NCBI RefSeq assembly: GCF_025141175.1
Contig: NZ_CP081155.1
Coordinates: 1,269,001-1,333,000, forward strand
Origin: Jannaschia sp. M317
GTDB taxonomy: Bacteria > Pseudomonadota > Alphaproteobacteria > Rhodobacterales > Rhodobacteraceae
DNA: 64,000 nucleotides
Direction: 5' to 3'
Shown: positions 1 through 64,000 of the stretch, one piece after another
Layout of the letters: each line of letters begins with the position of its first letter
Position numbering within the stretch: the first letter of the stretch is position 1
The notes under the pieces: model-generated
Told to the model about the DNA's origin: nothing
The model's database searches: none
Seen by the model: only the letters and a program-made list of their open reading frames with translations
Program-made: the position numbers and the translations under genes

Positions 1-165
1 GACAGGGCCCGTCCGCAACGGCCCGCGTGCAGATCCTCGCGTCCGTCTAAGCAGCGACCAATCTAGGAGACGCGGGTCACGTCACCCCGCCGCCCCCAAC
101 GAATTGCCGAGACACTAGCGGACGCCTCAAACCGGATAAGATCCACGCAAGCAATAGGGGCATGA

Positions 166-210
166 TGGTGGCGGTGCAGGGACTTGAACCCCGGACACGC
201 GGATTATGAT
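166..210. repeat. Distal att repeat (half tRNA-Met)
   Basis: This copy is identical over 45 bp to 5828-5872; the match breaks at 165/5827 and 211/5873. It corresponds to the tRNA CCA end, acceptor 3' strand, T arm, variable region and the 3' part of the anticodon arm through the anticodon loop. It cannot encode a full tRNA. It marks the far end of the island; 1-165 would then be the original chromosomal flank and shows no gene I can support. Confidence 0.85.
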
Positions 211-437
211 GACGCGGACAGTATGGCATAACAGTATGTTACGACCGTTTGTCTAAATCGGTGTCTAACTTTTGTAACGGACTGATAACAGGATGTTTTG
301 TGATCTGAGCGGGATCAGTATCCGTTGGTCGAGAGCGTGTGCATGCTTCCACGTTGTGCTCGAACCGTGCTCAGACCCAAGGACATCGATGACGAAGAGG
401 GTCGCCACAGCTCAACGCTCACCCAATAAAAGCGCTC
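211..437. other. Non-coding island edge next to the att repeat
   Basis: No supported gene lies between the distal att repeat and the RTX stop codon. The stretch is more AT-rich than the chromosome. It holds two direct repeats of ACAGTATG (218-225 and 231-238) and two copies of GTCTAA near 250 and 264. Repeats just inside an att core are where integrase arm-type or excisionase sites are found, but assigning these to that role is inference. The short plus-strand ORF at 293-481 has no ribosome binding site and runs into the RTX gene, so I do not call it. Confidence 0.4.
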
Positions 438-2384
438 TTAGGCCAAGAGGTCGAAGTCCTGTCCCGCGATCCGCAGCGTGATCTCGTCGTTGCCCATGCC
501 GTCGACCAATGCCCAAAGGATCTGGCCGGAGGGTTTGAAGATCACGAAGGCCTCGTCGACGCCCGCTGCGCCTGCGTTGGCTGTGTTGGCCTGGTTCACC
601 TGGAACTGGTCAATAGTTGCACTGCCGCCAAACTGCAGCACGTCGCCCTCGGCAAAGCTGTAGTCCTGGATCCAGTCGCTGCCGTGATCCCGAATGCCGA
701 GATGGAAGAAGCGATCCGCGTCTGCACCGCCATTGACCCGATCCGACCCGAACCCGCCATTGATGAAATCGAACCCGTCGCCACCGACGATCAGGTCCCC
801 GAACGCGCTGCCGGTCAAGGTGTCGTCGCCGGTGCCACCTATCACCGTATCGGTCCCGAACCCGCCTGCTATGTTGTCGTTCCCTGCATCCCCTCGCAGT
901 TCATCATTGCCGAAGCCGCCGTCGATGTTGTCGTCGCCGTCACCGCCGTAGATCACGTCGCGCAGGTCGGAGTCCGTGTCTCCTCCCACGAGCAGATCGT
1001 TGCCGATGCCGCCGATCAGAGTGTCGTTGCCGTCGCCACCACGAAGTGTATCGTTGCCGGCGTCGCCGCTCAGCCGGTCGTTGCCGCCGTCGCCGGACAG
1101 GTCGTCATTGCCGCCGCCCCCCGCGATGGTGTCGTTGCCGTCAGACCCGACATAACTTTCGTCGGCATCGGTGCCGGTCCACACATCGTCCCCAACAGTG
1201 CCTGCAACGGGAACTGAAAAGAACTGGCCGAAAACGCCCTTGCCGTTGTGATCGCCAATCAAGCCATTATTGTCTCCCATTGTCCAGGCGATTGCCACAC
1301 CGCCTTGTGTGCTGGTGGCCATAGCCGGCGAGCGCTGCCAATCCTCTACAAAGGTATTGACCACTTGTTCCGTGCCGACCGGCGTACCGGTCGCGTCAAA
1401 ACGTTGGGTCGCGATATCGCCAAGCTGGGTGGCGTGATAGGTTTCCCACGTCGCCTGAAAGCCGCCATCGGGCAGCGCGGAAAGCTGAACATTATGCTGA
1501 TCCCCAACGGTGATCGTATTGACCAGGAACTCGCCCCCCAGCGCGAGGCCGTCCGCGTCAAAGCGTTGCGCCCAAATGCCGTTAGCGTCGGTATCGTCGC
1601 CGTGGCCAAAAGACATCCACGCCACGACGAAACCACCGCCCGTAAGCCCGGTGACAGATGGCAATCCCTGATTCATATCGCTAAAGGTGTTGACGTGAAA
1701 TTCCCCCCCCACACGTTCGGACAGGTTGTTGTAGCGCTGGCCAAAGATATCCCGCCGCACAAAGCCGTCCTGGCCATCGGACTGCCAGACCACCACATAG
1801 CCACCGTCGCTAAGGGCCGCGATATCGGGATAGTCCTGATTGTTGGTGGTCGTGGTGTTGACGCGGAAATCCGGGCCCAGACTGATGCCCGTCGCCGAAA
1901 GTTGCTGGACGACAACACCCGCTTGCGATCCGTCCCACGACCACGTCGCGGCACTGACGATGCTGCCATCTATCAACGTTGCCAGTTTCGAGTAGTGGGT
2001 GTTGTAAATCATACTGAACATTTCGCCGACCGGATCGTCATCGGCGTCAAACAACTGGATCCGGACGGTGTTGTAGTTGGTCCAGCTGACCGCATAACCG
2101 CCATCGGCTAGCCCGGTCACGTTGGGCTGCGTGTTGTTGTACAGATCGGTTGTGTTGGCCACGAATTCCGGTGCCAAAGGCTGCCCCTGACCGTTGTATC
2201 GCTGGGCGATGATCCCGTCATAGGCATATCCGTTGGGGTTTTCCGCATCCTGATCTTCGGATTGCCAGGCAATGACAAAACCGCCGTTGCTCAACGCCGC
2301 GACCGCAGGATAGTCCTGATGTCCGGTTGCAAAAGTGTTGATCTGGGTTCCTATTCCGGCGGGAATGATTGCATGGCTCGGCAT
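438..2384 (-). CDS. RTX-repeat secreted protein with type I secretion-like C-terminus
   Basis: The 648-residue product has two parts. Residues ~15-390 hold about seven tandem repeats of ~50 residues with the pattern QR(Y/F)...G...EF.VNT followed by L.DGGF.V.W, probably a beta-propeller-like or beta-rich surface. Residues ~395-555 are glycine/aspartate nonapeptides of the GGxGND type, which bind calcium in RTX proteins. The last ~90 residues resemble the C-terminal secretion region of type I substrates. The ATG at 2384 is preceded by AAGGAG; the upstream in-frame ATG at 2408 has no such site. No ABC exporter or membrane-fusion gene is nearby, so export would need machinery elsewhere. It is the only apparent cargo of its kind in the island; a role in adhesion, biofilm or toxicity cannot be told from sequence. 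Confidence 0.85.
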   Translation of the reverse strand: MPSHAIIPAGIGTQINTFATGHQDYPAVAALSNGGFVIAWQSEDQDAENPNGYAYDGIIAQRYNGQGQPLAPEFVANTTDLYNNTQPNVTGLADGGYAVSWTNYNTVRIQLFDADDDPVGEMFSMIYNTHYSKLATLIDGSIVSAATWSWDGSQAGVVVQQLSATGISLGPDFRVNTTTTNNQDYPDIAALSDGGYVVVWQSDGQDGFVRRDIFGQRYNNLSERVGGEFHVNTFSDMNQGLPSVTGLTGGGFVVAWMSFGHGDDTDANGIWAQRFDADGLALGGEFLVNTITVGDQHNVQLSALPDGGFQATWETYHATQLGDIATQRFDATGTPVGTEQVVNTFVEDWQRSPAMATSTQGGVAIAWTMGDNNGLIGDHNGKGVFGQFFSVPVAGTVGDDVWTGTDADESYVGSDGNDTIAGGGGNDDLSGDGGNDRLSGDAGNDTLRGGDGNDTLIGGIGNDLLVGGDTDSDLRDVIYGGDGDDNIDGGFGNDELRGDAGNDNIAGGFGTDTVIGGTGDDTLTGSAFGDLIVGGDGFDFINGGFGSDRVNGGADADRFFHLGIRDHGSDWIQDYSFAEGDVLQFGGSATIDQFQVNQANTANAGAAGVDEAFVIFKPSGQILWALVDGMGNDEITLRIAGQDFDLLA

Positions 2385-2547
2385 GGGCTTCTCCTTAAAA
2401 CCGTTCACGGAGGACGATAAGCTGTCACATGCGCTATATAAGTTGTGTTCGATGGCAACATTGAGCTACGTCAAGACGGACCGGGTAGCGCTTGGTGCCG
2501 CCCAAACAGCCCGCACAGCGATGTGCCGGTCGCAAATTGGTCAGCGA

Positions 2548-2703
2548 TCAATCGGCCATGACCTCGGGCAGTTCGATGCCGCTTAGGAAGGTCACCAGAT
2601 AGCAGGCCAGCGCGTGCAGTTGCAGCCGCACCTCGTTGTCGCCGAACCACCTGCAGGACCGCCGCGTCCAGAGGACCGCATCCATGCCCTGGAGATAGGC
2701 TCT
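2548..2703 (-). pseudogene. IS1380-family transposase, C-terminal fragment
   Basis: About 51 codons read through in one minus-strand frame and contain FGDNEVRLQLHALA, very like the conserved C-terminal block of IS1380-family transposases (FGDNAVRLQLHALAYNL as I remember it). The frame is closed upstream by a stop at 2704-2706 and ends at a TGA at 2548-2550. The rest of the transposase and the terminal repeats are absent, so this is a remnant. It shows that the island has hosted at least three insertion sequence types. The rest of 2385-2866 holds the RTX leader on the left and two palindromes on the right; I see no other gene. Confidence 0.65.
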
Positions 2704-2775
2704 TCATATCTTCGCAGAGCTAAAATCTAATCTGAACAGCCTAAGATACGCTTTGTTACAGATGGTTACCGGGAG

Positions 2776-2814
2776 TTTTCAAATTTGAAAATTTCTCAAA
2801 ACTGGTTGTCAACC
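2776..2814. promoter_or_regulatory. Two palindromes upstream of the coupled small genes
   Basis: A perfect 16-bp palindrome, TTTTCAAATTTGAAAA, lies at 2776-2791. A second inverted repeat, GGTTG-T-CAACC, lies at 2804-2814. Both are within 91 bp upstream of the start codon at 2867, and the AT-rich palindrome contrasts with the surrounding GC-rich DNA. Such sites often bind a dimeric regulator, and small coupled gene pairs are often self-regulated, but no DNA-binding domain is recognised here. Role inferred. Confidence 0.45.
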
Positions 2815-2866
2815 TGGACCTGCCGTCTATGCGTGCTCGTGACTATCCCCCACATCAGGAGAGTAC

Positions 2867-3076
2867 ATGAACGTACGGGAGAAGACCCAGACGCGTCTGG
2901 ACACGTTGGAAACGCAGTTGAAAGCAGGTGACCATCTTCAGTCAGCGGAGGACGTAATCGCGGTGCTGACGACCATCGCGTCGGTGTCGAAGTTCTGGCG
3001 TGTCCTGACGGACGACGAGCGAGACTTCGTGAACGCAGCGAAGATGGCAGTAGAAGAAGGCCTCGAGTGGAAATGA
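2867..3076 (+). CDS. Small unknown protein, first gene of a coupled pair
   Basis: This 69-residue ORF starts at an ATG with a good ribosome binding site (AGGAG, 6 bases upstream). Its TGA overlaps the ATG of the next gene (ATGA at 3073-3076), which is typical of translational coupling. The product is acidic and probably all-helical, with the sequences SVSKFWRVLTDDERDFV and AVEEGLEW near its end. I do not recognise the family. Its partner is broken by insertion sequences, so any two-component function is lost here. A toxin-antitoxin, defence or phage-derived role is possible from the arrangement alone, with nothing stronger to support it. Confidence 0.6.
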   Translation: MNVREKTQTRLDTLETQLKAGDHLQSAEDVIAVLTTIASVSKFWRVLTDDERDFVNAAKMAVEEGLEWK

Positions 3077-3250
3077 CGCGTGACCAATCGACCAAGCGTG
3101 TGTGCGACCTCTTCCAGCTCGCCCCGAAGAACTGGGGGTATCGCGGCGACCCCGTCTTGTGGTGGCGACTGAGAGATCGGTTCGATGACACGCTGTTTGA
3201 ACCGCACCGGGTTTGCCGGAGGCTCCAACTCATGAGTAGGATGGAGCACG

Positions 3251-3575
3251 ATGAACCAGACAACAAACAAGTACACGCCAGAAGTCCGCGAACGCGCGGT
3301 ACGGATGGTTTTGATTGGCGCAGGGCAGCATGAGAGCCGTTGGGCTGATTGTGTCGATATCGTCGAAGATCGGCTGTGCGCCGCAAACGCTGAACGAATG
3401 GGTCAAGAAGGTCGAGGTTGATACAGGTCAGCGCGGGGGTGTCACAACCGAGATGGCCGAGAAGATGAAGGCGTTGGAACGCGAGAACCGCGAGTTGAAA
3501 CAGGCCAACGAGATCCTTCGCAAAGCCTCCGCATATTTTGCTCAGGCGGAGCTCGACCGCCCGTTCAAGAAATGA
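3251..3575 (+). pseudogene. IS3-family OrfA, frameshifted
   Basis: The ATG at 3251 has a GGAG site and starts MNQTTNKYTPEVRERAVRMV, the normal beginning of this OrfA type. The frame is then lost around 3309-3346: short stretches of the expected sequence appear in different frames, and the helix-turn-helix part ([18 protein letters not shown]) plus the leucine-zipper-like part ([20 protein letters not shown]) continue in the frame that ends at 3575. At least one net frameshift therefore splits the protein. OrfA normally binds the IS ends and is joined to OrfB by programmed frameshifting, so this copy should not make a complete OrfAB transposase. Confidence 0.8.
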
Positions 3576-4468
3576 TCCGCTTCATCAACGATCACCGCGC
3601 GGATCATGGGGTCGAGCCGATTTGCGGGGTTCTGCCGATTGCCCCAGCGACGTTCTACGACAACATGGCCAAGCAGGCCGATCCGTCGCGGTGGTCGGAT
3701 CGTGCCAAGCGTGATGAGCAACTCAAGCCCGAGATTGAACGGGTCTTTGAGGAGAACCTCAAGGTCTATGGCGTTCGCAAAGTCTGGCACCAGATGCGCA
3801 GAGAAGGCTTTGACGTTGCGCGCTGCACCGTCGCGCGTTTGATGAAGGATATCGGGATCGAAGGTGTCATTCGTGGCAAGAGACCCAGGACAACAATCCC
3901 CGATAAGGTGCTGCCGTGTCCTTTGGATCGCGTGAACCGTCAATTCCACGCGCCTGCACCTAACCTGCTGTGGGTCAGTGACTTCACCTATGTCGCGACC
4001 TGGCAGGGGTTTGTTTACGTCGCCTTCGTCATCGACGTCTTTGCACGCAGGATCGTCGGATGGCGGGCCAGCCGAACAGCACATGCAGGCTTTGTCCTGG
4101 ATGCTTTGGAACAAGCCATTCATCAACGCAGGCCGGCACAAGACCAACTGGTTCATCACTCGGATCGCGGGTCGCAATACCTATCAATCAAGTACACCGA
4201 ACGGCTGGCTGAAGCCAAAATTGCCCCATCGGTCGGCAGCGTCGGCGACTCGTATGACAATGCCTTGGTCGAGACGATCATGTTCAAAGCAGAAGTCGTT
4301 CACAGACGCGGGCCATGGCGCAGCTTTGAAGCCGTCGAATATGCCACCCTCGAATGGGTCGATTGGTTCAACAACCGACGCTTGCTGGAGCCTATCGGGA
4401 ATATTCCGCCAGCCGAAGCAGAGGCAAACTTCTATGCAGCTCTGGAAAGAACAAACATGGCCGCGTAA
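3572..4468 (+). CDS. IS3-family OrfB transposase (rve/DDE domain)
   Basis: This 298-residue ORF starts on the ATG that overlaps the orfA stop codon. It carries the three DDE catalytic residues of the retroviral-integrase fold: Asp in VSDFTYVAT, Asp in HHSDRGSQY, and Glu in DNALVETIM. The usual sequence after the glutamate in this family is ETINGLFKAE (from memory); here it is ETIMFKAE, which suggests a 6-bp in-frame deletion beside the active site. Length is otherwise normal. Activity is doubtful because of this deletion and the broken orfA. Confidence 0.9.
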
Positions 4469-4721
4469 CTAAGACAAATCAGCCTCCGGCAAACCCGGCG
4501 CGGTTCAGTTGCCCGAGACCGTCAACGCCTTCGTAGACATGATTGATGCGGCGTTTCGGGGGGAGGTCGGCGCAGGCATCTTGGCGCTGAACGAAGCACA
4601 TGTGCCGGAGTTGCGGACTGGGGGCATGTCGTCGGGCATGGTGAGCGGTGACTTCTGGCGCGACACTGCTCTGCCGACGTTGATGGACCGGTTCATGCGG
4701 GAGCGTGATTTGCGGCGGGTG

Positions 4722-5812
4722 GCTTTGTTGCGCAAATCGGTTGAGGGGATTCATCTTTTGAATCCAGTGTGATAGATGGAGGGCGTGAGCAGTTGGACGC
4801 AAACGAAGTACAAGACCACGAACTGGCCTTCGTACAACACCGCACTGAGGCAACGCGGATCGCTTTCAATCTGGTTTGATCCCGGGATGATCTGGGTGCC
4901 TCCGCCAAGCGGTAAGCGTGGTCGACAGCAGCAATTCAGTGATGCGGCCATCCAGACTTGCCTGTCGATGAAAGTTCTTTTTGGGATGCCGCTCCGGCAG
5001 ACCACAGGTTTCGTTGAAAGTCTCCTGCGGCTGGCTGGCCTGAACTGGGCCGTACCGGATTTCAGCACCCTTTGTCGGCGTCAGAGAACCCTGGACGTGA
5101 GCCTACCCTTTCGCGGCGGCACCGGCCCACTGAACCTCCTCATCGACAGCACCGGCATCAAGGCTGAGGGTGAAGGCGAGGGGAACGCCCGCAAGCATGG
5201 CGGCCCAAAGCGCCGCATCTGGCGCAAGATACACATCAGGATCGACGAAGAAACGCTGGAAGTTCGCGCCGTCGAAATCACCACCAGCAATGTCGGTGAC
5301 GCGCCAATACTGTCAGAGTTGCTCAATCAAATCCCAACCGATCAGACCATCGGGTCAGTGACCGCCGACGGGGCCTGTGACACGCGCAAATGCCATGATG
5401 CGATTGCTGCCCGGAATGCCCATGCGGTCATCCCTCCGCGCAAGAACGCCAAGCCCTGGAAACCCAGCAGCGCCGGTGCCATAGCCCGCAACGAGGCCGT
5501 CAACGCATCGCGATACCTCGGCCGCGCAATCTGGCGACCCCTCTCGGCAGCATCCTTCGGATGCGCCTGCCGGGCAATGGATGGAGCGGATACCACCGAC
5601 GAAGTCGTGTCGAAACCAAGATGCATTGTGTGAAGTTGCTGGGGCAGAGCCTCATGGCGCGGGACTTCGACCGCCAGATCGCAGAAATCCAAATCCGTGT
5701 TGCCGTCCTCAACAAGTACACCGCTCTTGGCATACCTGTTACTGAGGCCGTAGGCTAATTCCGTCCGGGGAAAGGGGAAGTGCGCTCACCCCCAGATTTG
5801 TGCAACAAAGCC
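4722..5812 (+). mobile_element. IS5-family insertion sequence, 1091 bp
   Basis: The left end, GGCTTTGTTGCGCAAATC at 4722-4739, matches the inverse of the right end at 5795-5812 with one mismatch, and both look like the GGCTTTGTTGCACAA termini common in IS5-family elements. A transposase frame fills the inside. I find no target duplication: the bases just outside are GGT on the left and TGA on the right. Missing duplications fit a deletion or recombination next to the element. The right end is only 15 bp from the tRNA-side att repeat, which may explain the loss of the island integrase and of the 3' end of the gene at 3073. Confidence 0.88.
4776..5758 (+). pseudogene. IS5-family transposase, split by a ~41-bp insertion
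   Basis: Frame 4776-5633 encodes the N-terminal three quarters: an IS5-type start (TTNWPSYNTALRQRGSL) and two catalytic aspartates (LLIDSTGIK and TADGACDTRK). The expected C-terminus (WSGYHRRSRVETKMHCVKLLG, with the catalytic glutamate) is in another frame and ends at 5758. Between IWR (ends 5537) and WSGYH (begins 5582) are 44 bases where one codon is expected, so about 41 bases were inserted, shifting the frame. The inserted DNA holds a perfect hairpin, GCATCC-TTC-GGATGC, at 5550-5564. The transposase is therefore inactive as it stands. Confidence 0.82.
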
Positions 5813-5827
5813 TGATGGGGGGGTATT

Positions 5828-5872
5828 TGGTGGCGGTGCAGGGACTTGAACCCCGGACACGCGGATTATGAT
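5828..5872. repeat. Proximal att repeat inside tRNA-Met
   Basis: This is the right copy of the 45-bp repeat that flanks the island. It starts at the tRNA CCA end and stops at the 5' edge of the seven-base anticodon loop, a usual crossover site for tyrosine integrases. Here it is joined to the intact 5' half of the tRNA, so the tRNA gene is still functional. Confidence 0.85.
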
Positions 5873-5904
5873 TCCGCTGCTCTAACCAACTGAGCTACAC
5901 CGCC
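5828..5904 (-). tRNA. tRNA-Met (anticodon CAT)
   Basis: The minus strand folds as a 77-nt tRNA with encoded CCA: acceptor stem GGCGGTG/CACCGCC, D arm with AGCTCAGTTGGTTAGAGC, anticodon stem GCGGA/TCCGC with loop ATCATAA giving anticodon CAT, and T arm with GGGTTCAAGTCCC. The GGCGG acceptor stem and the ordinary D arm fit an elongator-type tRNA rather than the initiator, which would lack the first pair; tRNA-Ile with a modified C34 is a less likely alternative. The 3' half is the target of the island. Confidence 0.93.
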
Positions 5905-6005
5905 ACTGGCGCGCGAAATACGCATACCCGAGGGGGGCGTCAAGCCCGCGCGCGCGGCTTTTCTTCGCGGTCTCTCCATGCCACCCTCCGCCCCCGGAGG
6001 CCCCC

Positions 6006-7391
6006 ATGAATACCACTCAGACCGACCCGCTTTCTGACCTGCGCGCCCTGCTTGGCGCGACCCATGTCCTGACCGGGGCAGAAACCGACCGCTTTGCCCG
6101 CGACTGGACCGGCAAGTGGCGGGCCGACCCGGTTGCGGTGGTGCGCCCCGCCGACACCGAACAGGTCGCCGCCTGCGTGCGGATTGCGGCCCGACATGGG
6201 CTGGCCATCGTTCCCGTGGGTGGCAACACCGGCCTCGTTGGGGGCACGGCCAACACCGGGGCCTTGATGATCTCGTTGGAAAGGATGACCGCGATCCGCG
6301 ACATCCGCCCCGAGGCCGGCGTCATCGTGGTCGAGGCGGGCGCCGTTCTGTCGACCATCCACGACGCCGTGGCAGAACACGGGCTGATGTTCCCGCTGAC
6401 CTTTGGCGCGCGCGGGTCCGCGCGGGTGGGGGGCTTTCTGTCGACCAACGCGGGCGGCTCCAACGTGGTGCGGTATGGGTCCACCCGCGGGCTTTGCCTG
6501 GGGTTGGAAGTGGTGCTGGCCGATGGCCGCATCCTCGATCTGATGAGCGCGCTGCGCAAGGACAACTCCGGCTACGACCTGCGCGACCTGTTCATCGGGG
6601 GCGAAGGGACGCTGGGCATCATCACCGCCGCCGTCCTGCGCCTGACGCCCACACCGCGCCACTACGCCACCGCTTTTGCCGCCGTCTCTGACCTGCCCGC
6701 CGCCCTGCGTCTTTTGCGCGCCCTGCAGCAGGCGACGGACGGTGCGGTCGAGGCCTTTGAATACATGCCGCGCGGCTACATGCAGGCCCTGTCGAAATAC
6801 CGCCCGGACCTGCGCCAGCCCTTTGCGATTCACGACCACAACGTGATGATCGACCTGGGCGGCCTCAGCCGGCCCCTGGACGAGACATTGGAAAACGTCC
6901 TGGCCCGCGCCGTCGAGCAGGGCGATGTCCTCGATGCGATGATCGCCCAGAACGCGGCCCAACGTGCGCATATCTGGGAAATGCGGGAATCCGCCGCCGA
7001 GGTGACCTTTACCCGCCTGCCCATCGTCGACAACGACGTGGCCCTGCCGCTGGATGGGGTCGGTGATTTCATCGACACCATGCGCGCCCGGCTGGACGCG
7101 ATGGACCCCGGGGCCGACGATCTGATCGTGGCGCATCTGGGCGACGGCAACGTGCACCTGACGGTCTATCCCAGCGACGACAGACAGCTGGACGCCATCC
7201 GCGAGATGATCGAAGCGGTGACCGTGGACCTGGGCGGCTCGATCAGTGCCGAACACGGCATCGGCCTGTCAAAGCTGACCACGATGACCCGGCGCAAGGA
7301 TCCGGTGGCGCTGGACGTGATGCGGGCGGTCAAACAGGCGCTCGATCCGGACAACCGGATGAATCCGGGCAAGGTGATCCCGGACGCTTAA
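6006..7391 (+). CDS. FAD-linked 2-hydroxyacid dehydrogenase (GlcD/D2HGDH-like)
   Basis: The 461-residue protein is of normal length for this family. Residues ~40-215 form a PCMH-type FAD-binding domain with VPVGGNTGLVGG, STNAGGSNVVRYG and GGEGTLGIIT; the C-terminal half is the FAD-oxidase C domain with HLGDGNVH and EHGIGLSK, which hold metal and substrate residues. Likely substrates are D-2-hydroxyglutarate, D-lactate or a similar 2-hydroxy acid; sequence does not decide. The ATG at 6006 has a GGAGG site. It is the first chromosomal gene after the tRNA and stands alone on this strand. Confidence 0.85.
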   Translation: MNTTQTDPLSDLRALLGATHVLTGAETDRFARDWTGKWRADPVAVVRPADTEQVAACVRIAARHGLAIVPVGGNTGLVGGTANTGALMISLERMTAIRDIRPEAGVIVVEAGAVLSTIHDAVAEHGLMFPLTFGARGSARVGGFLSTNAGGSNVVRYGSTRGLCLGLEVVLADGRILDLMSALRKDNSGYDLRDLFIGGEGTLGIITAAVLRLTPTPRHYATAFAAVSDLPAALRLLRALQQATDGAVEAFEYMPRGYMQALSKYRPDLRQPFAIHDHNVMIDLGGLSRPLDETLENVLARAVEQGDVLDAMIAQNAAQRAHIWEMRESAAEVTFTRLPIVDNDVALPLDGVGDFIDTMRARLDAMDPGADDLIVAHLGDGNVHLTVYPSDDRQLDAIREMIEAVTVDLGGSISAEHGIGLSKLTTMTRRKDPVALDVMRAVKQALDPDNRMNPGKVIPDA

Positions 7392-7483
7392 CCTATGTTA
7401 AGGTTAACGCGCCGCCCGCGACGGCGCGTCGACCCCTGGTTTCTTCTCGGCGAAAATACTTAAATCCGACCATCCCGGCCGCG

Positions 7484-8845
7484 CTACGGCAGGAAGGTCA
7501 GACCAAGCATCAGAACCGCACCGGACACGAACAGGACCAGCACGCAGAACCCCATGATGTCGCGCGCCGACAGGCCCGCCACGGCCAAGGCGGGCAAGGC
7601 CCAGAACGGCTGGATCATGTTGGTCCAGGCATCGCCCCAGGCAATCGCCATCAACACGCGGGCCTTGTCCGCGCCCAAGGCCTCGGCGGCGGGCATGACG
7701 ATGGGGCCCTGCACCGCCCATTGCCCCCCGCCCGAGGGCACGAGCACATTCACGATCCCCGCAGACAGAAACGCCAGCACCGGCAGGACCGTCGCATTGG
7801 CACCGCCTACGAACAGATCGGTCAGCGACGCCGCCAGCCCCGATCCGACCATCATCCCCATGACGCCCGCGTAGAACGGGAACTGGATCAGGATGCCGCC
7901 CACACCTTTTACCGCCGCGTCCAGCGCATCCAGAAAGTTGCGTGCCGACCCGTGCAGCAGCAGTCCGGCGAACAGGAACGCAAAGTTCACCGTGTTCAGC
8001 GTCAGCGCAAAGGCACCGGTCAACACCTGCAGTGCGATATAGGCCAGGCCGAATCCGCCGATCCCCCAGCCCAGCCATCTCGCCGTTTCCAGGCGGGCGG
8101 CGGGGGTGTCGGCTTTGACATGCGGGGTGCCTTCATCTGCGTCTTCCAGGTGCAGATCGCCCGCCCGCACCACGCGCCCGCCGTGGTTCAGCATCGTCCG
8201 GTTCAGGAACGGCAGACCCACGGCGATCACCGCCAGCAGGATCAGGTTGAAGGGGGCAAAGATCGTCTCGGACGCCGGGATCAGCCCGATTTCGTCCTCC
8301 AGAAAATTGCCCGGCGTGGCTGCGGTCAGCGGGATCGACCCCGACAAGCCGGCGTGCCAGATCAGAAAGCCGGAATACCCTGCGGCGATCAACACGCGGT
8401 AATCCACCTCTGGCACTTCGCGGGCAAGTCGTTTGGCGAAAAGCGCACCAATCACCAACCCAAAGCCCCAGTTCACGAAACTCGCCGCCAGCGAGACCAG
8501 CGTGACCAGCACGATCGCCTGACCGGGTGTCGACGCGCGCCGGGCAATCGCACCCAGCAACCGCCCGAACAAAGGGGTGGAGGCAAAGACGAAGCCCGTG
8601 ACCAGCACCAGCGCCATCTGCATCGCGAAGGTCAGCAGGTTCCAGAACCCATCCCCGAAGTAGCCGATCATGGCCACGGGCGAGGCCCCTTCGAAAAGGA
8701 TTCCCGCCGCAAAGACGAAAAAGGTAAGCAGGATGACGATCACCAACGGCTCCGGCAGCCAGCGTTGGATGAAAGCGTCAAGCGCGCCGGTCAGGCGGCC
8801 GATGAATCCGGGGGAAGGGGAATTGTCAGACATGCTCCGAACCAT
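7484..8845 (-). CDS. atoE: Short-chain fatty acid transporter, AtoE family
   Basis: The 453-residue membrane protein has about 11-12 hydrophobic segments and the family sequences SFVNWGFGLVIGA, SGFLIWHAGLSGSIPL and VPSGGGQWAVQGPIV. AtoE-type carriers import short-chain fatty acids such as acetoacetate or butyrate. Two ATGs (8845 and 8833) are possible and neither has a clear ribosome binding site, so the N-terminus is uncertain by four residues. It follows a YdcZ-type permease gene and a hydrolase gene on the same strand and is probably their last operon member. Confidence 0.88.
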   Translation of the reverse strand: MVRSMSDNSPSPGFIGRLTGALDAFIQRWLPEPLVIVILLTFFVFAAGILFEGASPVAMIGYFGDGFWNLLTFAMQMALVLVTGFVFASTPLFGRLLGAIARRASTPGQAIVLVTLVSLAASFVNWGFGLVIGALFAKRLAREVPEVDYRVLIAAGYSGFLIWHAGLSGSIPLTAATPGNFLEDEIGLIPASETIFAPFNLILLAVIAVGLPFLNRTMLNHGGRVVRAGDLHLEDADEGTPHVKADTPAARLETARWLGWGIGGFGLAYIALQVLTGAFALTLNTVNFAFLFAGLLLHGSARNFLDALDAAVKGVGGILIQFPFYAGVMGMMVGSGLAASLTDLFVGGANATVLPVLAFLSAGIVNVLVPSGGGQWAVQGPIVMPAAEALGADKARVLMAIAWGDAWTNMIQPFWALPALAVAGLSARDIMGFCVLVLFVSGAVLMLGLTFLP

Positions 8846-8900
8846 GGCGCGCTGCGGTGCAGCGTCAAGGGGGGGCGAACCCTTCGAAGGATTTGGTCCC

Positions 8901-9344
8901 TCAGTCCCGTCCCGCCATCTGCGTCAGCAACAGCCCCACCGCCATCAGCACCAGCCCCCCTATCCGCAAGGGGGACAGCGCCACCACGCGCGCGCCGAAC
9001 AGGCCGAACTGATCGATCAACCCGGCCGAGATCATCTGCCCCAGCAATACGAACAGCACTGCATTTCCGACCCCGAAGGCAGGTGCGATCCAGGTGATCG
9101 ACAAGACGTAGAAGGCGATCAATCCCCCTGCGAGGAACAGATGCCAGGGTTGCCCGGCCAGCCGTGCAAAGCCGTGCATCCCGGTCAGCACCGCCGCAAC
9201 CGCTGCCGTGCAGAAGGCGACGGCGAACAGCACCGTCGCCGCGGCGGCAGGGGCCCCGATATTCGCCCCCAGACGCGCATTCAGGGCCGCCAGGATCGGG
9301 ATGCCGACACCTGCCAGCAGCATGATCAGCGCATGGTGCATCAC
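8901..9344 (-). CDS. DMT-type small membrane protein, YdcZ/DUF606 family
   Basis: The product has 146-147 residues and about five hydrophobic helices, the size of the half-length drug/metabolite-type permeases of the DUF606 group, which work as pairs. It contains ALNARLGANIGAP and VLLGQMISAGLIDQFG, typical of the family. The start is either GTG 9344 or ATG 9341; the latter overlaps the upstream hydrolase stop as TGATG, so translation is probably coupled. Only one half-permease is present, so it may form homodimers. The substrate is unknown. Confidence 0.8.
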   Translation of the reverse strand: MMHHALIMLLAGVGIPILAALNARLGANIGAPAAAATVLFAVAFCTAAVAAVLTGMHGFARLAGQPWHLFLAGGLIAFYVLSITWIAPAFGVGNAVLFVLLGQMISAGLIDQFGLFGARVVALSPLRIGGLVLMAVGLLLTQMAGRD

Positions 9345-10042
9345 GCGGTGTCTACCTTTGCCAGCCAGGCACGCAATGCGTCGGTCACCGCATCGGGTTG
9401 TTCCAGGGTCGGCAGGTGACCTGCGCCGTCCACCACCACCAGGTCGGACCCGGGGACCAGATCACGCATCAACTCATGGCGGTGCAGCGGGCAGAGGCTG
9501 TCTTCTGCACCACACAGCACCAGCGTCGGGACCACCGCGCCGCGCAACGTATCCTGCCTGTCGGTGCGCCCCGCCAAAGCGCGGGATTGGCGCACGAAGA
9601 CCTCGGCCCCCAACGTCTCGGCCATGGCCATGCACGTGTCCAGGATGGCCCCCCGGTTCGGGCCATCCGCCAGGTAGTTCGGCTTCATCTCGTCGCGCAT
9701 CACGCCGCGCAGGCCCCCGCCCAGGACCTTGTCGATCTGCGGCTGCCGCCCGGCGGCGACGGCGGGGTGTTCCGCCTTTGGGTTGGTGTCCATCAGGCAC
9801 AGGCCGGCAATCCGGTCGGGGGCCTGGGCGAGCATCTCCATCGCGACGATCCCCCCCATGCTCAGCCCTGCCAAGGCAAATCGAGGCGGCGCGACGCGCA
9901 GAACTTCGGCGGCCAGCGCTTCGGTCGTGTCGAAGTCCGTGATCGGGGCGACCATGACCGCCCGGTCCGACAACGTCAGGATCTGAGGCGCGAACAGTCG
10001 CGCGTCGCACATCATTCCGGGCAAAAGAAGCAGAGGAGTCAT
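9341..10042 (-). CDS. Alpha/beta-fold hydrolase
   Basis: The 233-residue protein has the alpha/beta-hydrolase layout: an oxyanion-type start (LLLPGMMCDARLF), the nucleophile elbow GLSMGG, a catalytic Asp in VLCGAEDSLCP and a catalytic His in DGAGHLPTLEQP. The substrate cannot be read from sequence; esters or lactones are possible. Its stop overlaps the start of the YdcZ-like gene, and the AtoE transporter follows, so the three may act together on a short-chain acid or ester (inference). Confidence 0.82.
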   Translation of the reverse strand: MTPLLLLPGMMCDARLFAPQILTLSDRAVMVAPITDFDTTEALAAEVLRVAPPRFALAGLSMGGIVAMEMLAQAPDRIAGLCLMDTNPKAEHPAVAAGRQPQIDKVLGGGLRGVMRDEMKPNYLADGPNRGAILDTCMAMAETLGAEVFVRQSRALAGRTDRQDTLRGAVVPTLVLCGAEDSLCPLHRHELMRDLVPGSDLVVVDGAGHLPTLEQPDAVTDALRAWLAKVDTA

Positions 10043-10102
10043 CGCGGAGATCTCGAAATCGTGAAGCAGCTGTTCATTTTTGTTAAGGCATCCCTGCTTT
10101 CC

Positions 10103-10279
10103 ATGGACATAATCCAGACTATAAACACTTTTGTGCCTTTCGTTTGGGAGAGCGAAGTGACCGACTACTTCATTTTGGCCGTTGCCGTTTTTTCGGCCGT
10201 CGTCATCGCGCGTCTGCTAACGAAAAGCTGGTCGGCCCCCGTCGACGACGACAACGAAGGTCCGACGTCAACGCCCTAG
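10103..10279 (+). CDS. Possible small single-span membrane protein
   Basis: A 58-codon plus-strand ORF lies between two minus-strand genes. It encodes one clear transmembrane helix (YFILAVAVFSAVVIARLL) followed by a charged tail with a run of acidic residues. The ribosome binding site is weak (AAGG 15 bases upstream of the ATG); a GTG at 10061 with a GGAG site would extend the protein by 14 residues. The codon use is more AT-rich at the start than in neighbours. It overlaps the last 12 bases of trhO on the other strand. I do not recognise it, and it may not be real. Confidence 0.35.
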   Translation: MDIIQTINTFVPFVWESEVTDYFILAVAVFSAVVIARLLTKSWSAPVDDDNEGPTSTP

Positions 10280-11170
10280 GTGCCGGTCGCCCCGTGTTCG
10301 GGCAAGTTCGATCTGGCGCACGCGTTCCCGAAATCTGTTCCGATCAGCCTCCGAAAACTGCGTAACACATTGATGGCACTGTACCCCGGCCTCATAGGCG
10401 GGATGTTCGGTTTCGTTTGGTTTCAAGGGTCTGCGGCAGGCGTGGCACAGAAGATGCCCGTCCGGTTGCAGCCCGTGCCCGACGCTGACCCGGTCGTCGA
10501 AAACGAAACACCCACCCTGCCAAAGGCTGTCTTCGGGGGCCACGTCCTCCAGGTATTTCAGGATGCCGCCCTGCAGATGCACCACGTCGTCCACGCCCTG
10601 TTGCCGCAGGTAGGCGGTGGATTTTTCGCAGCGGATGCCCCCGGTGCAAAACATCGCAACCCGTTTGCCGGCAAATCGCGGGGCGTTTTCCTGCCACCAG
10701 GCCGGGAAATCGCCAAAGGCTTCGGTCTTTGGGTCGATGGCACCTGCGAAACTGCCGATCGCCACTTCGTAGTCGTTGCGGGTGTCGATCACGACCGTGT
10801 CGGGGTCGGCCACGACCGCGTTCCAGTCCGCAGGCGGAACATAGCGTCCGACGCCGCCCAGGGGGTCAACCTCGGGCTGGCCCATCGTGACGATCTCGCG
10901 CTTCAGGCGGACCTTCATCTTGCCAAAGGGCATCTCGTCTGCGTGGCTGATCTTGGCCTCCAGCCCATCGCAATCGGGCAGGGCGCGCAGATGCGCCAGC
11001 AGCCGGTCGATCCCTTCGGCCGGTCCCGCCACGGTGCCGTTCACCCCTTCGGGTGCCAGCAGGATCGACCCGCGCAATCCCTCGGACTGTGTCAGGGACA
11101 ATAGGGCGGGGCGCAGCGCCGAAGGGTCGGCAAAGCGGGCGAACCGGTAGAAGGCGGCGATGGTGACCAT
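10268..11170 (-). CDS. trhO: tRNA uridine(34) hydroxylase TrhO (rhodanese family)
   Basis: The 300-residue protein has the YceA/TrhO order: an N-terminal acylphosphatase-like domain (~1-95), a rhodanese domain (~115-215) with the active-site loop CTGGIRCEKS, and a C-terminal cysteine-rich part with LCHACRRPL and GVQCHQC that may bind metal. TrhO makes 5-hydroxyuridine at position 34 of tRNAs without oxygen-derived cofactors. Length is slightly under the E. coli protein (350). The gene stands alone, 225 bp upstream of the hydrolase operon on the same strand. Confidence 0.9.
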   Translation of the reverse strand: MVTIAAFYRFARFADPSALRPALLSLTQSEGLRGSILLAPEGVNGTVAGPAEGIDRLLAHLRALPDCDGLEAKISHADEMPFGKMKVRLKREIVTMGQPEVDPLGGVGRYVPPADWNAVVADPDTVVIDTRNDYEVAIGSFAGAIDPKTEAFGDFPAWWQENAPRFAGKRVAMFCTGGIRCEKSTAYLRQQGVDDVVHLQGGILKYLEDVAPEDSLWQGGCFVFDDRVSVGHGLQPDGHLLCHACRRPLKPNETEHPAYEAGVQCHQCVTQFSEADRNRFRERVRQIELARTRGDRHLGR

Positions 11171-11238
11171 GGGCGCGGCTTAGGCCGTTGCGCGCGCGCA
11201 CTCAAGCCGTAGGGTGGCCACAACCCCAGGAGGCCCCG

Positions 11239-11847
11239 ATGATCCCAGACCCGACCCATGCCCTGATCGTGATCGATGTGCAGAACGGTTTCTGCCCCGG
11301 CGGCAACCTGGCCGTGCCTGGCGGGGATGAAATCGTGCCGGGCATCAACGCGCTGATGGATGGGTTCGCGCATGTGATCCTGACCCAGGACTGGCACCCA
11401 TCGGGGCATTCGTCTTTCGCGTCCTCGCATCCGGGCAAGGCACCCTATGACCTGGTCGAGATGCCCTACGGGCCACAGGTCCTGTGGCCCGATCACTGCG
11501 TGCAGGGCACCGAGGACGCGGCCTTTCATCCCGATCTACGCAGCCATATGGCCCGTACCATCGTCCGCAAGGGCATGAATCCTGCTGTCGACAGCTATTC
11601 CGCCTTCTTCGAGAACGACCAAAAGACGCCGACCGGTCTTGATGGCCTCTTGCGGACGTTGGGGGTGACCCGGCTGACGATGGTGGGCCTGGCGACCGAC
11701 TTCTGCGTGAATTTCTCGGCCGTGGACGCGGCCAAACTGGGCTATGCCGTCACCGTGCAAGAGTCGCTGTGCCGCGCGATTGATCTGGACGGATCGTTGA
11801 CGGCGGCGCGGCAAGGGCTGCAGGCCGCTGGCGTAAGCCTGGCCTGA
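11239..11847 (+). CDS. pncA: Nicotinamidase
   Basis: PncA hydrolyses nicotinamide to nicotinate, the first step of NAD salvage. The 202-residue protein has the catalytic Asp in VIDVQNGFCPGG, the catalytic Lys in TIVRKGMN, the catalytic Cys in LATDFCVNFSA, and the metal-binding DWHPSGHSSF. The ATG at 11239 has an AGGAGG site and gives the family's usual length; the longer upstream frame has no support. The next enzyme of the pathway, PncB, is encoded 2.9 kb downstream on the same strand, separated by the BCCT gene and panC. Confidence 0.93.
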   Translation: MIPDPTHALIVIDVQNGFCPGGNLAVPGGDEIVPGINALMDGFAHVILTQDWHPSGHSSFASSHPGKAPYDLVEMPYGPQVLWPDHCVQGTEDAAFHPDLRSHMARTIVRKGMNPAVDSYSAFFENDQKTPTGLDGLLRTLGVTRLTMVGLATDFCVNFSAVDAAKLGYAVTVQESLCRAIDLDGSLTAARQGLQAAGVSLA

Positions 11848-11881
11848 CGCGGGGTCAGTCACCCCCCAAAACTGTCAAAAA

Positions 11882-11909
11882 GCGACATGAATCATGCAAG
11901 TGATGTCGC
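11882..11909. promoter_or_regulatory. Inverted repeat upstream of the BCCT transporter
   Basis: GCGACAT and ATGTCGC lie 14 bases apart (outer ends 11882 and 11909), with partial symmetry continuing inward. The site is 66 bp upstream of the transporter start codon, where an operator is often found. The regulator is unknown, and no regulator gene is adjacent. Confidence 0.35.
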
Positions 11910-11974
11910 ATTTGTCGTTACGACCTGCGACAGAGCAGCGCAGGCTTCTCTTCGGGACAAAAAAGGAACGACAT

Positions 11975-13687
11975 ATGGCTGATATCAAACCACCATTGAC
12001 CGATCTCCAGATCCACACGAAGGAAGGCGGGTTCTACAACGGCTTTGCCACGCGCGTGGCAGTTCCCGCCAAGATCATCATCTCCATTCTTTGCGTCTGG
12101 GCCATCTTCTGGCCGGTCCAATCGGGCAACGTGCTGAATGGCTTCAACACCTTCATCCTGGGCAACTTCGCGGCCTGGTACATCTGGGTCGTGGCCCTGT
12201 TCATCGTCGTGTCCCTCGGGCTGGCGATCTGGCCGACGGCGGGGCGCATGAACCTCGGCCTCGACGGCGAAAAGCCTGAGTTCGACAATTTCTCCTGGTT
12301 TTCGATGATGTTCGGCGCGGGCATCGGGGTCGGCATGCTGACCTGGGCCGTGGCCGAACCGGTCGCACACTTCCGCAACAACCCGGAGGTTATCCAGGGG
12401 ATCACGACCGCGGCGGACGCCAACAATATCATGATGGCCTACAAATGGTCGTATCTGCACTGGGGGCTCAGCGCCTGGGCCTGCTATGCCATCGCGGGCC
12501 TGTGCCTGGCGTTCTTCAGCTATCGGCGCGGCCTGCCGCTGACCATCCGGTCGTCCTTGACGCCGCTGTTCGGTGAGAAACTGTCTGGCACCCTGGGCCA
12601 TGTCATCGACGTCGTTGCCGTGGTCGCCACGATCCTGGGCGTCGCGCAGACGCTGGGCTTCGGGGTGGAGCAGTTCGTCGCCGGTCTGGGCCGGATCGGC
12701 ATCGGCGGTCTGGCCGACGCAGAGGGCGCGGTCACCACGACCGGCATCATCGTCGCGATCCTGATCATCATGGGGGCGTCGACCCTGTCGGCGCTGTCCG
12801 GCGTGGGCAAGGGCATCAAGTGGCTGTCGAACATCAACATGGTGCTGTCGATCATCCTGCTGGGCTTTTTCATCATCTTCGGCGCGACCTTCTTTGGCCT
12901 GAACGCCATGTTCGTCGGCACGTTCACCTATCTCGTCGCCTTGCCGGAGCTGAGCTTCAACGTCTGGTTTTCGGACGGTGTCGAAGGCTCGCAGGACTTC
13001 CTCCTGGCACAGTGGCAGGGATGGTGGCCGGTGTTCTACTGGGCCTGGTGGATCGCCTTCGCCCCCTTCGTGGGGCTGTTCCTGGCGCGCATCTCGCGCG
13101 GTCGGACCATCCGCGAATTCGTGCTGGGCGCAATGGTCGTGCCCGCGCTGATGTGTTTCGTCTGGTTCGCCTGGGCCGGGGGCACAGCCATCGACCTTGA
13201 ACTGAACGGAGAGGCCAACGGCGTCATCTTCGATGCGGGCAACGGGGACAAGATCTTCGCCATGACCGCCTTCATGCTGGAACCCATCTCCGAGATCCTG
13301 TCCTGGCTGATGGCAGTGATGATCGTGGTTCTGCTGATGACGTTCCTCGTCACCTCTGCCGATTCGGCGGTTCTGATCGTCAACACGATCAACGCGGCCG
13401 GCGACGAAGGCCCCAAGGCGCGCCCGCACATCATCTTCTGGGGCGTGGCCCTGGGCACGGTGGTGGCGGGTCTGCTGATCTCGGGCGGGACCTCGGCCAT
13501 TCAGACAGCCATGGTGATCGGCGCGCTGCCGTTCTCCGTGGTGATGGTTCTGATGTGCATCGGCCTGATCAAGGCGATCTACAATGACGGGCGACGTGAA
13601 AAGGTCGGCGTGCCGACCACCCACGACAAGATCGAGGGGGCGAGCCCGCCGAATATTCCCGATGATTTCGGCACCCCCGCCGAGTGA
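11975..13687 (+). CDS. BCCT-family betaine/choline/carnitine transporter
   Basis: The 570-residue product has about 12 transmembrane helices and family signatures: WTWAVAEPVAHF-like sequence near residue 120, KWSYLHWGLSAWACYAI, and the WAWWIAFAPFVGLFLARISRGRT block in which tryptophans line the substrate site. BCCT carriers take up betaine, choline, carnitine or DMSP with Na+ or H+. The start at 11975 follows AAGGA by seven bases; the longer frame from 11894 would add a non-conserved 27-residue extension. A strong terminator follows. In this group such carriers often bring in osmoprotectants or DMSP; which one is not decided by sequence. Confidence 0.92.
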   Translation: MADIKPPLTDLQIHTKEGGFYNGFATRVAVPAKIIISILCVWAIFWPVQSGNVLNGFNTFILGNFAAWYIWVVALFIVVSLGLAIWPTAGRMNLGLDGEKPEFDNFSWFSMMFGAGIGVGMLTWAVAEPVAHFRNNPEVIQGITTAADANNIMMAYKWSYLHWGLSAWACYAIAGLCLAFFSYRRGLPLTIRSSLTPLFGEKLSGTLGHVIDVVAVVATILGVAQTLGFGVEQFVAGLGRIGIGGLADAEGAVTTTGIIVAILIIMGASTLSALSGVGKGIKWLSNINMVLSIILLGFFIIFGATFFGLNAMFVGTFTYLVALPELSFNVWFSDGVEGSQDFLLAQWQGWWPVFYWAWWIAFAPFVGLFLARISRGRTIREFVLGAMVVPALMCFVWFAWAGGTAIDLELNGEANGVIFDAGNGDKIFAMTAFMLEPISEILSWLMAVMIVVLLMTFLVTSADSAVLIVNTINAAGDEGPKARPHIIFWGVALGTVVAGLLISGGTSAIQTAMVIGALPFSVVMVLMCIGLIKAIYNDGRREKVGVPTTHDKIEGASPPNIPDDFGTPAE

Positions 13688-13700
13688 TCGTACAACAAGG

Positions 13701-13727
13701 AAAAAGGGGCCTTCGGGCCCCTTTTTT
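13701..13727 (+). terminator. Rho-independent terminator after the BCCT gene
   Basis: A GGGGCC-TTCG-GGCCCC hairpin with a stable UUCG-type loop is followed by six T's; the A's before the stem extend the pairing, so it could also work for the convergent panC transcript. It begins 13 bp after the BCCT stop codon. Confidence 0.9.
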
Positions 13728-13744
13728 CATGCCCGCCCAAGGGA

Positions 13745-14587
13745 TCAGACAGAGACCTCCATCTGATCCAGCAGCAGCACATCGCCCAATTGGGCCGAGA
13801 TCATCATCCCCAGAACGCCCCCGGCCCGTGTTGCGACCGGGGTGAAATCGCCTGCCTCGACCACGTCGAACCCCGCCAACGTCGCCAAAGGCTCGGCCGC
13901 GATACGGGCCCGGACCGCGGCTTCGGCGGTGGGGACATCGCCGCCGCTTCGCAGAACCTCTGCCGCGTCGCGCAGGGCCTGGTTCAGGACCGGTGCCGCC
14001 GCCCGTTCCACCGCCGACAGGCGGGCATTGCGCGACGACATGGCCAGCCCGTCAGCCTCGCGCACCGTCTCGACTGCCTCGATCCGAAGACCGAAATGCA
14101 GGTCGCGCACCATGCGCCGGATCAGCGCCAGTTGCTGATAATCCTTCTTGCCGAAACAGGCGACATCGGGCTGCGCGATGTTGAACAGCTTGGTCACTAC
14201 CGTGGCCACGCCCTTGAAATGCCCGGGCCGCACCGCGCCGTGCAACATCGTGCCCAGCCGGGTGACCTCCACGATGGTCTCCGCCCCCTCCGGGTAGACA
14301 TCAGTCGCCTGGGGCAGAAACACCGCCGCAACGCCCGCCGCTTCCAGCGCGGCCAGATCGGCGTCGGTGTCCGACGGATAGGCCGCCAGGTCGGCCCCGC
14401 TCTCGAATTGGGTGGGGTTCACAAAGACCGAGGCCACGACCGCCTCCGACACCTCCGCCGCGCGCACGACGAGCGCCATGTGCCCGGCATGCAGGCCCCC
14501 CATGGTCGGTACGAACCCCAGCGTCCCGTCGCGGCGCAACGCCCGGCAGGCGGTCCGCATCTCCTGCACGCTTCGACAGATCTGCAT
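13745..14587 (-). CDS. panC: Pantothenate synthetase
   Basis: PanC joins pantoate and beta-alanine using ATP. The 280-residue product has the family blocks VPTMGGLHAGHMALV (ATP site), VVASVFVNPTQF, and later FGKKDYQQL and MSSRNARLS. The ATG at 14587 follows GAGGGGG by about six bases, and matches the family's start; the longer frame would add nine residues. panB is not in this window. The gene is convergent with the BCCT gene and divergent from pncB. Confidence 0.93.
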   Translation of the reverse strand: MQICRSVQEMRTACRALRRDGTLGFVPTMGGLHAGHMALVVRAAEVSEAVVASVFVNPTQFESGADLAAYPSDTDADLAALEAAGVAAVFLPQATDVYPEGAETIVEVTRLGTMLHGAVRPGHFKGVATVVTKLFNIAQPDVACFGKKDYQQLALIRRMVRDLHFGLRIEAVETVREADGLAMSSRNARLSAVERAAAPVLNQALRDAAEVLRSGGDVPTAEAAVRARIAAEPLATLAGFDVVEAGDFTPVATRAGGVLGMMISAQLGDVLLLDQMEVSV

Positions 14588-14698
14588 GGCATCCCCCTCT
14601 GATGCGCCGGGCATAGGGCAGCCTCACGCGCGCCTCAACCATTCCGCTTTCCATGCCGGTGCCCCTTTGCTCTAAGTCGAACCCAAGAGGAGCGCCCA

Positions 14699-15991
14699 AT
14701 GAACGACATCGCCACCCGCGTCTGGAACCACAAGTGGAAGATCGACCCCATCGTCCGCTCTCTTATCGACACGGATTTCTACAAGCTGCTGATGTGCCAG
14801 TCGGTCTTCCGCAACCGGCCCGACACCAAGGTCACCTTCAGCCTGATCAACCGCTCCAGACACGTGCCCCTGGCCGACCTGATCGACGAGGGCGAGCTGC
14901 GCGAACAACTCGACCACGTCCGCACCCTGTCGCTGTCGCGCGGCGAAAGCACCTGGCTGCGCGGCAATACCTTCTATGGCCAGCGCCAGATGTTCCGCCC
15001 CGACTTCATGGAGTGGTTCGAGGCCCTGCGCCTGCCGCCCTACCACCTGGAACGCGTGGGCGACCAATACGAGCTGACCTTCGAAGGCGCCTGGCCCGAG
15101 GTCATGCTCTGGGAAATCCCCGCGCTCGCCATCCTGATGGAACTCCGCTCGCGCGCGGTGCTGGCCGACATGGGCCGGTTCGAGCTTCAGGTCCTCTATG
15201 CCCGCGCCATGACCCGCGTGTGGGAAAAGGTCGACCGCCTGCGCGCCCTGCCGGATTTGCGCCTGGCCGACTTTGGCACCCGGCGCCGCCACTCCTTCCT
15301 CTGGCAGGACTGGTGCGTCCAGGCCCTGCACGAAGGCCTGGGCGACAGCTTCGGCGGCACCTCCAACTGCCTCATTGCCAAGAACCGCGACCTGGAGGCG
15401 ATCGGCACCAATGCCCACGAACTCCCCATGGTCTACGCCGCCCTGACCGACGGCGACGCAGCCCTCGCCCGCGCCCCCTACGACGTGCTGGCCGATTGGC
15501 ACGAGGAGCATTCGGGCAACCTGCGCATCATCCTGCCCGACACCTACGGCACCCAGGGCTTCCTTGACCGCGCACCCGACTGGCTGGCGGGCTGGACCGG
15601 CATCCGCATCGACAGCGGCGATCCGGCGAAGGGCGCCGAGACCGCGATCCGCTGGTGGCAGGACCGGGGCGAGGACCCGACGGAGAAGCTGGTGATCTTC
15701 TCGGACGGTCTGGACGTGGACAAGATCGAGCAACTCCACGCCCAATTCCGGGGCCGTGTCCGGGTCAGCTTCGGCTGGGGCACCCTCCTGACCAACGACT
15801 TCCGAGGCCTGGTAGACGGCGACCGCCTGGCCCCGTTCTCCCTGGTCTGCAAGGCGGTCGAGGCAGACGGGCGGCCCACTGTGAAGCTGTCGGACAACCC
15901 GAAGAAGGCGATGGGGCCTGCGGCGGAGGTCGCGCGGTACAAGCGGGTGTTCGGGGTGGGGGAGCAGGTGGCGGAGGAGGTGGTGGTTTAG
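14699..15991 (+). CDS. pncB: Nicotinate phosphoribosyltransferase
   Basis: PncB turns nicotinate and PRPP into nicotinate mononucleotide, the step after PncA in NAD salvage. The 430-residue protein has SLIDTDFYKLLM near the N-terminus, the phosphorylated-histidine region FGTRRRHSF, GTSNCLIAK, and GIRIDSGDP for phosphoribose binding, all in family order. The start has an AGGAG site. Its last ~20 codons are very GC-rich and encode a Glu/Val tail. Confidence 0.93.
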   Translation: MNDIATRVWNHKWKIDPIVRSLIDTDFYKLLMCQSVFRNRPDTKVTFSLINRSRHVPLADLIDEGELREQLDHVRTLSLSRGESTWLRGNTFYGQRQMFRPDFMEWFEALRLPPYHLERVGDQYELTFEGAWPEVMLWEIPALAILMELRSRAVLADMGRFELQVLYARAMTRVWEKVDRLRALPDLRLADFGTRRRHSFLWQDWCVQALHEGLGDSFGGTSNCLIAKNRDLEAIGTNAHELPMVYAALTDGDAALARAPYDVLADWHEEHSGNLRIILPDTYGTQGFLDRAPDWLAGWTGIRIDSGDPAKGAETAIRWWQDRGEDPTEKLVIFSDGLDVDKIEQLHAQFRGRVRVSFGWGTLLTNDFRGLVDGDRLAPFSLVCKAVEADGRPTVKLSDNPKKAMGPAAEVARYKRVFGVGEQVAEEVVV

Positions 15992-16029
15992 GCTATTGTA
16001 ACTCTAAACGGTTCGCCTAATATCTGGGA

Positions 16030-17634
16030 ATGAATAGATTTTCTGAAGCACTCCGCGACTTTGAAGCTACAAATTCTGGTCCTGTTCGAGAGCGTGAAAT
16101 TTTACGTGTGGCTGGAATTTTGCCGAACTGCAAATTCGCTGATGTTCGAAAGCAGGTTTTGCTTTGGGCAAAAAAGAGAACACCATCTGAGTTGCCGCAG
16201 GATGCTTGGAACGGTGGTCCTGTCGAAGTCCTTTCCGGTGGTCGGAGTGTTCATATTGAAACTCTTGAGACATCAAGCGGCAATCTTTGGGCGTTTCGTA
16301 ACGATGATCCAGACAAGAACGTGCCTGGGCGCGTTTGGACCACTGAGGTAACTGTTGGCGGTGAAGAAAGTCAAGACTTGATGCTGAGTCTAAGGCAGAT
16401 GGTCTCAAGTAGTGAGGGTGAACTTCACATTGAACCTCATGTTCCGGGGCCTATCTTACAGATCGCTGAAAAGCTAGAATTCATTTCTGGTGGAGCGGCT
16501 GTCTCGAAATCACCGAAGAACATAAGAAATGAAAATGATCTGGCGAAGTTGCTTGACCTTATGGAGCGACCTCAGAGAACATTGCCTGTGATCATTGCTT
16601 CAGGCGACGAACGGGGAAGCGAACCGGAACAGCCGCTTATTGATATAGATTCAATTGCACGGGCGTGCTGCGGATTGGCTCACTGTTTTGTCTTGCCTGC
16701 CGAATTCACCTACGGCTTGAGCAATGCGTTTGGAAAAACTCGATCAGTCTTCCATGGCGGCGTCCGTATTTTTCTGCCGGGATTCTCAAGTCAATCTCGG
16801 CCATTAGATCATCGGCTGTTTGTCGGAGATTCGTTGAAAGACATTTCTGGAAGAGAGTTATGTGAAAGCTCGCTGAGGCAATTATCTGCCCGACTTAGTT
16901 TGAGCAAAACAAGACTTGGTCGTGAGATTGTCACTTTCTCCTCGGTGCGTAGCGCCGCTAGTCGGAAAGCCGTTACTGAACCCGTTTCCCCGATGGGAAT
17001 TGATGGAGGAGAAATTGCGGCAATTCGTACTCAGCTTGACGCCATGGAGAACGAACTTGTCGAGGCGAAAGCATGGGAAGAACAACTCACAAATCTTCAT
17101 GATGAAATGGAGGAGAGAGCACTTGCTGCTGAGGGGCAAGCTGCAAGCGCCGCGTTCAGAATTCAGCAACTGCAAAGTTTGTTCGAAGCCAAAGGCACGG
17201 ACCCTGATGAAGACGTCGAACTCCCGACATCTTGGAGTGAGATCGGCGATTGGATTGATGCCAGGCTGGCGGGAAGACTAGTTCTCGTCCCATCGGCGAG
17301 AAGGAGCCTCAAAAAGGCAAAGTTTGAAGATGTGAGTGCTGTCGCTCAAAGTCTACTTTGGCTTGCCTCCGATTGCCGAAAACGAAGAATTTCCGGGGGA
17401 GGCTCGGTGGGAGAAGAATCAATAATGGAAGGTGTGAGAAACGCTTCATGTGGCGGAGACACCTTTGATTTTGAACATCAAGGGCAAAAAATGAAAGCCG
17501 ATTGGCACGTCAAGAACGGCGGCAACACGCGTGATCCCAAAAGGTGCCTCCGGATCTATTACGGCTGGGATTCTAATTCGACCCAAATAGTGGTCGCGTC
17601 GTTGCCCGCGCATATAGAGACTGGTGCAAGCTAA
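16030..17634 (+). CDS. Unknown 534-residue protein, AT-rich and probably acquired
   Basis: Base composition is clearly more AT-rich than either neighbour, which suggests transfer. I recognise no catalytic motif. A conserved-looking block near residues ~205-260 has IARACCGLAHCFVLP and, later, SVFHGGVRIFLPGF. Residues ~326-384 form a likely coiled coil (EIAAIRTQLDAMENELVEAK and on). The last ~45 residues contain WHVKNGGNTRDPKRCLRIYYGW, then a beta-like TQIVVASLPAH. I associate this kind of layout with orphan genes of defence islands, but that is memory, not a match. The start has only a weak GGGA. It sits between pncB and arfB with no partner gene, followed at once by a REP-like repeat. Confidence 0.75.
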   Translation: MNRFSEALRDFEATNSGPVREREILRVAGILPNCKFADVRKQVLLWAKKRTPSELPQDAWNGGPVEVLSGGRSVHIETLETSSGNLWAFRNDDPDKNVPGRVWTTEVTVGGEESQDLMLSLRQMVSSSEGELHIEPHVPGPILQIAEKLEFISGGAAVSKSPKNIRNENDLAKLLDLMERPQRTLPVIIASGDERGSEPEQPLIDIDSIARACCGLAHCFVLPAEFTYGLSNAFGKTRSVFHGGVRIFLPGFSSQSRPLDHRLFVGDSLKDISGRELCESSLRQLSARLSLSKTRLGREIVTFSSVRSAASRKAVTEPVSPMGIDGGEIAAIRTQLDAMENELVEAKAWEEQLTNLHDEMEERALAAEGQAASAAFRIQQLQSLFEAKGTDPDEDVELPTSWSEIGDWIDARLAGRLVLVPSARRSLKKAKFEDVSAVAQSLLWLASDCRKRRISGGGSVGEESIMEGVRNASCGGDTFDFEHQGQKMKADWHVKNGGNTRDPKRCLRIYYGWDSNSTQIVVASLPAHIETGAS

Positions 17635-17640
17635 GCAAGC

Positions 17641-17708
17641 GTAGGGTGGGTGAAACCCACCATCACCGCCCGCATCAAACGCCGGACGGTGGGTTGCACC
17701 CACCCTAC
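17641..17708. repeat. REP-like double hairpin repeat
   Basis: The outer arms GTAGGGTGGGT and ACCCACCCTAC are exact inverses, and inner ACCCACC/GGTGGGT arms sit next to each of them, so the 68-bp unit can fold as one long hairpin or two short ones. Repeats beginning GTAGGGTGGGT are widespread dispersed elements in proteobacteria (from memory). The right edge overlaps the TAG stop codon of arfB (17705-17707). No second copy is seen in the window. Confidence 0.75.
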
Positions 17709-18124
17709 TCCTCCACCCCACCCCTAAGCGCCTTAACCTCCCCGCGCCGCTTCTTCGCCTCCACCCGTTTGCGCTTCTGGTTGAGCGACACCCGCGTCTT
17801 CACCCGGCGTTTCGGTTTCACCGCCGCCGCGCGCACCAGTTCCACCAGCCGGTCCCGGGCCACCGCGCGGTTGCGCGCCTGCGACCGTTCCTCGGACGCC
17901 TGGATCACCACGGCCCCCTCCTTCGTCCACCGCCTCCCCGCCAGCCGTTTCAGCCGCGCCTTCACCGGCCCCGGCAGGGACGGCGACCGCTCCGCCTCGA
18001 ACCGCAGCTCCACCGCGCTCGACACCTTGTTGACGTTCTGCCCGCCGGGCCCGCCCGCGCGGACGAACTGCTCGGTCAACTCCCAGTCCTGAATCTCGAT
18101 TTCTGGGGTCACGGAAAGCGGCAT
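17705..18124 (-). CDS. arfB: Peptidyl-tRNA hydrolase ArfB (ribosome rescue)
   Basis: ArfB frees stalled ribosomes by hydrolysing peptidyl-tRNA. The 139-residue protein has the catalytic GGQ in RAGGPGGQNVNKVSSAV and a basic C-terminal tail (VSLNQKRKRVEAKKRRGE) that enters the empty mRNA channel; there is no codon-recognition domain, so it is not a release factor. Its stop codon lies inside the REP-like repeat, so the last residues may have been set by that insertion. The ATG follows GAGG by six bases. Confidence 0.92.
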   Translation of the reverse strand: MPLSVTPEIEIQDWELTEQFVRAGGPGGQNVNKVSSAVELRFEAERSPSLPGPVKARLKRLAGRRWTKEGAVVIQASEERSQARNRAVARDRLVELVRAAAVKPKRRVKTRVSLNQKRKRVEAKKRRGEVKALRGGVEE

Positions 18125-18140
18125 GATGGCCTCGGATGAT

Positions 18141-18192
18141 TTTACCCCAAAACGTGAAACAGGGGCGCGGGGTTTCCCCCAATATGTGAAAG
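18141..18192. promoter_or_regulatory. Paired motif, CAAWAYGTGAAA x2 at 32-bp spacing
   Basis: TTTACCCCAAAACGTGAAAC (18141-18160) is followed by a second half-site, CCCCAATATGTGAAAG, whose matching base lies exactly 32 bp later. The same first half-site (22 identical bases) and a second one at the same 32-bp distance occur at 63043-63094 upstream of the Anbu gene. The spacing is three helical turns. Here it lies between the arfB start and the small transcription unit to its right. Function unknown; an operator for a shared regulator or a dispersed repeat are both possible. Confidence 0.5.
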
Positions 18193-18223
18193 AAGGCCGC
18201 CCCCGGCAACGGGAACGGCCTTC
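18185..18223 (-). terminator. Hairpin terminator of the small minus-strand unit
   Basis: GAAGGCCG (18192-18199) pairs with CGGCCTTC (18216-18223) around a GC-rich loop. On the minus strand the stem is followed by TTTC, a weak U tract. It would end the transcript carrying the 18-codon ORF, before the arfB start. Confidence 0.55.
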
Positions 18224-18360
18224 CGAAAGGTCAGGAGGTGGCGACGGTTAGACGCATCCACCCCGAAGGTTAACGGCCCAGGGGCTGCCCTAGACGCGGA
18301 CCTCCGAAGCTGTCCCGTTCGCATTCTCCAACATCTTTCTAGACACTGGGTCACCTCCTT
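18190..18360 (-). ncRNA. Candidate small RNA with 18-codon ORF and anti-SD segment
   Basis: On the minus strand, in order: a near-perfect Shine-Dalgarno AAAGGAGGTG (from 18361), an 18-codon ORF, then CACCTCCT (plus-strand 18233-18240), then the terminator-like hairpin. CACCTCCT is an exact complement of AGGAGGTG in the ribosome site (18352-18359), so the RNA can close on itself, or the free CCUCC could bind the ribosome sites of other messages as in alphaproteobacterial cuckoo-type RNAs. The motif ACCTTCGGGG occurs on both sides of the ORF. A CTTGAC hexamer at 18405-18410 could be a -35 box, but I see no convincing -10. It lies between yhhQ and arfB. Confidence 0.45.
18290..18346 (-). CDS. 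18-residue peptide with very strong ribosome binding site
   Basis: A GTG start at 18346 follows AAAGGAGGTG by five bases, an almost ideal Shine-Dalgarno. The frame reads MSRKMLENANGTASEVRV and stops at TAG. It is too short for a domain call. It may be a leader peptide, a small protein, or a ribosome-loading site within a small RNA. I do not recognise the sequence. Confidence 0.45.
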   Translation of the reverse strand: MSRKMLENANGTASEVRV

Positions 18361-18415
18361 TCAGTTGTTGCCGATACCCCGAAGGTGCCACGTATCTGGT
18401 ATGGGTCAAGACTTT

Positions 18416-19048
18416 TTACGCAACAGATTGTGCAAACTTCGCCGTGATGAGCCGGAACGGCACCAAAGCCAGCAGCGCGATGGACAGTTTCACTGCCCAA
18501 TCCGCCAGCGCCAGACCAACCCAGAGCGGCCCCACAACCGTCGCCTCCTGCGCCCAGGACACGTCGCCCCAAGTGATTGGAAACGCAAGGAAACCAGCGA
18601 AGGCGAGGGTGAAGAAAAGCGTGGTGTCGATCGCCGACCCGACGATCGAAGACGTCAGCGGCGCAACAAACCAGCGGCGATTGCGGAGCGCGGAAAACAC
18701 CCCCAGATCAACAAGTTGTGCGACAAGGAAGGCCGTGCCCGATGCCAGCGCGATGCGCAGCGTCACCAGAGGCCCGAACTCGCCCATGATCTGCGTGCCG
18801 ATCAGCGAACAGACAAGGCCGACACCGAACCCGGCGAGCACGACTTTGCGCGCTTTTTCAGCACCGTAGAGACGGTTGGTGACGTCGGTGACAAGAAAGG
18901 CCAGCGGGTAGGTAAAGGCCCCCCAGGTCAGCCAGCCGTCAGCGATGAGGAATTGAACGCCGATGTTGGAGGCGACGACGATGGCCCCCATGGCGAGGAT
19001 AGCAAGGATCATGATGTGGTCCGTTTTTGACATGGTGGTCGGAGACAT
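18416..19048 (-). CDS. yhhQ: Queuosine precursor transporter, YhhQ/VUT family
   Basis: The product of about 205-210 residues has six hydrophobic helices and the family sequences FTYPLAFLVTDVTNRLYG and SSIVGSAIDTTLFF. YhhQ-type proteins import the queuosine precursors preQ0/preQ1. Two ATGs (19048 and 19033) are possible, neither with a good site. It begins 25 bp after the stop of the FAD oxidase gene, so the two may be co-transcribed; both could serve modification of the tRNA wobble base, as does MnmD next door. Confidence 0.85.
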   Translation of the reverse strand: MSPTTMSKTDHIMILAILAMGAIVVASNIGVQFLIADGWLTWGAFTYPLAFLVTDVTNRLYGAEKARKVVLAGFGVGLVCSLIGTQIMGEFGPLVTLRIALASGTAFLVAQLVDLGVFSALRNRRWFVAPLTSSIVGSAIDTTLFFTLAFAGFLAFPITWGDVSWAQEATVVGPLWVGLALADWAVKLSIALLALVPFRLITAKFAQSVA

Positions 19049-19072
19049 GGCCCGATTGGGCAGGGGCGCGAC

Positions 19073-20122
19073 TTAGCCCCGAGCAGACCAGCGCGCAAGG
19101 GTGTCGGTGCGAAACGCCTCGGGGATCGTGTCGGACCCCGTCAGGACCAGGTCTGCCATCACCTCTGCCACTTTCGGCGCGACACCAAAGCCGATCTTGA
19201 AGCCGCCGTTGGCGATGAAATGTCCGGCGCGTCCGGGCCAGGCCCCCATCAGGGGCGCGCGGCTGCGGGCACGGGGGCGGACGCCGGCCCAACGGCGCAG
19301 GACGCGGCAACCCGCGAGCGTGGGAACAGCGGCCACGGCACGGGCCAGCACGGCGTCGAGCTGTGCGTCGGTGGCGGTCGGGTCGTCAAAGTCCCGCTCC
19401 GATGTGGATCCGATGGCCGTCGTCCCGTCCGCATGGGGCACGATGTGCAGCCCGTCGGCATAGAGCTGTGGCAGGTCGCGGCGGTCCAGGTCCAGCAGGA
19501 CCGCCTGTCCCTTGACGCCGTTTCCGGCGGCACGCCCCCGGTCGTCCTGCATCGAGGCCAGGCCTTGCCAGCCGGTGGCATGCAGAACCAGGCCCTCGGT
19601 CGTGCCGTCGACGACGATCTCTGACCCTTGGGCCCGGATTGCCGCCGCCAGGGCTGCGCAGGCGCGCGCGGGGTGAAGGCGGGCGCTGAGCGTGTCGCGG
19701 ATCACACGACCGGTGGGCGAGGGGGGGGACCAGTCGTCGGGCGCGTCGATCACGTCCCACAGGATCCCGGACGGCCAAAGCAACCGGGCCCCCGCCGCGC
19801 GGTCCTGCGCGCGCAGCAGGGCCGCGGCGTCGGGGATCGGTTGCAGCCGACCGCTGCGGGCATAGCCGGGGTCGCCGCCGCCGGCATCCGCCACGGCGCG
19901 CCACCAGTCCTCGGCCATCAGCAAACTGTCGAGTTGGAAGGCCTTCTTGTCGTTCCATTGCTCGGGCACGTGCGGGGCCAGGGCCCCGACGATGCCGCCG
20001 GACGATCCGGTCCCGACACCGGCAGGGTCGATCACGCGCACCCGCGCGCCGCGCCGGATCAGCGCCCAGGCGCAGGACAGACCGAAAGCACCCGCGCCCA
20101 GGACCGTTACGTCGATTGCCAA
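19073..20122 (-). CDS. FAD-dependent DAO-type oxidase, possible MnmC oxidase partner
   Basis: The 349-residue protein starts with a dinucleotide-binding motif, VTVLGAGAFGLSCAWAL, and ends with FIANGGFKIGFGVAP, the C-terminal FAD contact of D-amino-acid-oxidase-like enzymes. In E. coli MnmC a methyltransferase (like the divergent gene at 20151) is fused to such an oxidase, which removes the carboxymethyl group of cmnm5U34. Here the two are separate genes facing away from each other 28 bp apart, which makes an MnmC-oxidase role attractive. Glycine oxidase/ThiO or another amine oxidase is the alternative. Confidence 0.75.
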   Translation of the reverse strand: MAIDVTVLGAGAFGLSCAWALIRRGARVRVIDPAGVGTGSSGGIVGALAPHVPEQWNDKKAFQLDSLLMAEDWWRAVADAGGGDPGYARSGRLQPIPDAAALLRAQDRAAGARLLWPSGILWDVIDAPDDWSPPSPTGRVIRDTLSARLHPARACAALAAAIRAQGSEIVVDGTTEGLVLHATGWQGLASMQDDRGRAAGNGVKGQAVLLDLDRRDLPQLYADGLHIVPHADGTTAIGSTSERDFDDPTATDAQLDAVLARAVAAVPTLAGCRVLRRWAGVRPRARSRAPLMGAWPGRAGHFIANGGFKIGFGVAPKVAEVMADLVLTGSDTIPEAFRTDTLARWSARG

Positions 20123-20150
20123 ATCACCGGCCCTCCGCCATCACTCGCCC

Positions 20151-20825
20151 ATGGGCATAGGGCAGGACATCGCGAACGGAAAGCAGCCCCGGCTTGACTG
20201 GCGCGACGGTGTGCCGGTGGCCGAAGCGTTTGCCGATCCTTATTTCTCGCTCGCCGACGGTCTGGCCGAGACGGAGCATGTATTCCTGCGTGGCAACGGC
20301 ATGCCGGGGCGGCTGTGCGATGAGTTCCGGGTCGCAGAACTGGGATTTGGCACCGGCCTGAACGCCTTGGTGACGGCGCGGGCCTGGGATGGGCCGGGGC
20401 GCGTGGCCTTTACCTCGTTCGAGGCGTTTCCGATGGCGCGATCCGACATGGCGCGGGCGTTGGCGGCCTTTCCGGCGCTAGGCCCGCTGCGCGACGACCT
20501 GCTGGATCAATGGCCTGCTGCGCGGATGACCTTGGGCGCGCTGGATCTGACCGTGGTGACCGGCGACGCGCGTCAGACGTTGCCTGCGTGGACCGGTGCG
20601 GCCGATGCCTGGTATCTGGACGGCTTTTCGCCCGCGCGGAACCCGGAACTCTGGGGGTCGGACCTGATGGCAGAGGTTGCGCGCCACACGGCGCCTGGCG
20701 GGACCTTCGCGACCTATACGGCCGCGGGGCACGTGCGGCGGGCCTTGTCGGCAGCGGGCTTTGCGGTGGAACGGCAACCGGGCCACGGACGCAAACGACA
20801 CATGACCGTGGGGCGACTGCCGTGA
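20151..20825 (+). CDS. mnmD: MnmD-type tRNA U34 methyltransferase
   Basis: The 224-residue protein matches the stand-alone methyltransferase half of MnmC: DPYFSLADGLAETEHVFL at the N-terminus, the SAM site ELGFGTGLNAL, and YLDGFSPARNPELW followed by a TYTAAGHVRRAL block typical of MnmD. It methylates nm5U34 of tRNAs that read NNA/NNG codons. The ATG at 20151 lacks a clear ribosome site, but the upstream frame overlaps the oxidase promoter region and is not conserved. Its stop overlaps the GTG of the next gene. Confidence 0.88.
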   Translation: MGIGQDIANGKQPRLDWRDGVPVAEAFADPYFSLADGLAETEHVFLRGNGMPGRLCDEFRVAELGFGTGLNALVTARAWDGPGRVAFTSFEAFPMARSDMARALAAFPALGPLRDDLLDQWPAARMTLGALDLTVVTGDARQTLPAWTGAADAWYLDGFSPARNPELWGSDLMAEVARHTAPGGTFATYTAAGHVRRALSAAGFAVERQPGHGRKRHMTVGRLP

Positions 20826-21694
20826 AAGCAATGACCGGCGACCGCCTTGGCATCGCGTTGATGGTGGCCACTACGGCGGTCTTTGCGATGCAGGACGGGA
20901 TCTCGCGCCATCTGGCGGGGGAATACAACGTTCTGATGGTGGTGATGGTTCGCTACTGGTTCTTTGCCGCCTTCGTCGTGGCCATCGCGACCCGGCAGGC
21001 AGGCGGCGTGCGGGCGGCGGCGGCAACCACGCAGCCGGTTCTACAGGCGTTTCGCGGACTGCTTCTGGCCGCCGAAGTCTGTGTGATGGTCGGGGCCTTT
21101 CTGTTGCTGGGCCTGGTCGAAAGCCATGCGATCTTTGCCGCCTATCCCCTGATCGTCGCGGCCCTGTCGGGGCCGGTTCTGGGCGAACGGGTGGGGTGGC
21201 GCCGTTGGATGGCGATCGGGCTGGGGTTCATCGGCGTGCTGGTGATCCTGCAACCGGGGGCGGGGGTGTTTTCGCCCGCCGCACTGGTGCCGCTCACCTC
21301 GGCCTGTCTCTTTGCCTTGTACGGGCTGTTGACGCGGTTCGCCGCCCGGCGCGACAGCACGGCGACCAGTTTCTTCTGGACCGGCACCGTGGGGGCTGGC
21401 GCAATGACGCTGGTCGGCGTCTGGTATTGGGAGGCAATGACCGCGGCTGACTGGGGATGGATGGCGACGCTATGCGTGGCGGCGGCGCTGGGGCACTGGC
21501 TGCTGATCAAATGCTACGAAGTGGCGGAGGCCAGCGTGGTGCAGCCCTTTGCCTACCTGCAACTGGTCTTTGCCTCGATCCTGGGGGTCAGCCTGTTCGG
21601 AGAAACGATCCAGACCAACGTCGTGATCGGGGCGGGAATCGTCATGGCCGCCGGGCTGTTCACCCTGTGGCGGGCACGCCAGGCGGACCCCTAG
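20822..21694 (+). CDS. EamA/DMT-family permease
   Basis: The product of about 290 residues has ten hydrophobic helices in two EamA halves; the first half carries GLVESHAIFAAYPLIVAALSGPVLGERVGWRRW and the second PFAYLQLVFASILGVSLFGE, the usual repeated signature. It is a small-molecule exporter of unknown substrate. GTG 20822 overlaps the mnmD stop (GTGA); ATG 20831 is the alternative start. Its stop overlaps the stop of the convergent lipoprotein gene. Confidence 0.85.
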   Translation: MKAMTGDRLGIALMVATTAVFAMQDGISRHLAGEYNVLMVVMVRYWFFAAFVVAIATRQAGGVRAAAATTQPVLQAFRGLLLAAEVCVMVGAFLLLGLVESHAIFAAYPLIVAALSGPVLGERVGWRRWMAIGLGFIGVLVILQPGAGVFSPAALVPLTSACLFALYGLLTRFAARRDSTATSFFWTGTVGAGAMTLVGVWYWEAMTAADWGWMATLCVAAALGHWLLIKCYEVAEASVVQPFAYLQLVFASILGVSLFGETIQTNVVIGAGIVMAAGLFTLWRARQADP

Positions 21695-22041
21695 CGGCAG
21701 GCCCGTTCTGCCACGGCGACGAACCGCTTGTAGCGCTGCCAGAACGCCTCGTCCCCGCGATTGTCCGACTGGCGCGTTACCTGGGCCTGATGCGGTTCGC
21801 GGAAGAACTTGACCGCGCGCGACTGATCTCGGCCCGACAGCGTGGCGTCGGCCGCTGCCTGAACGCAGCCACACAGGGCCGTATCCGCCGCCCGACGATC
21901 CGCCCGCAGGCAGGCCGTCTGCATCGGGCCCGTCGCATAGGGCCGTGCATTGCTGGTGACGTCGCTGCCACGGCCACCGCCGCCACAGGCACCTAGCACC
22001 AGCAGGGCCGCCAGCGCACAAAGGGTCTTGATCGGGGTCAT
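21691..22041 (-). CDS. Small putative lipoprotein
   Basis: The 116-residue product has a signal peptide with a lipobox, LLVLGACGGGG, so it is probably anchored in the membrane by a lipidated cysteine at residue ~19. The mature part has three further cysteines (TACLRAD, ALCGCVQ, ERAC) that could form disulfides, and a charged QSRAVKFFREPHQAQ segment. Proteins like this are common in Rhodobacteraceae and are sometimes labelled arginine transporter, for which I see no evidence. Function unknown. Confidence 0.75.
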   Translation of the reverse strand: MTPIKTLCALAALLVLGACGGGGRGSDVTSNARPYATGPMQTACLRADRRAADTALCGCVQAAADATLSGRDQSRAVKFFREPHQAQVTRQSDNRGDEAFWQRYKRFVAVAERACR

Positions 22042-22139
22042 CTGCTCTGCCTCCGGTCATTATGTTTTGACCGCAGAATGCCAGAGGTGGCGGGCACTGG
22101 CAACGTCACCTCTGCGTTACCCGACCCGCAAAAGTCAGC

Positions 22140-22169
22140 GCGCGTGGCCCAATTGCAAGGGCCACGCGC
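22140..22169 (-). terminator. Hairpin terminator after rhlE
   Basis: GCGCGTGGCCC and GGGCCACGCGC form a perfect 11-bp stem with an eight-base loop. On the minus strand, a short TTTT follows nearby. It lies just downstream of the helicase stop codon. Confidence 0.6.
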
Positions 22170-22176
22170 AGCAAGG

Positions 22177-23460
22177 TCAGGCCGTCTTGCGCGGACGACG
22201 GCGACGGTTGCCGCCGCCACCGGCGGGCTTGGCCGCGCCTTGGGGGCGACCGCCGCCCCCGCCGCCACCACCACTGCGACGACGACCGCCGCCGCCGCCG
22301 CCACGCTTGGGCTTGGCCTCTTCCTGCGACGGGGCCCAGCGGCGACCGGTCGCCACGGGAATTTCGCGGCGAATGACCTTTTCGATGTCCTTCAGTTCCG
22401 ACATCTCGTCGGGCGCGCACAGCGTGATCGCGGCCCCTTCGCGCCCGGCGCGGGCCGTGCGGCCGATACGGTGCACATAGGTTTCGGGCACGTTGGGCAG
22501 GTCGAAGTTATAGACGTGCTTGACGACCGGGATGTCCAGGCCGCGCGCGGCCACATCGGTGGCGACCATCACGGGCGCGTCGCCCTTGGTGAACGCCTCC
22601 AACGCGCGGGTGCGCTGTCCCTGGCTGCGGTTGCCATGGACCGCGACGGCCTCGATGCCAGCCTTGGACAGCTGCTTGGCCAACCGGTCCGAGCCGTGCT
22701 TGGTGCGGGCAAAGACCAGCGCGGCCTCGCCCTCGTGCTGGCGCAGCAGTTCCATCAGCAGGGTTGGCTTTTCGGCCTTGGCGATGAAGTGGATCGACTG
22801 CTCGATCTTGTCGGCGGTCTGGCCCGAGGTCGCGACCTGCACCCGCGCGGGGTTTTGCAGATAGGTGGCGGCCAGGCTTTCCATATCCTTGGGCATGGTG
22901 GCCGAGAACAGCATCGTCTGGCGTTCGCTGGACAGCTTTGCCGCGATCTTCTTCAGGTCATGGATGAACCCCATGTCGAGCATCTGGTCCGCTTCGTCCA
23001 GCACCAGGAAATGCGTCGAATCGAGGCGCACCGCACCCCGGTCCATCAGGTCCAGCAGGCGGCCCGGCGTGGCGACCAGCAGGTCCACACCGCGTTCCAT
23101 CCGTTTGATCTGCGGGTTGATGCCCACACCGCCGACGACCTTGGCAACCCGCAGGTGGCTGCCTTTGATGAAACCGTCCAGGCTTTCGCCGATCTGGTTC
23201 ACCAGTTCGCGGGTAGGGGCCAGGATCAGGGCGCGGGTGGTGCGGGCGGCGGGGCGCAGCTCCTCGCTCAGCAGGTGCTGCACCAGCGGCAGGCCAAAGG
23301 CCGCCGTCTTGCCGGTGCCGGTCTGGGCCAGGCCCAGCACGTCGCGCCCGTTCAACGCATGCGGAATCGCCTGCTGCTGAATGGGGGTCGGGTCCTTGAT
23401 GCCCATGTCGGTCAGGGCAGTGATGAGTCGGGGCTTCAGCCCCAGCATGTCGAAATCCAT
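22177..23460 (-). CDS. rhlE: DEAD-box RNA helicase, RhlE type
   Basis: The 427-residue protein has all helicase motifs in order: Q motif with PTPIQQQAIP, motif I AQTGTGKT, Ia PTRELVNQI, GG, TPGRLLDL, motif II DEAD, motif III SAT, and IV-VI including VATDVAARGLDIP and HRIGRTARAG. The core ends near residue 370; the remaining tail is arginine/glycine-rich (GGGGGGRRRSGGGG...), a non-specific RNA-binding tail. It unwinds RNA in ribosome assembly or cold adaptation. The start follows AGGA by six bases. The 291-bp region upstream (23461-23751), shared with the divergent TPR gene, holds GC-rich inverted repeats but nothing I can name. Confidence 0.93.
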   Translation of the reverse strand: MDFDMLGLKPRLITALTDMGIKDPTPIQQQAIPHALNGRDVLGLAQTGTGKTAAFGLPLVQHLLSEELRPAARTTRALILAPTRELVNQIGESLDGFIKGSHLRVAKVVGGVGINPQIKRMERGVDLLVATPGRLLDLMDRGAVRLDSTHFLVLDEADQMLDMGFIHDLKKIAAKLSSERQTMLFSATMPKDMESLAATYLQNPARVQVATSGQTADKIEQSIHFIAKAEKPTLLMELLRQHEGEAALVFARTKHGSDRLAKQLSKAGIEAVAVHGNRSQGQRTRALEAFTKGDAPVMVATDVAARGLDIPVVKHVYNFDLPNVPETYVHRIGRTARAGREGAAITLCAPDEMSELKDIEKVIRREIPVATGRRWAPSQEEAKPKRGGGGGGRRRSGGGGGGGGRPQGAAKPAGGGGNRRRRPRKTA

Positions 23461-23751
23461 AAATATTCCTGTCGCGCGCGCGGCGCGCGGTCTGGCACGC
23501 CTCCGGCGCGCGGTTGAGGGTCACGGGACCGGTTGTCCCGCGCCTCCCTGGCGTGATCCTTGGGAAAGCGTCCCGCCAATCGTGGGGATGCCCAATGGGG
23601 CACCCGGCTCACGCGGCCCGAAGGGCGGGGTTGAGCGCCATGTGGGGGATTGGGGCCGATATGTCAACGCCGCCCGAGGCCCGCAGCAAGCCAAGGCTCG
23701 CCCGATGGGCCGTTTGCGGCTAGGCTGGGTGCGACGACAAGGGGGGCCGAA

Positions 23752-25035
23752 ATGCAGACAGACAGCTATGATAACCCGCTTTCGACCCGGTCAGAGGTCG
23801 CGCAGGGGCATTACAACGAGGGCCTCGACCGCATCCTGGTCGCCGGGGCCCATCCCAGTGCAGCCTTTCGCGCGGCGGTTGAGGCGGACGACGGTTTTGC
23901 CTTGGGGCACGCGGGGCTGGCCCGCGCCTGCCAGTTCGAGGGCGACGGCCCCGGTGCCCAGGCCGCCATCGCGCGCGCGCGCCAACTGACCGGCGGGCTG
24001 TCGACGCGGGAGGCGTCGCATATCAACGCAATCGGCCTGCTGATCGACGGCGCGCCGGGGGCGGCCTATCCAGCCATCCGCGCCCATCTGGCCTGTCATC
24101 CCCGCGATGCCCTTGTCGCACAGACCTGCAGCTCGGTCTTTGGCCTGATCGGGTTTTCCGGCCGGCCAGGGCGCGAGGCGGAAATCCTCGCCTTTGTCGC
24201 GGGTCTGCTGCCGCACTACGGCGCGGATTGGTGGATGGAGAGCCAGTATGCCTTTGCGCTGTGCGAAAATGGCGATCTGGAGCGGGCGGATGCCTACGTC
24301 GACCGATCCCTGGCCCTGCGCCCGCGCAACGCCAACGGCGCTCATATCCGCAGCCACGTCTACTACGAAAGCGGCGAGACGGATCTGGGGCGCAGCTATC
24401 TGGCCGACTGGCTGAAGGGGTATGACCGGGCCGGGGCCATCCACGGGCATCTGTCCTGGCACGCCGCGCTGTGGTCGCTGGAGCAGGGGGATCACGCGAC
24501 CATGTGGGCGCGGATCGACGGGGATGTCGCGCCGGGCGTGAACGAGGGGTTGCCGATCAACGTGTTGACCGACACCGCGTCGATCCTGTACCGGGCCGAT
24601 CTTGCGGGATTGACGGTGGACGCGGCGCGTTGGGCCGATCTCAGCCGCTATGCCGCCCAGGTGTTTCCGAAGCCTTCGCTGGGCTTCATCGATTTTCACG
24701 CGGCGATGGCCCATGCCATGGCGGGCGACGGGGCGGCGCTGGCGCGGATCACCGAGGCCCCCAATGCCCTGAACGGTGACCTGGTTGTCCCGGTGGCCGA
24801 GGCGTTTGCCGCTTACGCCCGCCAGGATTGGGAGGGCGGCGTGGCCCTGTTGACCCAGGCCCTGTCCGACAGCGCGCGCCTCGGCGGCAGCCGGGCGCAA
24901 AGGGATGTTCTGGAACTGGCGCTGCTGAATGGTTTGCTGCGACTGGGCCGAGACACGGAGGCGCAGCGCCTGTTGGTCCTGCGTCGTCCGGTCCTGACCG
25001 GATCGGCCCTGGTTCATGGCATGACGGCGCATTAA
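23752..25035 (+). CDS. Tetratricopeptide-repeat protein (TTC38-like)
   Basis: The 427-residue protein is built of helix pairs of TPR type; YAFALCENGDLERADAYVDRSLALRP and WHAALWSLEQGDHATMW are clear examples. Layout and length resemble the TTC38 family, which is widespread but of unclear role. There is no signal peptide or membrane helix, so it is probably cytoplasmic. The ATG at 23752 follows a GGGGGG site. Its stop codon overlaps the end of the convergent manC-like gene by four bases. Partner proteins cannot be inferred. Confidence 0.75.
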   Translation: MQTDSYDNPLSTRSEVAQGHYNEGLDRILVAGAHPSAAFRAAVEADDGFALGHAGLARACQFEGDGPGAQAAIARARQLTGGLSTREASHINAIGLLIDGAPGAAYPAIRAHLACHPRDALVAQTCSSVFGLIGFSGRPGREAEILAFVAGLLPHYGADWWMESQYAFALCENGDLERADAYVDRSLALRPRNANGAHIRSHVYYESGETDLGRSYLADWLKGYDRAGAIHGHLSWHAALWSLEQGDHATMWARIDGDVAPGVNEGLPINVLTDTASILYRADLAGLTVDAARWADLSRYAAQVFPKPSLGFIDFHAAMAHAMAGDGAALARITEAPNALNGDLVVPVAEAFAAYARQDWEGGVALLTQALSDSARLGGSRAQRDVLELALLNGLLRLGRDTEAQRLLVLRRPVLTGSALVHGMTAH

Positions 25036-26450
25036 CCGCGGGCGTAGACGTCCTCGTAGCGGATGATGTCGTCTTCGCCCAGGTAGGCGCCGGTCTGCAC
25101 CTCGATCAGGACCATGGGCACCTTGCCCGGGTTCTCCATCCGGTGCGTGGCCCCCAGGGGGATGTAGACGGACTGGTTCTCGCTCACCAGTTTGACTTCG
25201 TCGTCAACGGTGACGCGGGCGGTCCCCTCGACGACGATCCAATGCTCGGACCGGTGGTGATGCGACTGCAGGCTGAGCGCGGCACCGGGGTGCACGACGA
25301 TACGTTTGACCTGGAACCGGTTGCCGATCACCAGGCTTTCGAACCAACCCCAGGGGCGGTGGTCCTTGGGGAAGGCGACGGCCTGTGTGGCCTGTTTCGC
25401 CTTGAGCCGGGCAACGGCTTCCTTGACGTCCTGCGCCCGCGAGGCGTCGGCCACCAGCACGGCGTCGGGCATCGCCACAGCCACGATGTTCTTCAGGCCC
25501 AGGCCCACGATTTCCAGGCGCGGATCCTCGGAGCGCAGCAGGCTGTCGTCGCAGTCGATGGCCGTGGCGGCACCATAGGTGGCGACGCCGCGCGCGTCGC
25601 GGTCGCCTTCGCGCCAGACCGCATCCCAGCCGCCCAGGTCGGACCAGCCTGCGTTGAACGGCACGACCGAAAGGGTGTCTGCCCGTTCCATCACCGCATA
25701 GTCGACCGAAATGTCGGGCAGCGTTTCCCAGGCAGCCGGATCCAGCCGCAAGAAGCCCAGGTCCGTCTCGGCCCGTTCGACCGCTTGGCGGACGGGGGAC
25801 ATCAGTTCGGGCGCATGTGAGGCAAAGGCGGCCAGGATGGACTTGACCGAAAACAGATAGATTCCCGCGTTCCAAAGGAACGTGCCGGCGGCCAGCATCT
25901 GCTCGGCGGTCGCGGCATCGGGCTTTTCGACGAACCGTGTCAGCGGCATGGCCCCGCCGTTGGGCGTCTCGGGCAGTTCGAGATAGCCATAGCCGGTTTC
26001 CGCATGGGTCGGATGGATGCCGAAGGTGACGATGCGCCCGTCCTGGGCCGCCGCGACGCCGGTATCGACGGCCGCGCGGAAGGCGGCGGCATCTGGAACG
26101 ACGTGGTCCGAGGGGGCCACGAGGATCAAGGCCTCGGGGTCCATGTCCGCCAGGTAGACGGCTGCGGCCAGGATCGCAGGTGCGGTGTTGCGCCCTTCGG
26201 GTTCGATCAGGATGGCACCTGGATCGATGCCCACCTCGGCCAGTTGTTCGGTCACGATAAAGCGGAAATCGGAATTGGTCAGCACCGTCGGTGCCGCGTA
26301 ATCCGGGCCGGACAGACGCTCTGCCGAGGCCTGGAACAGCGTCGTCTGACCGGTCAGGGGGACGAACTGCTTGGGATAGCTCTTGCGAGACAGGGGCCAC
26401 AGACGGGTGCCGGAGCCACCGCAAAGAAGAACAGGATAAATGGTCGCCAC
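25032..26450 (-). CDS. manC: Mannose-1-phosphate guanylyltransferase / mannose-6-phosphate isomerase
   Basis: The bifunctional 472-residue enzyme makes GDP-mannose for polysaccharides. The N-terminal transferase has PVLLCGGSGTRLWPLSR and RFVEKPD; the C-terminal cupin (residues ~350-472) is a type II isomerase with HPGAALSLQSHHHRSEHW. I place the start at GTG 26450, eight bases after GGAG, which gives the family's N-terminus; the longer frame adds 71 residues with no family match. It is divergent from the SDR gene at 26605. No exopolysaccharide cluster is visible nearby. Confidence 0.92.
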   Translation of the reverse strand: MATIYPVLLCGGSGTRLWPLSRKSYPKQFVPLTGQTTLFQASAERLSGPDYAAPTVLTNSDFRFIVTEQLAEVGIDPGAILIEPEGRNTAPAILAAAVYLADMDPEALILVAPSDHVVPDAAAFRAAVDTGVAAAQDGRIVTFGIHPTHAETGYGYLELPETPNGGAMPLTRFVEKPDAATAEQMLAAGTFLWNAGIYLFSVKSILAAFASHAPELMSPVRQAVERAETDLGFLRLDPAAWETLPDISVDYAVMERADTLSVVPFNAGWSDLGGWDAVWREGDRDARGVATYGAATAIDCDDSLLRSEDPRLEIVGLGLKNIVAVAMPDAVLVADASRAQDVKEAVARLKAKQATQAVAFPKDHRPWGWFESLVIGNRFQVKRIVVHPGAALSLQSHHHRSEHWIVVEGTARVTVDDEVKLVSENQSVYIPLGATHRMENPGKVPMVLIEVQTGAYLGEDDIIRYEDVYARG

Positions 26451-26604
26451 GGGCACCGCTCCGACGTTTTGTTTTGTTTCGATAAAGCAGTGCAATGCGG
26501 CAGCACTAAGGAATTCTGCAACGCTTTCGCACCAGTGGCGGCGGAACATCCCGCCCATGCCGGGTGTTCCCCCCTGACTGCAAACAAGCGAGAGGAGTTC
26601 CGCC

Positions 26605-27456
26605 ATGAACGCCCCCCATATTCCGGCCCAAAGCCAGGACGCCATGCCCGCCCATGAGTACAAGATGGACCCGGCCCCCGACTATGCCCCGCGCCACCCC
26701 GGTGCGGACAAGTTGAAGGACAAAGTCGCGCTGATCACCGGCGGCGACAGCGGCATCGGCCGCGCCGTGTCGGTCCTGTTCGCCCGCGAGGGTGCCAAGA
26801 TCGCCATTGCCTACCTGGAAGAAGACCGCGACGCCGAGGAGACCAAGCGCCTGGTCGAGGCGGAGGGCGGCGAATGCCTGCTGATCCCCGGCGACCTGGG
26901 GGCGAAGGCCCATTGCGAGGCGACCGTGCAGAAGGTGATCGACACCTATGGCCAGCTTGACGTGCTGATCAACAACGGCGCGCAGCAGTGGCTGGACGAA
27001 GACTTTGCCGCCCTGGACGAGGACAAGATCGACCGGATGATGGCCTCCAATGTGAAGGCCTACATGTTCACCACCCAGGCCGCCCTGCCGCATCTGAAGG
27101 AAGGGGCCGCGATCGTGAACACTTCGTCGGTCAACGCGTTTGCGGGCATGGGCTCGCTGATCACCTATTCAACGACGCGCGGTGCTTCGCTGGCCTTCAG
27201 CCGGTCGCTGGCGGGCAACCTTGCGGACAAGGGCATCCGCGTCAATTCGGTCGCGCCCGGCCCGATCTGGACCCCGTTCATTCCAGGCACCATGCCCGCG
27301 GACAAGGTCGAAGATTTTGGCACGCAGACGCCCATGGGCCGCGCGGGTCAACCGTGGGAGGTGGCGACCGCCTTCCTGTTCCTGGCCAGCGACGACGGCA
27401 ATTACTTTACCGGCCAGACGCTGCACCCGAACGGCGGCATGGTGGTCGGGGCCTGA
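26605..27456 (+). CDS. SDR oxidoreductase (YghA-like) with altered catalytic lysine
   Basis: The 283-residue protein has the long N-terminal extension and core of the YghA-type SDRs: coenzyme site TGGDSGIGRA, NNGAQQW (family NNAG/NNA), catalytic Ser in NTSSVNA and Tyr188 in YSTTRGAS. The position that is lysine in the usual YxxxK motif is Arg192 here. Arginine at this site is rare and could lower activity or change the reaction. The ATG follows a GAGAGGAG site. A terminator follows the gene. Related proteins are linked to stress responses; the substrate is unknown. Confidence 0.88.
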   Translation: MNAPHIPAQSQDAMPAHEYKMDPAPDYAPRHPGADKLKDKVALITGGDSGIGRAVSVLFAREGAKIAIAYLEEDRDAEETKRLVEAEGGECLLIPGDLGAKAHCEATVQKVIDTYGQLDVLINNGAQQWLDEDFAALDEDKIDRMMASNVKAYMFTTQAALPHLKEGAAIVNTSSVNAFAGMGSLITYSTTRGASLAFSRSLAGNLADKGIRVNSVAPGPIWTPFIPGTMPADKVEDFGTQTPMGRAGQPWEVATAFLFLASDDGNYFTGQTLHPNGGMVVGA

Positions 27457-27480
27457 TCCGCCCCTAGGTTCGACCTGGAT

Positions 27481-27509
27481 GGGACGCCCCGCGCGGGCGT
27501 CCCTCTTTT
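27481..27509 (+). terminator. Rho-independent terminator after the SDR gene
   Basis: GGGACGCCC pairs with GGGCGTCCC around a five-base loop, followed by TCTTTTC. It separates the SDR gene from the GH13 gene that starts 15 bp further on. Confidence 0.85.
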
Positions 27510-27524
27510 CATGAAAGGATGCCG

Positions 27525-29057
27525 ATGCCCGACCGCCCCTGGCCCGCCGCGCCCGTGATCTATCAAATCTATCCGCGCTCGTTCCGCGACACGACCGGCA
27601 GCGGCACGGGTGACCTGAACGGCATCACCAGCAAGCTGGAATTCGTGGCGGACCTGGGGGTCGACGCGATCTGGTTGTCGCCGTTCTACCCGTCGCCGAT
27701 GAAGGATGGGGGCTATGATATCGCCGACCACATGGAGGTGCACCCCGCGCTGGGCACGTTGGGTGATTTCGACCACCTCGTGGCCCGGGCACATGACCTG
27801 GGCGTGCGGGTGATGATCGACCAGGTGTTCAACCACACCTCGACCGAGGCTCCGTGGTTCAAGCGTTCGGTCGCGCGCGATCCCGTCTATGATGACTACT
27901 ACGTCTGGGCAGATCCGAAACCGGACGGCACCCAACCCAACAACTGGCTGTCGCAATTCGGCCCCCCCGCCTGGACCTGGAACCACAAGCGGCGGCAGTA
28001 TTATTTTCACAACTTCACGTCGGATCAGCCCAGCCTGAACCTGCGCAATGCGGACGTTCAGGCCGAGTTGAAGCAGATCATGCAGTTCTGGCGCGACCGG
28101 GGTGTCGACGGCTTTCGCATCGACGCGGTGACGTCGCTGCTGTTCGACCCGTCGCTGAAGGACAATCCGCCTGCCACGCCAGAGGTGCGGGACAAGGTCT
28201 CGGGCGAGAACTTCGTGCCCTACACCTATCAGGACCACGCCCATGACATCCTGCCGGGCGACGGCGTGGACTATATCCAGAACCTGCGCGACTGGGCCGG
28301 AGAGGGGGCGTTTCTGATCGGCGAGGTCACGTCCGGCAACAAATCCGTCGACCTGGCCTGCCGTTTGGTGGCCGATGGCGGGATGAGCGCGGCCTATACG
28401 ACCGACCTGCCGGAAAAGAAGGCGACCGCCGCCGCCTATGCCGACATTCTGGATCGGTCAGACGACCCCGGCCACCTCGGCTGGTGGCTGTCGTCCCACG
28501 ACCAGACGCGGCATCTGGGCAAAGCGGGCGACGGGTCGGCGCGCGAAGCCAGGTTCTTTGCCCTGCTCTTGGCCACCGCACCCGGTTCCGTGCTGATCTA
28601 TCAAGGAGAGGAGCTTGGCCTGGTTCAGCCGGCCCTGCCCAAGGCGGCGGTCACGGACCCGCTTGATCTGCTCTATTGGCCCGACGGGCCGGGGAGAGAA
28701 GGCGCGCGCGTGCCCTATCCTTGGGCCGAGGGTGGCAACCGTGGGTTCACCACGGGCGCGCCGTGGTTGCCGATGGATTGGCCCGAGGGGATTTCCGCCT
28801 CGGTGCAGCACATCGACAAAGGCAGTGTCCTGAATTTCTACCGCGACGCCTTGGCGTTCCGGCGCGCCTCAATGCAGGATCTGACGCTTCGGCACTGGGA
28901 ACGGGACGGCGACGTGATCCGCCTGAGCTATCCCGCCGCCTATGTCGTCCTGAACTTCGGAGCAGAGGCGGTCGAGGTAGAGGGGGCAGCCGACCTGTCT
29001 TCGGACAGGATCGACGGCACCTTGCCGGGACGGGCCGGGGCGGTCTGGCTGCGTTAG
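27525..29057 (+). CDS. GH13 alpha-glucosidase
   Basis: The 510-residue protein has the GH13 (beta/alpha)8 core: IYQIYPRSFRD, QVFNHTS (region I), GFRIDAV with the nucleophile Asp (region II), LIGEVTS with the acid/base Glu (region III) and SSHDQTRH (region IV). The N-terminus and the HKRRQYYFHNF block match alpha-glucosidases that act on small alpha-glucosides such as maltose or sucrose. No signal peptide, so cytoplasmic. ATG 27525 follows AAGGA by five bases; ATG 27519 is too close to the site. It is one of three GH13 genes of this type in the window. Confidence 0.9.
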   Translation: MPDRPWPAAPVIYQIYPRSFRDTTGSGTGDLNGITSKLEFVADLGVDAIWLSPFYPSPMKDGGYDIADHMEVHPALGTLGDFDHLVARAHDLGVRVMIDQVFNHTSTEAPWFKRSVARDPVYDDYYVWADPKPDGTQPNNWLSQFGPPAWTWNHKRRQYYFHNFTSDQPSLNLRNADVQAELKQIMQFWRDRGVDGFRIDAVTSLLFDPSLKDNPPATPEVRDKVSGENFVPYTYQDHAHDILPGDGVDYIQNLRDWAGEGAFLIGEVTSGNKSVDLACRLVADGGMSAAYTTDLPEKKATAAAYADILDRSDDPGHLGWWLSSHDQTRHLGKAGDGSAREARFFALLLATAPGSVLIYQGEELGLVQPALPKAAVTDPLDLLYWPDGPGREGARVPYPWAEGGNRGFTTGAPWLPMDWPEGISASVQHIDKGSVLNFYRDALAFRRASMQDLTLRHWERDGDVIRLSYPAAYVVLNFGAEAVEVEGAADLSSDRIDGTLPGRAGAVWLR

Positions 29058-29175
29058 GGGCGATCTGGTCGGGCGTGCACCCTGGCTTCATTGGCGCGCG
29101 GCACACCTGACGTCTGTCGCGCCACCGCAGGGGTATTGCCTGCGGCGGCGCAAAGGCTTGTGTCTGACTGCCCGT

Positions 29176-30249
29176 TCAGACGCGATATTCGGTCGGGCGG
29201 CGATAGGCGGGGCTCGCCGGATGGCGATCGGGTTTTTCGCGTGCTTCGACTTTGGGACTGGATCCCGACGTCAGGCCCCGACCCAGCAGGTAGCCGAGCC
29301 CCAGCAGCGCCGCTGCCCCCCCGAAGGCAAGCGTCTTGCGTGCCGCGTCGCTGTCCAGGGTGATGCCATCGTCTTTGGCGCGCGCGTCGAAGCCGCCGTG
29401 TGCCCGCGCGGAAATGTCGGGGTGGGGGCCGTCCAGGTTGTCGCGGGCGTCGGTGTCCGGGCGGTCGGATTTCTGCGTTTCGATCCCCATCTCGGTCAGC
29501 TGTCTTTCGACCAGTGGCGGAAACAGGATATTGCCGATCAGCAGCTTCAGGACCGAGCGGCCCACCAGGATTTCTCGTGCGTTCTGGTCGATTGCGCGCA
29601 GGATGCCACGGGCCGCGACTTCGGGTTGAAAGATCGGCGGGGCCGGTTGCGGGTGGCGATCCAGACGGTTCCGGGCCCAGTCGAACTGCGGCGTGTTCAC
29701 TGCGGGCAGCTGCACCATGGACAGGGTGATGGGCCGCCCCTCACGCGCAAGTTCGATCCGCAACGCCTGAGTGAAACCACGCACCGCATGTTTCGCCCCG
29801 CAATAGGCGGCCTGTCCCGGGACCGACACATAGGCCAGCCCGGAACCGACGTTGACGATATTCCCCTGCGCCATGACCGACAGCGCCGCGCGGCACCCGT
29901 TCACGGTGCCCAGATAGGTGGTGTCGGTGATCTTGCGGAACTCGGCCTCGTCGACCATGTCGAAGGTCGAAAAACTGGTGAGCATGGCGGAATTCACCCA
30001 GATCTCTGGCGCGCCCAGGTCCGAGGCGATGTCAGAGGCCGCGCGCATCACCGCGTCGCCATCGCTGACGTCCAGGGCGCGGGTCCAGATCTGCGCCCCC
30101 AACTCTTGTTGCATCTGCGCCAGGCGCGCCTCACCGCGGGCCAGAACAGCCACGCGGTATCCGCGTGCGATCAGGGCGTCGACGGTGGCGCGCCCGACCC
30201 CTGCGGTTCCGCCTGCGACGACGGCGACGGGATTGTGATCACGGGTCAT
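29176..30249 (-). CDS. SDR oxidoreductase with C-terminal extension
   Basis: The 357-residue protein has an SDR domain in residues 1-~235: coenzyme site AGGTAGVGRA, catalytic Ser in NVGSGLAYV and YCGAKHA as the YxxxK motif. After the SDR core there is a ~100-residue extension that ends in a glycine-rich hydrophobic stretch (FGGAAALLGLGYLLGRGL), which may anchor it in the membrane. The ATG at 30249 follows GGAG; the longer frame is unsupported. Substrate unknown. The gene is divergent from the DUF892 gene. Confidence 0.85.
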   Translation of the reverse strand: MTRDHNPVAVVAGGTAGVGRATVDALIARGYRVAVLARGEARLAQMQQELGAQIWTRALDVSDGDAVMRAASDIASDLGAPEIWVNSAMLTSFSTFDMVDEAEFRKITDTTYLGTVNGCRAALSVMAQGNIVNVGSGLAYVSVPGQAAYCGAKHAVRGFTQALRIELAREGRPITLSMVQLPAVNTPQFDWARNRLDRHPQPAPPIFQPEVAARGILRAIDQNAREILVGRSVLKLLIGNILFPPLVERQLTEMGIETQKSDRPDTDARDNLDGPHPDISARAHGGFDARAKDDGITLDSDAARKTLAFGGAAALLGLGYLLGRGLTSGSSPKVEAREKPDRHPASPAYRRPTEYRV

Positions 30250-30392
30250 TCTGGTCGTCTCCTTCAGATAGGTTGCCTGCAAAACGCGCGCCCGCTTGCA
30301 GCGGTTCCGGCGCATTTTTCCGGCTTTCCCGGAACTTCGCCCCCCGGTCACCGCGTTGGGAAGGCAGATCCCAAACGGGAAAGGAGAGACCA

Positions 30393-30887
30393 ATGAATAC
30401 GCTGACCGACCTCTATCTGGACGAACTCAAGGACATCCGGTCCGCCTGTGCGCAATCGCGCGAGGTGACGATCAAGCTGGAAGAAGCCGCGACCGATCCC
30501 GCGCTGAAAGAGGCGCTGCATGCCGGTCACAAGGGCATTTCCGACGGCATCGCGATGCTGGACCAGGTCATCAAGGGCCACGGGGCCGACCCCGATGGCG
30601 AATTCTGCAAGGGAATGGAAGGCCTGGTGAAAGAGGCCAGGAAGCACGCGCTGGACGAAGATTTCGGCGACGACGCGGTGCGCGATGCGATGATCATCAC
30701 TCAGTATCAGCGCATGGCCCACTATGCGATTGCCGGCTACGGCTGCGTCAAGGCGTTTGCCAAACGTCTGGGCCTGGACGAAGACGCCCGCCACCTCGAC
30801 ACCCATCTGAGCAACACCTACGACGGTGACGAAAAGATGACCGAACTGGCAATGGGTGGCATCAACGCCGACGCCAAGGCTGCGTAA
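30393..30887 (+). CDS. Ferritin-like DUF892 protein (YciE/YciF family)
   Basis: The 164-residue protein is all-helical and has the family start LTDLYLDELKDIRSA, EARKHALDEDFGDDAVRDAMII, and a QRMAHYAIAGYG block. Family members are dimeric four-helix bundles like rubrerythrin, seen in stress responses. The ATG follows AAAGGAGAG. With the two SDR genes it may belong to a general-stress set (inference). A strong bidirectional terminator follows, and pgm converges on it. Confidence 0.88.
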   Translation: MNTLTDLYLDELKDIRSACAQSREVTIKLEEAATDPALKEALHAGHKGISDGIAMLDQVIKGHGADPDGEFCKGMEGLVKEARKHALDEDFGDDAVRDAMIITQYQRMAHYAIAGYGCVKAFAKRLGLDEDARHLDTHLSNTYDGDEKMTELAMGGINADAKAA

Positions 30888-30909
30888 GCCTTGACCGACC
30901 GATGATCGA

Positions 30910-30935
30910 GGGCGGCCCCGGTGGGCCGCCCTTTG
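30910..30935. terminator. Bidirectional terminator between the DUF892 gene and pgm
   Basis: GGGCGGCCC and GGGCCGCCC form a perfect nine-base stem with a CGGT loop and TTT on the plus side. It lies between two convergent stop codons and serves the DUF892 gene and probably the end of the glg-pgm operon. Confidence 0.8.
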
Positions 30936-30940
30936 TCGTC

Positions 30941-32554
30941 TCAGGTGGTCACGTCAGGGTCGATGCGCCCGATGTGCCCCTGGAAATCGGCCAGCGCCAA
31001 GGTCGCGGCACGCACGTCGTCCAGTTTGGACGGGTCGTCCAGATCGTCCGCGCTGAACGCCTCCAGGTAGCAGCGGATCGTTGCGCCGACGGTCCCCGTT
31101 CCAGAGGTGCGTAGCATGGCGCGCGCGCCCCCCTCGTAGCCGATCATCAGCCCCTGATTGGCGCTGACCGAGCCGTCGACCGGATCGTTGTAGGTAAACT
31201 CTTCTGCCGTCTCGACCGTCAGACCGGCAAAGGTCTGACCGGGCAGGCTGTCCAGCCGTGCGCGCACCCCGTCCATGAGCGCATCCGCCCCTTCGGTCGG
31301 GACGGCTTCGAAATCGAGACGAGTATAATAGTTCCGTCCGTAGTCATCCCAATGCGCCGCCAACAGATCCGCCACCGACATCTTGCGCGCGGCCAGGATG
31401 TTCAGCCAGAACAGCACAGCCCAAAGGCCGTCCTTTTCGCGGATGTGGTCCGATCCCGTGCCCGCGCTTTCCTCGCCGCAGATGGTGACCTTGCCCGCGT
31501 CCAGCAGGTTGCCGAAGAATTTCCAGCCTGTGGGCGTGGCATAGATGCCGATGCCCAGTTTCTCGGCCACGCGGTCGGCGGCCCCCGACGTCGGCATCGA
31601 CCGCGCCACGCCAGCCAGGCGTCCGGCATAGGCGGGCACGTGCTGCGCATTGGCGGCCAGCACCGCCAGGCTGTCTGACGGCGACACATAGGCCCCGCGG
31701 CCCACGATCATGTTGCGGTCGCCGTCCCCGTCCGAGGCCGCACCGAAATCGGGGGCATCCGGTCCCATCATCCGGTCCATCAGCTCCTTGGCCCAGACCG
31801 GGTTCGGGTCGGGGTGCCCGCCGCCGAAGTCCGGGGACGGCGTGCCGTTGACCACCGATCCAGCGGGGGCACCCAGCGTTCCCTCCAGGATCTTGGTGGC
31901 ATAGGGGCCGGTGACCGCGTGCATGGCGTCAAAGCTGATCGTGAATCCGCCCGCGATCATCGCGCGGATCGCGTCGAAGTCGAAGATCGAGGCCATCAGC
32001 GTCTCGTAATCCGTGACCGGGTCCACGATGGTGACGGCCATCTCGCCCAGTGTCGTGTCGCCGTCGGAGTTCAGATCCACATCGGGCACGTCGGCCTTGT
32101 GATAGACGTCGATGGTCTTGGTCCGCTCGAAAATCGCGTTGGTCACACCCTCGGGGGCAGGGCCGCCGTTGGGCGTGTTGAACTTGATGCCGAAATCCTC
32201 GTCCGGGCCGCCGGGGTTGTGGCTGGCCGACAGGATGATGCCGCCGTCGGTCTTGTTCAGACGGATCAGGTGCGACGCGGCAGGCGTCGACAAAAGGCCG
32301 CCGCGTCCGACGATGACCCGCGCGGCCCCGTTGGCGGCGGCCATCTTCAGGATCGTCTGGATCGCCTCGGCATTGAAATAGCGTCCGTCTCCGCCGACCA
32401 CGAAGGTCTTGCCCGCTGCCCCGCCGATGCCGTCGAAAATCGCCTGAACGAAGTTTTCCAGGTAACCGGGTTCCATGAACACGCGGGTCTTCTTGCGCAG
32501 GCCAGAGGTGCCGGGTTTCTGCCCGTCGATGGGCTGTGTTGTGTGTTGGGTCAT
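30941..32554 (-). CDS. pgm: Phosphoglucomutase
   Basis: Pgm interconverts glucose-1-phosphate and glucose-6-phosphate, connecting glycogen to central metabolism. The 537-residue protein has the phospho-serine loop SASHNPGG, the metal loop DGDGDRNM, GEESAGTGSDHIREKDG for sugar binding and RTSGTGT for phosphate. It is the last gene of the glg operon; its ATG overlaps the stop of glgX by four bases. Confidence 0.95.
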   Translation of the reverse strand: MTQHTTQPIDGQKPGTSGLRKKTRVFMEPGYLENFVQAIFDGIGGAAGKTFVVGGDGRYFNAEAIQTILKMAAANGAARVIVGRGGLLSTPAASHLIRLNKTDGGIILSASHNPGGPDEDFGIKFNTPNGGPAPEGVTNAIFERTKTIDVYHKADVPDVDLNSDGDTTLGEMAVTIVDPVTDYETLMASIFDFDAIRAMIAGGFTISFDAMHAVTGPYATKILEGTLGAPAGSVVNGTPSPDFGGGHPDPNPVWAKELMDRMMGPDAPDFGAASDGDGDRNMIVGRGAYVSPSDSLAVLAANAQHVPAYAGRLAGVARSMPTSGAADRVAEKLGIGIYATPTGWKFFGNLLDAGKVTICGEESAGTGSDHIREKDGLWAVLFWLNILAARKMSVADLLAAHWDDYGRNYYTRLDFEAVPTEGADALMDGVRARLDSLPGQTFAGLTVETAEEFTYNDPVDGSVSANQGLMIGYEGGARAMLRTSGTGTVGATIRCYLEAFSADDLDDPSKLDDVRAATLALADFQGHIGRIDPDVTT

Positions 32555-34650
32555 GTCTCGGTCCTCGATGGCTCAAGCGATAGGGCGATGACGGAGGCGG
32601 CCGGGATCGGCGCGCTTCGCTGGTCGGGTTCCTCTGCCACGAGGGCATCCGGAGCGGTGGTGTCGATGTGGCGGGTCCAGACCGTGCCCTCGGGGGCGGG
32701 TGGCAGGCTGACGCGGGCGGGACGGTCGGCGCGGTTGAAGGCGATCAGAACGACGTCCGTCTCGCTTTCGTTCACGGTGGTTTCCGCCGAAGGCCGCTTG
32801 ACCAGACAGAACCGCGCCAGCGCCGGATCGCGCCATTCCAGCGGTTGACCGGCAAAGTCGCGCCAGATCACATCGGGCATCCCGTCCGCCTCGCGCTGAC
32901 GTCCATGCAGGAAACGGGACTGCCGCACCGTGGCGTGGTCGCGTCGAAAGGCGGACAGACGCGCGACAAAGGCCGTCAACGCGTCGTCCCCGGACCAATC
33001 GATCCATCCGATGTCGCTGTCCTGGCAATAGGCGTTGTTGTTGCCGCCCTGGCTGTTGCCGACCTCGTCGCCGGCCAGCAACATGGGCGTGCCCTGCGAC
33101 AGGAACATCGTCGCCAGCAAGTTGCGCGCCCGCAGCGCCCGCTTGGCCAGGATCACGGGATCGTCGGTCGCCCCTTCGACCCCGCAGTTGTCGGAGTAAT
33201 TGCCGGAATGCCCGTCGCGGTTGTCTTCGAGGTTCGCGGCGTTGTGTTTTTCGTTGTAGGCCGTGACGTCAGCCAGGGTGAATCCATCGTGGCTGGTCAG
33301 GAAATTGATCGACGCCCAGGTCCGCCGCCCGTTGCAATCGAACTTGTCGGCAGAGCCCAGCAGCTTGCCGCCCAACTCCTGCGTGGCGTGGTCGTCGCCT
33401 TTCCAGAATCGCCGCGCGGTGTCGCGGAACCCGTCGTTCCACTCGGAGAATTCGTAGGGGAAATTGCCCAGTTGATAGCCACCGGGCCCCAGGTCCCAGG
33501 GTTCGGCAATCAGACGCACCTGGCTGAGGATCGGATCCTGGCGCAACGCGTCGAGAAAGCCGCCATGGGGGTCGAACCCATAGCTTTCGCGCCCCAGCGT
33601 CGTCGCCAGATCGAACCGAAAACCGTCGATCCCCATCTGCGTCACCCAGAACCGCAGGCTGTCCAACACCATCCGCAGGACGTGCGGGTTGGTCATGTTC
33701 AGCGTATTTCCGGTGCCCGCGTCATTCACATAATAGCGTTTTTGCCCGTCGATCAGGCGGTAGTAGCTGGCATTATCGAGGCCGCGGAACGCCAGGGTCG
33801 GGCCGGTCTGATCGCCCTCGGCGGTGTGGTTGTAGACCACGTCCATCAGCACCCGGATGCCCGCATCGTGGAACCGCTGCACCATGGCGCGGAACCCGGC
33901 AAACCCGGCGGGGCCGAAATAGCGCGGCTCGGGCGCGAAAAACCCGATCGTATTATACCCCCAGTAGTTGCGCAGTCCCTTTTCGATCAGGAAACCGTCG
34001 TCGGGGAAGGCCTGCACCGGCAGCAATTCGATGGTGGTGGCCCCGATCCGGTGCAGATGTTCGATCACCGAATCCGAGGCCAGACCCTCGTAGGTGCCGC
34101 GCAGATGCTCCGCCACGTCGGGGTGCAGCATGGTCAGGCCCTTGGCGTGGGCCTCGTAGATCAGCTCCGACGCAGGCACACCGGCAAGCGGGCTGAGCGC
34201 CGGTTCAAACAAGTCGGGCCGCGAGATCACCGATTTGGGCACGAACGGCGCGCTGTCGCGGGCATCGAATGACAGGTCGACCGATGGATCCATGCGATCA
34301 AACCCGTAGGTTTCCGAGGCGTGGGCGAACCGTCCGTGAAATTCGCGCGCATAGGGGTCGATCAGCAGCTTGTTGGCGTTGAACCGGTGGCCTCGCTCCG
34401 GCTGATAGGGACCATCCACCCGGTAGCCGTACAGCGTTCCGTAAGGCAGCCCGGCTACATAGCCGTGCCAGATCGGTCCGGTGCGTTCCGGCAGCGGCAG
34501 GCGCGCGACCTCTTGCTGGCCGTCGGGCGAAAAGAGACACAAGCTGACCTGTGTCGCATGTTCGGAATAGACGGCGAAATTCGCCCCCTCGCCGTCGTGG
34601 GTCACGCCCATGGTTTTGGGCGTGCCGCTGGTGAGTGTGTATTGGGTCAC
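32551..34650 (-). CDS. glgX: Glycogen debranching enzyme GlgX
   Basis: The 699-residue GH13 enzyme removes short alpha-1,6 branches from phosphorylase-limited glycogen. It has an N-terminal CBM48-type domain (~10-110), MDVVYNHTAEG, GFRFDLATTLGR (nucleophile), LIAEPWDLGPGGYQLG (acid/base) and FLTSHDGFTLADV. The start is GTG 34650, five bases after AAGG and one base after the glgA stop. Operon partner GlgP supplies its substrate. Confidence 0.94.
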   Translation of the reverse strand: MTQYTLTSGTPKTMGVTHDGEGANFAVYSEHATQVSLCLFSPDGQQEVARLPLPERTGPIWHGYVAGLPYGTLYGYRVDGPYQPERGHRFNANKLLIDPYAREFHGRFAHASETYGFDRMDPSVDLSFDARDSAPFVPKSVISRPDLFEPALSPLAGVPASELIYEAHAKGLTMLHPDVAEHLRGTYEGLASDSVIEHLHRIGATTIELLPVQAFPDDGFLIEKGLRNYWGYNTIGFFAPEPRYFGPAGFAGFRAMVQRFHDAGIRVLMDVVYNHTAEGDQTGPTLAFRGLDNASYYRLIDGQKRYYVNDAGTGNTLNMTNPHVLRMVLDSLRFWVTQMGIDGFRFDLATTLGRESYGFDPHGGFLDALRQDPILSQVRLIAEPWDLGPGGYQLGNFPYEFSEWNDGFRDTARRFWKGDDHATQELGGKLLGSADKFDCNGRRTWASINFLTSHDGFTLADVTAYNEKHNAANLEDNRDGHSGNYSDNCGVEGATDDPVILAKRALRARNLLATMFLSQGTPMLLAGDEVGNSQGGNNNAYCQDSDIGWIDWSGDDALTAFVARLSAFRRDHATVRQSRFLHGRQREADGMPDVIWRDFAGQPLEWRDPALARFCLVKRPSAETTVNESETDVVLIAFNRADRPARVSLPPAPEGTVWTRHIDTTAPDALVAEEPDQRSAPIPAASVIALSLEPSRTET

Positions 34651-34651
34651 G

Positions 34652-36085
34652 TCAGCCTTCGATCAGGTCAGTGAACAGCGCGTGATAGGCCTGCGCAGAG
34701 GCGTCCCATCCCACCGGCTGACGCATAGCCCGTCTCTGCATCCCCGCCCAGACCTTGGGCTGGGCATAAAGCGAGATGGTGCGCGAAATCGCCTGTTCCA
34801 GCGCGGGCGCGGTGATCGGGGCGAATTGCACACCCGTGGCCACACCCATATCCAAGGCCGCTGGATTGGCGTCGATCACCGTATCGGCCAACCCACCCGT
34901 GCGCGCCACAACCGGGATCGTGCCATAGCGCAGACCATACAGCTGCGTCAGGCCGCAGGGTTCGAACCGCGACGGGATCAAGATGGCGTCGGACCCGGCC
35001 TGCATCAGGTGCGACAGCGGCTCATCATAGCCGATGATCGTGCCGACCTGGCCCGGGTAGCGACTGGCCGCCTCGGCAAAGCCACGCTCCAACCCCTTGT
35101 CGCCACTGCCAAGCAGGGCCAGCCGCCCCCCTTCGGCCAACATCGCGGGCAGGGCCTCAAGCAGCAGGTCCAGGCCTTTCTGTTCGGTCAGGCGGCTGAT
35201 CACGCAAAACAGCGGGCCGTCGCCCGGTGCCAACCCAAAGCGGGCCTCCAGCACGGATTTGTTCGCGGCCTTCCGCTTGAGTGTGCGGGCGGAATAGGGC
35301 GTGTCGATGGAAGGATCGTCGTCCGGGTTCCAGACGTCCAGATCAATGCCGTTCACGATGCCGGACAAATCCGATCGCCGCGCCCGCATGACCCCATCCA
35401 GCCCCATGCCGAACCCCGGCTCCATCAGTTCCCGCGCGTAGGTAGGGCTGACGGTCGTGATCCGGTCGGCCAGCATCAGCCCGGTCTTGAGAAAGCTGAA
35501 GCCGCCGTAATATTCGCCCCGGTCCACGTCGAACATGGAATGCGACAGGCCCAGCGGGCCCATCACCTCGGGGGCATAGACGCCCTGAAACGCGATGTTG
35601 TGAATGGTCATGACCGTCGGCACGTCCACTTGCCAGTCGGTCAGATAGGCGGGCACCAGTGCGGCCTGCCAATCATGGGCGTTGACCAGATCCGGCGTCC
35701 AGTCGCCCAGGTCGCCGCGGGCGATCATTGCCCCCACCCGGCTTAGGGCGCCGAAGCGCAGCGCGTTGTCGTGCCAATCCTGACCGTTGCCATCCAGATA
35801 AATGTTGCCGGGCCGGTCAAACAGATGCGGTGCGTCCAGCAGCAAAAGGTCGATGCCGCGCGCCGTGACCGCCAGCACCCGTGCCGGCCCGCCATGCAGA
35901 TCCGGCAGCGACAGAACCTCGGTGCCCTGCGCCACTTCGCCCGACAAGGCAGGGTAGGCGGGCAGCAACACCCGGACCCTCGCCCCCAGGGGGGGCAGGG
36001 ACTTGGGCACGGCTCCGATCACATCGGCCAGCCCGCCTGTCTTGATGAAGGGCGCGCATTCCGAGGCAACAAAGAGCAGGTTCAT
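34652..36085 (-). CDS. glgA: Glycogen synthase (ADP-glucose)
   Basis: GlgA extends glycogen with glucose from ADP-glucose. The 477-residue GT5 protein starts [31 protein letters not shown] binds ADP-glucose. The C-terminal half has VISRLTEQKGLDLLLEAL and PSRFEPCGLTQLYGLRYG. Its ATG shares one base with the glgC stop (TGATG), which fixes the start; a longer frame continues through glgC and is not real. Confidence 0.95.
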   Translation of the reverse strand: MNLLFVASECAPFIKTGGLADVIGAVPKSLPPLGARVRVLLPAYPALSGEVAQGTEVLSLPDLHGGPARVLAVTARGIDLLLLDAPHLFDRPGNIYLDGNGQDWHDNALRFGALSRVGAMIARGDLGDWTPDLVNAHDWQAALVPAYLTDWQVDVPTVMTIHNIAFQGVYAPEVMGPLGLSHSMFDVDRGEYYGGFSFLKTGLMLADRITTVSPTYARELMEPGFGMGLDGVMRARRSDLSGIVNGIDLDVWNPDDDPSIDTPYSARTLKRKAANKSVLEARFGLAPGDGPLFCVISRLTEQKGLDLLLEALPAMLAEGGRLALLGSGDKGLERGFAEAASRYPGQVGTIIGYDEPLSHLMQAGSDAILIPSRFEPCGLTQLYGLRYGTIPVVARTGGLADTVIDANPAALDMGVATGVQFAPITAPALEQAISRTISLYAQPKVWAGMQRRAMRQPVGWDASAQAYHALFTDLIEG

Positions 36086-37347
36086 CAGTCTTCCAATCGG
36101 TCGATCATCTTTTTGGTGATCAGGCAGATCCCGTTTTCGGTGCGTCGGAACCGTTTCGCGTCCAGGTCCGGGTCTTCGCCCACGACCAGGCCTTCGGGGA
36201 TATGCACCCCCCGGTCGATCACGACGTCCTTCAACCGTGCGTTTCGCCCGATGTCCACATAGGGCATGGCCACAACACCCGACAATTCCGCGTAGGAATG
36301 GGTTCGCACCCCGGTAAACAGCAAGCACCGGTCCAGCGTCGAGCCAGAGATGATGCAGCCCCCCGATACCATCGACGACACGGCATGCCCCTTACGGCCT
36401 GCTTCGTTGTGGATGAACTTGGCCGGGGCGGTCAGTTCCTGGTTGGTCCAGATCGGCCATTCGGTGTCGTAGAGGTCCAGCTCCGGCTCGAAATCGGTCA
36501 GGTCGATGTTGGCCTGCCAAAAGGCATCGACGGTGCCGACGTCACGCCAATAGGCCTTCTTTTCCAGCCCCGTCTTGACGCAAGAGCGGCCGAAGGGATG
36601 GGCGATGGCCTTGCCATTGGCGACGATGGCCGGAATGATGTCCTTGCCGAAATCGTTCTCGCTGTCGGGGTTGGCGTCGTCCGCGCGCAGCAGTTTTGCC
36701 AGGTACTCTGTCTCGAAGACGTAGATCCCCATCGAGGCCAGTGCCAGGTCCGGGTGGCCGGGCATCGCGGGCGGATCGGCGGGCTTTTCCATGAATTCGA
36801 TGATGTTGTCGTTCTCGTCGACGTGCATCACGCCAAAGGCGCGGGCCTCCATCCGGGGGACTTCGATGCAGCCCACCGTCACATCCGCGCCGCTATCGAC
36901 GTGGTGTTTGATCATCAGGGAATAGTCTTGCTTGTAGATGTGATCGCCCGCCAGGATCACGATGTACTTGGGACCGTAGCCTTCGATGATTTCCAGGTTC
37001 TGGGTCACGGCGTCGGCCGTGCCGCGATACCAGTTGTCGTTCCCCATCTGCTGCGAGGCAGGCAGAATATCGAGGCTCTCGTTGCGCTCGGCCCGGAAGA
37101 ACGACCAGCCGCGTTGCAGGTGACGAATCAGGGAATGCGCCTTGTACTGGGTGGCGACGGCGATCCGGCGGATGCCGGAGTTCACGGCGTTGGACAGGGG
37201 AAAGTCGATGATCCGGCTCTTGCCGCCGAAATACATCGCCGGTTTGGCCCGGATGTCCGTCAGCTCGTAAAGTCGGCTGCCGCGACCTCCTGCCAGAACG
37301 AAGGCCATGCTCTGCTGCGCCAGCCGCTGCGATTCCCTGTCGGTCAT
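36085..37347 (-). CDS. glgC: Glucose-1-phosphate adenylyltransferase
   Basis: GlgC makes ADP-glucose, the committed and normally allosterically controlled step of glycogen synthesis. The 420-residue protein has [22 protein letters not shown] (nucleotide and activator site), [22 protein letters not shown] and a left-handed beta-helix C-terminus. The ATG at 37347 follows GGAGGAG by five bases; an upstream TTG would add five residues. Overlaps glgA by one base. Confidence 0.95.
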
Positions 37348-37376
37348 GTCGTCTCCTCCCAAAGCGTCGTTCCCAT

Positions 37377-39563
37377 TTAGTCTAGTTCGAAAATCAGTGT
37401 GGACAGAGGCGGCACCGTGATCACGATGCTCTGCGCCCGGCCCGAGGCGGCGATGTCCTCGGACGACACGCCCCCCAGGTTGCCCTCACCGGTGCCGCCA
37501 TAGTCCAGCGCATCGGTGTTCATCCGCTCAGCCCAATGTCCGGCCTGGGGCACGCCGATGCGACGGCCCTCGCGCAGAACCGGGGTCATGTTGGTGACGA
37601 CCACGACCGGTTTCGTCCCGTCTGCCCCCAGCCGGGCCCAGACGAACAGCGATTCCTCGACCGCGCCGCCTTCGATCCATTCGAAGCCCTCGGGCTTGGT
37701 GTCCCGCTCGAACAGGGCGGGCACCGCGCGGTAGGTCGCGTTCAGGTCGCGGACGAGTGCCTGAATGCCCTGATGCTGCGGGATATCCAGCAGGTGCCAG
37801 TCGAGCGAGCCGTCGTGGTTCCATTCGCGCCCCTGCGCGAACTCGCAGCCCATGAACAACAGTTTCTTGCCCGGATGCCCCCACATGAACCCCAGATACG
37901 CCCGCAGGTTGGCGAATTTCGCGTCGCCATCGCCGGGCATCTTGTCCAGCAGGCTGCCCTTGCCGTGCACCACCTCGTCATGGCTGATCGGCAGGACGAA
38001 GTTTTCCGAAAAGGCGTAGTTCAGCCCGAAGGTGATCAACCCGTGGTGATACTTCCGGTTGATCGGGTCCTCTTCCATGTAGCGCAGGGTGTCGTTCATC
38101 CACCCCATGTTCCACTTGTAGCCAAAGCCCAGTCCGCCGCTGTCGACCATGCCGGACACGGCCGGAAAGGCGGTGGATTCCTCGGCGATGGTCACGACTC
38201 CGTCCAGCTGTCCGTAGACGGTGACATTGGTCGATTGCAAAAAGGCGATGGCTTCCAGGTTTTCGCGCCCGCCGTCCTTGTTGGGGATCCATTCGCCGTC
38301 CTTGCGGGAATAATCACGATACAGCATCGAGGCCACGGCATCGACGCGCAGACCGTCGATGTGATGTTCGTCCAACCAGTAAAGCGCGTTGGCCGTCAGA
38401 TAGTTCGACACCTCGGCACGGCCGTAGTTGAAGACCAGCGTGTTCCAATCCGGGTGGAACCCCTCGCGCCGGTCGGCATGTTCATAAAGCGGGGTGCCAT
38501 CCAGCCGGCCCAGGCCATGCGCGTCCTCCGGGAAATGGCCCGGCACCCAGTCCAGGATCAGGCCCAGCCCCGCGACATGGCACGCCTCTACGAAGGCGCG
38601 GAATTCGCGCAGGGTGCCGTGTCGGATGGTGGGCGCGAACAGGCCGACCGGCTGATAGCCCCAGGACCCGTCAAAGGGGAATTCGCTGATCGGCATCAGC
38701 TCGATATGGGTGAAACCCATATCCCTGGCGTAGCGCACCAGGTCGTCGGCCAGTTCCAGGTAGGACAGGGGGCGGTTGCCGTCTTCGGGGACGCGCTTCC
38801 AGGATCCGAGGTGCACCTCGTAGACGGTGACGGGGGCGTCGACGGCGATGGCCTGCCCGCGCTTGCCCATCCAGTCCGCATCGGCCCAGTCGAAGCCGTC
38901 CAGCGCACGCACGACCGACGCCGTGGCGGGCGGGTGCTCGGCCCCGAAACCGAAGGGATCCGCCTTTTGCGGCAGCAGGTTGCCGTCGGCCCCGATGATT
39001 TCGTATTTGTAATGCTCGCCCTCGCCGATACGAGGGACAAAGATTTCCCAGACACCGGTAGTGCCCCGTCCACGCATCACGTGGCGGCGTCCGTCCCAGG
39101 TGTTGAAGTCGCCCACAACGGACACCCGCTGTGCATTGGGCGCCCAGATCGCGAAATGGGTGCCCGCGACGCCCTCATGGGTCATCACATGTGCCCCCAG
39201 CACGCGCCACAGTTGCCGGTGAGAGCCTTCGCCGATCAGATGCTCGTCCAGGTCGCCCATCACCGGGCCAAAGGCATAGGTATCCTCGGTCTCCCAGGTG
39301 GTGTCGTCATGGGTGACGCGCAGCAGATAGCGGAACCGGGTCTTGCGGCGGGTGGCGGCCTCGAACAGACCGTCGCGGACCTCTTTCAGGGTAGCAATCC
39401 GGCGTTTCGTCTTGGCGTCGATGACATCGACCGCGCTGGCACCGGGCAGGAACGCCCGCACGACCAGCTTGCCGTTCACCTCATGCAGGCCAAGGCAGGA
39501 AAAGGGGTCAGCGAGCCGGCCCGTGGTGATCGCTTCGATCTCCGCATCCGTCAGTGTCGTCAT
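37377..39563 (-). CDS. glgB: 1,4-alpha-glucan branching enzyme
   Basis: The 728-residue enzyme makes the alpha-1,6 branches of glycogen. It has two N-terminal CBM48-like domains (~10-105 and ~125-215), [19 protein letters not shown] (nucleophile Asp), [11 protein letters not shown] (acid/base Glu), [13 protein letters not shown] and a C-terminal beta domain. Length is typical. It lies between glgP and glgC with gaps of 21 and 29 bases. Confidence 0.95.
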
Positions 39564-39584
39564 GATGACCCCCCATTTGCCGTC

Positions 39585-41969
39585 TTACAGCAGCGACTTT
39601 GCCCCCCAGATGTCGCGGGCGTAACCCGCAATCGTCCTGTCGGAGCTGAACCACCCCATCCGCGAGGTGTTCAACGCGGCCTTCCGCATCCATTCCTTCG
39701 GATCGCGGTAGTCCTTGTCAATCTGGCGCTGTGTTTCGAAATATCCATCGAAGTCTGGCGTCACGAGGAAATAGTCGTGGTCCCAAAGCATCCCGAGCAC
39801 GTCGCCGAACCGGTTGTCGCCGTCCGAGAAAACGCCGTTGGCGATCTGGCCCAACACCCGTTTCAGACGGGGTGACGCCTCGATCGCGGCGCGGGCATAG
39901 TCGGGCTCGGCGCGGTGGGCCTGCACTTCGGCGGCGGTCAGACCAAACAGATAGAAGTTCTCGGCCCCGACCTGTTCGCGGATCTCCACGTTCGCGCCAT
40001 CCAGGGTGCCGACGGTCAGCGCGCCGTTCAGCGACAGCTTCATGTTGCCGGTGCCCGAAGCTTCCTTGCCCGCGGTCGAGATCTGTTCGGACAGATCGGC
40101 GGCGGGGATCAGGCGTTCGGCCATCGACACGTTGTAGTTCTCGGGAAAGACCACCTGCAACCAGTCGCGCGTGACCGGGTCGGTGTTCACCTTGGCGGCG
40201 ACGCCGTTGATCAACTCGATGATCGACTTGGCCATGGCATAGCCGGGGGCGGCCTTGCCACCGAACAGCTTTACGCGCGGGGTCCAGTCGGCGCTGGGCG
40301 CATCGTGCATGTCGTTCCACAGCGCGATGGTTTCCAGGATGTTCAGAAGCTGACGCTTGTATTCGTGAATCCGCTTGATCTGGATGTCGAACATCGCGTC
40401 GGGGTTCAGGCGCGCGCCGTCGCGGTCCTTGAGCCATTGGGCCAGACGCACCTTGTTGGCCCGCTTGGCGGCGGCGAATTGATCCAGGAAACCGGCATCG
40501 GGGATATGCAGTTCCAGCTGAGTCAGCTGTTCCAGATCCGCGACCCATTCGTTTCCGATCGTCTCGGTGATCAGGCCCGACAACGCAGGGTTCGCCGAAT
40601 ACAGCCAGCGGCGCGGGGTGATCCCGTTGGTCTGGTTGATGATCCGGTCCGGATAGGCGCGGTGCAGGTCGTGGAACACGGTTTCCTTGACCAGGTCCGA
40701 GTGCAGAGCCGAGACGCCGTTGACCTTGTGAGCCAGCACAAAGGCCAGATCGCCCATCTTGACCTCGCCGTGCTCGATCAACTGGGTGCCGTTCTCGGCC
40801 GAGACGCGGTCGTGCAGGCCGCGGACAATGTCGTAGTGACGCGGCAGAATGCCCTGGAACATGCCCTCGGGCCAACGCTCCAACGCTTCGGGCAGCAGGG
40901 TGTGGTTGGTGTAGCCCAGGCAGGTCTGCGCCAGGTCGATCGCCGCGTCGAAGGTCAGGCCGTGCTCGTCTTCCAACAGGCGGATCAGCTCGGGCCCGGC
41001 CAGCGCGGGATGGGTGTCGTTGAGCTGAATGGCGACGTGATCGGCCAGGGTGGCGATCTCGTATCCTTCGGACTTGAACCGGCGCAGCAGGTCACGCAGC
41101 GAGGCGGAGGTAAAGAAATACTCCTGCTTCAGGCGCAGGGCCTTGCCCTCGTCGGTGGTGTCATCGGGATAGAGCACGCGGCTGAGCGTCCGGGCCAGCG
41201 CTTCGGGGGCAGAGGCCCCGATGTAGTCGCCGCGATTGAACGCCTCCAGGTCGAAATTCCGGTTCGGCAGCGCTGACCACAGGCGCAGCGTGTTCACCCA
41301 TTTGCCCTGCCAGCCGACGACGGGCGTGTCGTGCGCCTTGGCAATGACGGTGTCGGCGGGGTGCCAGACGGCGCGGGCCCCCTTGTAGTCCACATGCCCG
41401 CCAAAACCTATTTCATAGCGCGCCTCGGGACGCTCGAATTCCCAGACGTTGCGCTGACCCAGCCAGGTCTCGGCGCTTTCGATCTGCACGCCGTCGCGGA
41501 AATGCTGCTCGAACAGGCCGTGCTCATACCGGATGCCATAGCCATAGGCCGGGATGCCAAGGGTCGAAAGACTGTCGAGGAAACAGGCCGCAAGACGCCC
41601 CAACCCGCCGTTGCCCAACGCGGCATCGGGTTCCAGCGCGACCAGCTCGGCATAGTCCTGACCCAGGGATGCCATCGCCTCGCGGGCGATGTCTTCCAGC
41701 CCCAGGTTGAGGGTCACATCCTCGATCAGGCGCCCGATCAGGAACTCCATCGACAGGTAATAGACTCGCTTGCCCTGCTTGGCATAGGTCGCGCGCGTGC
41801 TTTCGAACCAGGGGTCCACGACCCGGTCGCGCACGGCCATCGACATGGCCAGACGCCAATCGTGGCGGGTCGCATGGTCGGGATCCTTCCCAAGCGAGGC
41901 TTTCAGGTGACGCTGGATCGCGTCGGCAAAAAGTTCGCTGGTGGGCAACTGAAACAGGTCCTTGGGCAC
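39585..41969 (-). CDS. glgP: Glycogen phosphorylase
   Basis: GlgP releases glucose-1-phosphate from glycogen ends. The 794-residue protein contains the pyridoxal-phosphate site EASGTGNMKLSLNGALTVGT, ALGNGGLGRLAACFLDS and IKRIHEYKRQLLN. I choose GTG 41969, preceded by GAGGA, which gives a VPKDLF start; the track-length frame from 42023 would add 18 residues with no family match. It is the first gene of the operon glgP-B-C-A-X-pgm; the promoter should lie in 41970-42164, where I can name no regulator site. Confidence 0.94.
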   Translation of the reverse strand: MPKDLFQLPTSELFADAIQRHLKASLGKDPDHATRHDWRLAMSMAVRDRVVDPWFESTRATYAKQGKRVYYLSMEFLIGRLIEDVTLNLGLEDIAREAMASLGQDYAELVALEPDAALGNGGLGRLAACFLDSLSTLGIPAYGYGIRYEHGLFEQHFRDGVQIESAETWLGQRNVWEFERPEARYEIGFGGHVDYKGARAVWHPADTVIAKAHDTPVVGWQGKWVNTLRLWSALPNRNFDLEAFNRGDYIGASAPEALARTLSRVLYPDDTTDEGKALRLKQEYFFTSASLRDLLRRFKSEGYEIATLADHVAIQLNDTHPALAGPELIRLLEDEHGLTFDAAIDLAQTCLGYTNHTLLPEALERWPEGMFQGILPRHYDIVRGLHDRVSAENGTQLIEHGEVKMGDLAFVLAHKVNGVSALHSDLVKETVFHDLHRAYPDRIINQTNGITPRRWLYSANPALSGLITETIGNEWVADLEQLTQLELHIPDAGFLDQFAAAKRANKVRLAQWLKDRDGARLNPDAMFDIQIKRIHEYKRQLLNILETIALWNDMHDAPSADWTPRVKLFGGKAAPGYAMAKSIIELINGVAAKVNTDPVTRDWLQVVFPENYNVSMAERLIPAADLSEQISTAGKEASGTGNMKLSLNGALTVGTLDGANVEIREQVGAENFYLFGLTAAEVQAHRAEPDYARAAIEASPRLKRVLGQIANGVFSDGDNRFGDVLGMLWDHDYFLVTPDFDGYFETQRQIDKDYRDPKEWMRKAALNTSRMGWFSSDRTIAGYARDIWGAKSLL

Positions 41970-42164
41970 GTGGAAAGGTCCTCGATGAATGCGTCCGAAT
42001 GGACAGGTGGGCGTTTTGCCCATTTCGGCAAGGGAGAAACACAGGAGTCACGCTGTGTCGCGACATCTCGCGCAGCGCAAGGGCACTGGACCCATGATTA
42101 GATGCAAATAGGGGACAATGGTTCCCCCATTCGACACAATCCCGCCCTGCTGATTGCGCAAGCC

Positions 42165-43805
42165 TCAGCGCGGGGCAGACGACAGCACGATGACTTGCCA
42201 CGGGGACAGCGGGACGATTCCCCGCAGGTGCCGCGTCGTCTGGGCCTGCTCGAACAGGGGCCAACCCGTCAGGTGCAGGCGGTCGGGCAGGGCATAGTCC
42301 ACGGGTTGGCTGCTCAGGTTGCCGATGACGGCAATCCATGCCGCATCCAGCCGGCGCGTATAGGCCATCACCTGCGGATGGTCCGCGTCAAACGGGGTGT
42401 AACGCCCCTGTCGGATGACCTCCGATTGCGCCCGCAGGGTCGCCAACGCGCGATACCGCGCCGACACACCGTCCGGATCGGCCAGATCCGCAGCGACGTT
42501 GAGCGTGGCATGGTTCGGATTGACCTCGATCCAGGGCGTGCCGGTGGTGAACCCCGCCTGCGGCCCGTCGGTCCACTGCATCGGAGTGCGCGCGTTGTCG
42601 CGACCGTTCTCGTTGGCTCCGGCCAGGAAATCCGTCTCTGCCACGCCCGCCGCCATCTGCAACCGATGGAAGTTCAGCGTCTCGACATCGCGGAACTGAT
42701 CGAGCCGGGTGAACGCCGCGTTCGTCATCCCGATTTCTTCGCCCTGATAGACGTAGGGCGTGCCCTTCATAAGGTGCAGCACGGTGGCCAGCGCCTTGGC
42801 CGAAGCGACCCTGTGTTCGCCGTCGTCGCCGTATTTCGACACCGCGTGCGGCAGGTCGTGGTTGCCCCAGAACAGGGAATTCCACCCATCCTGGGCACAC
42901 ACCTCCTGCCAGGTGTTCAGCACCCGCTTCAACGCGGGCCAATCCACCGGGCGGGGCCGCCACTTGCCGTGTTCCGGGTCATGACCCGCGATCACATGGG
43001 CGAACTGGAACACCATCGACAATTCGCCCCGGTCGCGCCCACAATAAAGCAGCGCCGTTTCGGGCGTGGCACTCCAGGTTTCGCCGACGGTGACCACGTC
43101 GCGACCCGCCAGAACGGCGGCGTTCATTTCCTGCAGGTGCGGGTGCAGGGTCGGCCCGTCGGTGGTGATGCCCCGGTCCACGTCCTTGCCGATCAGGTCG
43201 ATCACATCCATGCGGAAGCCCGCGACCCCCCGATCCAACCACCATCGCATCATGTCGTGCACCTCGGCCCGCATGTCCGCGCAGTCCCAGTTCAGGTCCG
43301 GCTGTTTTGGGTCGAAAAGGTGGAAATAGTACTGACCGGCAACCTCGTCCCAGGTCCAGGCGGGGCCGCCAAAGACCGATTGCATCCCGTTGGGCGGTCC
43401 ACCATCCGGGCCTGCGTTGCGCCAGATATACCAGTCACGGCGTGGGCTGGCCGGGTCGGCCCGCGCCTCCTGAAACCACGCGTGTTCGTCGGAGGTGTGG
43501 TTGACCACCAGGTCCATGACGATGCGGATGCCGCGTGCACGGGCCTGGGCCAGCAAGTCATCGAAATCGGACAGCGTCCCGAACTCCGGCGCGATGTCGC
43601 GGTAGCCCGAAATGTCGTAGCCGTTGTCCGCCATGGGCGAGCGGTAAACGGGCGAGAGCCAGATAAAGCCCACGCCCAGATCCGCCAGGTAGTCCAGTTT
43701 CGAGGTGATCCCCGGAATGTCCCCGATCCCGTCGCCGTTGCTGTCGCAAAAGCTGCGGGGATAGATCTGATACCCCGTGGCCGCCTGCCACCAGGGGGCG
43801 CTCAT
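42165..43805 (-). CDS. GH13 oligo-1,6-glucosidase / trehalose-6-P hydrolase-like
   Basis: The 546-residue protein has GYQIYPRSFCDSNGDGIGD, LVVNHTSDEH, GFRMDVIDLIGK (nucleophile), VGETWS (acid/base) and WGNHDLPHAVSKYG; the MQWTDGPQAGFT block is typical of the oligo-1,6-glucosidase/TreC group. The substrate could be isomaltose-type sugars or trehalose-6-phosphate. ATG 43805 overlaps the stop of the upstream GH13 gene (ATGA), so the two are co-translated. No signal peptide. Confidence 0.88.
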   Translation of the reverse strand: MSAPWWQAATGYQIYPRSFCDSNGDGIGDIPGITSKLDYLADLGVGFIWLSPVYRSPMADNGYDISGYRDIAPEFGTLSDFDDLLAQARARGIRIVMDLVVNHTSDEHAWFQEARADPASPRRDWYIWRNAGPDGGPPNGMQSVFGGPAWTWDEVAGQYYFHLFDPKQPDLNWDCADMRAEVHDMMRWWLDRGVAGFRMDVIDLIGKDVDRGITTDGPTLHPHLQEMNAAVLAGRDVVTVGETWSATPETALLYCGRDRGELSMVFQFAHVIAGHDPEHGKWRPRPVDWPALKRVLNTWQEVCAQDGWNSLFWGNHDLPHAVSKYGDDGEHRVASAKALATVLHLMKGTPYVYQGEEIGMTNAAFTRLDQFRDVETLNFHRLQMAAGVAETDFLAGANENGRDNARTPMQWTDGPQAGFTTGTPWIEVNPNHATLNVAADLADPDGVSARYRALATLRAQSEVIRQGRYTPFDADHPQVMAYTRRLDAAWIAVIGNLSSQPVDYALPDRLHLTGWPLFEQAQTTRHLRGIVPLSPWQVIVLSSAPR

Positions 43806-45400
43806 GCCCCCGGGCGGCCGATCCAGACGCCGTTCGGGCCTAGTTCGACCCCGTCTTCGACCACCTTTGCCGCGATCTCCAACAAGGGCGCGCCGACGCC
43901 CAGGCCCAGAACCTCGACCGCCTCGGGGCCGAGGTTCATGACACACAGAACATCGTCGCCTCGGGTAAAGGCCATGACCGGTTCCGGCGCGTCCAGAAAG
44001 ACGGTCTTGCCCGTGCGCAGCGCCGGTTCGTCGCGGCGCAGGTGCAGCAGTGCGCGGAACGCTTCCAACACCGATCCGTCGACCCCTGCCTGGGTATCCA
44101 CCGCGCGCGCGGTCTGCGGCGCCTTGGCGGGCAGCCAGGTCGTCTCTGCGGTCGAAAAGCCACCATTAGGGGCCCCTGCCTCCCAGGCCATGGGCGTGCG
44201 CGACGGGTCGCGGCCCTTGACCAACGGCCAGAAGCTCTTGCCCTCGGGGTCGACGATCTCGTGGCGTTCCAGATCGGTGTCGGCCTGGCCCAGCTCTTCT
44301 CCCTGATACATGCAGATGCCGCCTTCCAGCGTCAGGAGCACCGCCCCCGCCAGTTTGGCCAGTGCGTCCTGATCGGCACCGATGTCGGACCAGCGGCTGA
44401 CGGGACGGTTGTGATCATGGCTCGACATGGCCCAGCAGGGATAGCCGCCCTGACCCGGCGCGATCATCGATTCCACCTGGGCGCGGATATAGTCGGCGGT
44501 GAAATGCGGCCCGGTCAGCGCCAGCGTATAGCCCATGTTGAGCCGCTTGCCGGTGGTGTATTCCGTCATCCGCTCGACCGGGTGGTGGCCTTCGCCGATC
44601 TCGCCCACGGTCATGGTCGCGCCGTAGCTGTCCATGACCTCGCGCACCCGCTCCATGAACTCCAGGTTTTCTGGCTGGTTCTTGGAATGGATCGGGTACT
44701 GCATCTCGAAGGGTTTCGAATCCGGCTCCGACTTTTCACGCCAGTCGGGCGGGTTGTCGCGCAGTTCAGGGTCCTGGAAGTAGTGGTTCACCGCGTCCAG
44801 GCGGAAGCCGTCGACCCCCCGGTCCAGCCAGAACCGCAACGTATCCAGAATCCACGCCTGCACGTCGGGGTTGTGGGCGTTGAAATCGGGCTGCTCGGAC
44901 AGGAACTGGTGAAAGTAGTATTGCTTGCGTCGGGTGTCCCAGGTCCAGGCGGGGCCGCCGAAAATCGCCTGCCAGTTGTTCGGCGGGCTGCCGTCCTCCT
45001 TGGGGTCGGCCCAGACGTACCAATCGGCCTTGGGGTTGTCTCGGCTCTGACGGCTTTCCTCGAAAAAGGGATGTTCTTCGCTGGAATGAGAAAACACCTG
45101 GTCGATGATGACCTTCAGGCCCAGCTCATGCGCCCGCGCCACCATCGCTTCGAAATCCTCCATCGTTCCGAACGACGGATCGACCCCGCGATGGTCGCTG
45201 ACGTCATAGCCCATGTCCGCCATGGGGGAGGTGAAGAACGGGCTGACCCAGATCGCATCGACGCCCAGGGCGGCCACGTGGTCCAGCCGCCGGGTGATCC
45301 CCTTCAGGTCGCCGGAGCCGTCGCCGTCGTCATCCTGATAGGACCGGGGATAGATCTGATAGATGACCGCACCGCGCCACCATTCTGCATTTTCGGCCAT
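43802..45400 (-). CDS. GH13 alpha-glucosidase (AglA-like)
   Basis: The 532-residue protein has VIYQIYPRSYQDDDGDGSGD, QVFSHSSEEH, GFRLDAVNHYFQD (nucleophile), VGEIGEG (acid/base) and SSHDHNRPVSRW. The N-terminal EWWRGAVIYQ and the ADWYVWADPKEDG block fit AglA-type alpha-glucosidases of alphaproteobacteria, which usually sit in alpha-glucoside ABC operons; here no ABC genes are beside it. It overlaps the next GH13 gene by four bases and lies 67 bp after pqiC on the same strand. Confidence 0.88.
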   Translation of the reverse strand: MAENAEWWRGAVIYQIYPRSYQDDDGDGSGDLKGITRRLDHVAALGVDAIWVSPFFTSPMADMGYDVSDHRGVDPSFGTMEDFEAMVARAHELGLKVIIDQVFSHSSEEHPFFEESRQSRDNPKADWYVWADPKEDGSPPNNWQAIFGGPAWTWDTRRKQYYFHQFLSEQPDFNAHNPDVQAWILDTLRFWLDRGVDGFRLDAVNHYFQDPELRDNPPDWREKSEPDSKPFEMQYPIHSKNQPENLEFMERVREVMDSYGATMTVGEIGEGHHPVERMTEYTTGKRLNMGYTLALTGPHFTADYIRAQVESMIAPGQGGYPCWAMSSHDHNRPVSRWSDIGADQDALAKLAGAVLLTLEGGICMYQGEELGQADTDLERHEIVDPEGKSFWPLVKGRDPSRTPMAWEAGAPNGGFSTAETTWLPAKAPQTARAVDTQAGVDGSVLEAFRALLHLRRDEPALRTGKTVFLDAPEPVMAFTRGDDVLCVMNLGPEAVEVLGLGVGAPLLEIAAKVVEDGVELGPNGVWIGRPGA

Positions 45401-45420
45401 CCAGGGCCTCCACTTCCAAA

Positions 45421-45465
45421 CCGCTTTGCATGACTAGACGGGCCACCCGTCCGGTTTGCAAGCGG
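45421..45465 (-). terminator. Large inverted repeat after pqiC
   Basis: CCGCTTTGCA and TGCAAGCGG (one bulged base) enclose a second stem, GACGGG-CCA-CCCGTC. The structure starts three bases after the pqiC stop and lies before the GH13 start. It has no U tract, so it may act as an RNA 3'-end stabiliser rather than a true terminator. Confidence 0.45.
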
Positions 45466-45467
45466 TC

Positions 45468-46004
45468 TCAGAGGTCGCGAGCGATCTGTTCGGCAAGTTG
45501 CAGCCACGCGGCCTCATGCGCGGCAATGATATCGACATAGTCCTGGCCCGCGACGGGTGCTGTGATGGCAAAGGGTTCGACCAACCCGCGCGCGCCTTCG
45601 CGGCGCAACGCATAGCTGCCCGTGAACCGCAGGGTGCCGGACGACTGGACGATCATGTCTTCGACAAAGACCGAGACTTCGACATCGGGAAACCCGCCCA
45701 ACGGCCAGGGTTCGACCGCGACCTGCGCGTCGGTGATGACGTTGAGGTGGCGCATCAGGCTGCCGGCCATCGCCCGGTCGGGCAGGTCCGCCCAAAGCCG
45801 GCTGGTGTCGGTGGTCAACGATCCGTCGGGCTGTTGCACCGGGATTTCCTGGTTCACCGCGTATTCCGGGATCGAAACCTCGTTTACCTGTACCGTGTTC
45901 GCCCGCACGTTCAGGCGCAGCTCGGACTCCGTCGGTGGGGGCGCGAAATACTGCGTCGAGGAACAGGCAGACAGCGCCAGAAGCGCAGGGATCAAAAGTC
46001 GCAT
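45468..46004 (-). CDS. pqiC: PqiC-type transport-associated lipoprotein
   Basis: The 178-residue product has a lipoprotein signal, LIPALLALSACSS, and then the ABC-type auxiliary lipoprotein fold (YFAPPPTESELRLNVRANTV...; VSVFVEDMIVQSSGTLRFTGSY). PqiC sits in the outer membrane and docks the PqiB needle. The ATG at 46004 follows GGAAGG and lies four bases after the pqiB stop. It is the last gene of the six-gene operon that begins with tamA. Confidence 0.85.
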   Translation of the reverse strand: MRLLIPALLALSACSSTQYFAPPPTESELRLNVRANTVQVNEVSIPEYAVNQEIPVQQPDGSLTTDTSRLWADLPDRAMAGSLMRHLNVITDAQVAVEPWPLGGFPDVEVSVFVEDMIVQSSGTLRFTGSYALRREGARGLVEPFAITAPVAGQDYVDIIAAHEAAWLQLAEQIARDL

Positions 46005-46008
46005 CAGG

Positions 46009-48756
46009 TCACCTTCCCAGCAGCAGGGAGTTCGGGTTGCGTTCGATGGTCCGCGCGAGCGACGACACGTCCTCGGCGGCGCGCACGGCGGCACGCAGCG
46101 CGGCATAGAGTTCGGTGTTCACTCGGCTGCCATCCCCATAGGACGCCAGCACGCCGCCCGCCTGCGTCGTCAGCGTCTGCAACCGGTTCACCAGCGCGGG
46201 CAGGTCCTGCGCCGCCGTGGCGATGCTGTCCGCCGCCCCGGAGGTGGAGCGGAGCGTGGTGTTCAGGTTCTCCAGCGTGCCGCCGGTGCGGATCGTCTCG
46301 ATCGTCAGGCGCAGCTCTTCCAGGGTTTCGACCAGGACGACGGGCACGTCGTCGGCTTCGTCGGACGACAGGAAGGCATCGGCGGTGCGCATCAGATCGG
46401 TGGTGGAGGTCACCAGATCCTCCAACGCCAAGGCCTCGGTCTTCGCCGTCAGGCGGTTCAGCCCGGCGCCCAACTCCTCGGCCTGCGCCATCACCCGCTG
46501 GGCGGAGGCCGAGAGTTCCGGCAGATTGGCCGTGCCCTCGGCCACGGCGACAGCGGCGGCTTCGGCGGCTTCCAGCGCGGCGGTCAGGCGGGCGGTGGCC
46601 TCGGCGGCGGCCAACTCGGCGGTGATCGCGCGGACGTCGGCGGCGGTCGCGGCCAGGTCGCGCAGGATCGCGTCCAGCTCGGGCGAGGCGATCAGCGCCT
46701 GGCCGTCCTGCATCAGGGCCAGCGTCGCGGCGGGCAGGGCGCGCGTTGCCTCGTCCGACAGCAGGATCTCGGCATCGGTGACCAGCGCGTTGATGTTCTC
46801 GGTAACGGCACCCAGCCCGACGGTGCCCGAGGCGATGTTGCGCGCGGCTTCGGTGGCCGCCGACAAGGCGTCGTTCAGCATCGGGGCCAGCGCGGTCTGC
46901 GCCACATCCGCCGTGATCGCGGCAATGTCCGCCGAGGCGGTTTCCAGGTTGCCAAGCACGGCGCGGAGCTCAGGCGTCGCCAGCAGGTCGCGTCCCTCGG
47001 TAAGCAATTCCCGGCCTTCGTCCAGCGCGGCCAGCGCGGCACCAGGCAGGGCCTGTGTCGCCTCATCGGACAGCAAGACCTCGGCCCCTTCGGCCACTGC
47101 GGTCAGTCGTTCGGTCAGGGTGTCCAGATCGACCGTCGCCCGTGCGATGTTGTCGGCCGCAGATCCCGCGCTTTCCAGGGTGTCCGACAGGCTGGCGACA
47201 AGGGCGATCTCTTCCAGCTCGGTGGTCAGCCGCGCGACGGTCGCGGAAATCGTTTCGATATCCAGCAGGACGCTGGCCACCTGCGGCGAGGAAATGATGC
47301 CGCGCCCGTCCCGGATCAGACCGCGTCCGTCTTCGATCGCGGCCAGGGCCGCGCCCGGAATGGCCCGCGTGTCCGGGTCGCCCGCGATGCGGTTGAGGTT
47401 GTTGAGAAGATCGGTGGCCGAAGTCAGCAATTCTTCCACCGGCAGGGCCGCGATCCGGTCCATAACGCCTGCCGCGCTGGAGGCGAGACCGGAGTCCTCG
47501 GTTTCGATCGAAGGGATCAGCGGGTTGTCGGCGACGCCGATTTCCAACCGGGCCGGCGGCGCACCCGCTGTCTGGACAAGGTCGATGGCCAATTCCCCAC
47601 CGAACAGGCCAAGCCCGACCAACTGCGCGCGCAACCCGTCTTCGACCAGTCCCCCGATGAAATCGAGCCCGGCGAGTTCCGAAACCTCGCCTTCCTGACC
47701 CATCTTGACCGGCTGCAGATCCATGACGGCAAGCAATTGGACCTGCCGGGTCGGATCGTCGGGGCGGATAAAGCCGTTGATCGAGGTCACCGACCCGACG
47801 CGCACCCCGTTGTAGCGCACCGACGCGCCCTGCCGCAGGCCTGCGATGGCCGACGGGAACAGGGTCGACAGCTTGACCGACCGCGCCGACGGCGTCTCGA
47901 AGGTCGAGGCGCGCGCTGCGCTTTCGTCAGCAAAGATCTCATAGACGTGGCCTTCGCCGATCCCCGAGCCGCCAGAGATCAGCGTGTCGAAGTTGAGCCC
48001 GCCTTCCAGCAGGGTCGCCACCGATCCCAGCCGCAGGTCCACGCCGCCCGCGCCGATGTTCACCGACACGCCCGAGGCATCCCAGAACCGCGTCGCGGTC
48101 GACAGTTGGCGGTCATAGGGCGCACGGACGAAGGCGTCGATGCGGATTTCCGTGCCGTCAGGCGTCAGTCGCGGCTGCGACACCTCGCCCACCTCGATCC
48201 CGCGATACAGGATCGGTGCCCCCGGTCCCAGGCGCGAACTGTGGCGCGTGGTCAGCGTGATTGCGGTTCCGTCCACGCCGGGCGGGACGATCGGGGCCCG
48301 CTCATCGCCGACGAATGCCGTCAGGGGCGTGCCCAGGTCGCTATCCCAGGTGCCTTCGATGTAGGTGCCCGACAGGATCGTGTTCAACCCTTCGACGCCC
48401 CGCGCCGACACCTCGGGCTGGACCACCCAGAAGGACGCGTCGTCATCCAGATAGGGCGCGATGTTGCGCGACACCCGCACGTAAACATTGACCGAGGCCA
48501 GGTCCGGCGAAAACCCCACGTCCTCGACCACGCCGACCGTCACCTCACGGTAGCGGAGCGTGGTCTGCCCGATCTCGACGCCACTGGCATCCGGAAAGGC
48601 GATCTGCACCAGGACACCGCGGTTGGCATAGCTTTGCCAGGCAATCGCCAGGGCGATCATGACGGCAATGATCGGCACCAGCCAGACCGCCGACACGATG
48701 CGCCGCCGGGGGCGGGGGCGTTCCATCACGGGGCTATGGGGTGTTTCGTCACTCAT
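46009..48756 (-). CDS. pqiB: MCE-family PqiB with repeat-extended C-terminus
   Basis: PqiB bridges the periplasm as an MCE-ring needle for lipids. The 915-residue protein has one N-terminal membrane helix (~20-40) and three MCE domains (~40-110, ~155-225, ~285-350). The C-terminal helical part is much longer than in E. coli PqiB (546 residues in total). It holds three tandem units with the same start, D(P/E)(A/D)TRA(L/I)PGAALAAL(D/E)(D/E)GR-like, whose matching bases lie exactly 312 bp apart (plus-strand 47357, 47045, 46733), so each unit is 104 residues, from residues ~466, 570 and 674. A fourth, diverged unit may follow. Longer needles would span more periplasm (inference). It overlaps pqiA2 by eight bases. 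Confidence 0.9.
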   Translation of the reverse strand: MSDETPHSPVMERPRPRRRIVSAVWLVPIIAVMIALAIAWQSYANRGVLVQIAFPDASGVEIGQTTLRYREVTVGVVEDVGFSPDLASVNVYVRVSRNIAPYLDDDASFWVVQPEVSARGVEGLNTILSGTYIEGTWDSDLGTPLTAFVGDERAPIVPPGVDGTAITLTTRHSSRLGPGAPILYRGIEVGEVSQPRLTPDGTEIRIDAFVRAPYDRQLSTATRFWDASGVSVNIGAGGVDLRLGSVATLLEGGLNFDTLISGGSGIGEGHVYEIFADESAARASTFETPSARSVKLSTLFPSAIAGLRQGASVRYNGVRVGSVTSINGFIRPDDPTRQVQLLAVMDLQPVKMGQEGEVSELAGLDFIGGLVEDGLRAQLVGLGLFGGELAIDLVQTAGAPPARLEIGVADNPLIPSIETEDSGLASSAAGVMDRIAALPVEELLTSATDLLNNLNRIAGDPDTRAIPGAALAAIEDGRGLIRDGRGIISSPQVASVLLDIETISATVARLTTELEEIALVASLSDTLESAGSAADNIARATVDLDTLTERLTAVAEGAEVLLSDEATQALPGAALAALDEGRELLTEGRDLLATPELRAVLGNLETASADIAAITADVAQTALAPMLNDALSAATEAARNIASGTVGLGAVTENINALVTDAEILLSDEATRALPAATLALMQDGQALIASPELDAILRDLAATAADVRAITAELAAAEATARLTAALEAAEAAAVAVAEGTANLPELSASAQRVMAQAEELGAGLNRLTAKTEALALEDLVTSTTDLMRTADAFLSSDEADDVPVVLVETLEELRLTIETIRTGGTLENLNTTLRSTSGAADSIATAAQDLPALVNRLQTLTTQAGGVLASYGDGSRVNTELYAALRAAVRAAEDVSSLARTIERNPNSLLLGR

Positions 48757-49387
48757 CGCTCAACGTCTCGATCCGGTCCCAGATTATTCTGCTGTCAAAG
48801 CTCAGCGCCGACAGCATCGTGAATACGACCGACAAGGCAAACGACACGGCCGCGATTCCGGGGTTGATCGTGGCAATCAGCGAGAACTGCACCAGCGCGA
48901 CCAGGATTGCCACGACAAAGACGTCGATCATCGACCAACGGCCGATCCATTCCACGAATTCATACAGATGCAGCAGGCTCTTGGGCTTGGTGCCATGGGG
49001 TTTGCGCACGATCAGGGCCAGGTAGGCAATCGCCAGAAACTTGCCCACCGGAATGATGACCGAGGCGAAAAAGACGATGCCCGCCACGCCGTAGGCCCCG
49101 TGATGGATCAGTTCGATCACACCGCCCACGATGGTCGCTTCGGCGGTGCGACCCACCGTCGTGGTCAGCAGCATGGGGTACAGGTTCGCGGGGATGTAGG
49201 CCATCAATCCGACGATCCACCAGGCCCAGACCTTTTGCAGGGACGTGGGATCGCGGCTGACCAGGTCACCGCCACAGCGCGAACAGGTCCAGGTGCCCGC
49301 GGGCGAAACCCGCGTGCAGTGCCTGCACCCCACCAGCCCCGCATCGCGGGCGGTCAGCGCCTTGTTGCCTGATCCAGTGCCGTCCAT
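48749..49387 (-). CDS. pqiA: PqiA half-protein, second copy
   Basis: The 212-residue protein has an N-terminal zinc-ribbon-like motif (CRHCTRV...CSRCGG) and four transmembrane helices, i.e. one half of the double-domain PqiA of enterobacteria. PqiA is the inner-membrane partner that feeds or controls PqiB. The start at 49387 gives the ribbon motif but overlaps the first pqiA gene by 34 bases and has no clear ribosome site, so coupling to upstream translation is likely. It overlaps pqiB by eight bases. Confidence 0.82.
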   Translation of the reverse strand: MDGTGSGNKALTARDAGLVGCRHCTRVSPAGTWTCSRCGGDLVSRDPTSLQKVWAWWIVGLMAYIPANLYPMLLTTTVGRTAEATIVGGVIELIHHGAYGVAGIVFFASVIIPVGKFLAIAYLALIVRKPHGTKPKSLLHLYEFVEWIGRWSMIDVFVVAILVALVQFSLIATINPGIAAVSFALSVVFTMLSALSFDSRIIWDRIETLSDE

Positions 49388-49974
49388 ATCGAATGTTTGC
49401 TCATCTGCGTGTCCTTGAGGCCCGTTATGACCACGATGGCCGCAAAGGACCAGAAGGCGGGGCCCATCGACAGGGTCGCCAGATCCGCAAGTTTCACCAG
49501 CGCGACCGCCACGCCCACCATGAAGATCTCGGCCATGGCCCAGGGCTTCAGAACCTCGGCCCACCGCAAGGCAAAGGCCGCGCCGGGCCAGGCCGCGCGT
49601 CCGACCGACAGGGGCCCCAATGCCCAGATCAGCAAAACCAGCCGTGATACCGGCAGCACGATCACAAAGGCCGCGACCGCCAGCGACAGGGGCGCCATGA
49701 TCCCCTGGCTAAAGCTCATCACTGTCTCGAAGACCGAGGCCTTGCTTTCGAAGACGCCGTTGCGCAGCTCCAGAAAGGGGTAGAAGACCACGATGCTCAT
49801 CAGAACCAGCGCGGTAGAGGCCAGGACCACGATCCGCAGGATCGCCTCGGGCCGGCCCACCGCGATGATGGTGCCACAGCGGATGCAGCGGGCCCGTTCC
49901 CCGTCCGGCACGTCCACATGATGGTGCAGCGCATCGCAGACCGGGCAGCAGACCATGTCGTCGGTCGCCTCCAT
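49354..49974 (-). CDS. pqiA: PqiA half-protein, first copy
   Basis: The 206-residue protein has VCCPVCDALHHH and RCIRCGTII as an N-terminal zinc ribbon and four transmembrane helices. It is the other half of a PqiA that is a single two-domain protein in E. coli; here the halves are separate overlapping genes, which probably pair in the membrane. The ATG at 49974 follows AAGGA by eight bases and lies one base after the tamB stop. Confidence 0.85.
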   Translation of the reverse strand: MEATDDMVCCPVCDALHHHVDVPDGERARCIRCGTIIAVGRPEAILRIVVLASTALVLMSIVVFYPFLELRNGVFESKASVFETVMSFSQGIMAPLSLAVAAFVIVLPVSRLVLLIWALGPLSVGRAAWPGAAFALRWAEVLKPWAMAEIFMVGVAVALVKLADLATLSMGPAFWSFAAIVVITGLKDTQMSKHSIWTALDQATRR

Positions 49975-49975
49975 C

Positions 49976-52900
49976 TCAGTAGTCCTTCTCGAAGAAGATG
50001 CCGAGGCTGCTTTCGCCGCTGGCACCGGTCGCGCCCCGCACCGTCAGGTTCGGCGTCAGATCAAGGTTGAGAGAGATCGTCGCGTCCCCGCTCTGGTCGA
50101 TTTCGACGTCGGTATAGACATTGTCCGAGATGTATTTGCCGGCCCGCACGGCGGTGTTGCCGTCGCTGTCGGTGGTCACGTCCAGATCGTCCAGTCCCGC
50201 ATTGCCGCGCAGCTTTTCCAACAATCCGCCCGATCCCCGACCCGCCAGAACGGCGATGGAATTGGCCAGTTGCAGCGCCTGCAAGGGCGACAGCTGGCTC
50301 AGGTCGCGGCCAAAGAAGATCTGCGCCAGGATTTCCTCCTGCGGGACGTCCGGGCTGCTGCCAAAGCTGACCTCGATGCTGTCCGCCGGTCCCTCGACCG
50401 CGATGGAGGCGGTCAGGGCATCGGTCTCGGTGATGGCCACCAGCCGGATGTAGGGGATCAGATCACCCTGAAAGCTGATCGTGCCCTCGTCCAGATCGAA
50501 CCGCTGTTGCAGAATGTCGAGACGCCCGCGCACCAGCTCGAAGGCGCCCGCCGTGACCGGCGCATTCGTGGTGCCCGTCACTCGCAAGGATCCCCCCAGT
50601 TCCGCGTCCAGGCCGCGCCCGCGCACAAAGATGCGACCGGGTGCATCGACCCTCAGGTCCAGCCCGAAACCCGGGCCGGAGCTGGCCTGCTTCTCGGCGC
50701 GCACCGCCTTTGCGTCCTGGCCTGCCCGCGCCAGGGTGCGCTGCACTGGGCGCGGGGTGGCCAGATGGTCGATGGGGGGCAGGTCGCCGATGGCCGTCAA
50801 CCCAGAGGAGGGGACAGCGATCTCTGCGCCGTCCAACAGCACCTGCCCCGAAATCACCGCCCCGCCCGTCAGCGGCCCGGTCACGGCGACATCGCCCGAG
50901 ACATTGGCAGTATAGAGGGTCGGATCCTCTAGCGTGACGGCGAATTGCGCCCGCAGGTTTGCATTGAACGGGGCCGACAGGTCGACAGGCCCGCTGACCT
51001 GGACCTGACCGCCGGTTTGCAACGTCGCCTGTGCGTCCACCACTGCGCGCCCGTTCTGCAACGTTACGGTCGCCACCAGCGGCTCCAGCCCGTTGCGCAG
51101 GGTGGGCAGGCTGACCGCGCCGTTGGTGGTGCGGATCGTGCCGGTCACCGAGTCGAGCGCGGGCGGTCCGGCCACGCGCAGATCGAAACTGGCGGTGCCG
51201 CCCAACCGGCGCGGGGCCACGGCTGCATTTGCCAGACCCAGCGGCGCGCTGCCGCTGACCGACAGGGTCAGCGTCGCATCCGTGGCCACCGTGCCTGCGA
51301 CCTGCGCCGCCGTGCCCGCAGGCCCGGTCAGCGACAGGTCGAGACGGTAATCCGACCCCGGCTGCGTCACCCGCCCGCTGACCCGCAGCGGGCCGGAAAT
51401 GTCGGGCACCAGAGGCGAGATATCGGGCACCGCAAATGCCACATCCACGTCCACCGGCCCACCAAAGACGACACCCGACACGTCGAGATCGGCCCCGAAC
51501 GGTCCCGACGCGTCCACATCCGCGCGCCAGACCCCGCCGCGTTCTGTCGCGGTCAGGTCCAGGTTCAGGGGGCCGCGCAGGGCAGGCGACAACGTGGCGG
51601 CGTTGGGCATCCGCAGCGCCGCCGTCACCTCCGCCCCACTGTCCGGCAGGCGGGCGTTCGCCGTGACCCGTGCGCCCAACGGGCCGCTCGCCTCCACGTC
51701 TGCCGACCAGACGCCGCCGCGCTGTCGCGCCTCGGCCTCGACCGTCAGGGCACCGCGCAATTGCGGTGCGATCCGCGTGGCGTCCGGGATCCGTGCGGTC
51801 AGCGTCACCTCGGGCCCCGCGTCCGGCAGGCGGGCCGAGGCGTTCAGCGTCGCCGCATAGGGGCCGGTTCCGTCCAGATCGACGCGCCAGCCGTCTTCTG
51901 CCTGCACGGCCATGCCCGACAGGTCCAGCCCGCCCGGCACACCCGCGGCAAAAGCGGCCAGGCGCGGCACATCCAGCGTGAAATCCACCGCCAGCGGCGT
52001 GTCGGTCAACACCGTCTCGACCGTGGCGCGCGTGCCTTCGGGGCCGCGCGCGCGGGCCTCAAGGGTCCATTCCTCGCCCGCCCGCGCCAACAGGGCGTCC
52101 AGGCTGAGCGTCCCCTCCACCTGCGGCACAAGGACCTGCAGGCGCGGCACCGTCGCTGCCATCTCCAACCGGGGGGCGGGGCCTGTCACAGGGCCGCGCA
52201 GACGCAAGGTGACACCCTCGGGCGCGGTGACCTGCGTGTCCGTGACCAGGGCCGCGCCTTCCTGTGTGATCTTGCCCGACAATTCGACCGGTCCCGCCAG
52301 CGCGGGCAGCGCGGCGAGCGCCGGGACCGGTGCGGTGACGTCCGGCAGGCGTGCCGAATAGGTGATGGTTACCGCGTCGCCCGTGACCGGTCCGGCGACC
52401 TCGGCCACCAATCCCCAGGGTCCGGCCAGATTGGCGTCCACCGACCAGATCCCGTCTTCGGCAAAGGCCCGCCCCTCGGCGGTCAGCGCCCCCGGCACGC
52501 CGTCGACGAAGGCCCCGATTTCGGGGACCGACAGGGTGAAATCCAGGTCCGGCGTAGGCCCCGTCAGCCGCCCGGCGGCCGTGGCGGACACCCCCTGCGG
52601 TGCCGTGATCTCCGCGTTGCCGGCCCAGGCACCGGCGTCATCCTCGCTCAGCGCAACGCGGGCGCTGAGCGGGCCGGTCAGACGCGGATCGACGACCCCG
52701 CCGTCCGCCACCGTCAGGTCCAGCGTGGCCTGACCCGTCTGCCCCTCGGTCCGGGCGGGGGCGTCTTCGGCCAGGATCCGTGCGGTGCCCGACAGCGCCA
52801 CTTGCGGATTTTCCAGGGACAGAGCGTCCAGATAGGTGCCCGTCTCATCGCGCCGCGCCGCCAGCGACAGCGCGGTGCGCCCCTGTAGCAACCCGTCTGC

Positions 52901-54523
52901 CTGGGCGATGCCGGTGCGCAGCCCCTCTGCCGCGCCCCGCGCCGACAGATCAAAAGCGCCGCCAACCGGGGTCAGATCGCCCGATACCTCCAAAGCCGCC
53001 GCGCCGCCAAGGTCCAGCCCGGTCAGGGCCGACAGCCGCGACAAGGCCCCCACCTCGGCCCGAAGATCCAGTGTCACCGGCAAGGCGCGCCCGTCCAGTG
53101 CATAATCCACCGCGCCCGATGCCGTCAGCGCGGGGCCCTCCAGCGCCAGATCCGTGATCCGCACCGGCCCGCCTTCGGCCCAGCCGACCTGTGCGCCCAG
53201 GGTGACCTGCGCGCCGATCGCATCCGCCAGCGCCGGGTCGATCCAGCCGATCCCGTCCAGCGCCGCCTCGATCAATCCGTTGGCCCCGATGACGGACCCG
53301 TCGCTGCGATCCACGGTGCCGCGCGCGGTCACGTACCCGCGGTCCAGCGTCAGGGCCGGGTGGTCCAGTGCCTCGACCGACAGATCCAGCAGCCAATCTT
53401 CGCCCGCCTGAGCATCGTGACGCAGGGCGAAGTCCGCCCCGGCCAACGAGATCGCATCCGCCGTCGGCAACAGGACCCGCGTTCCATCCGCCGAGGCAAT
53501 GCGCCCGGTCACGTCCAGCGCGCGGGGCCAGCCGTCGGCCCCGACCTCTGCCGTGCCGCCAAGCGTCAGGGCCTGGGTCGAGATGTCCAGCTCCTGCAAG
53601 AGGGTGCCACCGGCATCCAGCGCCACGCCCACGACCCGCAGGCCCACGTCATCGCCAAAGAACGGGCGATAGCGCGGGGCCAGCAAGGCGGTCAGGTCGC
53701 CGCCCAGGTCGGCGGCAAAGCGGCGGCCGTCCTCGACCCCGGCCAGTGTCACCTGTCCCGACAACCGGTCCGCCCCGTCCGAGGCCACCGCGATATCGGC
53801 GGCGAAATCGTCCAGTGGCCCGGTTCCCGTCACCGTCAGCTCGATCGCGGGCGCACCCGGCAGTTGCAGCAGGCCGGACGCCAGCCCGCCCTCGGCCTCG
53901 CGCACGTCCAGATCGACCGACAGGATCTTGGTCTCGGCGTCGAATCCGGCTTCGATGTCGAAGGTGCCCGCGACCCCGTCCAGCCGTTCGCCGGTCAGAT
54001 CCACCTGGCCCGATCCATCGGCCAGCTGCGCGGTCGCCTCCAGCCGTAGCGACAGGGCCTGCCCCAGGATCGCGGCGCCCAGGTCGATGCGTTCTGCCCG
54101 GATCAAACCGATATCGACGGAAACCGGCAGGTTCGGTAACGAAAACCCGCTCGCCCCGGCCTCTGGCAGGGCCTCGACCCCTTCGGGCGGCAGGGGCGTG
54201 CGTTCGACCGCGATCAGCGCCGCGGTCAACTGCTCCACCTCCAGCCGTCCGCGCAGCAGGGCAGAACGGTTCCAGTCCAGCACCACCTCCTCCAGCCGCA
54301 GCCAGGGGCCCGCGTCGTCCGAGATCGTCAGAACGTCCAGCGAGGCTTCGGATGACAGGGCCCCTTCAAAGCCGTCGATCCGCACCGACAGGCCGGGCGC
54401 GCTCAGGTTGTCTTCGATCAGGGCGGTCAGAAAGCTGCGATCCCGCTCCTCGGCGGCGTCCTGGGCGGCGGCGGGCAGGGCGAGTGTCAGCGCCAGCGTC
54501 AGCGCAAGGGGAAGCGCGCGCAT
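49976..54523 (-). CDS. tamB: TamB, AsmA-like lipid-bridge protein
   Basis: TamB spans the periplasm and, with TamA, helps outer-membrane assembly; TamB-type proteins also carry phospholipids to the outer membrane. The 1515-residue protein has an N-terminal signal/anchor, long beta-repeat regions, and the conserved TamB C-terminal domain (ILAQIFFGRDLSQLSPLQALQLA and ending LGIFFEKDY). In residues ~800-1060 about four modules repeat at an exact 180-bp period (plus-strand 52067, 51887, 51707, 51527): a GGVWxADVxASGPxGA-type segment then ARLPDxGxEVT. This suggests tandem duplication. Its ATG shares a base with the tamA stop. Confidence 0.93.
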   Translation of the reverse strand: MRALPLALTLALTLALPAAAQDAAEERDRSFLTALIEDNLSAPGLSVRIDGFEGALSSEASLDVLTISDDAGPWLRLEEVVLDWNRSALLRGRLEVEQLTAALIAVERTPLPPEGVEALPEAGASGFSLPNLPVSVDIGLIRAERIDLGAAILGQALSLRLEATAQLADGSGQVDLTGERLDGVAGTFDIEAGFDAETKILSVDLDVREAEGGLASGLLQLPGAPAIELTVTGTGPLDDFAADIAVASDGADRLSGQVTLAGVEDGRRFAADLGGDLTALLAPRYRPFFGDDVGLRVVGVALDAGGTLLQELDISTQALTLGGTAEVGADGWPRALDVTGRIASADGTRVLLPTADAISLAGADFALRHDAQAGEDWLLDLSVEALDHPALTLDRGYVTARGTVDRSDGSVIGANGLIEAALDGIGWIDPALADAIGAQVTLGAQVGWAEGGPVRITDLALEGPALTASGAVDYALDGRALPVTLDLRAEVGALSRLSALTGLDLGGAAALEVSGDLTPVGGAFDLSARGAAEGLRTGIAQADGLLQGRTALSLAARRDETGTYLDALSLENPQVALSGTARILAEDAPARTEGQTGQATLDLTVADGGVVDPRLTGPLSARVALSEDDAGAWAGNAEITAPQGVSATAAGRLTGPTPDLDFTLSVPEIGAFVDGVPGALTAEGRAFAEDGIWSVDANLAGPWGLVAEVAGPVTGDAVTITYSARLPDVTAPVPALAALPALAGPVELSGKITQEGAALVTDTQVTAPEGVTLRLRGPVTGPAPRLEMAATVPRLQVLVPQVEGTLSLDALLARAGEEWTLEARARGPEGTRATVETVLTDTPLAVDFTLDVPRLAAFAAGVPGGLDLSGMAVQAEDGWRVDLDGTGPYAATLNASARLPDAGPEVTLTARIPDATRIAPQLRGALTVEAEARQRGGVWSADVEASGPLGARVTANARLPDSGAEVTAALRMPNAATLSPALRGPLNLDLTATERGGVWRADVDASGPFGADLDVSGVVFGGPVDVDVAFAVPDISPLVPDISGPLRVSGRVTQPGSDYRLDLSLTGPAGTAAQVAGTVATDATLTLSVSGSAPLGLANAAVAPRRLGGTASFDLRVAGPPALDSVTGTIRTTNGAVSLPTLRNGLEPLVATVTLQNGRAVVDAQATLQTGGQVQVSGPVDLSAPFNANLRAQFAVTLEDPTLYTANVSGDVAVTGPLTGGAVISGQVLLDGAEIAVPSSGLTAIGDLPPIDHLATPRPVQRTLARAGQDAKAVRAEKQASSGPGFGLDLRVDAPGRIFVRGRGLDAELGGSLRVTGTTNAPVTAGAFELVRGRLDILQQRFDLDEGTISFQGDLIPYIRLVAITETDALTASIAVEGPADSIEVSFGSSPDVPQEEILAQIFFGRDLSQLSPLQALQLANSIAVLAGRGSGGLLEKLRGNAGLDDLDVTTDSDGNTAVRAGKYISDNVYTDVEIDQSGDATISLNLDLTPNLTVRGATGASGESSLGIFFEKDY

Positions 54524-56319
54524 CAGAACGACTGCCCGATGCCGATGTAGACCTCGACACCGCTGTTGGTGCCCGGCCCCGATACCGGCAGGCCCAGGTC
54601 CACGCGGATCGGCCCGATCCCGGTCTGATACCGCACGCCAAGGCCCGCGCCGACATGGGTTTCCCCGTCGGAGAACCCGCTCTCCGAGCTGACGCGCCCG
54701 GCATCCACAAAGCCCACGATGCCGATGCTGTCGGTCACCTGCTGGCGAATTTCGGTCGACAATCCGACAAAGGACCGGCCGCCCACCTCGCGCCCGTTGG
54801 GCAGGGTCACGCCCAGCGACTGGAACGGCTGACCCCGCACGGTGCCGCCGCCACCGGAATAGAACAGATCCGTGGCGGGCGTATCCGCCAGATCCGGCCC
54901 GACGACGGATCCCAGTTGCAGCCGCGCGGCCAGAACGGTCCGATCCTCTGCACCAAACCCCTGATAGCCGCGCAGGTCGGCGGTGAACCGCAGCCCGCTG
55001 CCCGCCGTCTCGAAGCCGTGGAAGGGCGACAGGCCTGCCTCGACGTAATAGCCGTCAGACGGGTTCAAGGGGTCGTTGCGCCGGTCATACTGCGCCTCGA
55101 GCGGGAGGGAGACGATCTCGAAGTTGCGGGTGCCGAAGGCGTCGGTGATCCGGGATTTCTCGAACGACAGACCATAGGAATACTGAAACTCGTCGCTCAC
55201 GATCCGCCGGGCACCCACCACCAGTTCCGCCCGGTCGGAGGAGAATTCCGGCTGGTCCAGGCTTTCGATTTCGCCAGTGATGAACAGGTCGGTTTCCGGG
55301 TTGAAGGTGGCGGGGCGATTATAGCTCAGCCCGAGGCGATAATCCTCGCCGCCGCTGTCACCGCCGATACCCTCGACCTCGCCTTCCACGCGAAAGCTGT
55401 CGGCGTATCCCGTCAGGTTCCGGTGCAGCCAGAACGCCGACAGGCCCAGCCCCTCGGTCGTCCCCAGCTCTGCGCCAAAGCCGATCCGGCGGGGCAGGCG
55501 CTCTACGATCTGCACCTCCATCGGCAGGGTCTGGCCCGGCGCGATCTCCTCCGCTTCGACGATGGACACCGACCGGAAGGCACCGGTCCGCTGCAGGCGC
55601 CGCGCCGATTGCCGCACCTCTTCGGGGTCGAACACATGCCCCGGCCGCAGATCGGCGATACGCGAAATCTGCCGCGTCTTGACGGCCTCGTTGCCTGCGA
55701 TGGTCAGCGGACCGTACGTCAGCCGTGGTCCCGGGGCCAGCGTCAGCCGCGCATCCAGCCGGTCGACGTCGTGGCGCGCGGTGATCTGCTGGTCAGCCAA
55801 AGCCGCCTTGGCATGGCCGCGACCACGCCAGGCGTCGATCCCCTCGGCGGTCGCCTGCCGCAGGATATCCGTTCCCGCCTGCGCTCCGCTGGCAAAGCCT
55901 TCGGGCGGGCGGATGCCGTCGGGCAGGGGGCCGACCGTCGCCGTTCCAAACAGGAATACGGGCCCCGGCTGCACCGAAATCGACGCCGTCCCGACCGAGC
56001 CGGTCGTCCCGATCGTCGGCAGCGCGGCGGCCTCGACCCCGTCCAGCGTGATGGAAATCGCGGGCCCAAAGTGGCCGGCTTCGAACAGGACGGCCAACAG
56101 GCGCGAATAATCTGCCTGCGCGGCAGCGACCAGATCGCGGCGCACCTGCGTGCCCTCGTCCACCGCCTGCGCCAGCAAGGACGCGGCGCGCAGCGTTTCC
56201 GCCAGGTCTTCGTCGGTTGAAAGGTTCAGCCGCAATTCGGCGGCAGGGGCCGTCAAGGGGATCGACAGGGTCGCAAGGCACAGGGCCAGTCGCGCCAAGG
56301 CAAGGTTCCGAAAACGCAT
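54523..56319 (-). CDS. tamA: TamA, Omp85-family outer-membrane protein
   Basis: The 598-residue protein has a signal peptide (LCLATLSIPLTAPAAA-like, cut near residue 27), POTRA domains (to ~residue 270) and a C-terminal 16-strand barrel ending GVEVYIGIGQSF with terminal phenylalanine, as in Omp85 proteins. With TamB it forms the translocation and assembly module. ATG 56319 follows GGGGAG; the longer frame adds a non-signal extension. It is the first gene of the tamA-tamB-pqiA1-pqiA2-pqiB-pqiC operon. Confidence 0.92.
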   Translation of the reverse strand: MRFRNLALARLALCLATLSIPLTAPAAELRLNLSTDEDLAETLRAASLLAQAVDEGTQVRRDLVAAAQADYSRLLAVLFEAGHFGPAISITLDGVEAAALPTIGTTGSVGTASISVQPGPVFLFGTATVGPLPDGIRPPEGFASGAQAGTDILRQATAEGIDAWRGRGHAKAALADQQITARHDVDRLDARLTLAPGPRLTYGPLTIAGNEAVKTRQISRIADLRPGHVFDPEEVRQSARRLQRTGAFRSVSIVEAEEIAPGQTLPMEVQIVERLPRRIGFGAELGTTEGLGLSAFWLHRNLTGYADSFRVEGEVEGIGGDSGGEDYRLGLSYNRPATFNPETDLFITGEIESLDQPEFSSDRAELVVGARRIVSDEFQYSYGLSFEKSRITDAFGTRNFEIVSLPLEAQYDRRNDPLNPSDGYYVEAGLSPFHGFETAGSGLRFTADLRGYQGFGAEDRTVLAARLQLGSVVGPDLADTPATDLFYSGGGGTVRGQPFQSLGVTLPNGREVGGRSFVGLSTEIRQQVTDSIGIVGFVDAGRVSSESGFSDGETHVGAGLGVRYQTGIGPIRVDLGLPVSGPGTNSGVEVYIGIGQSF

Positions 56320-56509
56320 TTCCACTCCCCAGATGGCCCCGCATGGCAGTTCGGCAGGCCAAAGGACCACCGGGGCGTGCGGGCCCCGCACGGCACCGCT
56401 GTGCAAACAGCTAGCACCACGCCCCCCCTTCGGAAAGGCAAAGGCCGTCAATGTTGTGTGACCGGCGCCAGGCGGCGCGGCGCGTCCCTTGGAAATTCAG
56501 AGCGCGCAA

Positions 56510-56536
56510 CCTAGGTCTTTCGCTCTCAGACCTAGG
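56510..56536. promoter_or_regulatory. Perfect inverted repeat just before the PLD gene
   Basis: CCTAGGTCT and AGACCTAGG are exact inverses around nine bases. The repeat ends ten bases before the ATG at 56547, so it covers the place where a ribosome binding site should be. It may be an operator or an RNA hairpin that controls translation. It also lies in the shared region with the divergent tamA start. Confidence 0.5.
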
Positions 56537-56546
56537 CGATTGACCG

Positions 56547-58097
56547 ATGCTGCCCGGACCGACCGTTCCCGCACTCCTGCCTCTCTTGACCGCACAGGAG
56601 GCATTTCCCGCCTTCGAGGAGGCGGTTCTCGACGCGCACGAGGAAATCGTCTGCGGTTTTCGTATCTTCGACTTCGCAACCCGCCTGCGCAGCCCCCGTG
56701 CCCGCGCGGTCGGGGCGGATTGGTTCGACCTGATCCTTGATGCCTTGCGCCGGGGCGTGACCTTTCGCCTGGTGCTGTCGGATTTCGACGCGGTCGTGGG
56801 CGAACATCTGCATGGCCTGACCTGGCGCAGCCTGCGCGCGGCGGCGGCGCTGCGCGAACTGGCCCCGCCGGGCGCGCAGCTGGATGTCAGCGCGGCCCTG
56901 CACCCGGCGCGTCTGGCCTGGCCGGTGCGCCTGGCGCTTTGGCCAAAGGTGCAGCTGATGCTGGGCGCGCGGACCCGCAGTCTGGCGCAGATGCCCGAGG
57001 GCGCGCGCGCGCGCTATCTGCTGGATCACCCCGGAGTGATGCGCATGCTCCGCGTCCAGGGCGCGCGTCTGCGCCCGCGCCGTCTGTTCCTGCCGGATTT
57101 GGCCCAGGTTACGCACCACCAGAAACTCGCCGTGATCGACGGGCGGCGGCTTTACTGCGGCGGGCTGGACCTGAACGAACGTCGCTTTGACACTCTGGCC
57201 CACGACCGCCCCGCCGAAGAAACCTGGCACGACGTGCAGGTCATGATCGACGATCCCGCGATGGCCCAGGTCGCGCGCGCGCACCTGGAGACTTTCGTGT
57301 CGGCCACGCATCGCCACGCGCCGCCCAGCCCGTCAAGTGGTGGCGTCCTGCGCACGCTTTCGGCCTGTGCGGCGGGCACTGGCAATTCCTTTGCCCCGCG
57401 TCGATTGCTGACCGAGTTGGAGGCCGAGACCCTGCGCGGCATCGCCGCCGCCCGCGACCTGATCTATATCGAGACGCAGTTTCTCCGCAGTCGCCGCATT
57501 GCCGGGGCCCTTGCCCGTGCGGCGCGCCGCAATCCGCAGCTGCGCCTGTTCCTGATCCTGCCCGGCGCCCCCGAAGACGTCGCCTTCGAACAGAGCGACC
57601 GCAGCGACGCGCGGTTTGGCGAATATCTGCAGGCGATCTGTGTCGCGCGCCTGCGACGAGCCTTCGGGACACGGCTGTTCATCGGCGCGCCGGTGCGCCG
57701 GGTCGCGGCCACGTCGCGCGGGCGCGATACGCTTTATGGTGCGCCATTGATCTATGTGCACGCCAAGGTGAGCATCTTCGACGAGACCCTCGCCGTGATC
57801 AGCAGCGCGAATCTCAACGGACGCAGTTTGCGTTGGGATACGGAATTCGGCGTGAAGATTTCCGACCCTGCTCAGGTTCGCGCCCTTCGCGACCGTTTGC
57901 TGCGGCATTGGCTGGACGACGCCGAGGCGGAGCGCCTGGTTTCTGCCGAAAGCTGCGTCGCCGCCTGGCGCGCCCAGGCGGCCCGCAATGCCCATAGCAC
58001 CCCGAGTGCGCGTCTGGGATTTCTCGTGCCCTACCGCTCCGGTCCCGGTCGCCGTTTTGGCCGAGATTTGCCGGTCATCCCCGAAGAGATGGTCTGA
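56547..58097 (+). CDS. Phospholipase D-like protein (cardiolipin-synthase type)
   Basis: The 516-residue protein has two HKD motifs: HHQKLAVIDGRRLYCGG (residues ~191-207) and VHAKVSIFDETLAVISSANLN (~407-427), each with the H-x-K-x4-D core. Such enzymes transfer or hydrolyse phosphatidyl groups. There is no clear signal peptide or N-terminal membrane helix pair, unlike most cardiolipin synthases, so a soluble or peripheral phospholipase is possible. It is divergent from tamA; both concern membrane lipids. Confidence 0.85.
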   Translation: MLPGPTVPALLPLLTAQEAFPAFEEAVLDAHEEIVCGFRIFDFATRLRSPRARAVGADWFDLILDALRRGVTFRLVLSDFDAVVGEHLHGLTWRSLRAAAALRELAPPGAQLDVSAALHPARLAWPVRLALWPKVQLMLGARTRSLAQMPEGARARYLLDHPGVMRMLRVQGARLRPRRLFLPDLAQVTHHQKLAVIDGRRLYCGGLDLNERRFDTLAHDRPAEETWHDVQVMIDDPAMAQVARAHLETFVSATHRHAPPSPSSGGVLRTLSACAAGTGNSFAPRRLLTELEAETLRGIAAARDLIYIETQFLRSRRIAGALARAARRNPQLRLFLILPGAPEDVAFEQSDRSDARFGEYLQAICVARLRRAFGTRLFIGAPVRRVAATSRGRDTLYGAPLIYVHAKVSIFDETLAVISSANLNGRSLRWDTEFGVKISDPAQVRALRDRLLRHWLDDAEAERLVSAESCVAAWRAQAARNAHSTPSARLGFLVPYRSGPGRRFGRDLPVIPEEMV

Positions 58098-58294
58098 CTT
58101 CGGGCGCGGGCTGGCAGGCCCACCGCCAGGATGCTGTGAGAGCCGCGGGCGACGGCCGTGCCCCTCCGCGGGTCCGTACTTCTCTTTCAGGAGCAATGAC
58201 CCCGACCCGTGCCCGCGTCTCATTCAGGGTCCGCCAGGGCACCGCCCAGCGGGCCTCAGGTGTCACCGACGCCCCGCAGTCCGGGCGCGCCCAC

Positions 58295-59659
58295 TCACGC
58301 CGAGGCCGACCGGTTGTTGGACTGATCGCTCTCGATCTGATCGAGCAGCCGGTTGATGCCGCGTGCCAGAACTGCGCCGTGGGCATCCAGCCCCAGCACA
58401 TCGATGCGCCGATCCGCATCACCCCGCGCCGCCGCCGCCAGCACATCATCCAATCTCTCGTCGACGTAGATCCGGATGTCCTCGGCCGCAGCGGCGGACA
58501 TGCGCCGCTCGATCTGGGCCGCGCGCAAGGCAGACAAGGCTTCGGAGATCTGGTTCAGATCCGCCTGAGAGCAGGGCGGCACACGCGTGCCCACCGGATC
58601 CTGCGACATCGCGTGGATCGACGCGATGATGGACCCGATCGACTGATCCACCCGGTGCAGCGTCAGGTAGGCCAGCGATCCGAAGATCATGAACAACCCC
58701 GCCAGGAACGTCAGGTCCCGGACAAACGCGTGCCAAAGCGCCGTGGTTTCGGCGTCCAGCGCCTCGTTGAGGCGTACGTTGCCTTCCACCTCCAGGGTGC
58801 GCAGGGAATCGATCAACCGGTCGGCGATGGTGAACCAGGCCTGGGGCGACGCGGGCAGGCGGGTGTCGCGCCCCGTCGGATCCAGCAGCGCCGCACGGGC
58901 GGCCAGAAATTTCGTTGTCTCTGGTGCGCGTGCCCAAAGATCGGTGGACACCCGCGCTTCCTCGTCGGCGACCATGCGAAAGCCCGCAAGCCAGGTGTCG
59001 CGGATCAATTGCTGATCCTGCAATTCCCGGCGCAAAGCTTCGGGCACCGCCCGACCGGCGGCCAGGTTGGCGATGATCGCGCCGCCCATGGCGCGTTCCA
59101 GCCCGACCGCATCCTTGGCCACCATCAGCGCAGAGGCGTTGCGCATCAACAGGGCCAGCCGCCCGGACCAGGCCGATTCCGCAGCACGGGCGACGGCACC
59201 GATGATGCGGGTGTTCTGCTCCGTCATTGCATCGCGATAGGCCCGTGGGATCAGGTCCCCGGCGTCTACCGTTTCCCGATGGGTGTCCAGCCAGTGCTGC
59301 AGGACCGCAAACCGCCCCCCGGACGTCATGACGTCACGGTGCATCTCGTTTCCATTGCTCAACATGACGCGGGATAGGACCGTGTCCGTGGCCAGGCGCT
59401 GCACCTCCAGCGCGTCGCGCAGGTCTTCGTCTCGTGCCGTCAGCCAGCTGTAGGTCAGCCCGCGTTCCCGCTGCATCTCGTGGACCAGGGCCCCCATGTT
59501 CTGCGTCAGCTGCAAAAGATCGCGGTCCCGCGACAGGATGCCGTGTTCCTGCTTCTGAGCCATCAGGGACGACAGGGAAAACAACAGCGCCACCGCGAAG
59601 CCCGAGAAAAAGACGACAGCCATCGATTGGCTGACCGTGAGAGTGCGAAGTCGCATCAT
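58295..59659 (-). CDS. NIT-domain membrane sensor with no output domain
   Basis: The 454-residue protein has a first membrane helix (~12-34), a periplasmic NIT-type sensor (~45-290; EMQRERGLTYSWL is its typical start), a second helix (~318-338), then a HAMP-like segment and a helical tail with IYVDERLDDVLAAAARGDADRRI. It ends there: no histidine kinase, cyclase or methyl-accepting domain is present. NIT domains are linked to nitrate/nitrite sensing. It may signal through a partner, or be a shortened receptor. The ATG follows AAGGG. The 197 bp behind the gene (58098-58294) holds nothing I can name. Confidence 0.8.
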   Translation of the reverse strand: MMRLRTLTVSQSMAVVFFSGFAVALLFSLSSLMAQKQEHGILSRDRDLLQLTQNMGALVHEMQRERGLTYSWLTARDEDLRDALEVQRLATDTVLSRVMLSNGNEMHRDVMTSGGRFAVLQHWLDTHRETVDAGDLIPRAYRDAMTEQNTRIIGAVARAAESAWSGRLALLMRNASALMVAKDAVGLERAMGGAIIANLAAGRAVPEALRRELQDQQLIRDTWLAGFRMVADEEARVSTDLWARAPETTKFLAARAALLDPTGRDTRLPASPQAWFTIADRLIDSLRTLEVEGNVRLNEALDAETTALWHAFVRDLTFLAGLFMIFGSLAYLTLHRVDQSIGSIIASIHAMSQDPVGTRVPPCSQADLNQISEALSALRAAQIERRMSAAAAEDIRIYVDERLDDVLAAAARGDADRRIDVLGLDAHGAVLARGINRLLDQIESDQSNNRSASA

Positions 59660-59810
59660 GTCGGATCCCTTGCAGTTCCGCCCGGATATGTGGCGAAGAG
59701 GGTTGCGATTCCGTTAGCAACCCCTTTCCAAACCCTTACCGCCGCCGAATTTTCCACTTCCGTTCCCATAGGCCATTGCGCCCGGCGTTCTGCCGGGACA
59801 GGGTTGTGAC

Positions 59811-61238
59811 ATGACAAATGACGCAACTTTCGACGAAATGCGGGCCGCCGACGGCAAGACCCGTGCCGCCTACGCCGAGTTCGCCCATTGGTTTGACGAA
59901 GAGGACCCCGCGCGCCTGCGCGCCAAGGCCCGCGAGGCCGAGGACGCCTTTCGCCTGACCGGCATCACCTTCAACGTCTACGGCGAGAAGGAGGCTGGCG
60001 AACGGCTGATCCCCTTCGACATCATTCCGCGCATCATCGCGGCGCGGGAATGGGCCAAGCTGTCCAAGGGCATCGAACAGCGGGTTCGCGCGCTCAACGC
60101 CTTTCTGCACGACATCTATCACCGGCAGGAAATCATCCGCGCGGGCGTCCTGCCGGCGTCTATGATTGCCAAGAACGAAGCCTTCCTGCCGCAAATGATC
60201 GGCGTCGATCCGCCGGGCGACATCTATACCCACATCGTGGGCATCGACCTGGTGCGCACCGGGCCGGATCAGTTCTACGTCCTCGAAGACAACGCGCGCA
60301 CGCCGTCCGGTGTCAGCTACATGCTGGAAAACCGGGAAACGATGCTGGCGATGTTCCCGGAGCTGTTCTCGCGCAACAAGGTGCAGCGGGTGTCGAACTA
60401 TCCGCGCAACCTGCACGAAAGCCTGTCGGCCTGCGCGCCGACAAAATGCACCGATACCCCCGTGGTTGCGGTGTTGACGCCCGGCATCCACAATTCGGCC
60501 TATTATGAGCATTCCTTCCTGGCCGACCAGATGGGGGCCGAGCTGGTCGAGGGGCATGACCTGCGGGTCGTCGATGGCCGTGTCGCCATGCGCACCACGC
60601 GCGGGTACAAGGCGATCGACGTGATCTATCGCCGGGTCGACGACGATTACCTCGACCCGCTGACCTTCAACGCGGACTCGATGCTGGGGGTGCCCGGCAT
60701 TTTCGACGTCTACCGCTCTGGCGGGATCACCATCGCCAATGCGCCCGGAACCGGGGTCAGCGACGACAAGGCGATCTACAGCTACATGCCCGAGATCGTG
60801 AAGTTCTATACCGGCGAAAAGGCCCTGCTGGAAAACGTCCCGACCTGGCGTTGTTCGGATTCGGACGCATTGGCCCATGTGCTCGACAACCTCCAGGATC
60901 TCGTCGTCAAAGAGGTCCACGGCTCTGGCGGGTATGGCATGTTGATCGGGCCGACCGCGTCCAAGAAGGACATCGCCGCCTTCCGCAAAAAGCTGGAATC
61001 GAAGCCGTCGAACTACATCGCGCAGCCGACGCTGGCGCTGTCGACCGTTCCGATCTTTGCCAAGAAGGGGCTGGCTCCGCGTCATGTGGATCTGCGGCCC
61101 TTCGTGCTGGTGTCCCCCAATGGGATCGACATCACGCCGGGTGGCCTGACGCGCGTGGCGCTCAAGAAAGGGTCGCTTGTCGTGAATTCCTCGCAGGGCG
61201 GGGGCACCAAGGACACTTGGGTGCTGGAGGACGACTGA
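59811..61238 (+). CDS. Circularly permuted ATP-grasp protein
   Basis: The 475-residue protein belongs to the circularly permuted type 2 ATP-grasp group (DUF404/DUF407): GVDPPGDIYTHIVGIDLVRT, YVLEDNARTPSGVSYMLENR, VIYRRVDDDYLDPL and KEVHGSGGYGML are its conserved blocks. ATP-grasp enzymes of this group are predicted to form amide or peptide bonds. It is the first of a four-gene cluster with an alpha-E protein, a transglutaminase and Anbu; its stop shares a base with the next ATG (TGATG). Confidence 0.9.
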   Translation: MTNDATFDEMRAADGKTRAAYAEFAHWFDEEDPARLRAKAREAEDAFRLTGITFNVYGEKEAGERLIPFDIIPRIIAAREWAKLSKGIEQRVRALNAFLHDIYHRQEIIRAGVLPASMIAKNEAFLPQMIGVDPPGDIYTHIVGIDLVRTGPDQFYVLEDNARTPSGVSYMLENRETMLAMFPELFSRNKVQRVSNYPRNLHESLSACAPTKCTDTPVVAVLTPGIHNSAYYEHSFLADQMGAELVEGHDLRVVDGRVAMRTTRGYKAIDVIYRRVDDDYLDPLTFNADSMLGVPGIFDVYRSGGITIANAPGTGVSDDKAIYSYMPEIVKFYTGEKALLENVPTWRCSDSDALAHVLDNLQDLVVKEVHGSGGYGMLIGPTASKKDIAAFRKKLESKPSNYIAQPTLALSTVPIFAKKGLAPRHVDLRPFVLVSPNGIDITPGGLTRVALKKGSLVVNSSQGGGTKDTWVLEDD

Positions 61239-62179
61239 TGCTGGGAAAAACCGCAGGTGGCCTCTACTGGATGTTCCGTTACCTGGAGCGGACCGAGAAT
61301 ATCGCCCGCCTGGTCGAAACCGGCGAGCGTATGGCCCTGACCAGGCCCGATGCCGACGACAGCGAGTGGGGGTCCATCCTGTCCACCGCCGGCGTGCGCT
61401 GGGCCTATGACGCCCACCACGACGAGGTGACGGGCGAGGCGGTGGTCGATTTTCTGCTGCGCTCCACCGACAATCCGTCTTCGGTCATGAGTTGTATCGA
61501 GAACGCGCGCATGAACGCCCGCACCGTGCGCACCGGCCTCACGCGCGAGGTCTGGGAAGCGGTGAACGAATGCTGGATGTCCCTGCGCGAGGCGTTGCAG
61601 CGCAAGGTGCCGCCCCGCGATCTGCCTCGGGTGCTGGGTCTGATAAGGGCGCGTTCGGCCTTTGTGCGCGGTGCGTTGCATGGCACGATGTTGCGCAACG
61701 ACATCTACGATTTCGCCCGTCTTGGAACCTTCATCGAACGCGCCGACGCCACTGCGCGCCTGCTGGATGTGAAGTATTTCGTTCTGTTGCCCTCTATCGC
61801 CGGTGTCGGCTCCCGGCTGGACAATGCTCAGTGGGAAATGATCCTGCGCGCGCTGTCCGCCGAAGGCCCGTTCCGCACCGTGCACGGCAATACCCGTGGT
61901 GCGTCCGCCATCGCGGAATTCCTCATTCTCGACGGGCGCATGCCGCGATCGCTCGCGTTCTGCTACAAGAAGATCGGCGACAACCTTGGCTATCTCGAAT
62001 CCGACTACGGCATCCGACAGCCGTCCCACGATCTGTCCCATGAGATTTGTCACATGTTGGAACAGCTCTCCATCGAGGACATCTTCGATCAGGGTCTGCA
62101 CCAGTTCCTTCAGGTCTTCCTGAAGCGTAATCACGCGCTGGGCCAACAGATCGAACAAGATTACAGGTTCATCAAATGA
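61238..62179 (+). CDS. Alpha-E domain protein (DUF403)
   Basis: The 313-residue, mainly helical protein has the alpha-E start MLGKTAGGLYWMFRYLERTEN (first 20 residues diagnostic), NARTVRTGLTREVWEAVNE and GTFIERADATARLLDVKY. Its biochemical role is unknown; it nearly always travels with the permuted ATP-grasp protein. Both overlaps (TGATG upstream, ATGA downstream) show tight coupling, so it probably forms a complex with its neighbours (inference). Confidence 0.9.
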   Translation: MLGKTAGGLYWMFRYLERTENIARLVETGERMALTRPDADDSEWGSILSTAGVRWAYDAHHDEVTGEAVVDFLLRSTDNPSSVMSCIENARMNARTVRTGLTREVWEAVNECWMSLREALQRKVPPRDLPRVLGLIRARSAFVRGALHGTMLRNDIYDFARLGTFIERADATARLLDVKYFVLLPSIAGVGSRLDNAQWEMILRALSAEGPFRTVHGNTRGASAIAEFLILDGRMPRSLAFCYKKIGDNLGYLESDYGIRQPSHDLSHEICHMLEQLSIEDIFDQGLHQFLQVFLKRNHALGQQIEQDYRFIK

Positions 62180-63033
62180 CCGCCCGACTGCACATCCGCC
62201 ACGTCACGACCTATCGCTACGACGCGCCCGTGGACTACGGGTTGCAGCAGTTGCGACTGACGCCCAAGCCTCGCAATGGCCAGCACATCGTCGACTGGAA
62301 CACCCGTGTACGCGGGGGGCGGGAAGAATTGAGTTTCGACGACAGCCACGCCAACCACGTTCAGCTCGTGTCGATCGACGCGGGGGCCACCGAGGTGGAA
62401 ATCACCGCCGAGGGCGTGATCGAGATGTCCGACGAAACCGGCGTGATCGGCAGTCACGCGGGCTACATGCCGCTGTGGATGTTCCTGCGTCCCACGGACC
62501 TGACCCGGCGCGGGCAGGGCACCATCGGCCTGGCACGGGACGTTCGGCCGATGGAAAACCAGTTGGAGCAGCTGCACGCGCTGTCGGCCGCGATCCGCGA
62601 GACGGTGACCTACGACACCAATGGCATGGACGTCGCCCGCAGCGCCGAAGAGGCGATCGCCGATGGCCATGGGGTCTGCCAGGATCATGCCCATATCTTT
62701 GTCACGGCGGCCCGCCTTCTGGATTGCCCCGCGCGCTATGTCTCCGGCTACCTGAAGATGAACGACCGTGACGACCAGGAGGCGACCCATGCCTGGGCAG
62801 AGGCCCACGTCGAGGGTCTGGGATGGGTTGGCTTCGACGTGTCGAACGGCATCTCGCCGGACAAACGGTATGTCCGTGTCGCCACCGGTCTCGACTATGC
62901 CGACGCGGCACCCATCTCGGGCATCCGCCAAGGTGCCGGGTTGGAACAGATGTCGGTCAGCGTCCATGTCGCCGAAGCCAAGGCACAGGCCCAGCAGCAG
63001 CAATCCGGGGGGCAGGACCAGGCGCAGAGTTGA
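62176..63033 (+). CDS. Transglutaminase-like protein with bacterial N-terminal domain
   Basis: The 285-residue protein has an N-terminal beta domain (TARLHIRHVTTYRYDAPV) and a papain-like transglutaminase core with the catalytic Cys in GHGVCQDHAHIF, His in THAWAEAHVEG and Asp in GFDVSNG. Members act as peptidases or transfer amide groups. The C-terminus is glutamine-rich. Its ATG overlaps the alpha-E stop. In this cluster it may cut or remodel a product of the ATP-grasp ligase. Confidence 0.9.
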   Translation: MTARLHIRHVTTYRYDAPVDYGLQQLRLTPKPRNGQHIVDWNTRVRGGREELSFDDSHANHVQLVSIDAGATEVEITAEGVIEMSDETGVIGSHAGYMPLWMFLRPTDLTRRGQGTIGLARDVRPMENQLEQLHALSAAIRETVTYDTNGMDVARSAEEAIADGHGVCQDHAHIFVTAARLLDCPARYVSGYLKMNDRDDQEATHAWAEAHVEGLGWVGFDVSNGISPDKRYVRVATGLDYADAAPISGIRQGAGLEQMSVSVHVAEAKAQAQQQQSGGQDQAQS

Positions 63034-63042
63034 CCGGCCGAG

Positions 63043-63094
63043 TTTACCCCAAAACGTGAAACAGCTTATCCAGACGTGCTGCAAAATGTGAAAA
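63043..63094. promoter_or_regulatory. Second copy of the paired CAAWAYGTGAAA motif
   Basis: The first half-site is identical over 22 bases to that at 18141. The second, GCAAAATGTGAAAA, begins its match at 63082, exactly 32 bp after the first match at 63050, the same spacing as in the other copy. It lies between the transglutaminase stop and the Anbu start, 84-135 bp upstream of the latter. Confidence 0.5.
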
Positions 63095-63177
63095 ATCCGC
63101 AGCAACGGATGCGCCGCCCGTTGACATGGGCGGTCCCCGCGACAACCTCTGACGGACCTGAAACCGGAACTGCATCC

Positions 63178-63912
63178 ATGACCTACTGCGTTGGCCTTCA
63201 CCTCGACCGTGGCCTCGTCTTCATGTCCGACACCCGCACCAACGCGGGCGTCGACAACATCTCTACCTTCCGCAAACAGTTCACCTGGGAGGTGGAGGGC
63301 GACCGGGCCATGGTGTTGATGACGGCGGGAAATCTGGCCACCACCCAGGCGGTCGTCTCGCTTCTGGATGAACGCAACCTGGCTGCGCCCGACCGTGCGC
63401 CCAGCCTTCTGACGGTGCCGTCGATGTTCCAGGCCGCCCGCCTGATCGGCCAGACCCTCAAGGAAGTCATCGCCGACAGTCGCGACGACGGCGGTCCCAC
63501 CGCGTCCAAGGCCTTTGGCGCGACGATGATCCTCGGCGGTCAGATCCAGGGCGGCCCGCCCCGGCTCTATATGATCTACCCGGAAGGGAATTTCGTGGAA
63601 GCTCAGGAGGATACACCGTTTTTCCAGATCGGAGAGACCAAGTACGGCCGCCCCATTCTGGTCCGCGCCTACGACCCGGAGATGCCCTTCGACCAAGCCG
63701 TCAAGCTGCTGATGGTCAGCTTCGATTCGACGATTCGGGCCAACCTGTCGGTCAGCACCCCGCTTGACCTGCAGGTGATCGAGACCGATGCATTCTGTCT
63801 GGGCAAGAGTCGCCGCATCGAAGATGCTGACCCGGATTGGCGCGCGGTGTCGGATGGGTGGTCCGATGCGTTGCGACAGGCCTTCCACAGCCTGCCCGAC
63901 GTCGACTTCTGA
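63178..63912 (+). CDS. Proteasome-like peptidase Anbu
   Basis: The 244-residue protein begins MTYCVGLHLDRGLVFMSDTRTN, the start of Anbu (ancestral beta-subunit) proteins, in which Thr2 becomes the N-terminal nucleophile after Met removal. Later blocks such as GETKYGRPILVRAYDP are typical. Anbu is related to HslV and proteasome beta subunits, but has no known partner ATPase. The ATG at 63178 is needed for Thr2; the longer frame from 63076 would bury it. A weak GGAA precedes it. It follows the ATP-grasp, alpha-E and transglutaminase genes after a 144-bp gap that holds the paired motif. Confidence 0.92.
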   Translation: MTYCVGLHLDRGLVFMSDTRTNAGVDNISTFRKQFTWEVEGDRAMVLMTAGNLATTQAVVSLLDERNLAAPDRAPSLLTVPSMFQAARLIGQTLKEVIADSRDDGGPTASKAFGATMILGGQIQGGPPRLYMIYPEGNFVEAQEDTPFFQIGETKYGRPILVRAYDPEMPFDQAVKLLMVSFDSTIRANLSVSTPLDLQVIETDAFCLGKSRRIEDADPDWRAVSDGWSDALRQAFHSLPDVDF

Positions 63913-64000
63913 TCGCGCCCCTGCGACGAAACGAACGCGTCCAGGCCATTGAACCTGCGGGCCTGCCCGCTACCCTTTGTCCATGCTCCTCCGCGCGCGT

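Follow-up and report, generated by a model that had tools for sequence, protein, structure and literature searches.

The Anbu operon of Jannaschia sp. M317, a candidate amide ligation and hydrolysis module with links to nitrogen starvation in its relatives

Structures of the proteasome-like protein Anbu have been solved, yet its substrate and its activity are still to be found, and the question raised by the locus described here is what Anbu might do together with the three proteins encoded next to it. The operon of ATP-grasp, Alpha-E, transglutaminase and Anbu genes was described in 2008–2009 (Valas and Bourne 2008 and Iyer 2009, as quoted in PMC5666114 and PMC6376114) and studied in 2017–2018 (PMC5666114; PMC6376114; PMC8665760). 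An earlier note on this DNA stated that the co-occurrence is known from comparative genomics and that the function is not settled, and on both points the passages of these papers that deal with the operon agree. According to the same passages none of the substrates tried was cleaved by Anbu and no peptidase activity was found (PMC5666114; PMC6376114), Anbu binds epoxomicin at Thr1 (PMC5666114), and phosphate is set free from ATP by the ATP-grasp protein, with no increase on addition of Glu, Gln or Anbu (PMC6376114). Our reading, to which we give even chances, is that the cluster is a cytosolic module for amide ligation and hydrolysis, tied in many relatives to nitrogen starvation.

The cluster and its four proteins

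The window, by which the whole analysed stretch of 64,000 nucleotides is meant, carries the following features.

59660–59810, + strand: upstream region common to the operon and a divergent NIT gene (sequence)
59811–61238, + strand: ATP-grasp gene, circularly permuted type 2, 475 aa, with a glutathione-synthetase-like amide ligase fold (Pfam PF14403, PF04174; PDB 3n6x, E 3e-190)
61238–62179, + strand: Alpha-E gene, 313 aa, all helical, with two ER motifs and an internal duplication (Pfam PF04168)
62176–63033, + strand: gene for a transglutaminase-fold (TG) cysteine protein, 285 aa, triad C168/H205/D221, likely a hydrolase (PF08379, PF01841; PDB 3isr, E 3e-13)
63034–63177, + strand: TG–Anbu intergenic gap of 144 bp (sequence)
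63178–63912, + strand: Anbu gene, proteasome-beta-like Ntn hydrolase, 244 aa, Thr1/Asp17/Lys32

The four reading frames and their order are exactly those given in the earlier note, and so are the 144-bp gap and the two overlaps, one of 1 bp between the ATP-grasp and Alpha-E genes (TGATG, at 61238) and one of 4 bp between the Alpha-E and TG genes (ATGA, at 62176). Pfam and PDB comparisons also agree with the families named there; all Pfam matches exceed the curated cut-offs, with CP_ATPgrasp_2 at E 2e-165, Alpha-E at E 6e-87, Bact_transglu_N (E 2e-20) and Transglut_core (E 2e-21) in the TG protein, and Proteasome at E 4e-8 in Anbu. The 3.94 Mb genome has one match for each of the four families. 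All four genes are adjacent on one strand, with the same families in the same order as in the published Anbu operon, and the cluster is a plain, intact member of that operon, with no difference found. Signal peptides are not apparent by eye at the N-termini of the four proteins, and the system is therefore taken as cytosolic. A search with the PADLOC defence models at E 0.001 gave no match for the four proteins, nor for the large TG protein of locus L086 or the peptidase of L113.

As to the surroundings, a divergent gene with a NIT (nitrate/nitrite sensing) domain at 58295–59659 adjoins the operon; its counterpart in L104, from the genus of the window, is placed likewise (45% identity), and the remaining loci searched gave no match. 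Genes for glycogen metabolism (alpha-amylase families, phosphoglucomutase, branching enzyme and phosphorylase) are located at 27519–42023, and genes of the TamB and TamA/Omp85 types adjoin each other at 49976–56451.

In fold the ATP-grasp protein is nearest to small-molecule ligases, namely the glutathione, glutathionylspermidine and trypanothione synthetases. The two halves of Alpha-E align to each other (hhalign E 4e-17), showing that the protein is internally duplicated; its AlphaFold2 model has a pLDDT of 89.8, and a comparison of Alpha-E with the PDB gave no match up to E 1. Outside the window, an ATP-grasp reading frame of 630–832 aa stands ahead of the TG and Anbu genes in Psychrobacter loci, and in one of these, L010 (6844–9114), the ATP-grasp protein is fused to a divergent Alpha-E, as Pfam confirmed for this locus alone.

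Among PDB entries the Anbu protein is closest to the designed Anbu 5loy (E 7e-87), followed by deposited Anbu proteins. The Thr codon directly follows the start codon, so that Thr becomes residue 1 once Met is removed. Both the Cys, His and Asp of the TG protein and the Thr1, Asp17 and Lys32 of Anbu are present, and the relatives, in which the earlier note had wanted the catalytic residues checked, keep them too: Cys in 87/87, His in 86/87 and Asp in 87/87 of the TG proteins, and Thr1 in 110 of 111 Anbu proteins (Ser in the other one), with Asp17 and Lys32 in 111/111. With residues matched by position, numbered from Thr1, the S1 pocket by which the Anbu-1 subtype is recognized in PMC5666114 (T20, F30, T48, L52 and S55, as given there) is found in four of five positions of the window's Anbu, the fifth having Thr for S55, a conservative exchange, and the protein agrees with that subtype.

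Anbu shares with the 20S proteasome beta subunit and HslV the Ntn fold, the Thr1 nucleophile and the catalytic residues, but differs from them in its open split ring, in having no known AAA+ partner and in showing no detected activity, as far as the published accounts go. The barrel of the earlier note is contradicted by the published structures, which are described as open, in the form of a split ring or lock-washer, and not as a closed barrel (PMC5666114; PMC6376114). These features bear on a protein-tagging version of our reading, in which the ligase pair would tag proteins with a peptide or an amino acid, the TG protein would trim or remove the tag and Anbu would degrade the protein, in a manner like pupylation. 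This was proposed earlier (quoted in PMC6376114), and it would suit both the proteasome-like nature of Anbu, with proteasome inhibitors bound at Thr1 (PMC5666114), and the recycling of protein by cells during nitrogen starvation. It is nevertheless rather unlikely, as no unfoldase partner is apparent: no AAA+ unfoldase is among the annotated window neighbours of the Anbu gene, and in 30 representative loci each neighbour family outside the system, few of these families being annotated, occurs in at most four. In addition, the passages of PMC6376114 on interactions report that no complex was found among the proteins of the operon.

Co-occurrence and exchange of the hydrolases

The order was sampled with 149 genomes, and those listed all belong to the family of the window. 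Anbu is present in 107, Alpha-E in 106, ATP-grasp in 105 and Bact_transglu_N in 107 of them; Anbu and Alpha-E occur together in 106, Anbu alone in one, and 42 have neither. The genes of the operon are gained or lost together in the order, and the co-conservation that the earlier note had proposed to check in related genomes is borne out. The single exception, G106 (L093), has retained Anbu, with genes for ATP-grasp, Alpha-E and Bact_transglu_N all undetected in it, while G109 is without an ATP-grasp match because its contig stops inside Alpha-E, and in G004 the TG is the sole family member detected. Presence and absence are both found within at least nine genera (judged from the 20 absent genomes listed, out of 42), indicating repeated gain or loss. 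That the four genes are mere neighbours with separate roles would fit the genomes G052, G229 and G312, in which Anbu is unlinked to the other genes, but is very improbable in view of the all-or-none presence over 149 genomes with at least nine mixed genera, and is disfavoured by a co-occurrence p of 2e-36; the genomes are not independent, and this and the other p values ignore relatedness.

In a sample of 319 genomes from the phylum, Anbu was found in 123, Alpha-E in 181, DUF2126 in 99 and Bact_transglu_N in 178 (177 above the cut-off). Of the 123 Anbu genomes 121 also have Alpha-E, the exceptions being G240 and G381, and the large TG-amidoligase (DUF2126) is accompanied by Alpha-E in 99/99. 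The converse fails, with Anbu missing from 60 of the 181 Alpha-E genomes and neither Anbu nor DUF2126 present in 24 of them, and the dependence is therefore nested. The Alpha-E genomes with Anbu have in addition both large and small TG (62), small TG (52), large TG (1) or neither (6), and those lacking Anbu have large and small TG (35), small TG only (24) or large TG only (1), where small TG is defined by the coarse rule of Bact_transglu_N matches exceeding those that the DUF2126 protein explains. The absence of Anbu from 60 of the 181 Alpha-E genomes speaks also against protein tagging. Locus L116 (G164) has a divergent Anbu with 31% identity, away from the Alpha-E of that genome, which may be another subtype.

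The hydrolases replace one another in several lineages. In five genomes of the order (G084, G086, G126, G138 and G139) the distance from Alpha-E to Anbu is below 200 bp, and all five (L086–L090) have instead a divergent gene for a TG protein of 1090–1124 aa adjoining the ATP-grasp gene; by Pfam the one in L086 consists of Bact_transglu_N, Transglut_core and DUF2126. The same arrangement, with the large TG divergent next to the ATP-grasp gene, is found in L032 and L081. In L109, L113 and L124, which lie outside the class and have no TG in reach, a zinc peptidase (Peptidase_Mx) adjoins the other genes, and in G306 it is situated between Anbu and Alpha-E. By similarity, relatives of this peptidase are present in L062 and L061, the latter having a TG as well, and adjoin the large TG in L101, from the genus of the window, and in L105. 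In a survey of 80 hand-chosen genomes Peptidase_Mx was found in nine, namely in 4/6 Anbu genomes without Bact_transglu_N, 5/48 others (46 with Alpha-E, plus G240 and G381) and 0/26 without Alpha-E (G106 included), the contrasts having p values of 0.005 and 0.03. It is distant from the ligase genes in G217, G229 and G312. The exchange is not seen everywhere: G179 and G364, of one family, have Anbu and Alpha-E with neither a Bact_transglu_N TG nor Peptidase_Mx, and the DNA around L012, L013 and L021 has no TG, L012 and L013 being short contigs. Directly upstream of Anbu in L091 (10648–11430) and L092 (10207–10986) is an extra TG-like protein, which in L091 matches Transglut_core and not Bact_transglu_N.

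Since the hydrolases, including a zinc peptidase, replace one another, the TG protein is probably a hydrolase and not a crosslinking enzyme, and we read the ligase pair as the core, hydrolysis as an exchangeable step and crosslinking as unlikely. A genuine transglutaminase, crosslinking proteins or taking ammonia from glutamine while Anbu provides the substrates, has been suggested for nitrogen starvation (quoted in PMC6376114) and is compatible with the intact Cys-His-Asp triad, but we consider it improbable, as the zinc peptidase replaces TG in several loci and acyl transfer would not be expected of such an enzyme.

Promoters and nitrogen control

A -24/-12 site of the sigma-54 type (at least 10/12) was found in the 350 bp upstream of 28 of 101 ATP-grasp genes versus 11 of 758 controls (p 1e-19). 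Cupriavidus contributes 13 of the 28; without it 15/88 remain (p 2e-9), and over 30 clusters at 80% identity the sites amount to 7.7 versus about 0.4 expected. Some lineages outside Rhodobacterales carry predicted sigma-54 promoters. Within the order, 40 out of 105 ATP-grasp promoters were searched and have no such site, as would be expected if NtrC there works with RpoD, which is what PMC7294313 reports for R. capsulatus in the part that concerns NtrC. Locus L004, from Jannaschia, has a weak -24/-12 site.

In those 40 Rhodobacterales promoters a 17-bp dyad with the consensus TGCCTAAAAAACAGGCA was found de novo. Its matrix reaches at least 12 bits in 32/40, mostly 82–148 bp upstream, and in 3/98 controls, the count of 32 being partly circular since the matrix was built from 22 sites and applied by leave-one-out to the same 40. 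An independent test is given by the PII genes of the window's genome and of 14 genomes in which the site is strong, glnB and glnK being assigned by a short sequence motif: the dyad is present at 12/14 glnB (L202 unparsed) and 12/14 glnK genes (L217 being neither glnB nor glnK), again with controls at 3/98, and the glnB site of G082 is a classic TGCAC-N7-GTGCA box. Exact matches in 12 whole genomes number 20, spread over nine of them, with two for the reversed pattern; five are in ATP-grasp promoters and one before glnK, and further ones are near genes named by eye as xdhA-like and as amino-acid and peptide transporters, some within coding sequence. The Rhodobacterales dyad is read as a putative NtrC box. 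In three genomes (L173, L181 and L183) it stands about 100–180 bp upstream of a gene named by eye as UvrC-like, and these three exact dyads are a misfit with the NtrC reading.

The 300–350 bp upstream of the ATP-grasp gene in the window contain neither an NtrC box (8.2 bits, below the control 95th percentile of 10.1) nor a sigma-54 promoter (best match 5/12), while the glnB (19.4) and glnK (17.8) of the same genome do carry the dyad, and three of eight genus relatives reach 12 bits (L102 counted with L003). These motifs suggest that nitrogen control is a feature of many relatives, and for the copy in the window it may apply by extension.

Published observations, as far as these sources quote or excerpt them, also concern nitrogen: Anbu is up in P. 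putida under nitrogen limitation (as quoted in PMC5666114, PMC6376114 and PMC8665760), and in marine metagenomes the domains of the operon track urea metabolism (PMC3597751). The Burkholderia cenocepacia cluster I35_5080-83 has, like the window, ATP-grasp (DUF404/407), Alpha-E (DUF403) and TG genes side by side, but its TG gene is a large one and Anbu is not among its genes; it is strongly NtrC-dependent, and its control by NtrC and sigma-54 was measured, whereas that of the relatives here is deduced from motifs (PMC5491218, in the part on this cluster).

Amide ligation and hydrolysis as the proposed logic

In the amide ligation and hydrolysis module that we favour, the ATP-grasp enzyme would activate a carboxylate with ATP and join it to an amine. 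Alpha-E, the near-constant partner of the ligase, would most likely be a subunit holding the acceptor or the product. The TG-fold protein and Anbu would be hydrolases cutting the ligase product, be it a peptide, an isopeptide or a peptide-tagged protein, with the ligase pair as core and the hydrolases exchangeable. The amide chemistry in this organism and a common substrate of ligase and hydrolases are deduced from these comparisons. Several observations weigh against the module: the negative published tests for Anbu peptidase activity and for a complex, the phosphate release that Glu, Gln and Anbu do not increase, the lack of both promoter signals in the window, the 24 Alpha-E genomes with neither Anbu nor DUF2126, the genomes G179 and G364, the unlinked Anbu of G052, G229 and G312, the solitary Anbu of G106, the distant Peptidase_Mx of G229 and G312, and the dyads next to uvrC-like genes.

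E. coli glutathionylspermidine synthetase/amidase makes and cuts the same amide with an ATP-grasp ligase and a hydrolase that is a fused cysteine amidase domain. Its ligase fold (PDB 2io7-2iob) matches the ATP-grasp protein of the window, but its hydrolase has neither the Ntn nor the TG fold and there is no Alpha-E; it is the nearest working precedent for the module.

A non-ribosomal version of the module, in which the ligase pair would make a soluble small peptide or gamma-glutamyl-type amide (a nitrogen store, solute or signal) that the hydrolases break down, is possible, if somewhat doubtful. It would agree with the nearness of the ATP-grasp fold to small-molecule ligases, with the NtrC-like boxes in relatives and with the interchange of hydrolases of unrelated fold, which is easy with a small substrate; against it, no product is known, and the dodecameric split ring described in PMC5666114 is large for a small-peptide hydrolase. 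On present evidence this version and protein tagging are indistinguishable. Of the modification-and-degradation pathway suggested in the earlier note, making and cutting an amide is supported as the likeliest logic of the module. For its modified proteins neither the comparisons made here nor the relevant passages of the literature give evidence, and its degradation in a barrel is too specific, since Anbu is dispensable and other hydrolases can take its place.

More tentatively, the Anbu operon may be one form of a wider nitrogen-starvation system, with a constant ligase pair of ATP-grasp and duplicated Alpha-E whose amide product would be cut by a hydrolase recruited by the lineage, whether small TG, TG-DUF2126 amidoligase, Anbu or zinc Peptidase_Mx. 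If Anbu is the dedicated hydrolase of the ligase product, its indifference to standard proteasome substrates would be explained, and if its partners are a ligase of nitrogen starvation and hydrolases that can replace one another, the lack of success with proteasome peptides in assays would be expected. The nested dependence, the hydrolase exchange and the promoter evidence are the most useful additions made here, and the question of the Anbu substrate is now easier to test. If NtrC control is true, nitrogen-starved Rhodobacterales would be where to find the substrate, and Anbu's substrate could then be sought as the product of ATP-grasp and Alpha-E under nitrogen limitation in a genetically tractable member of the order.
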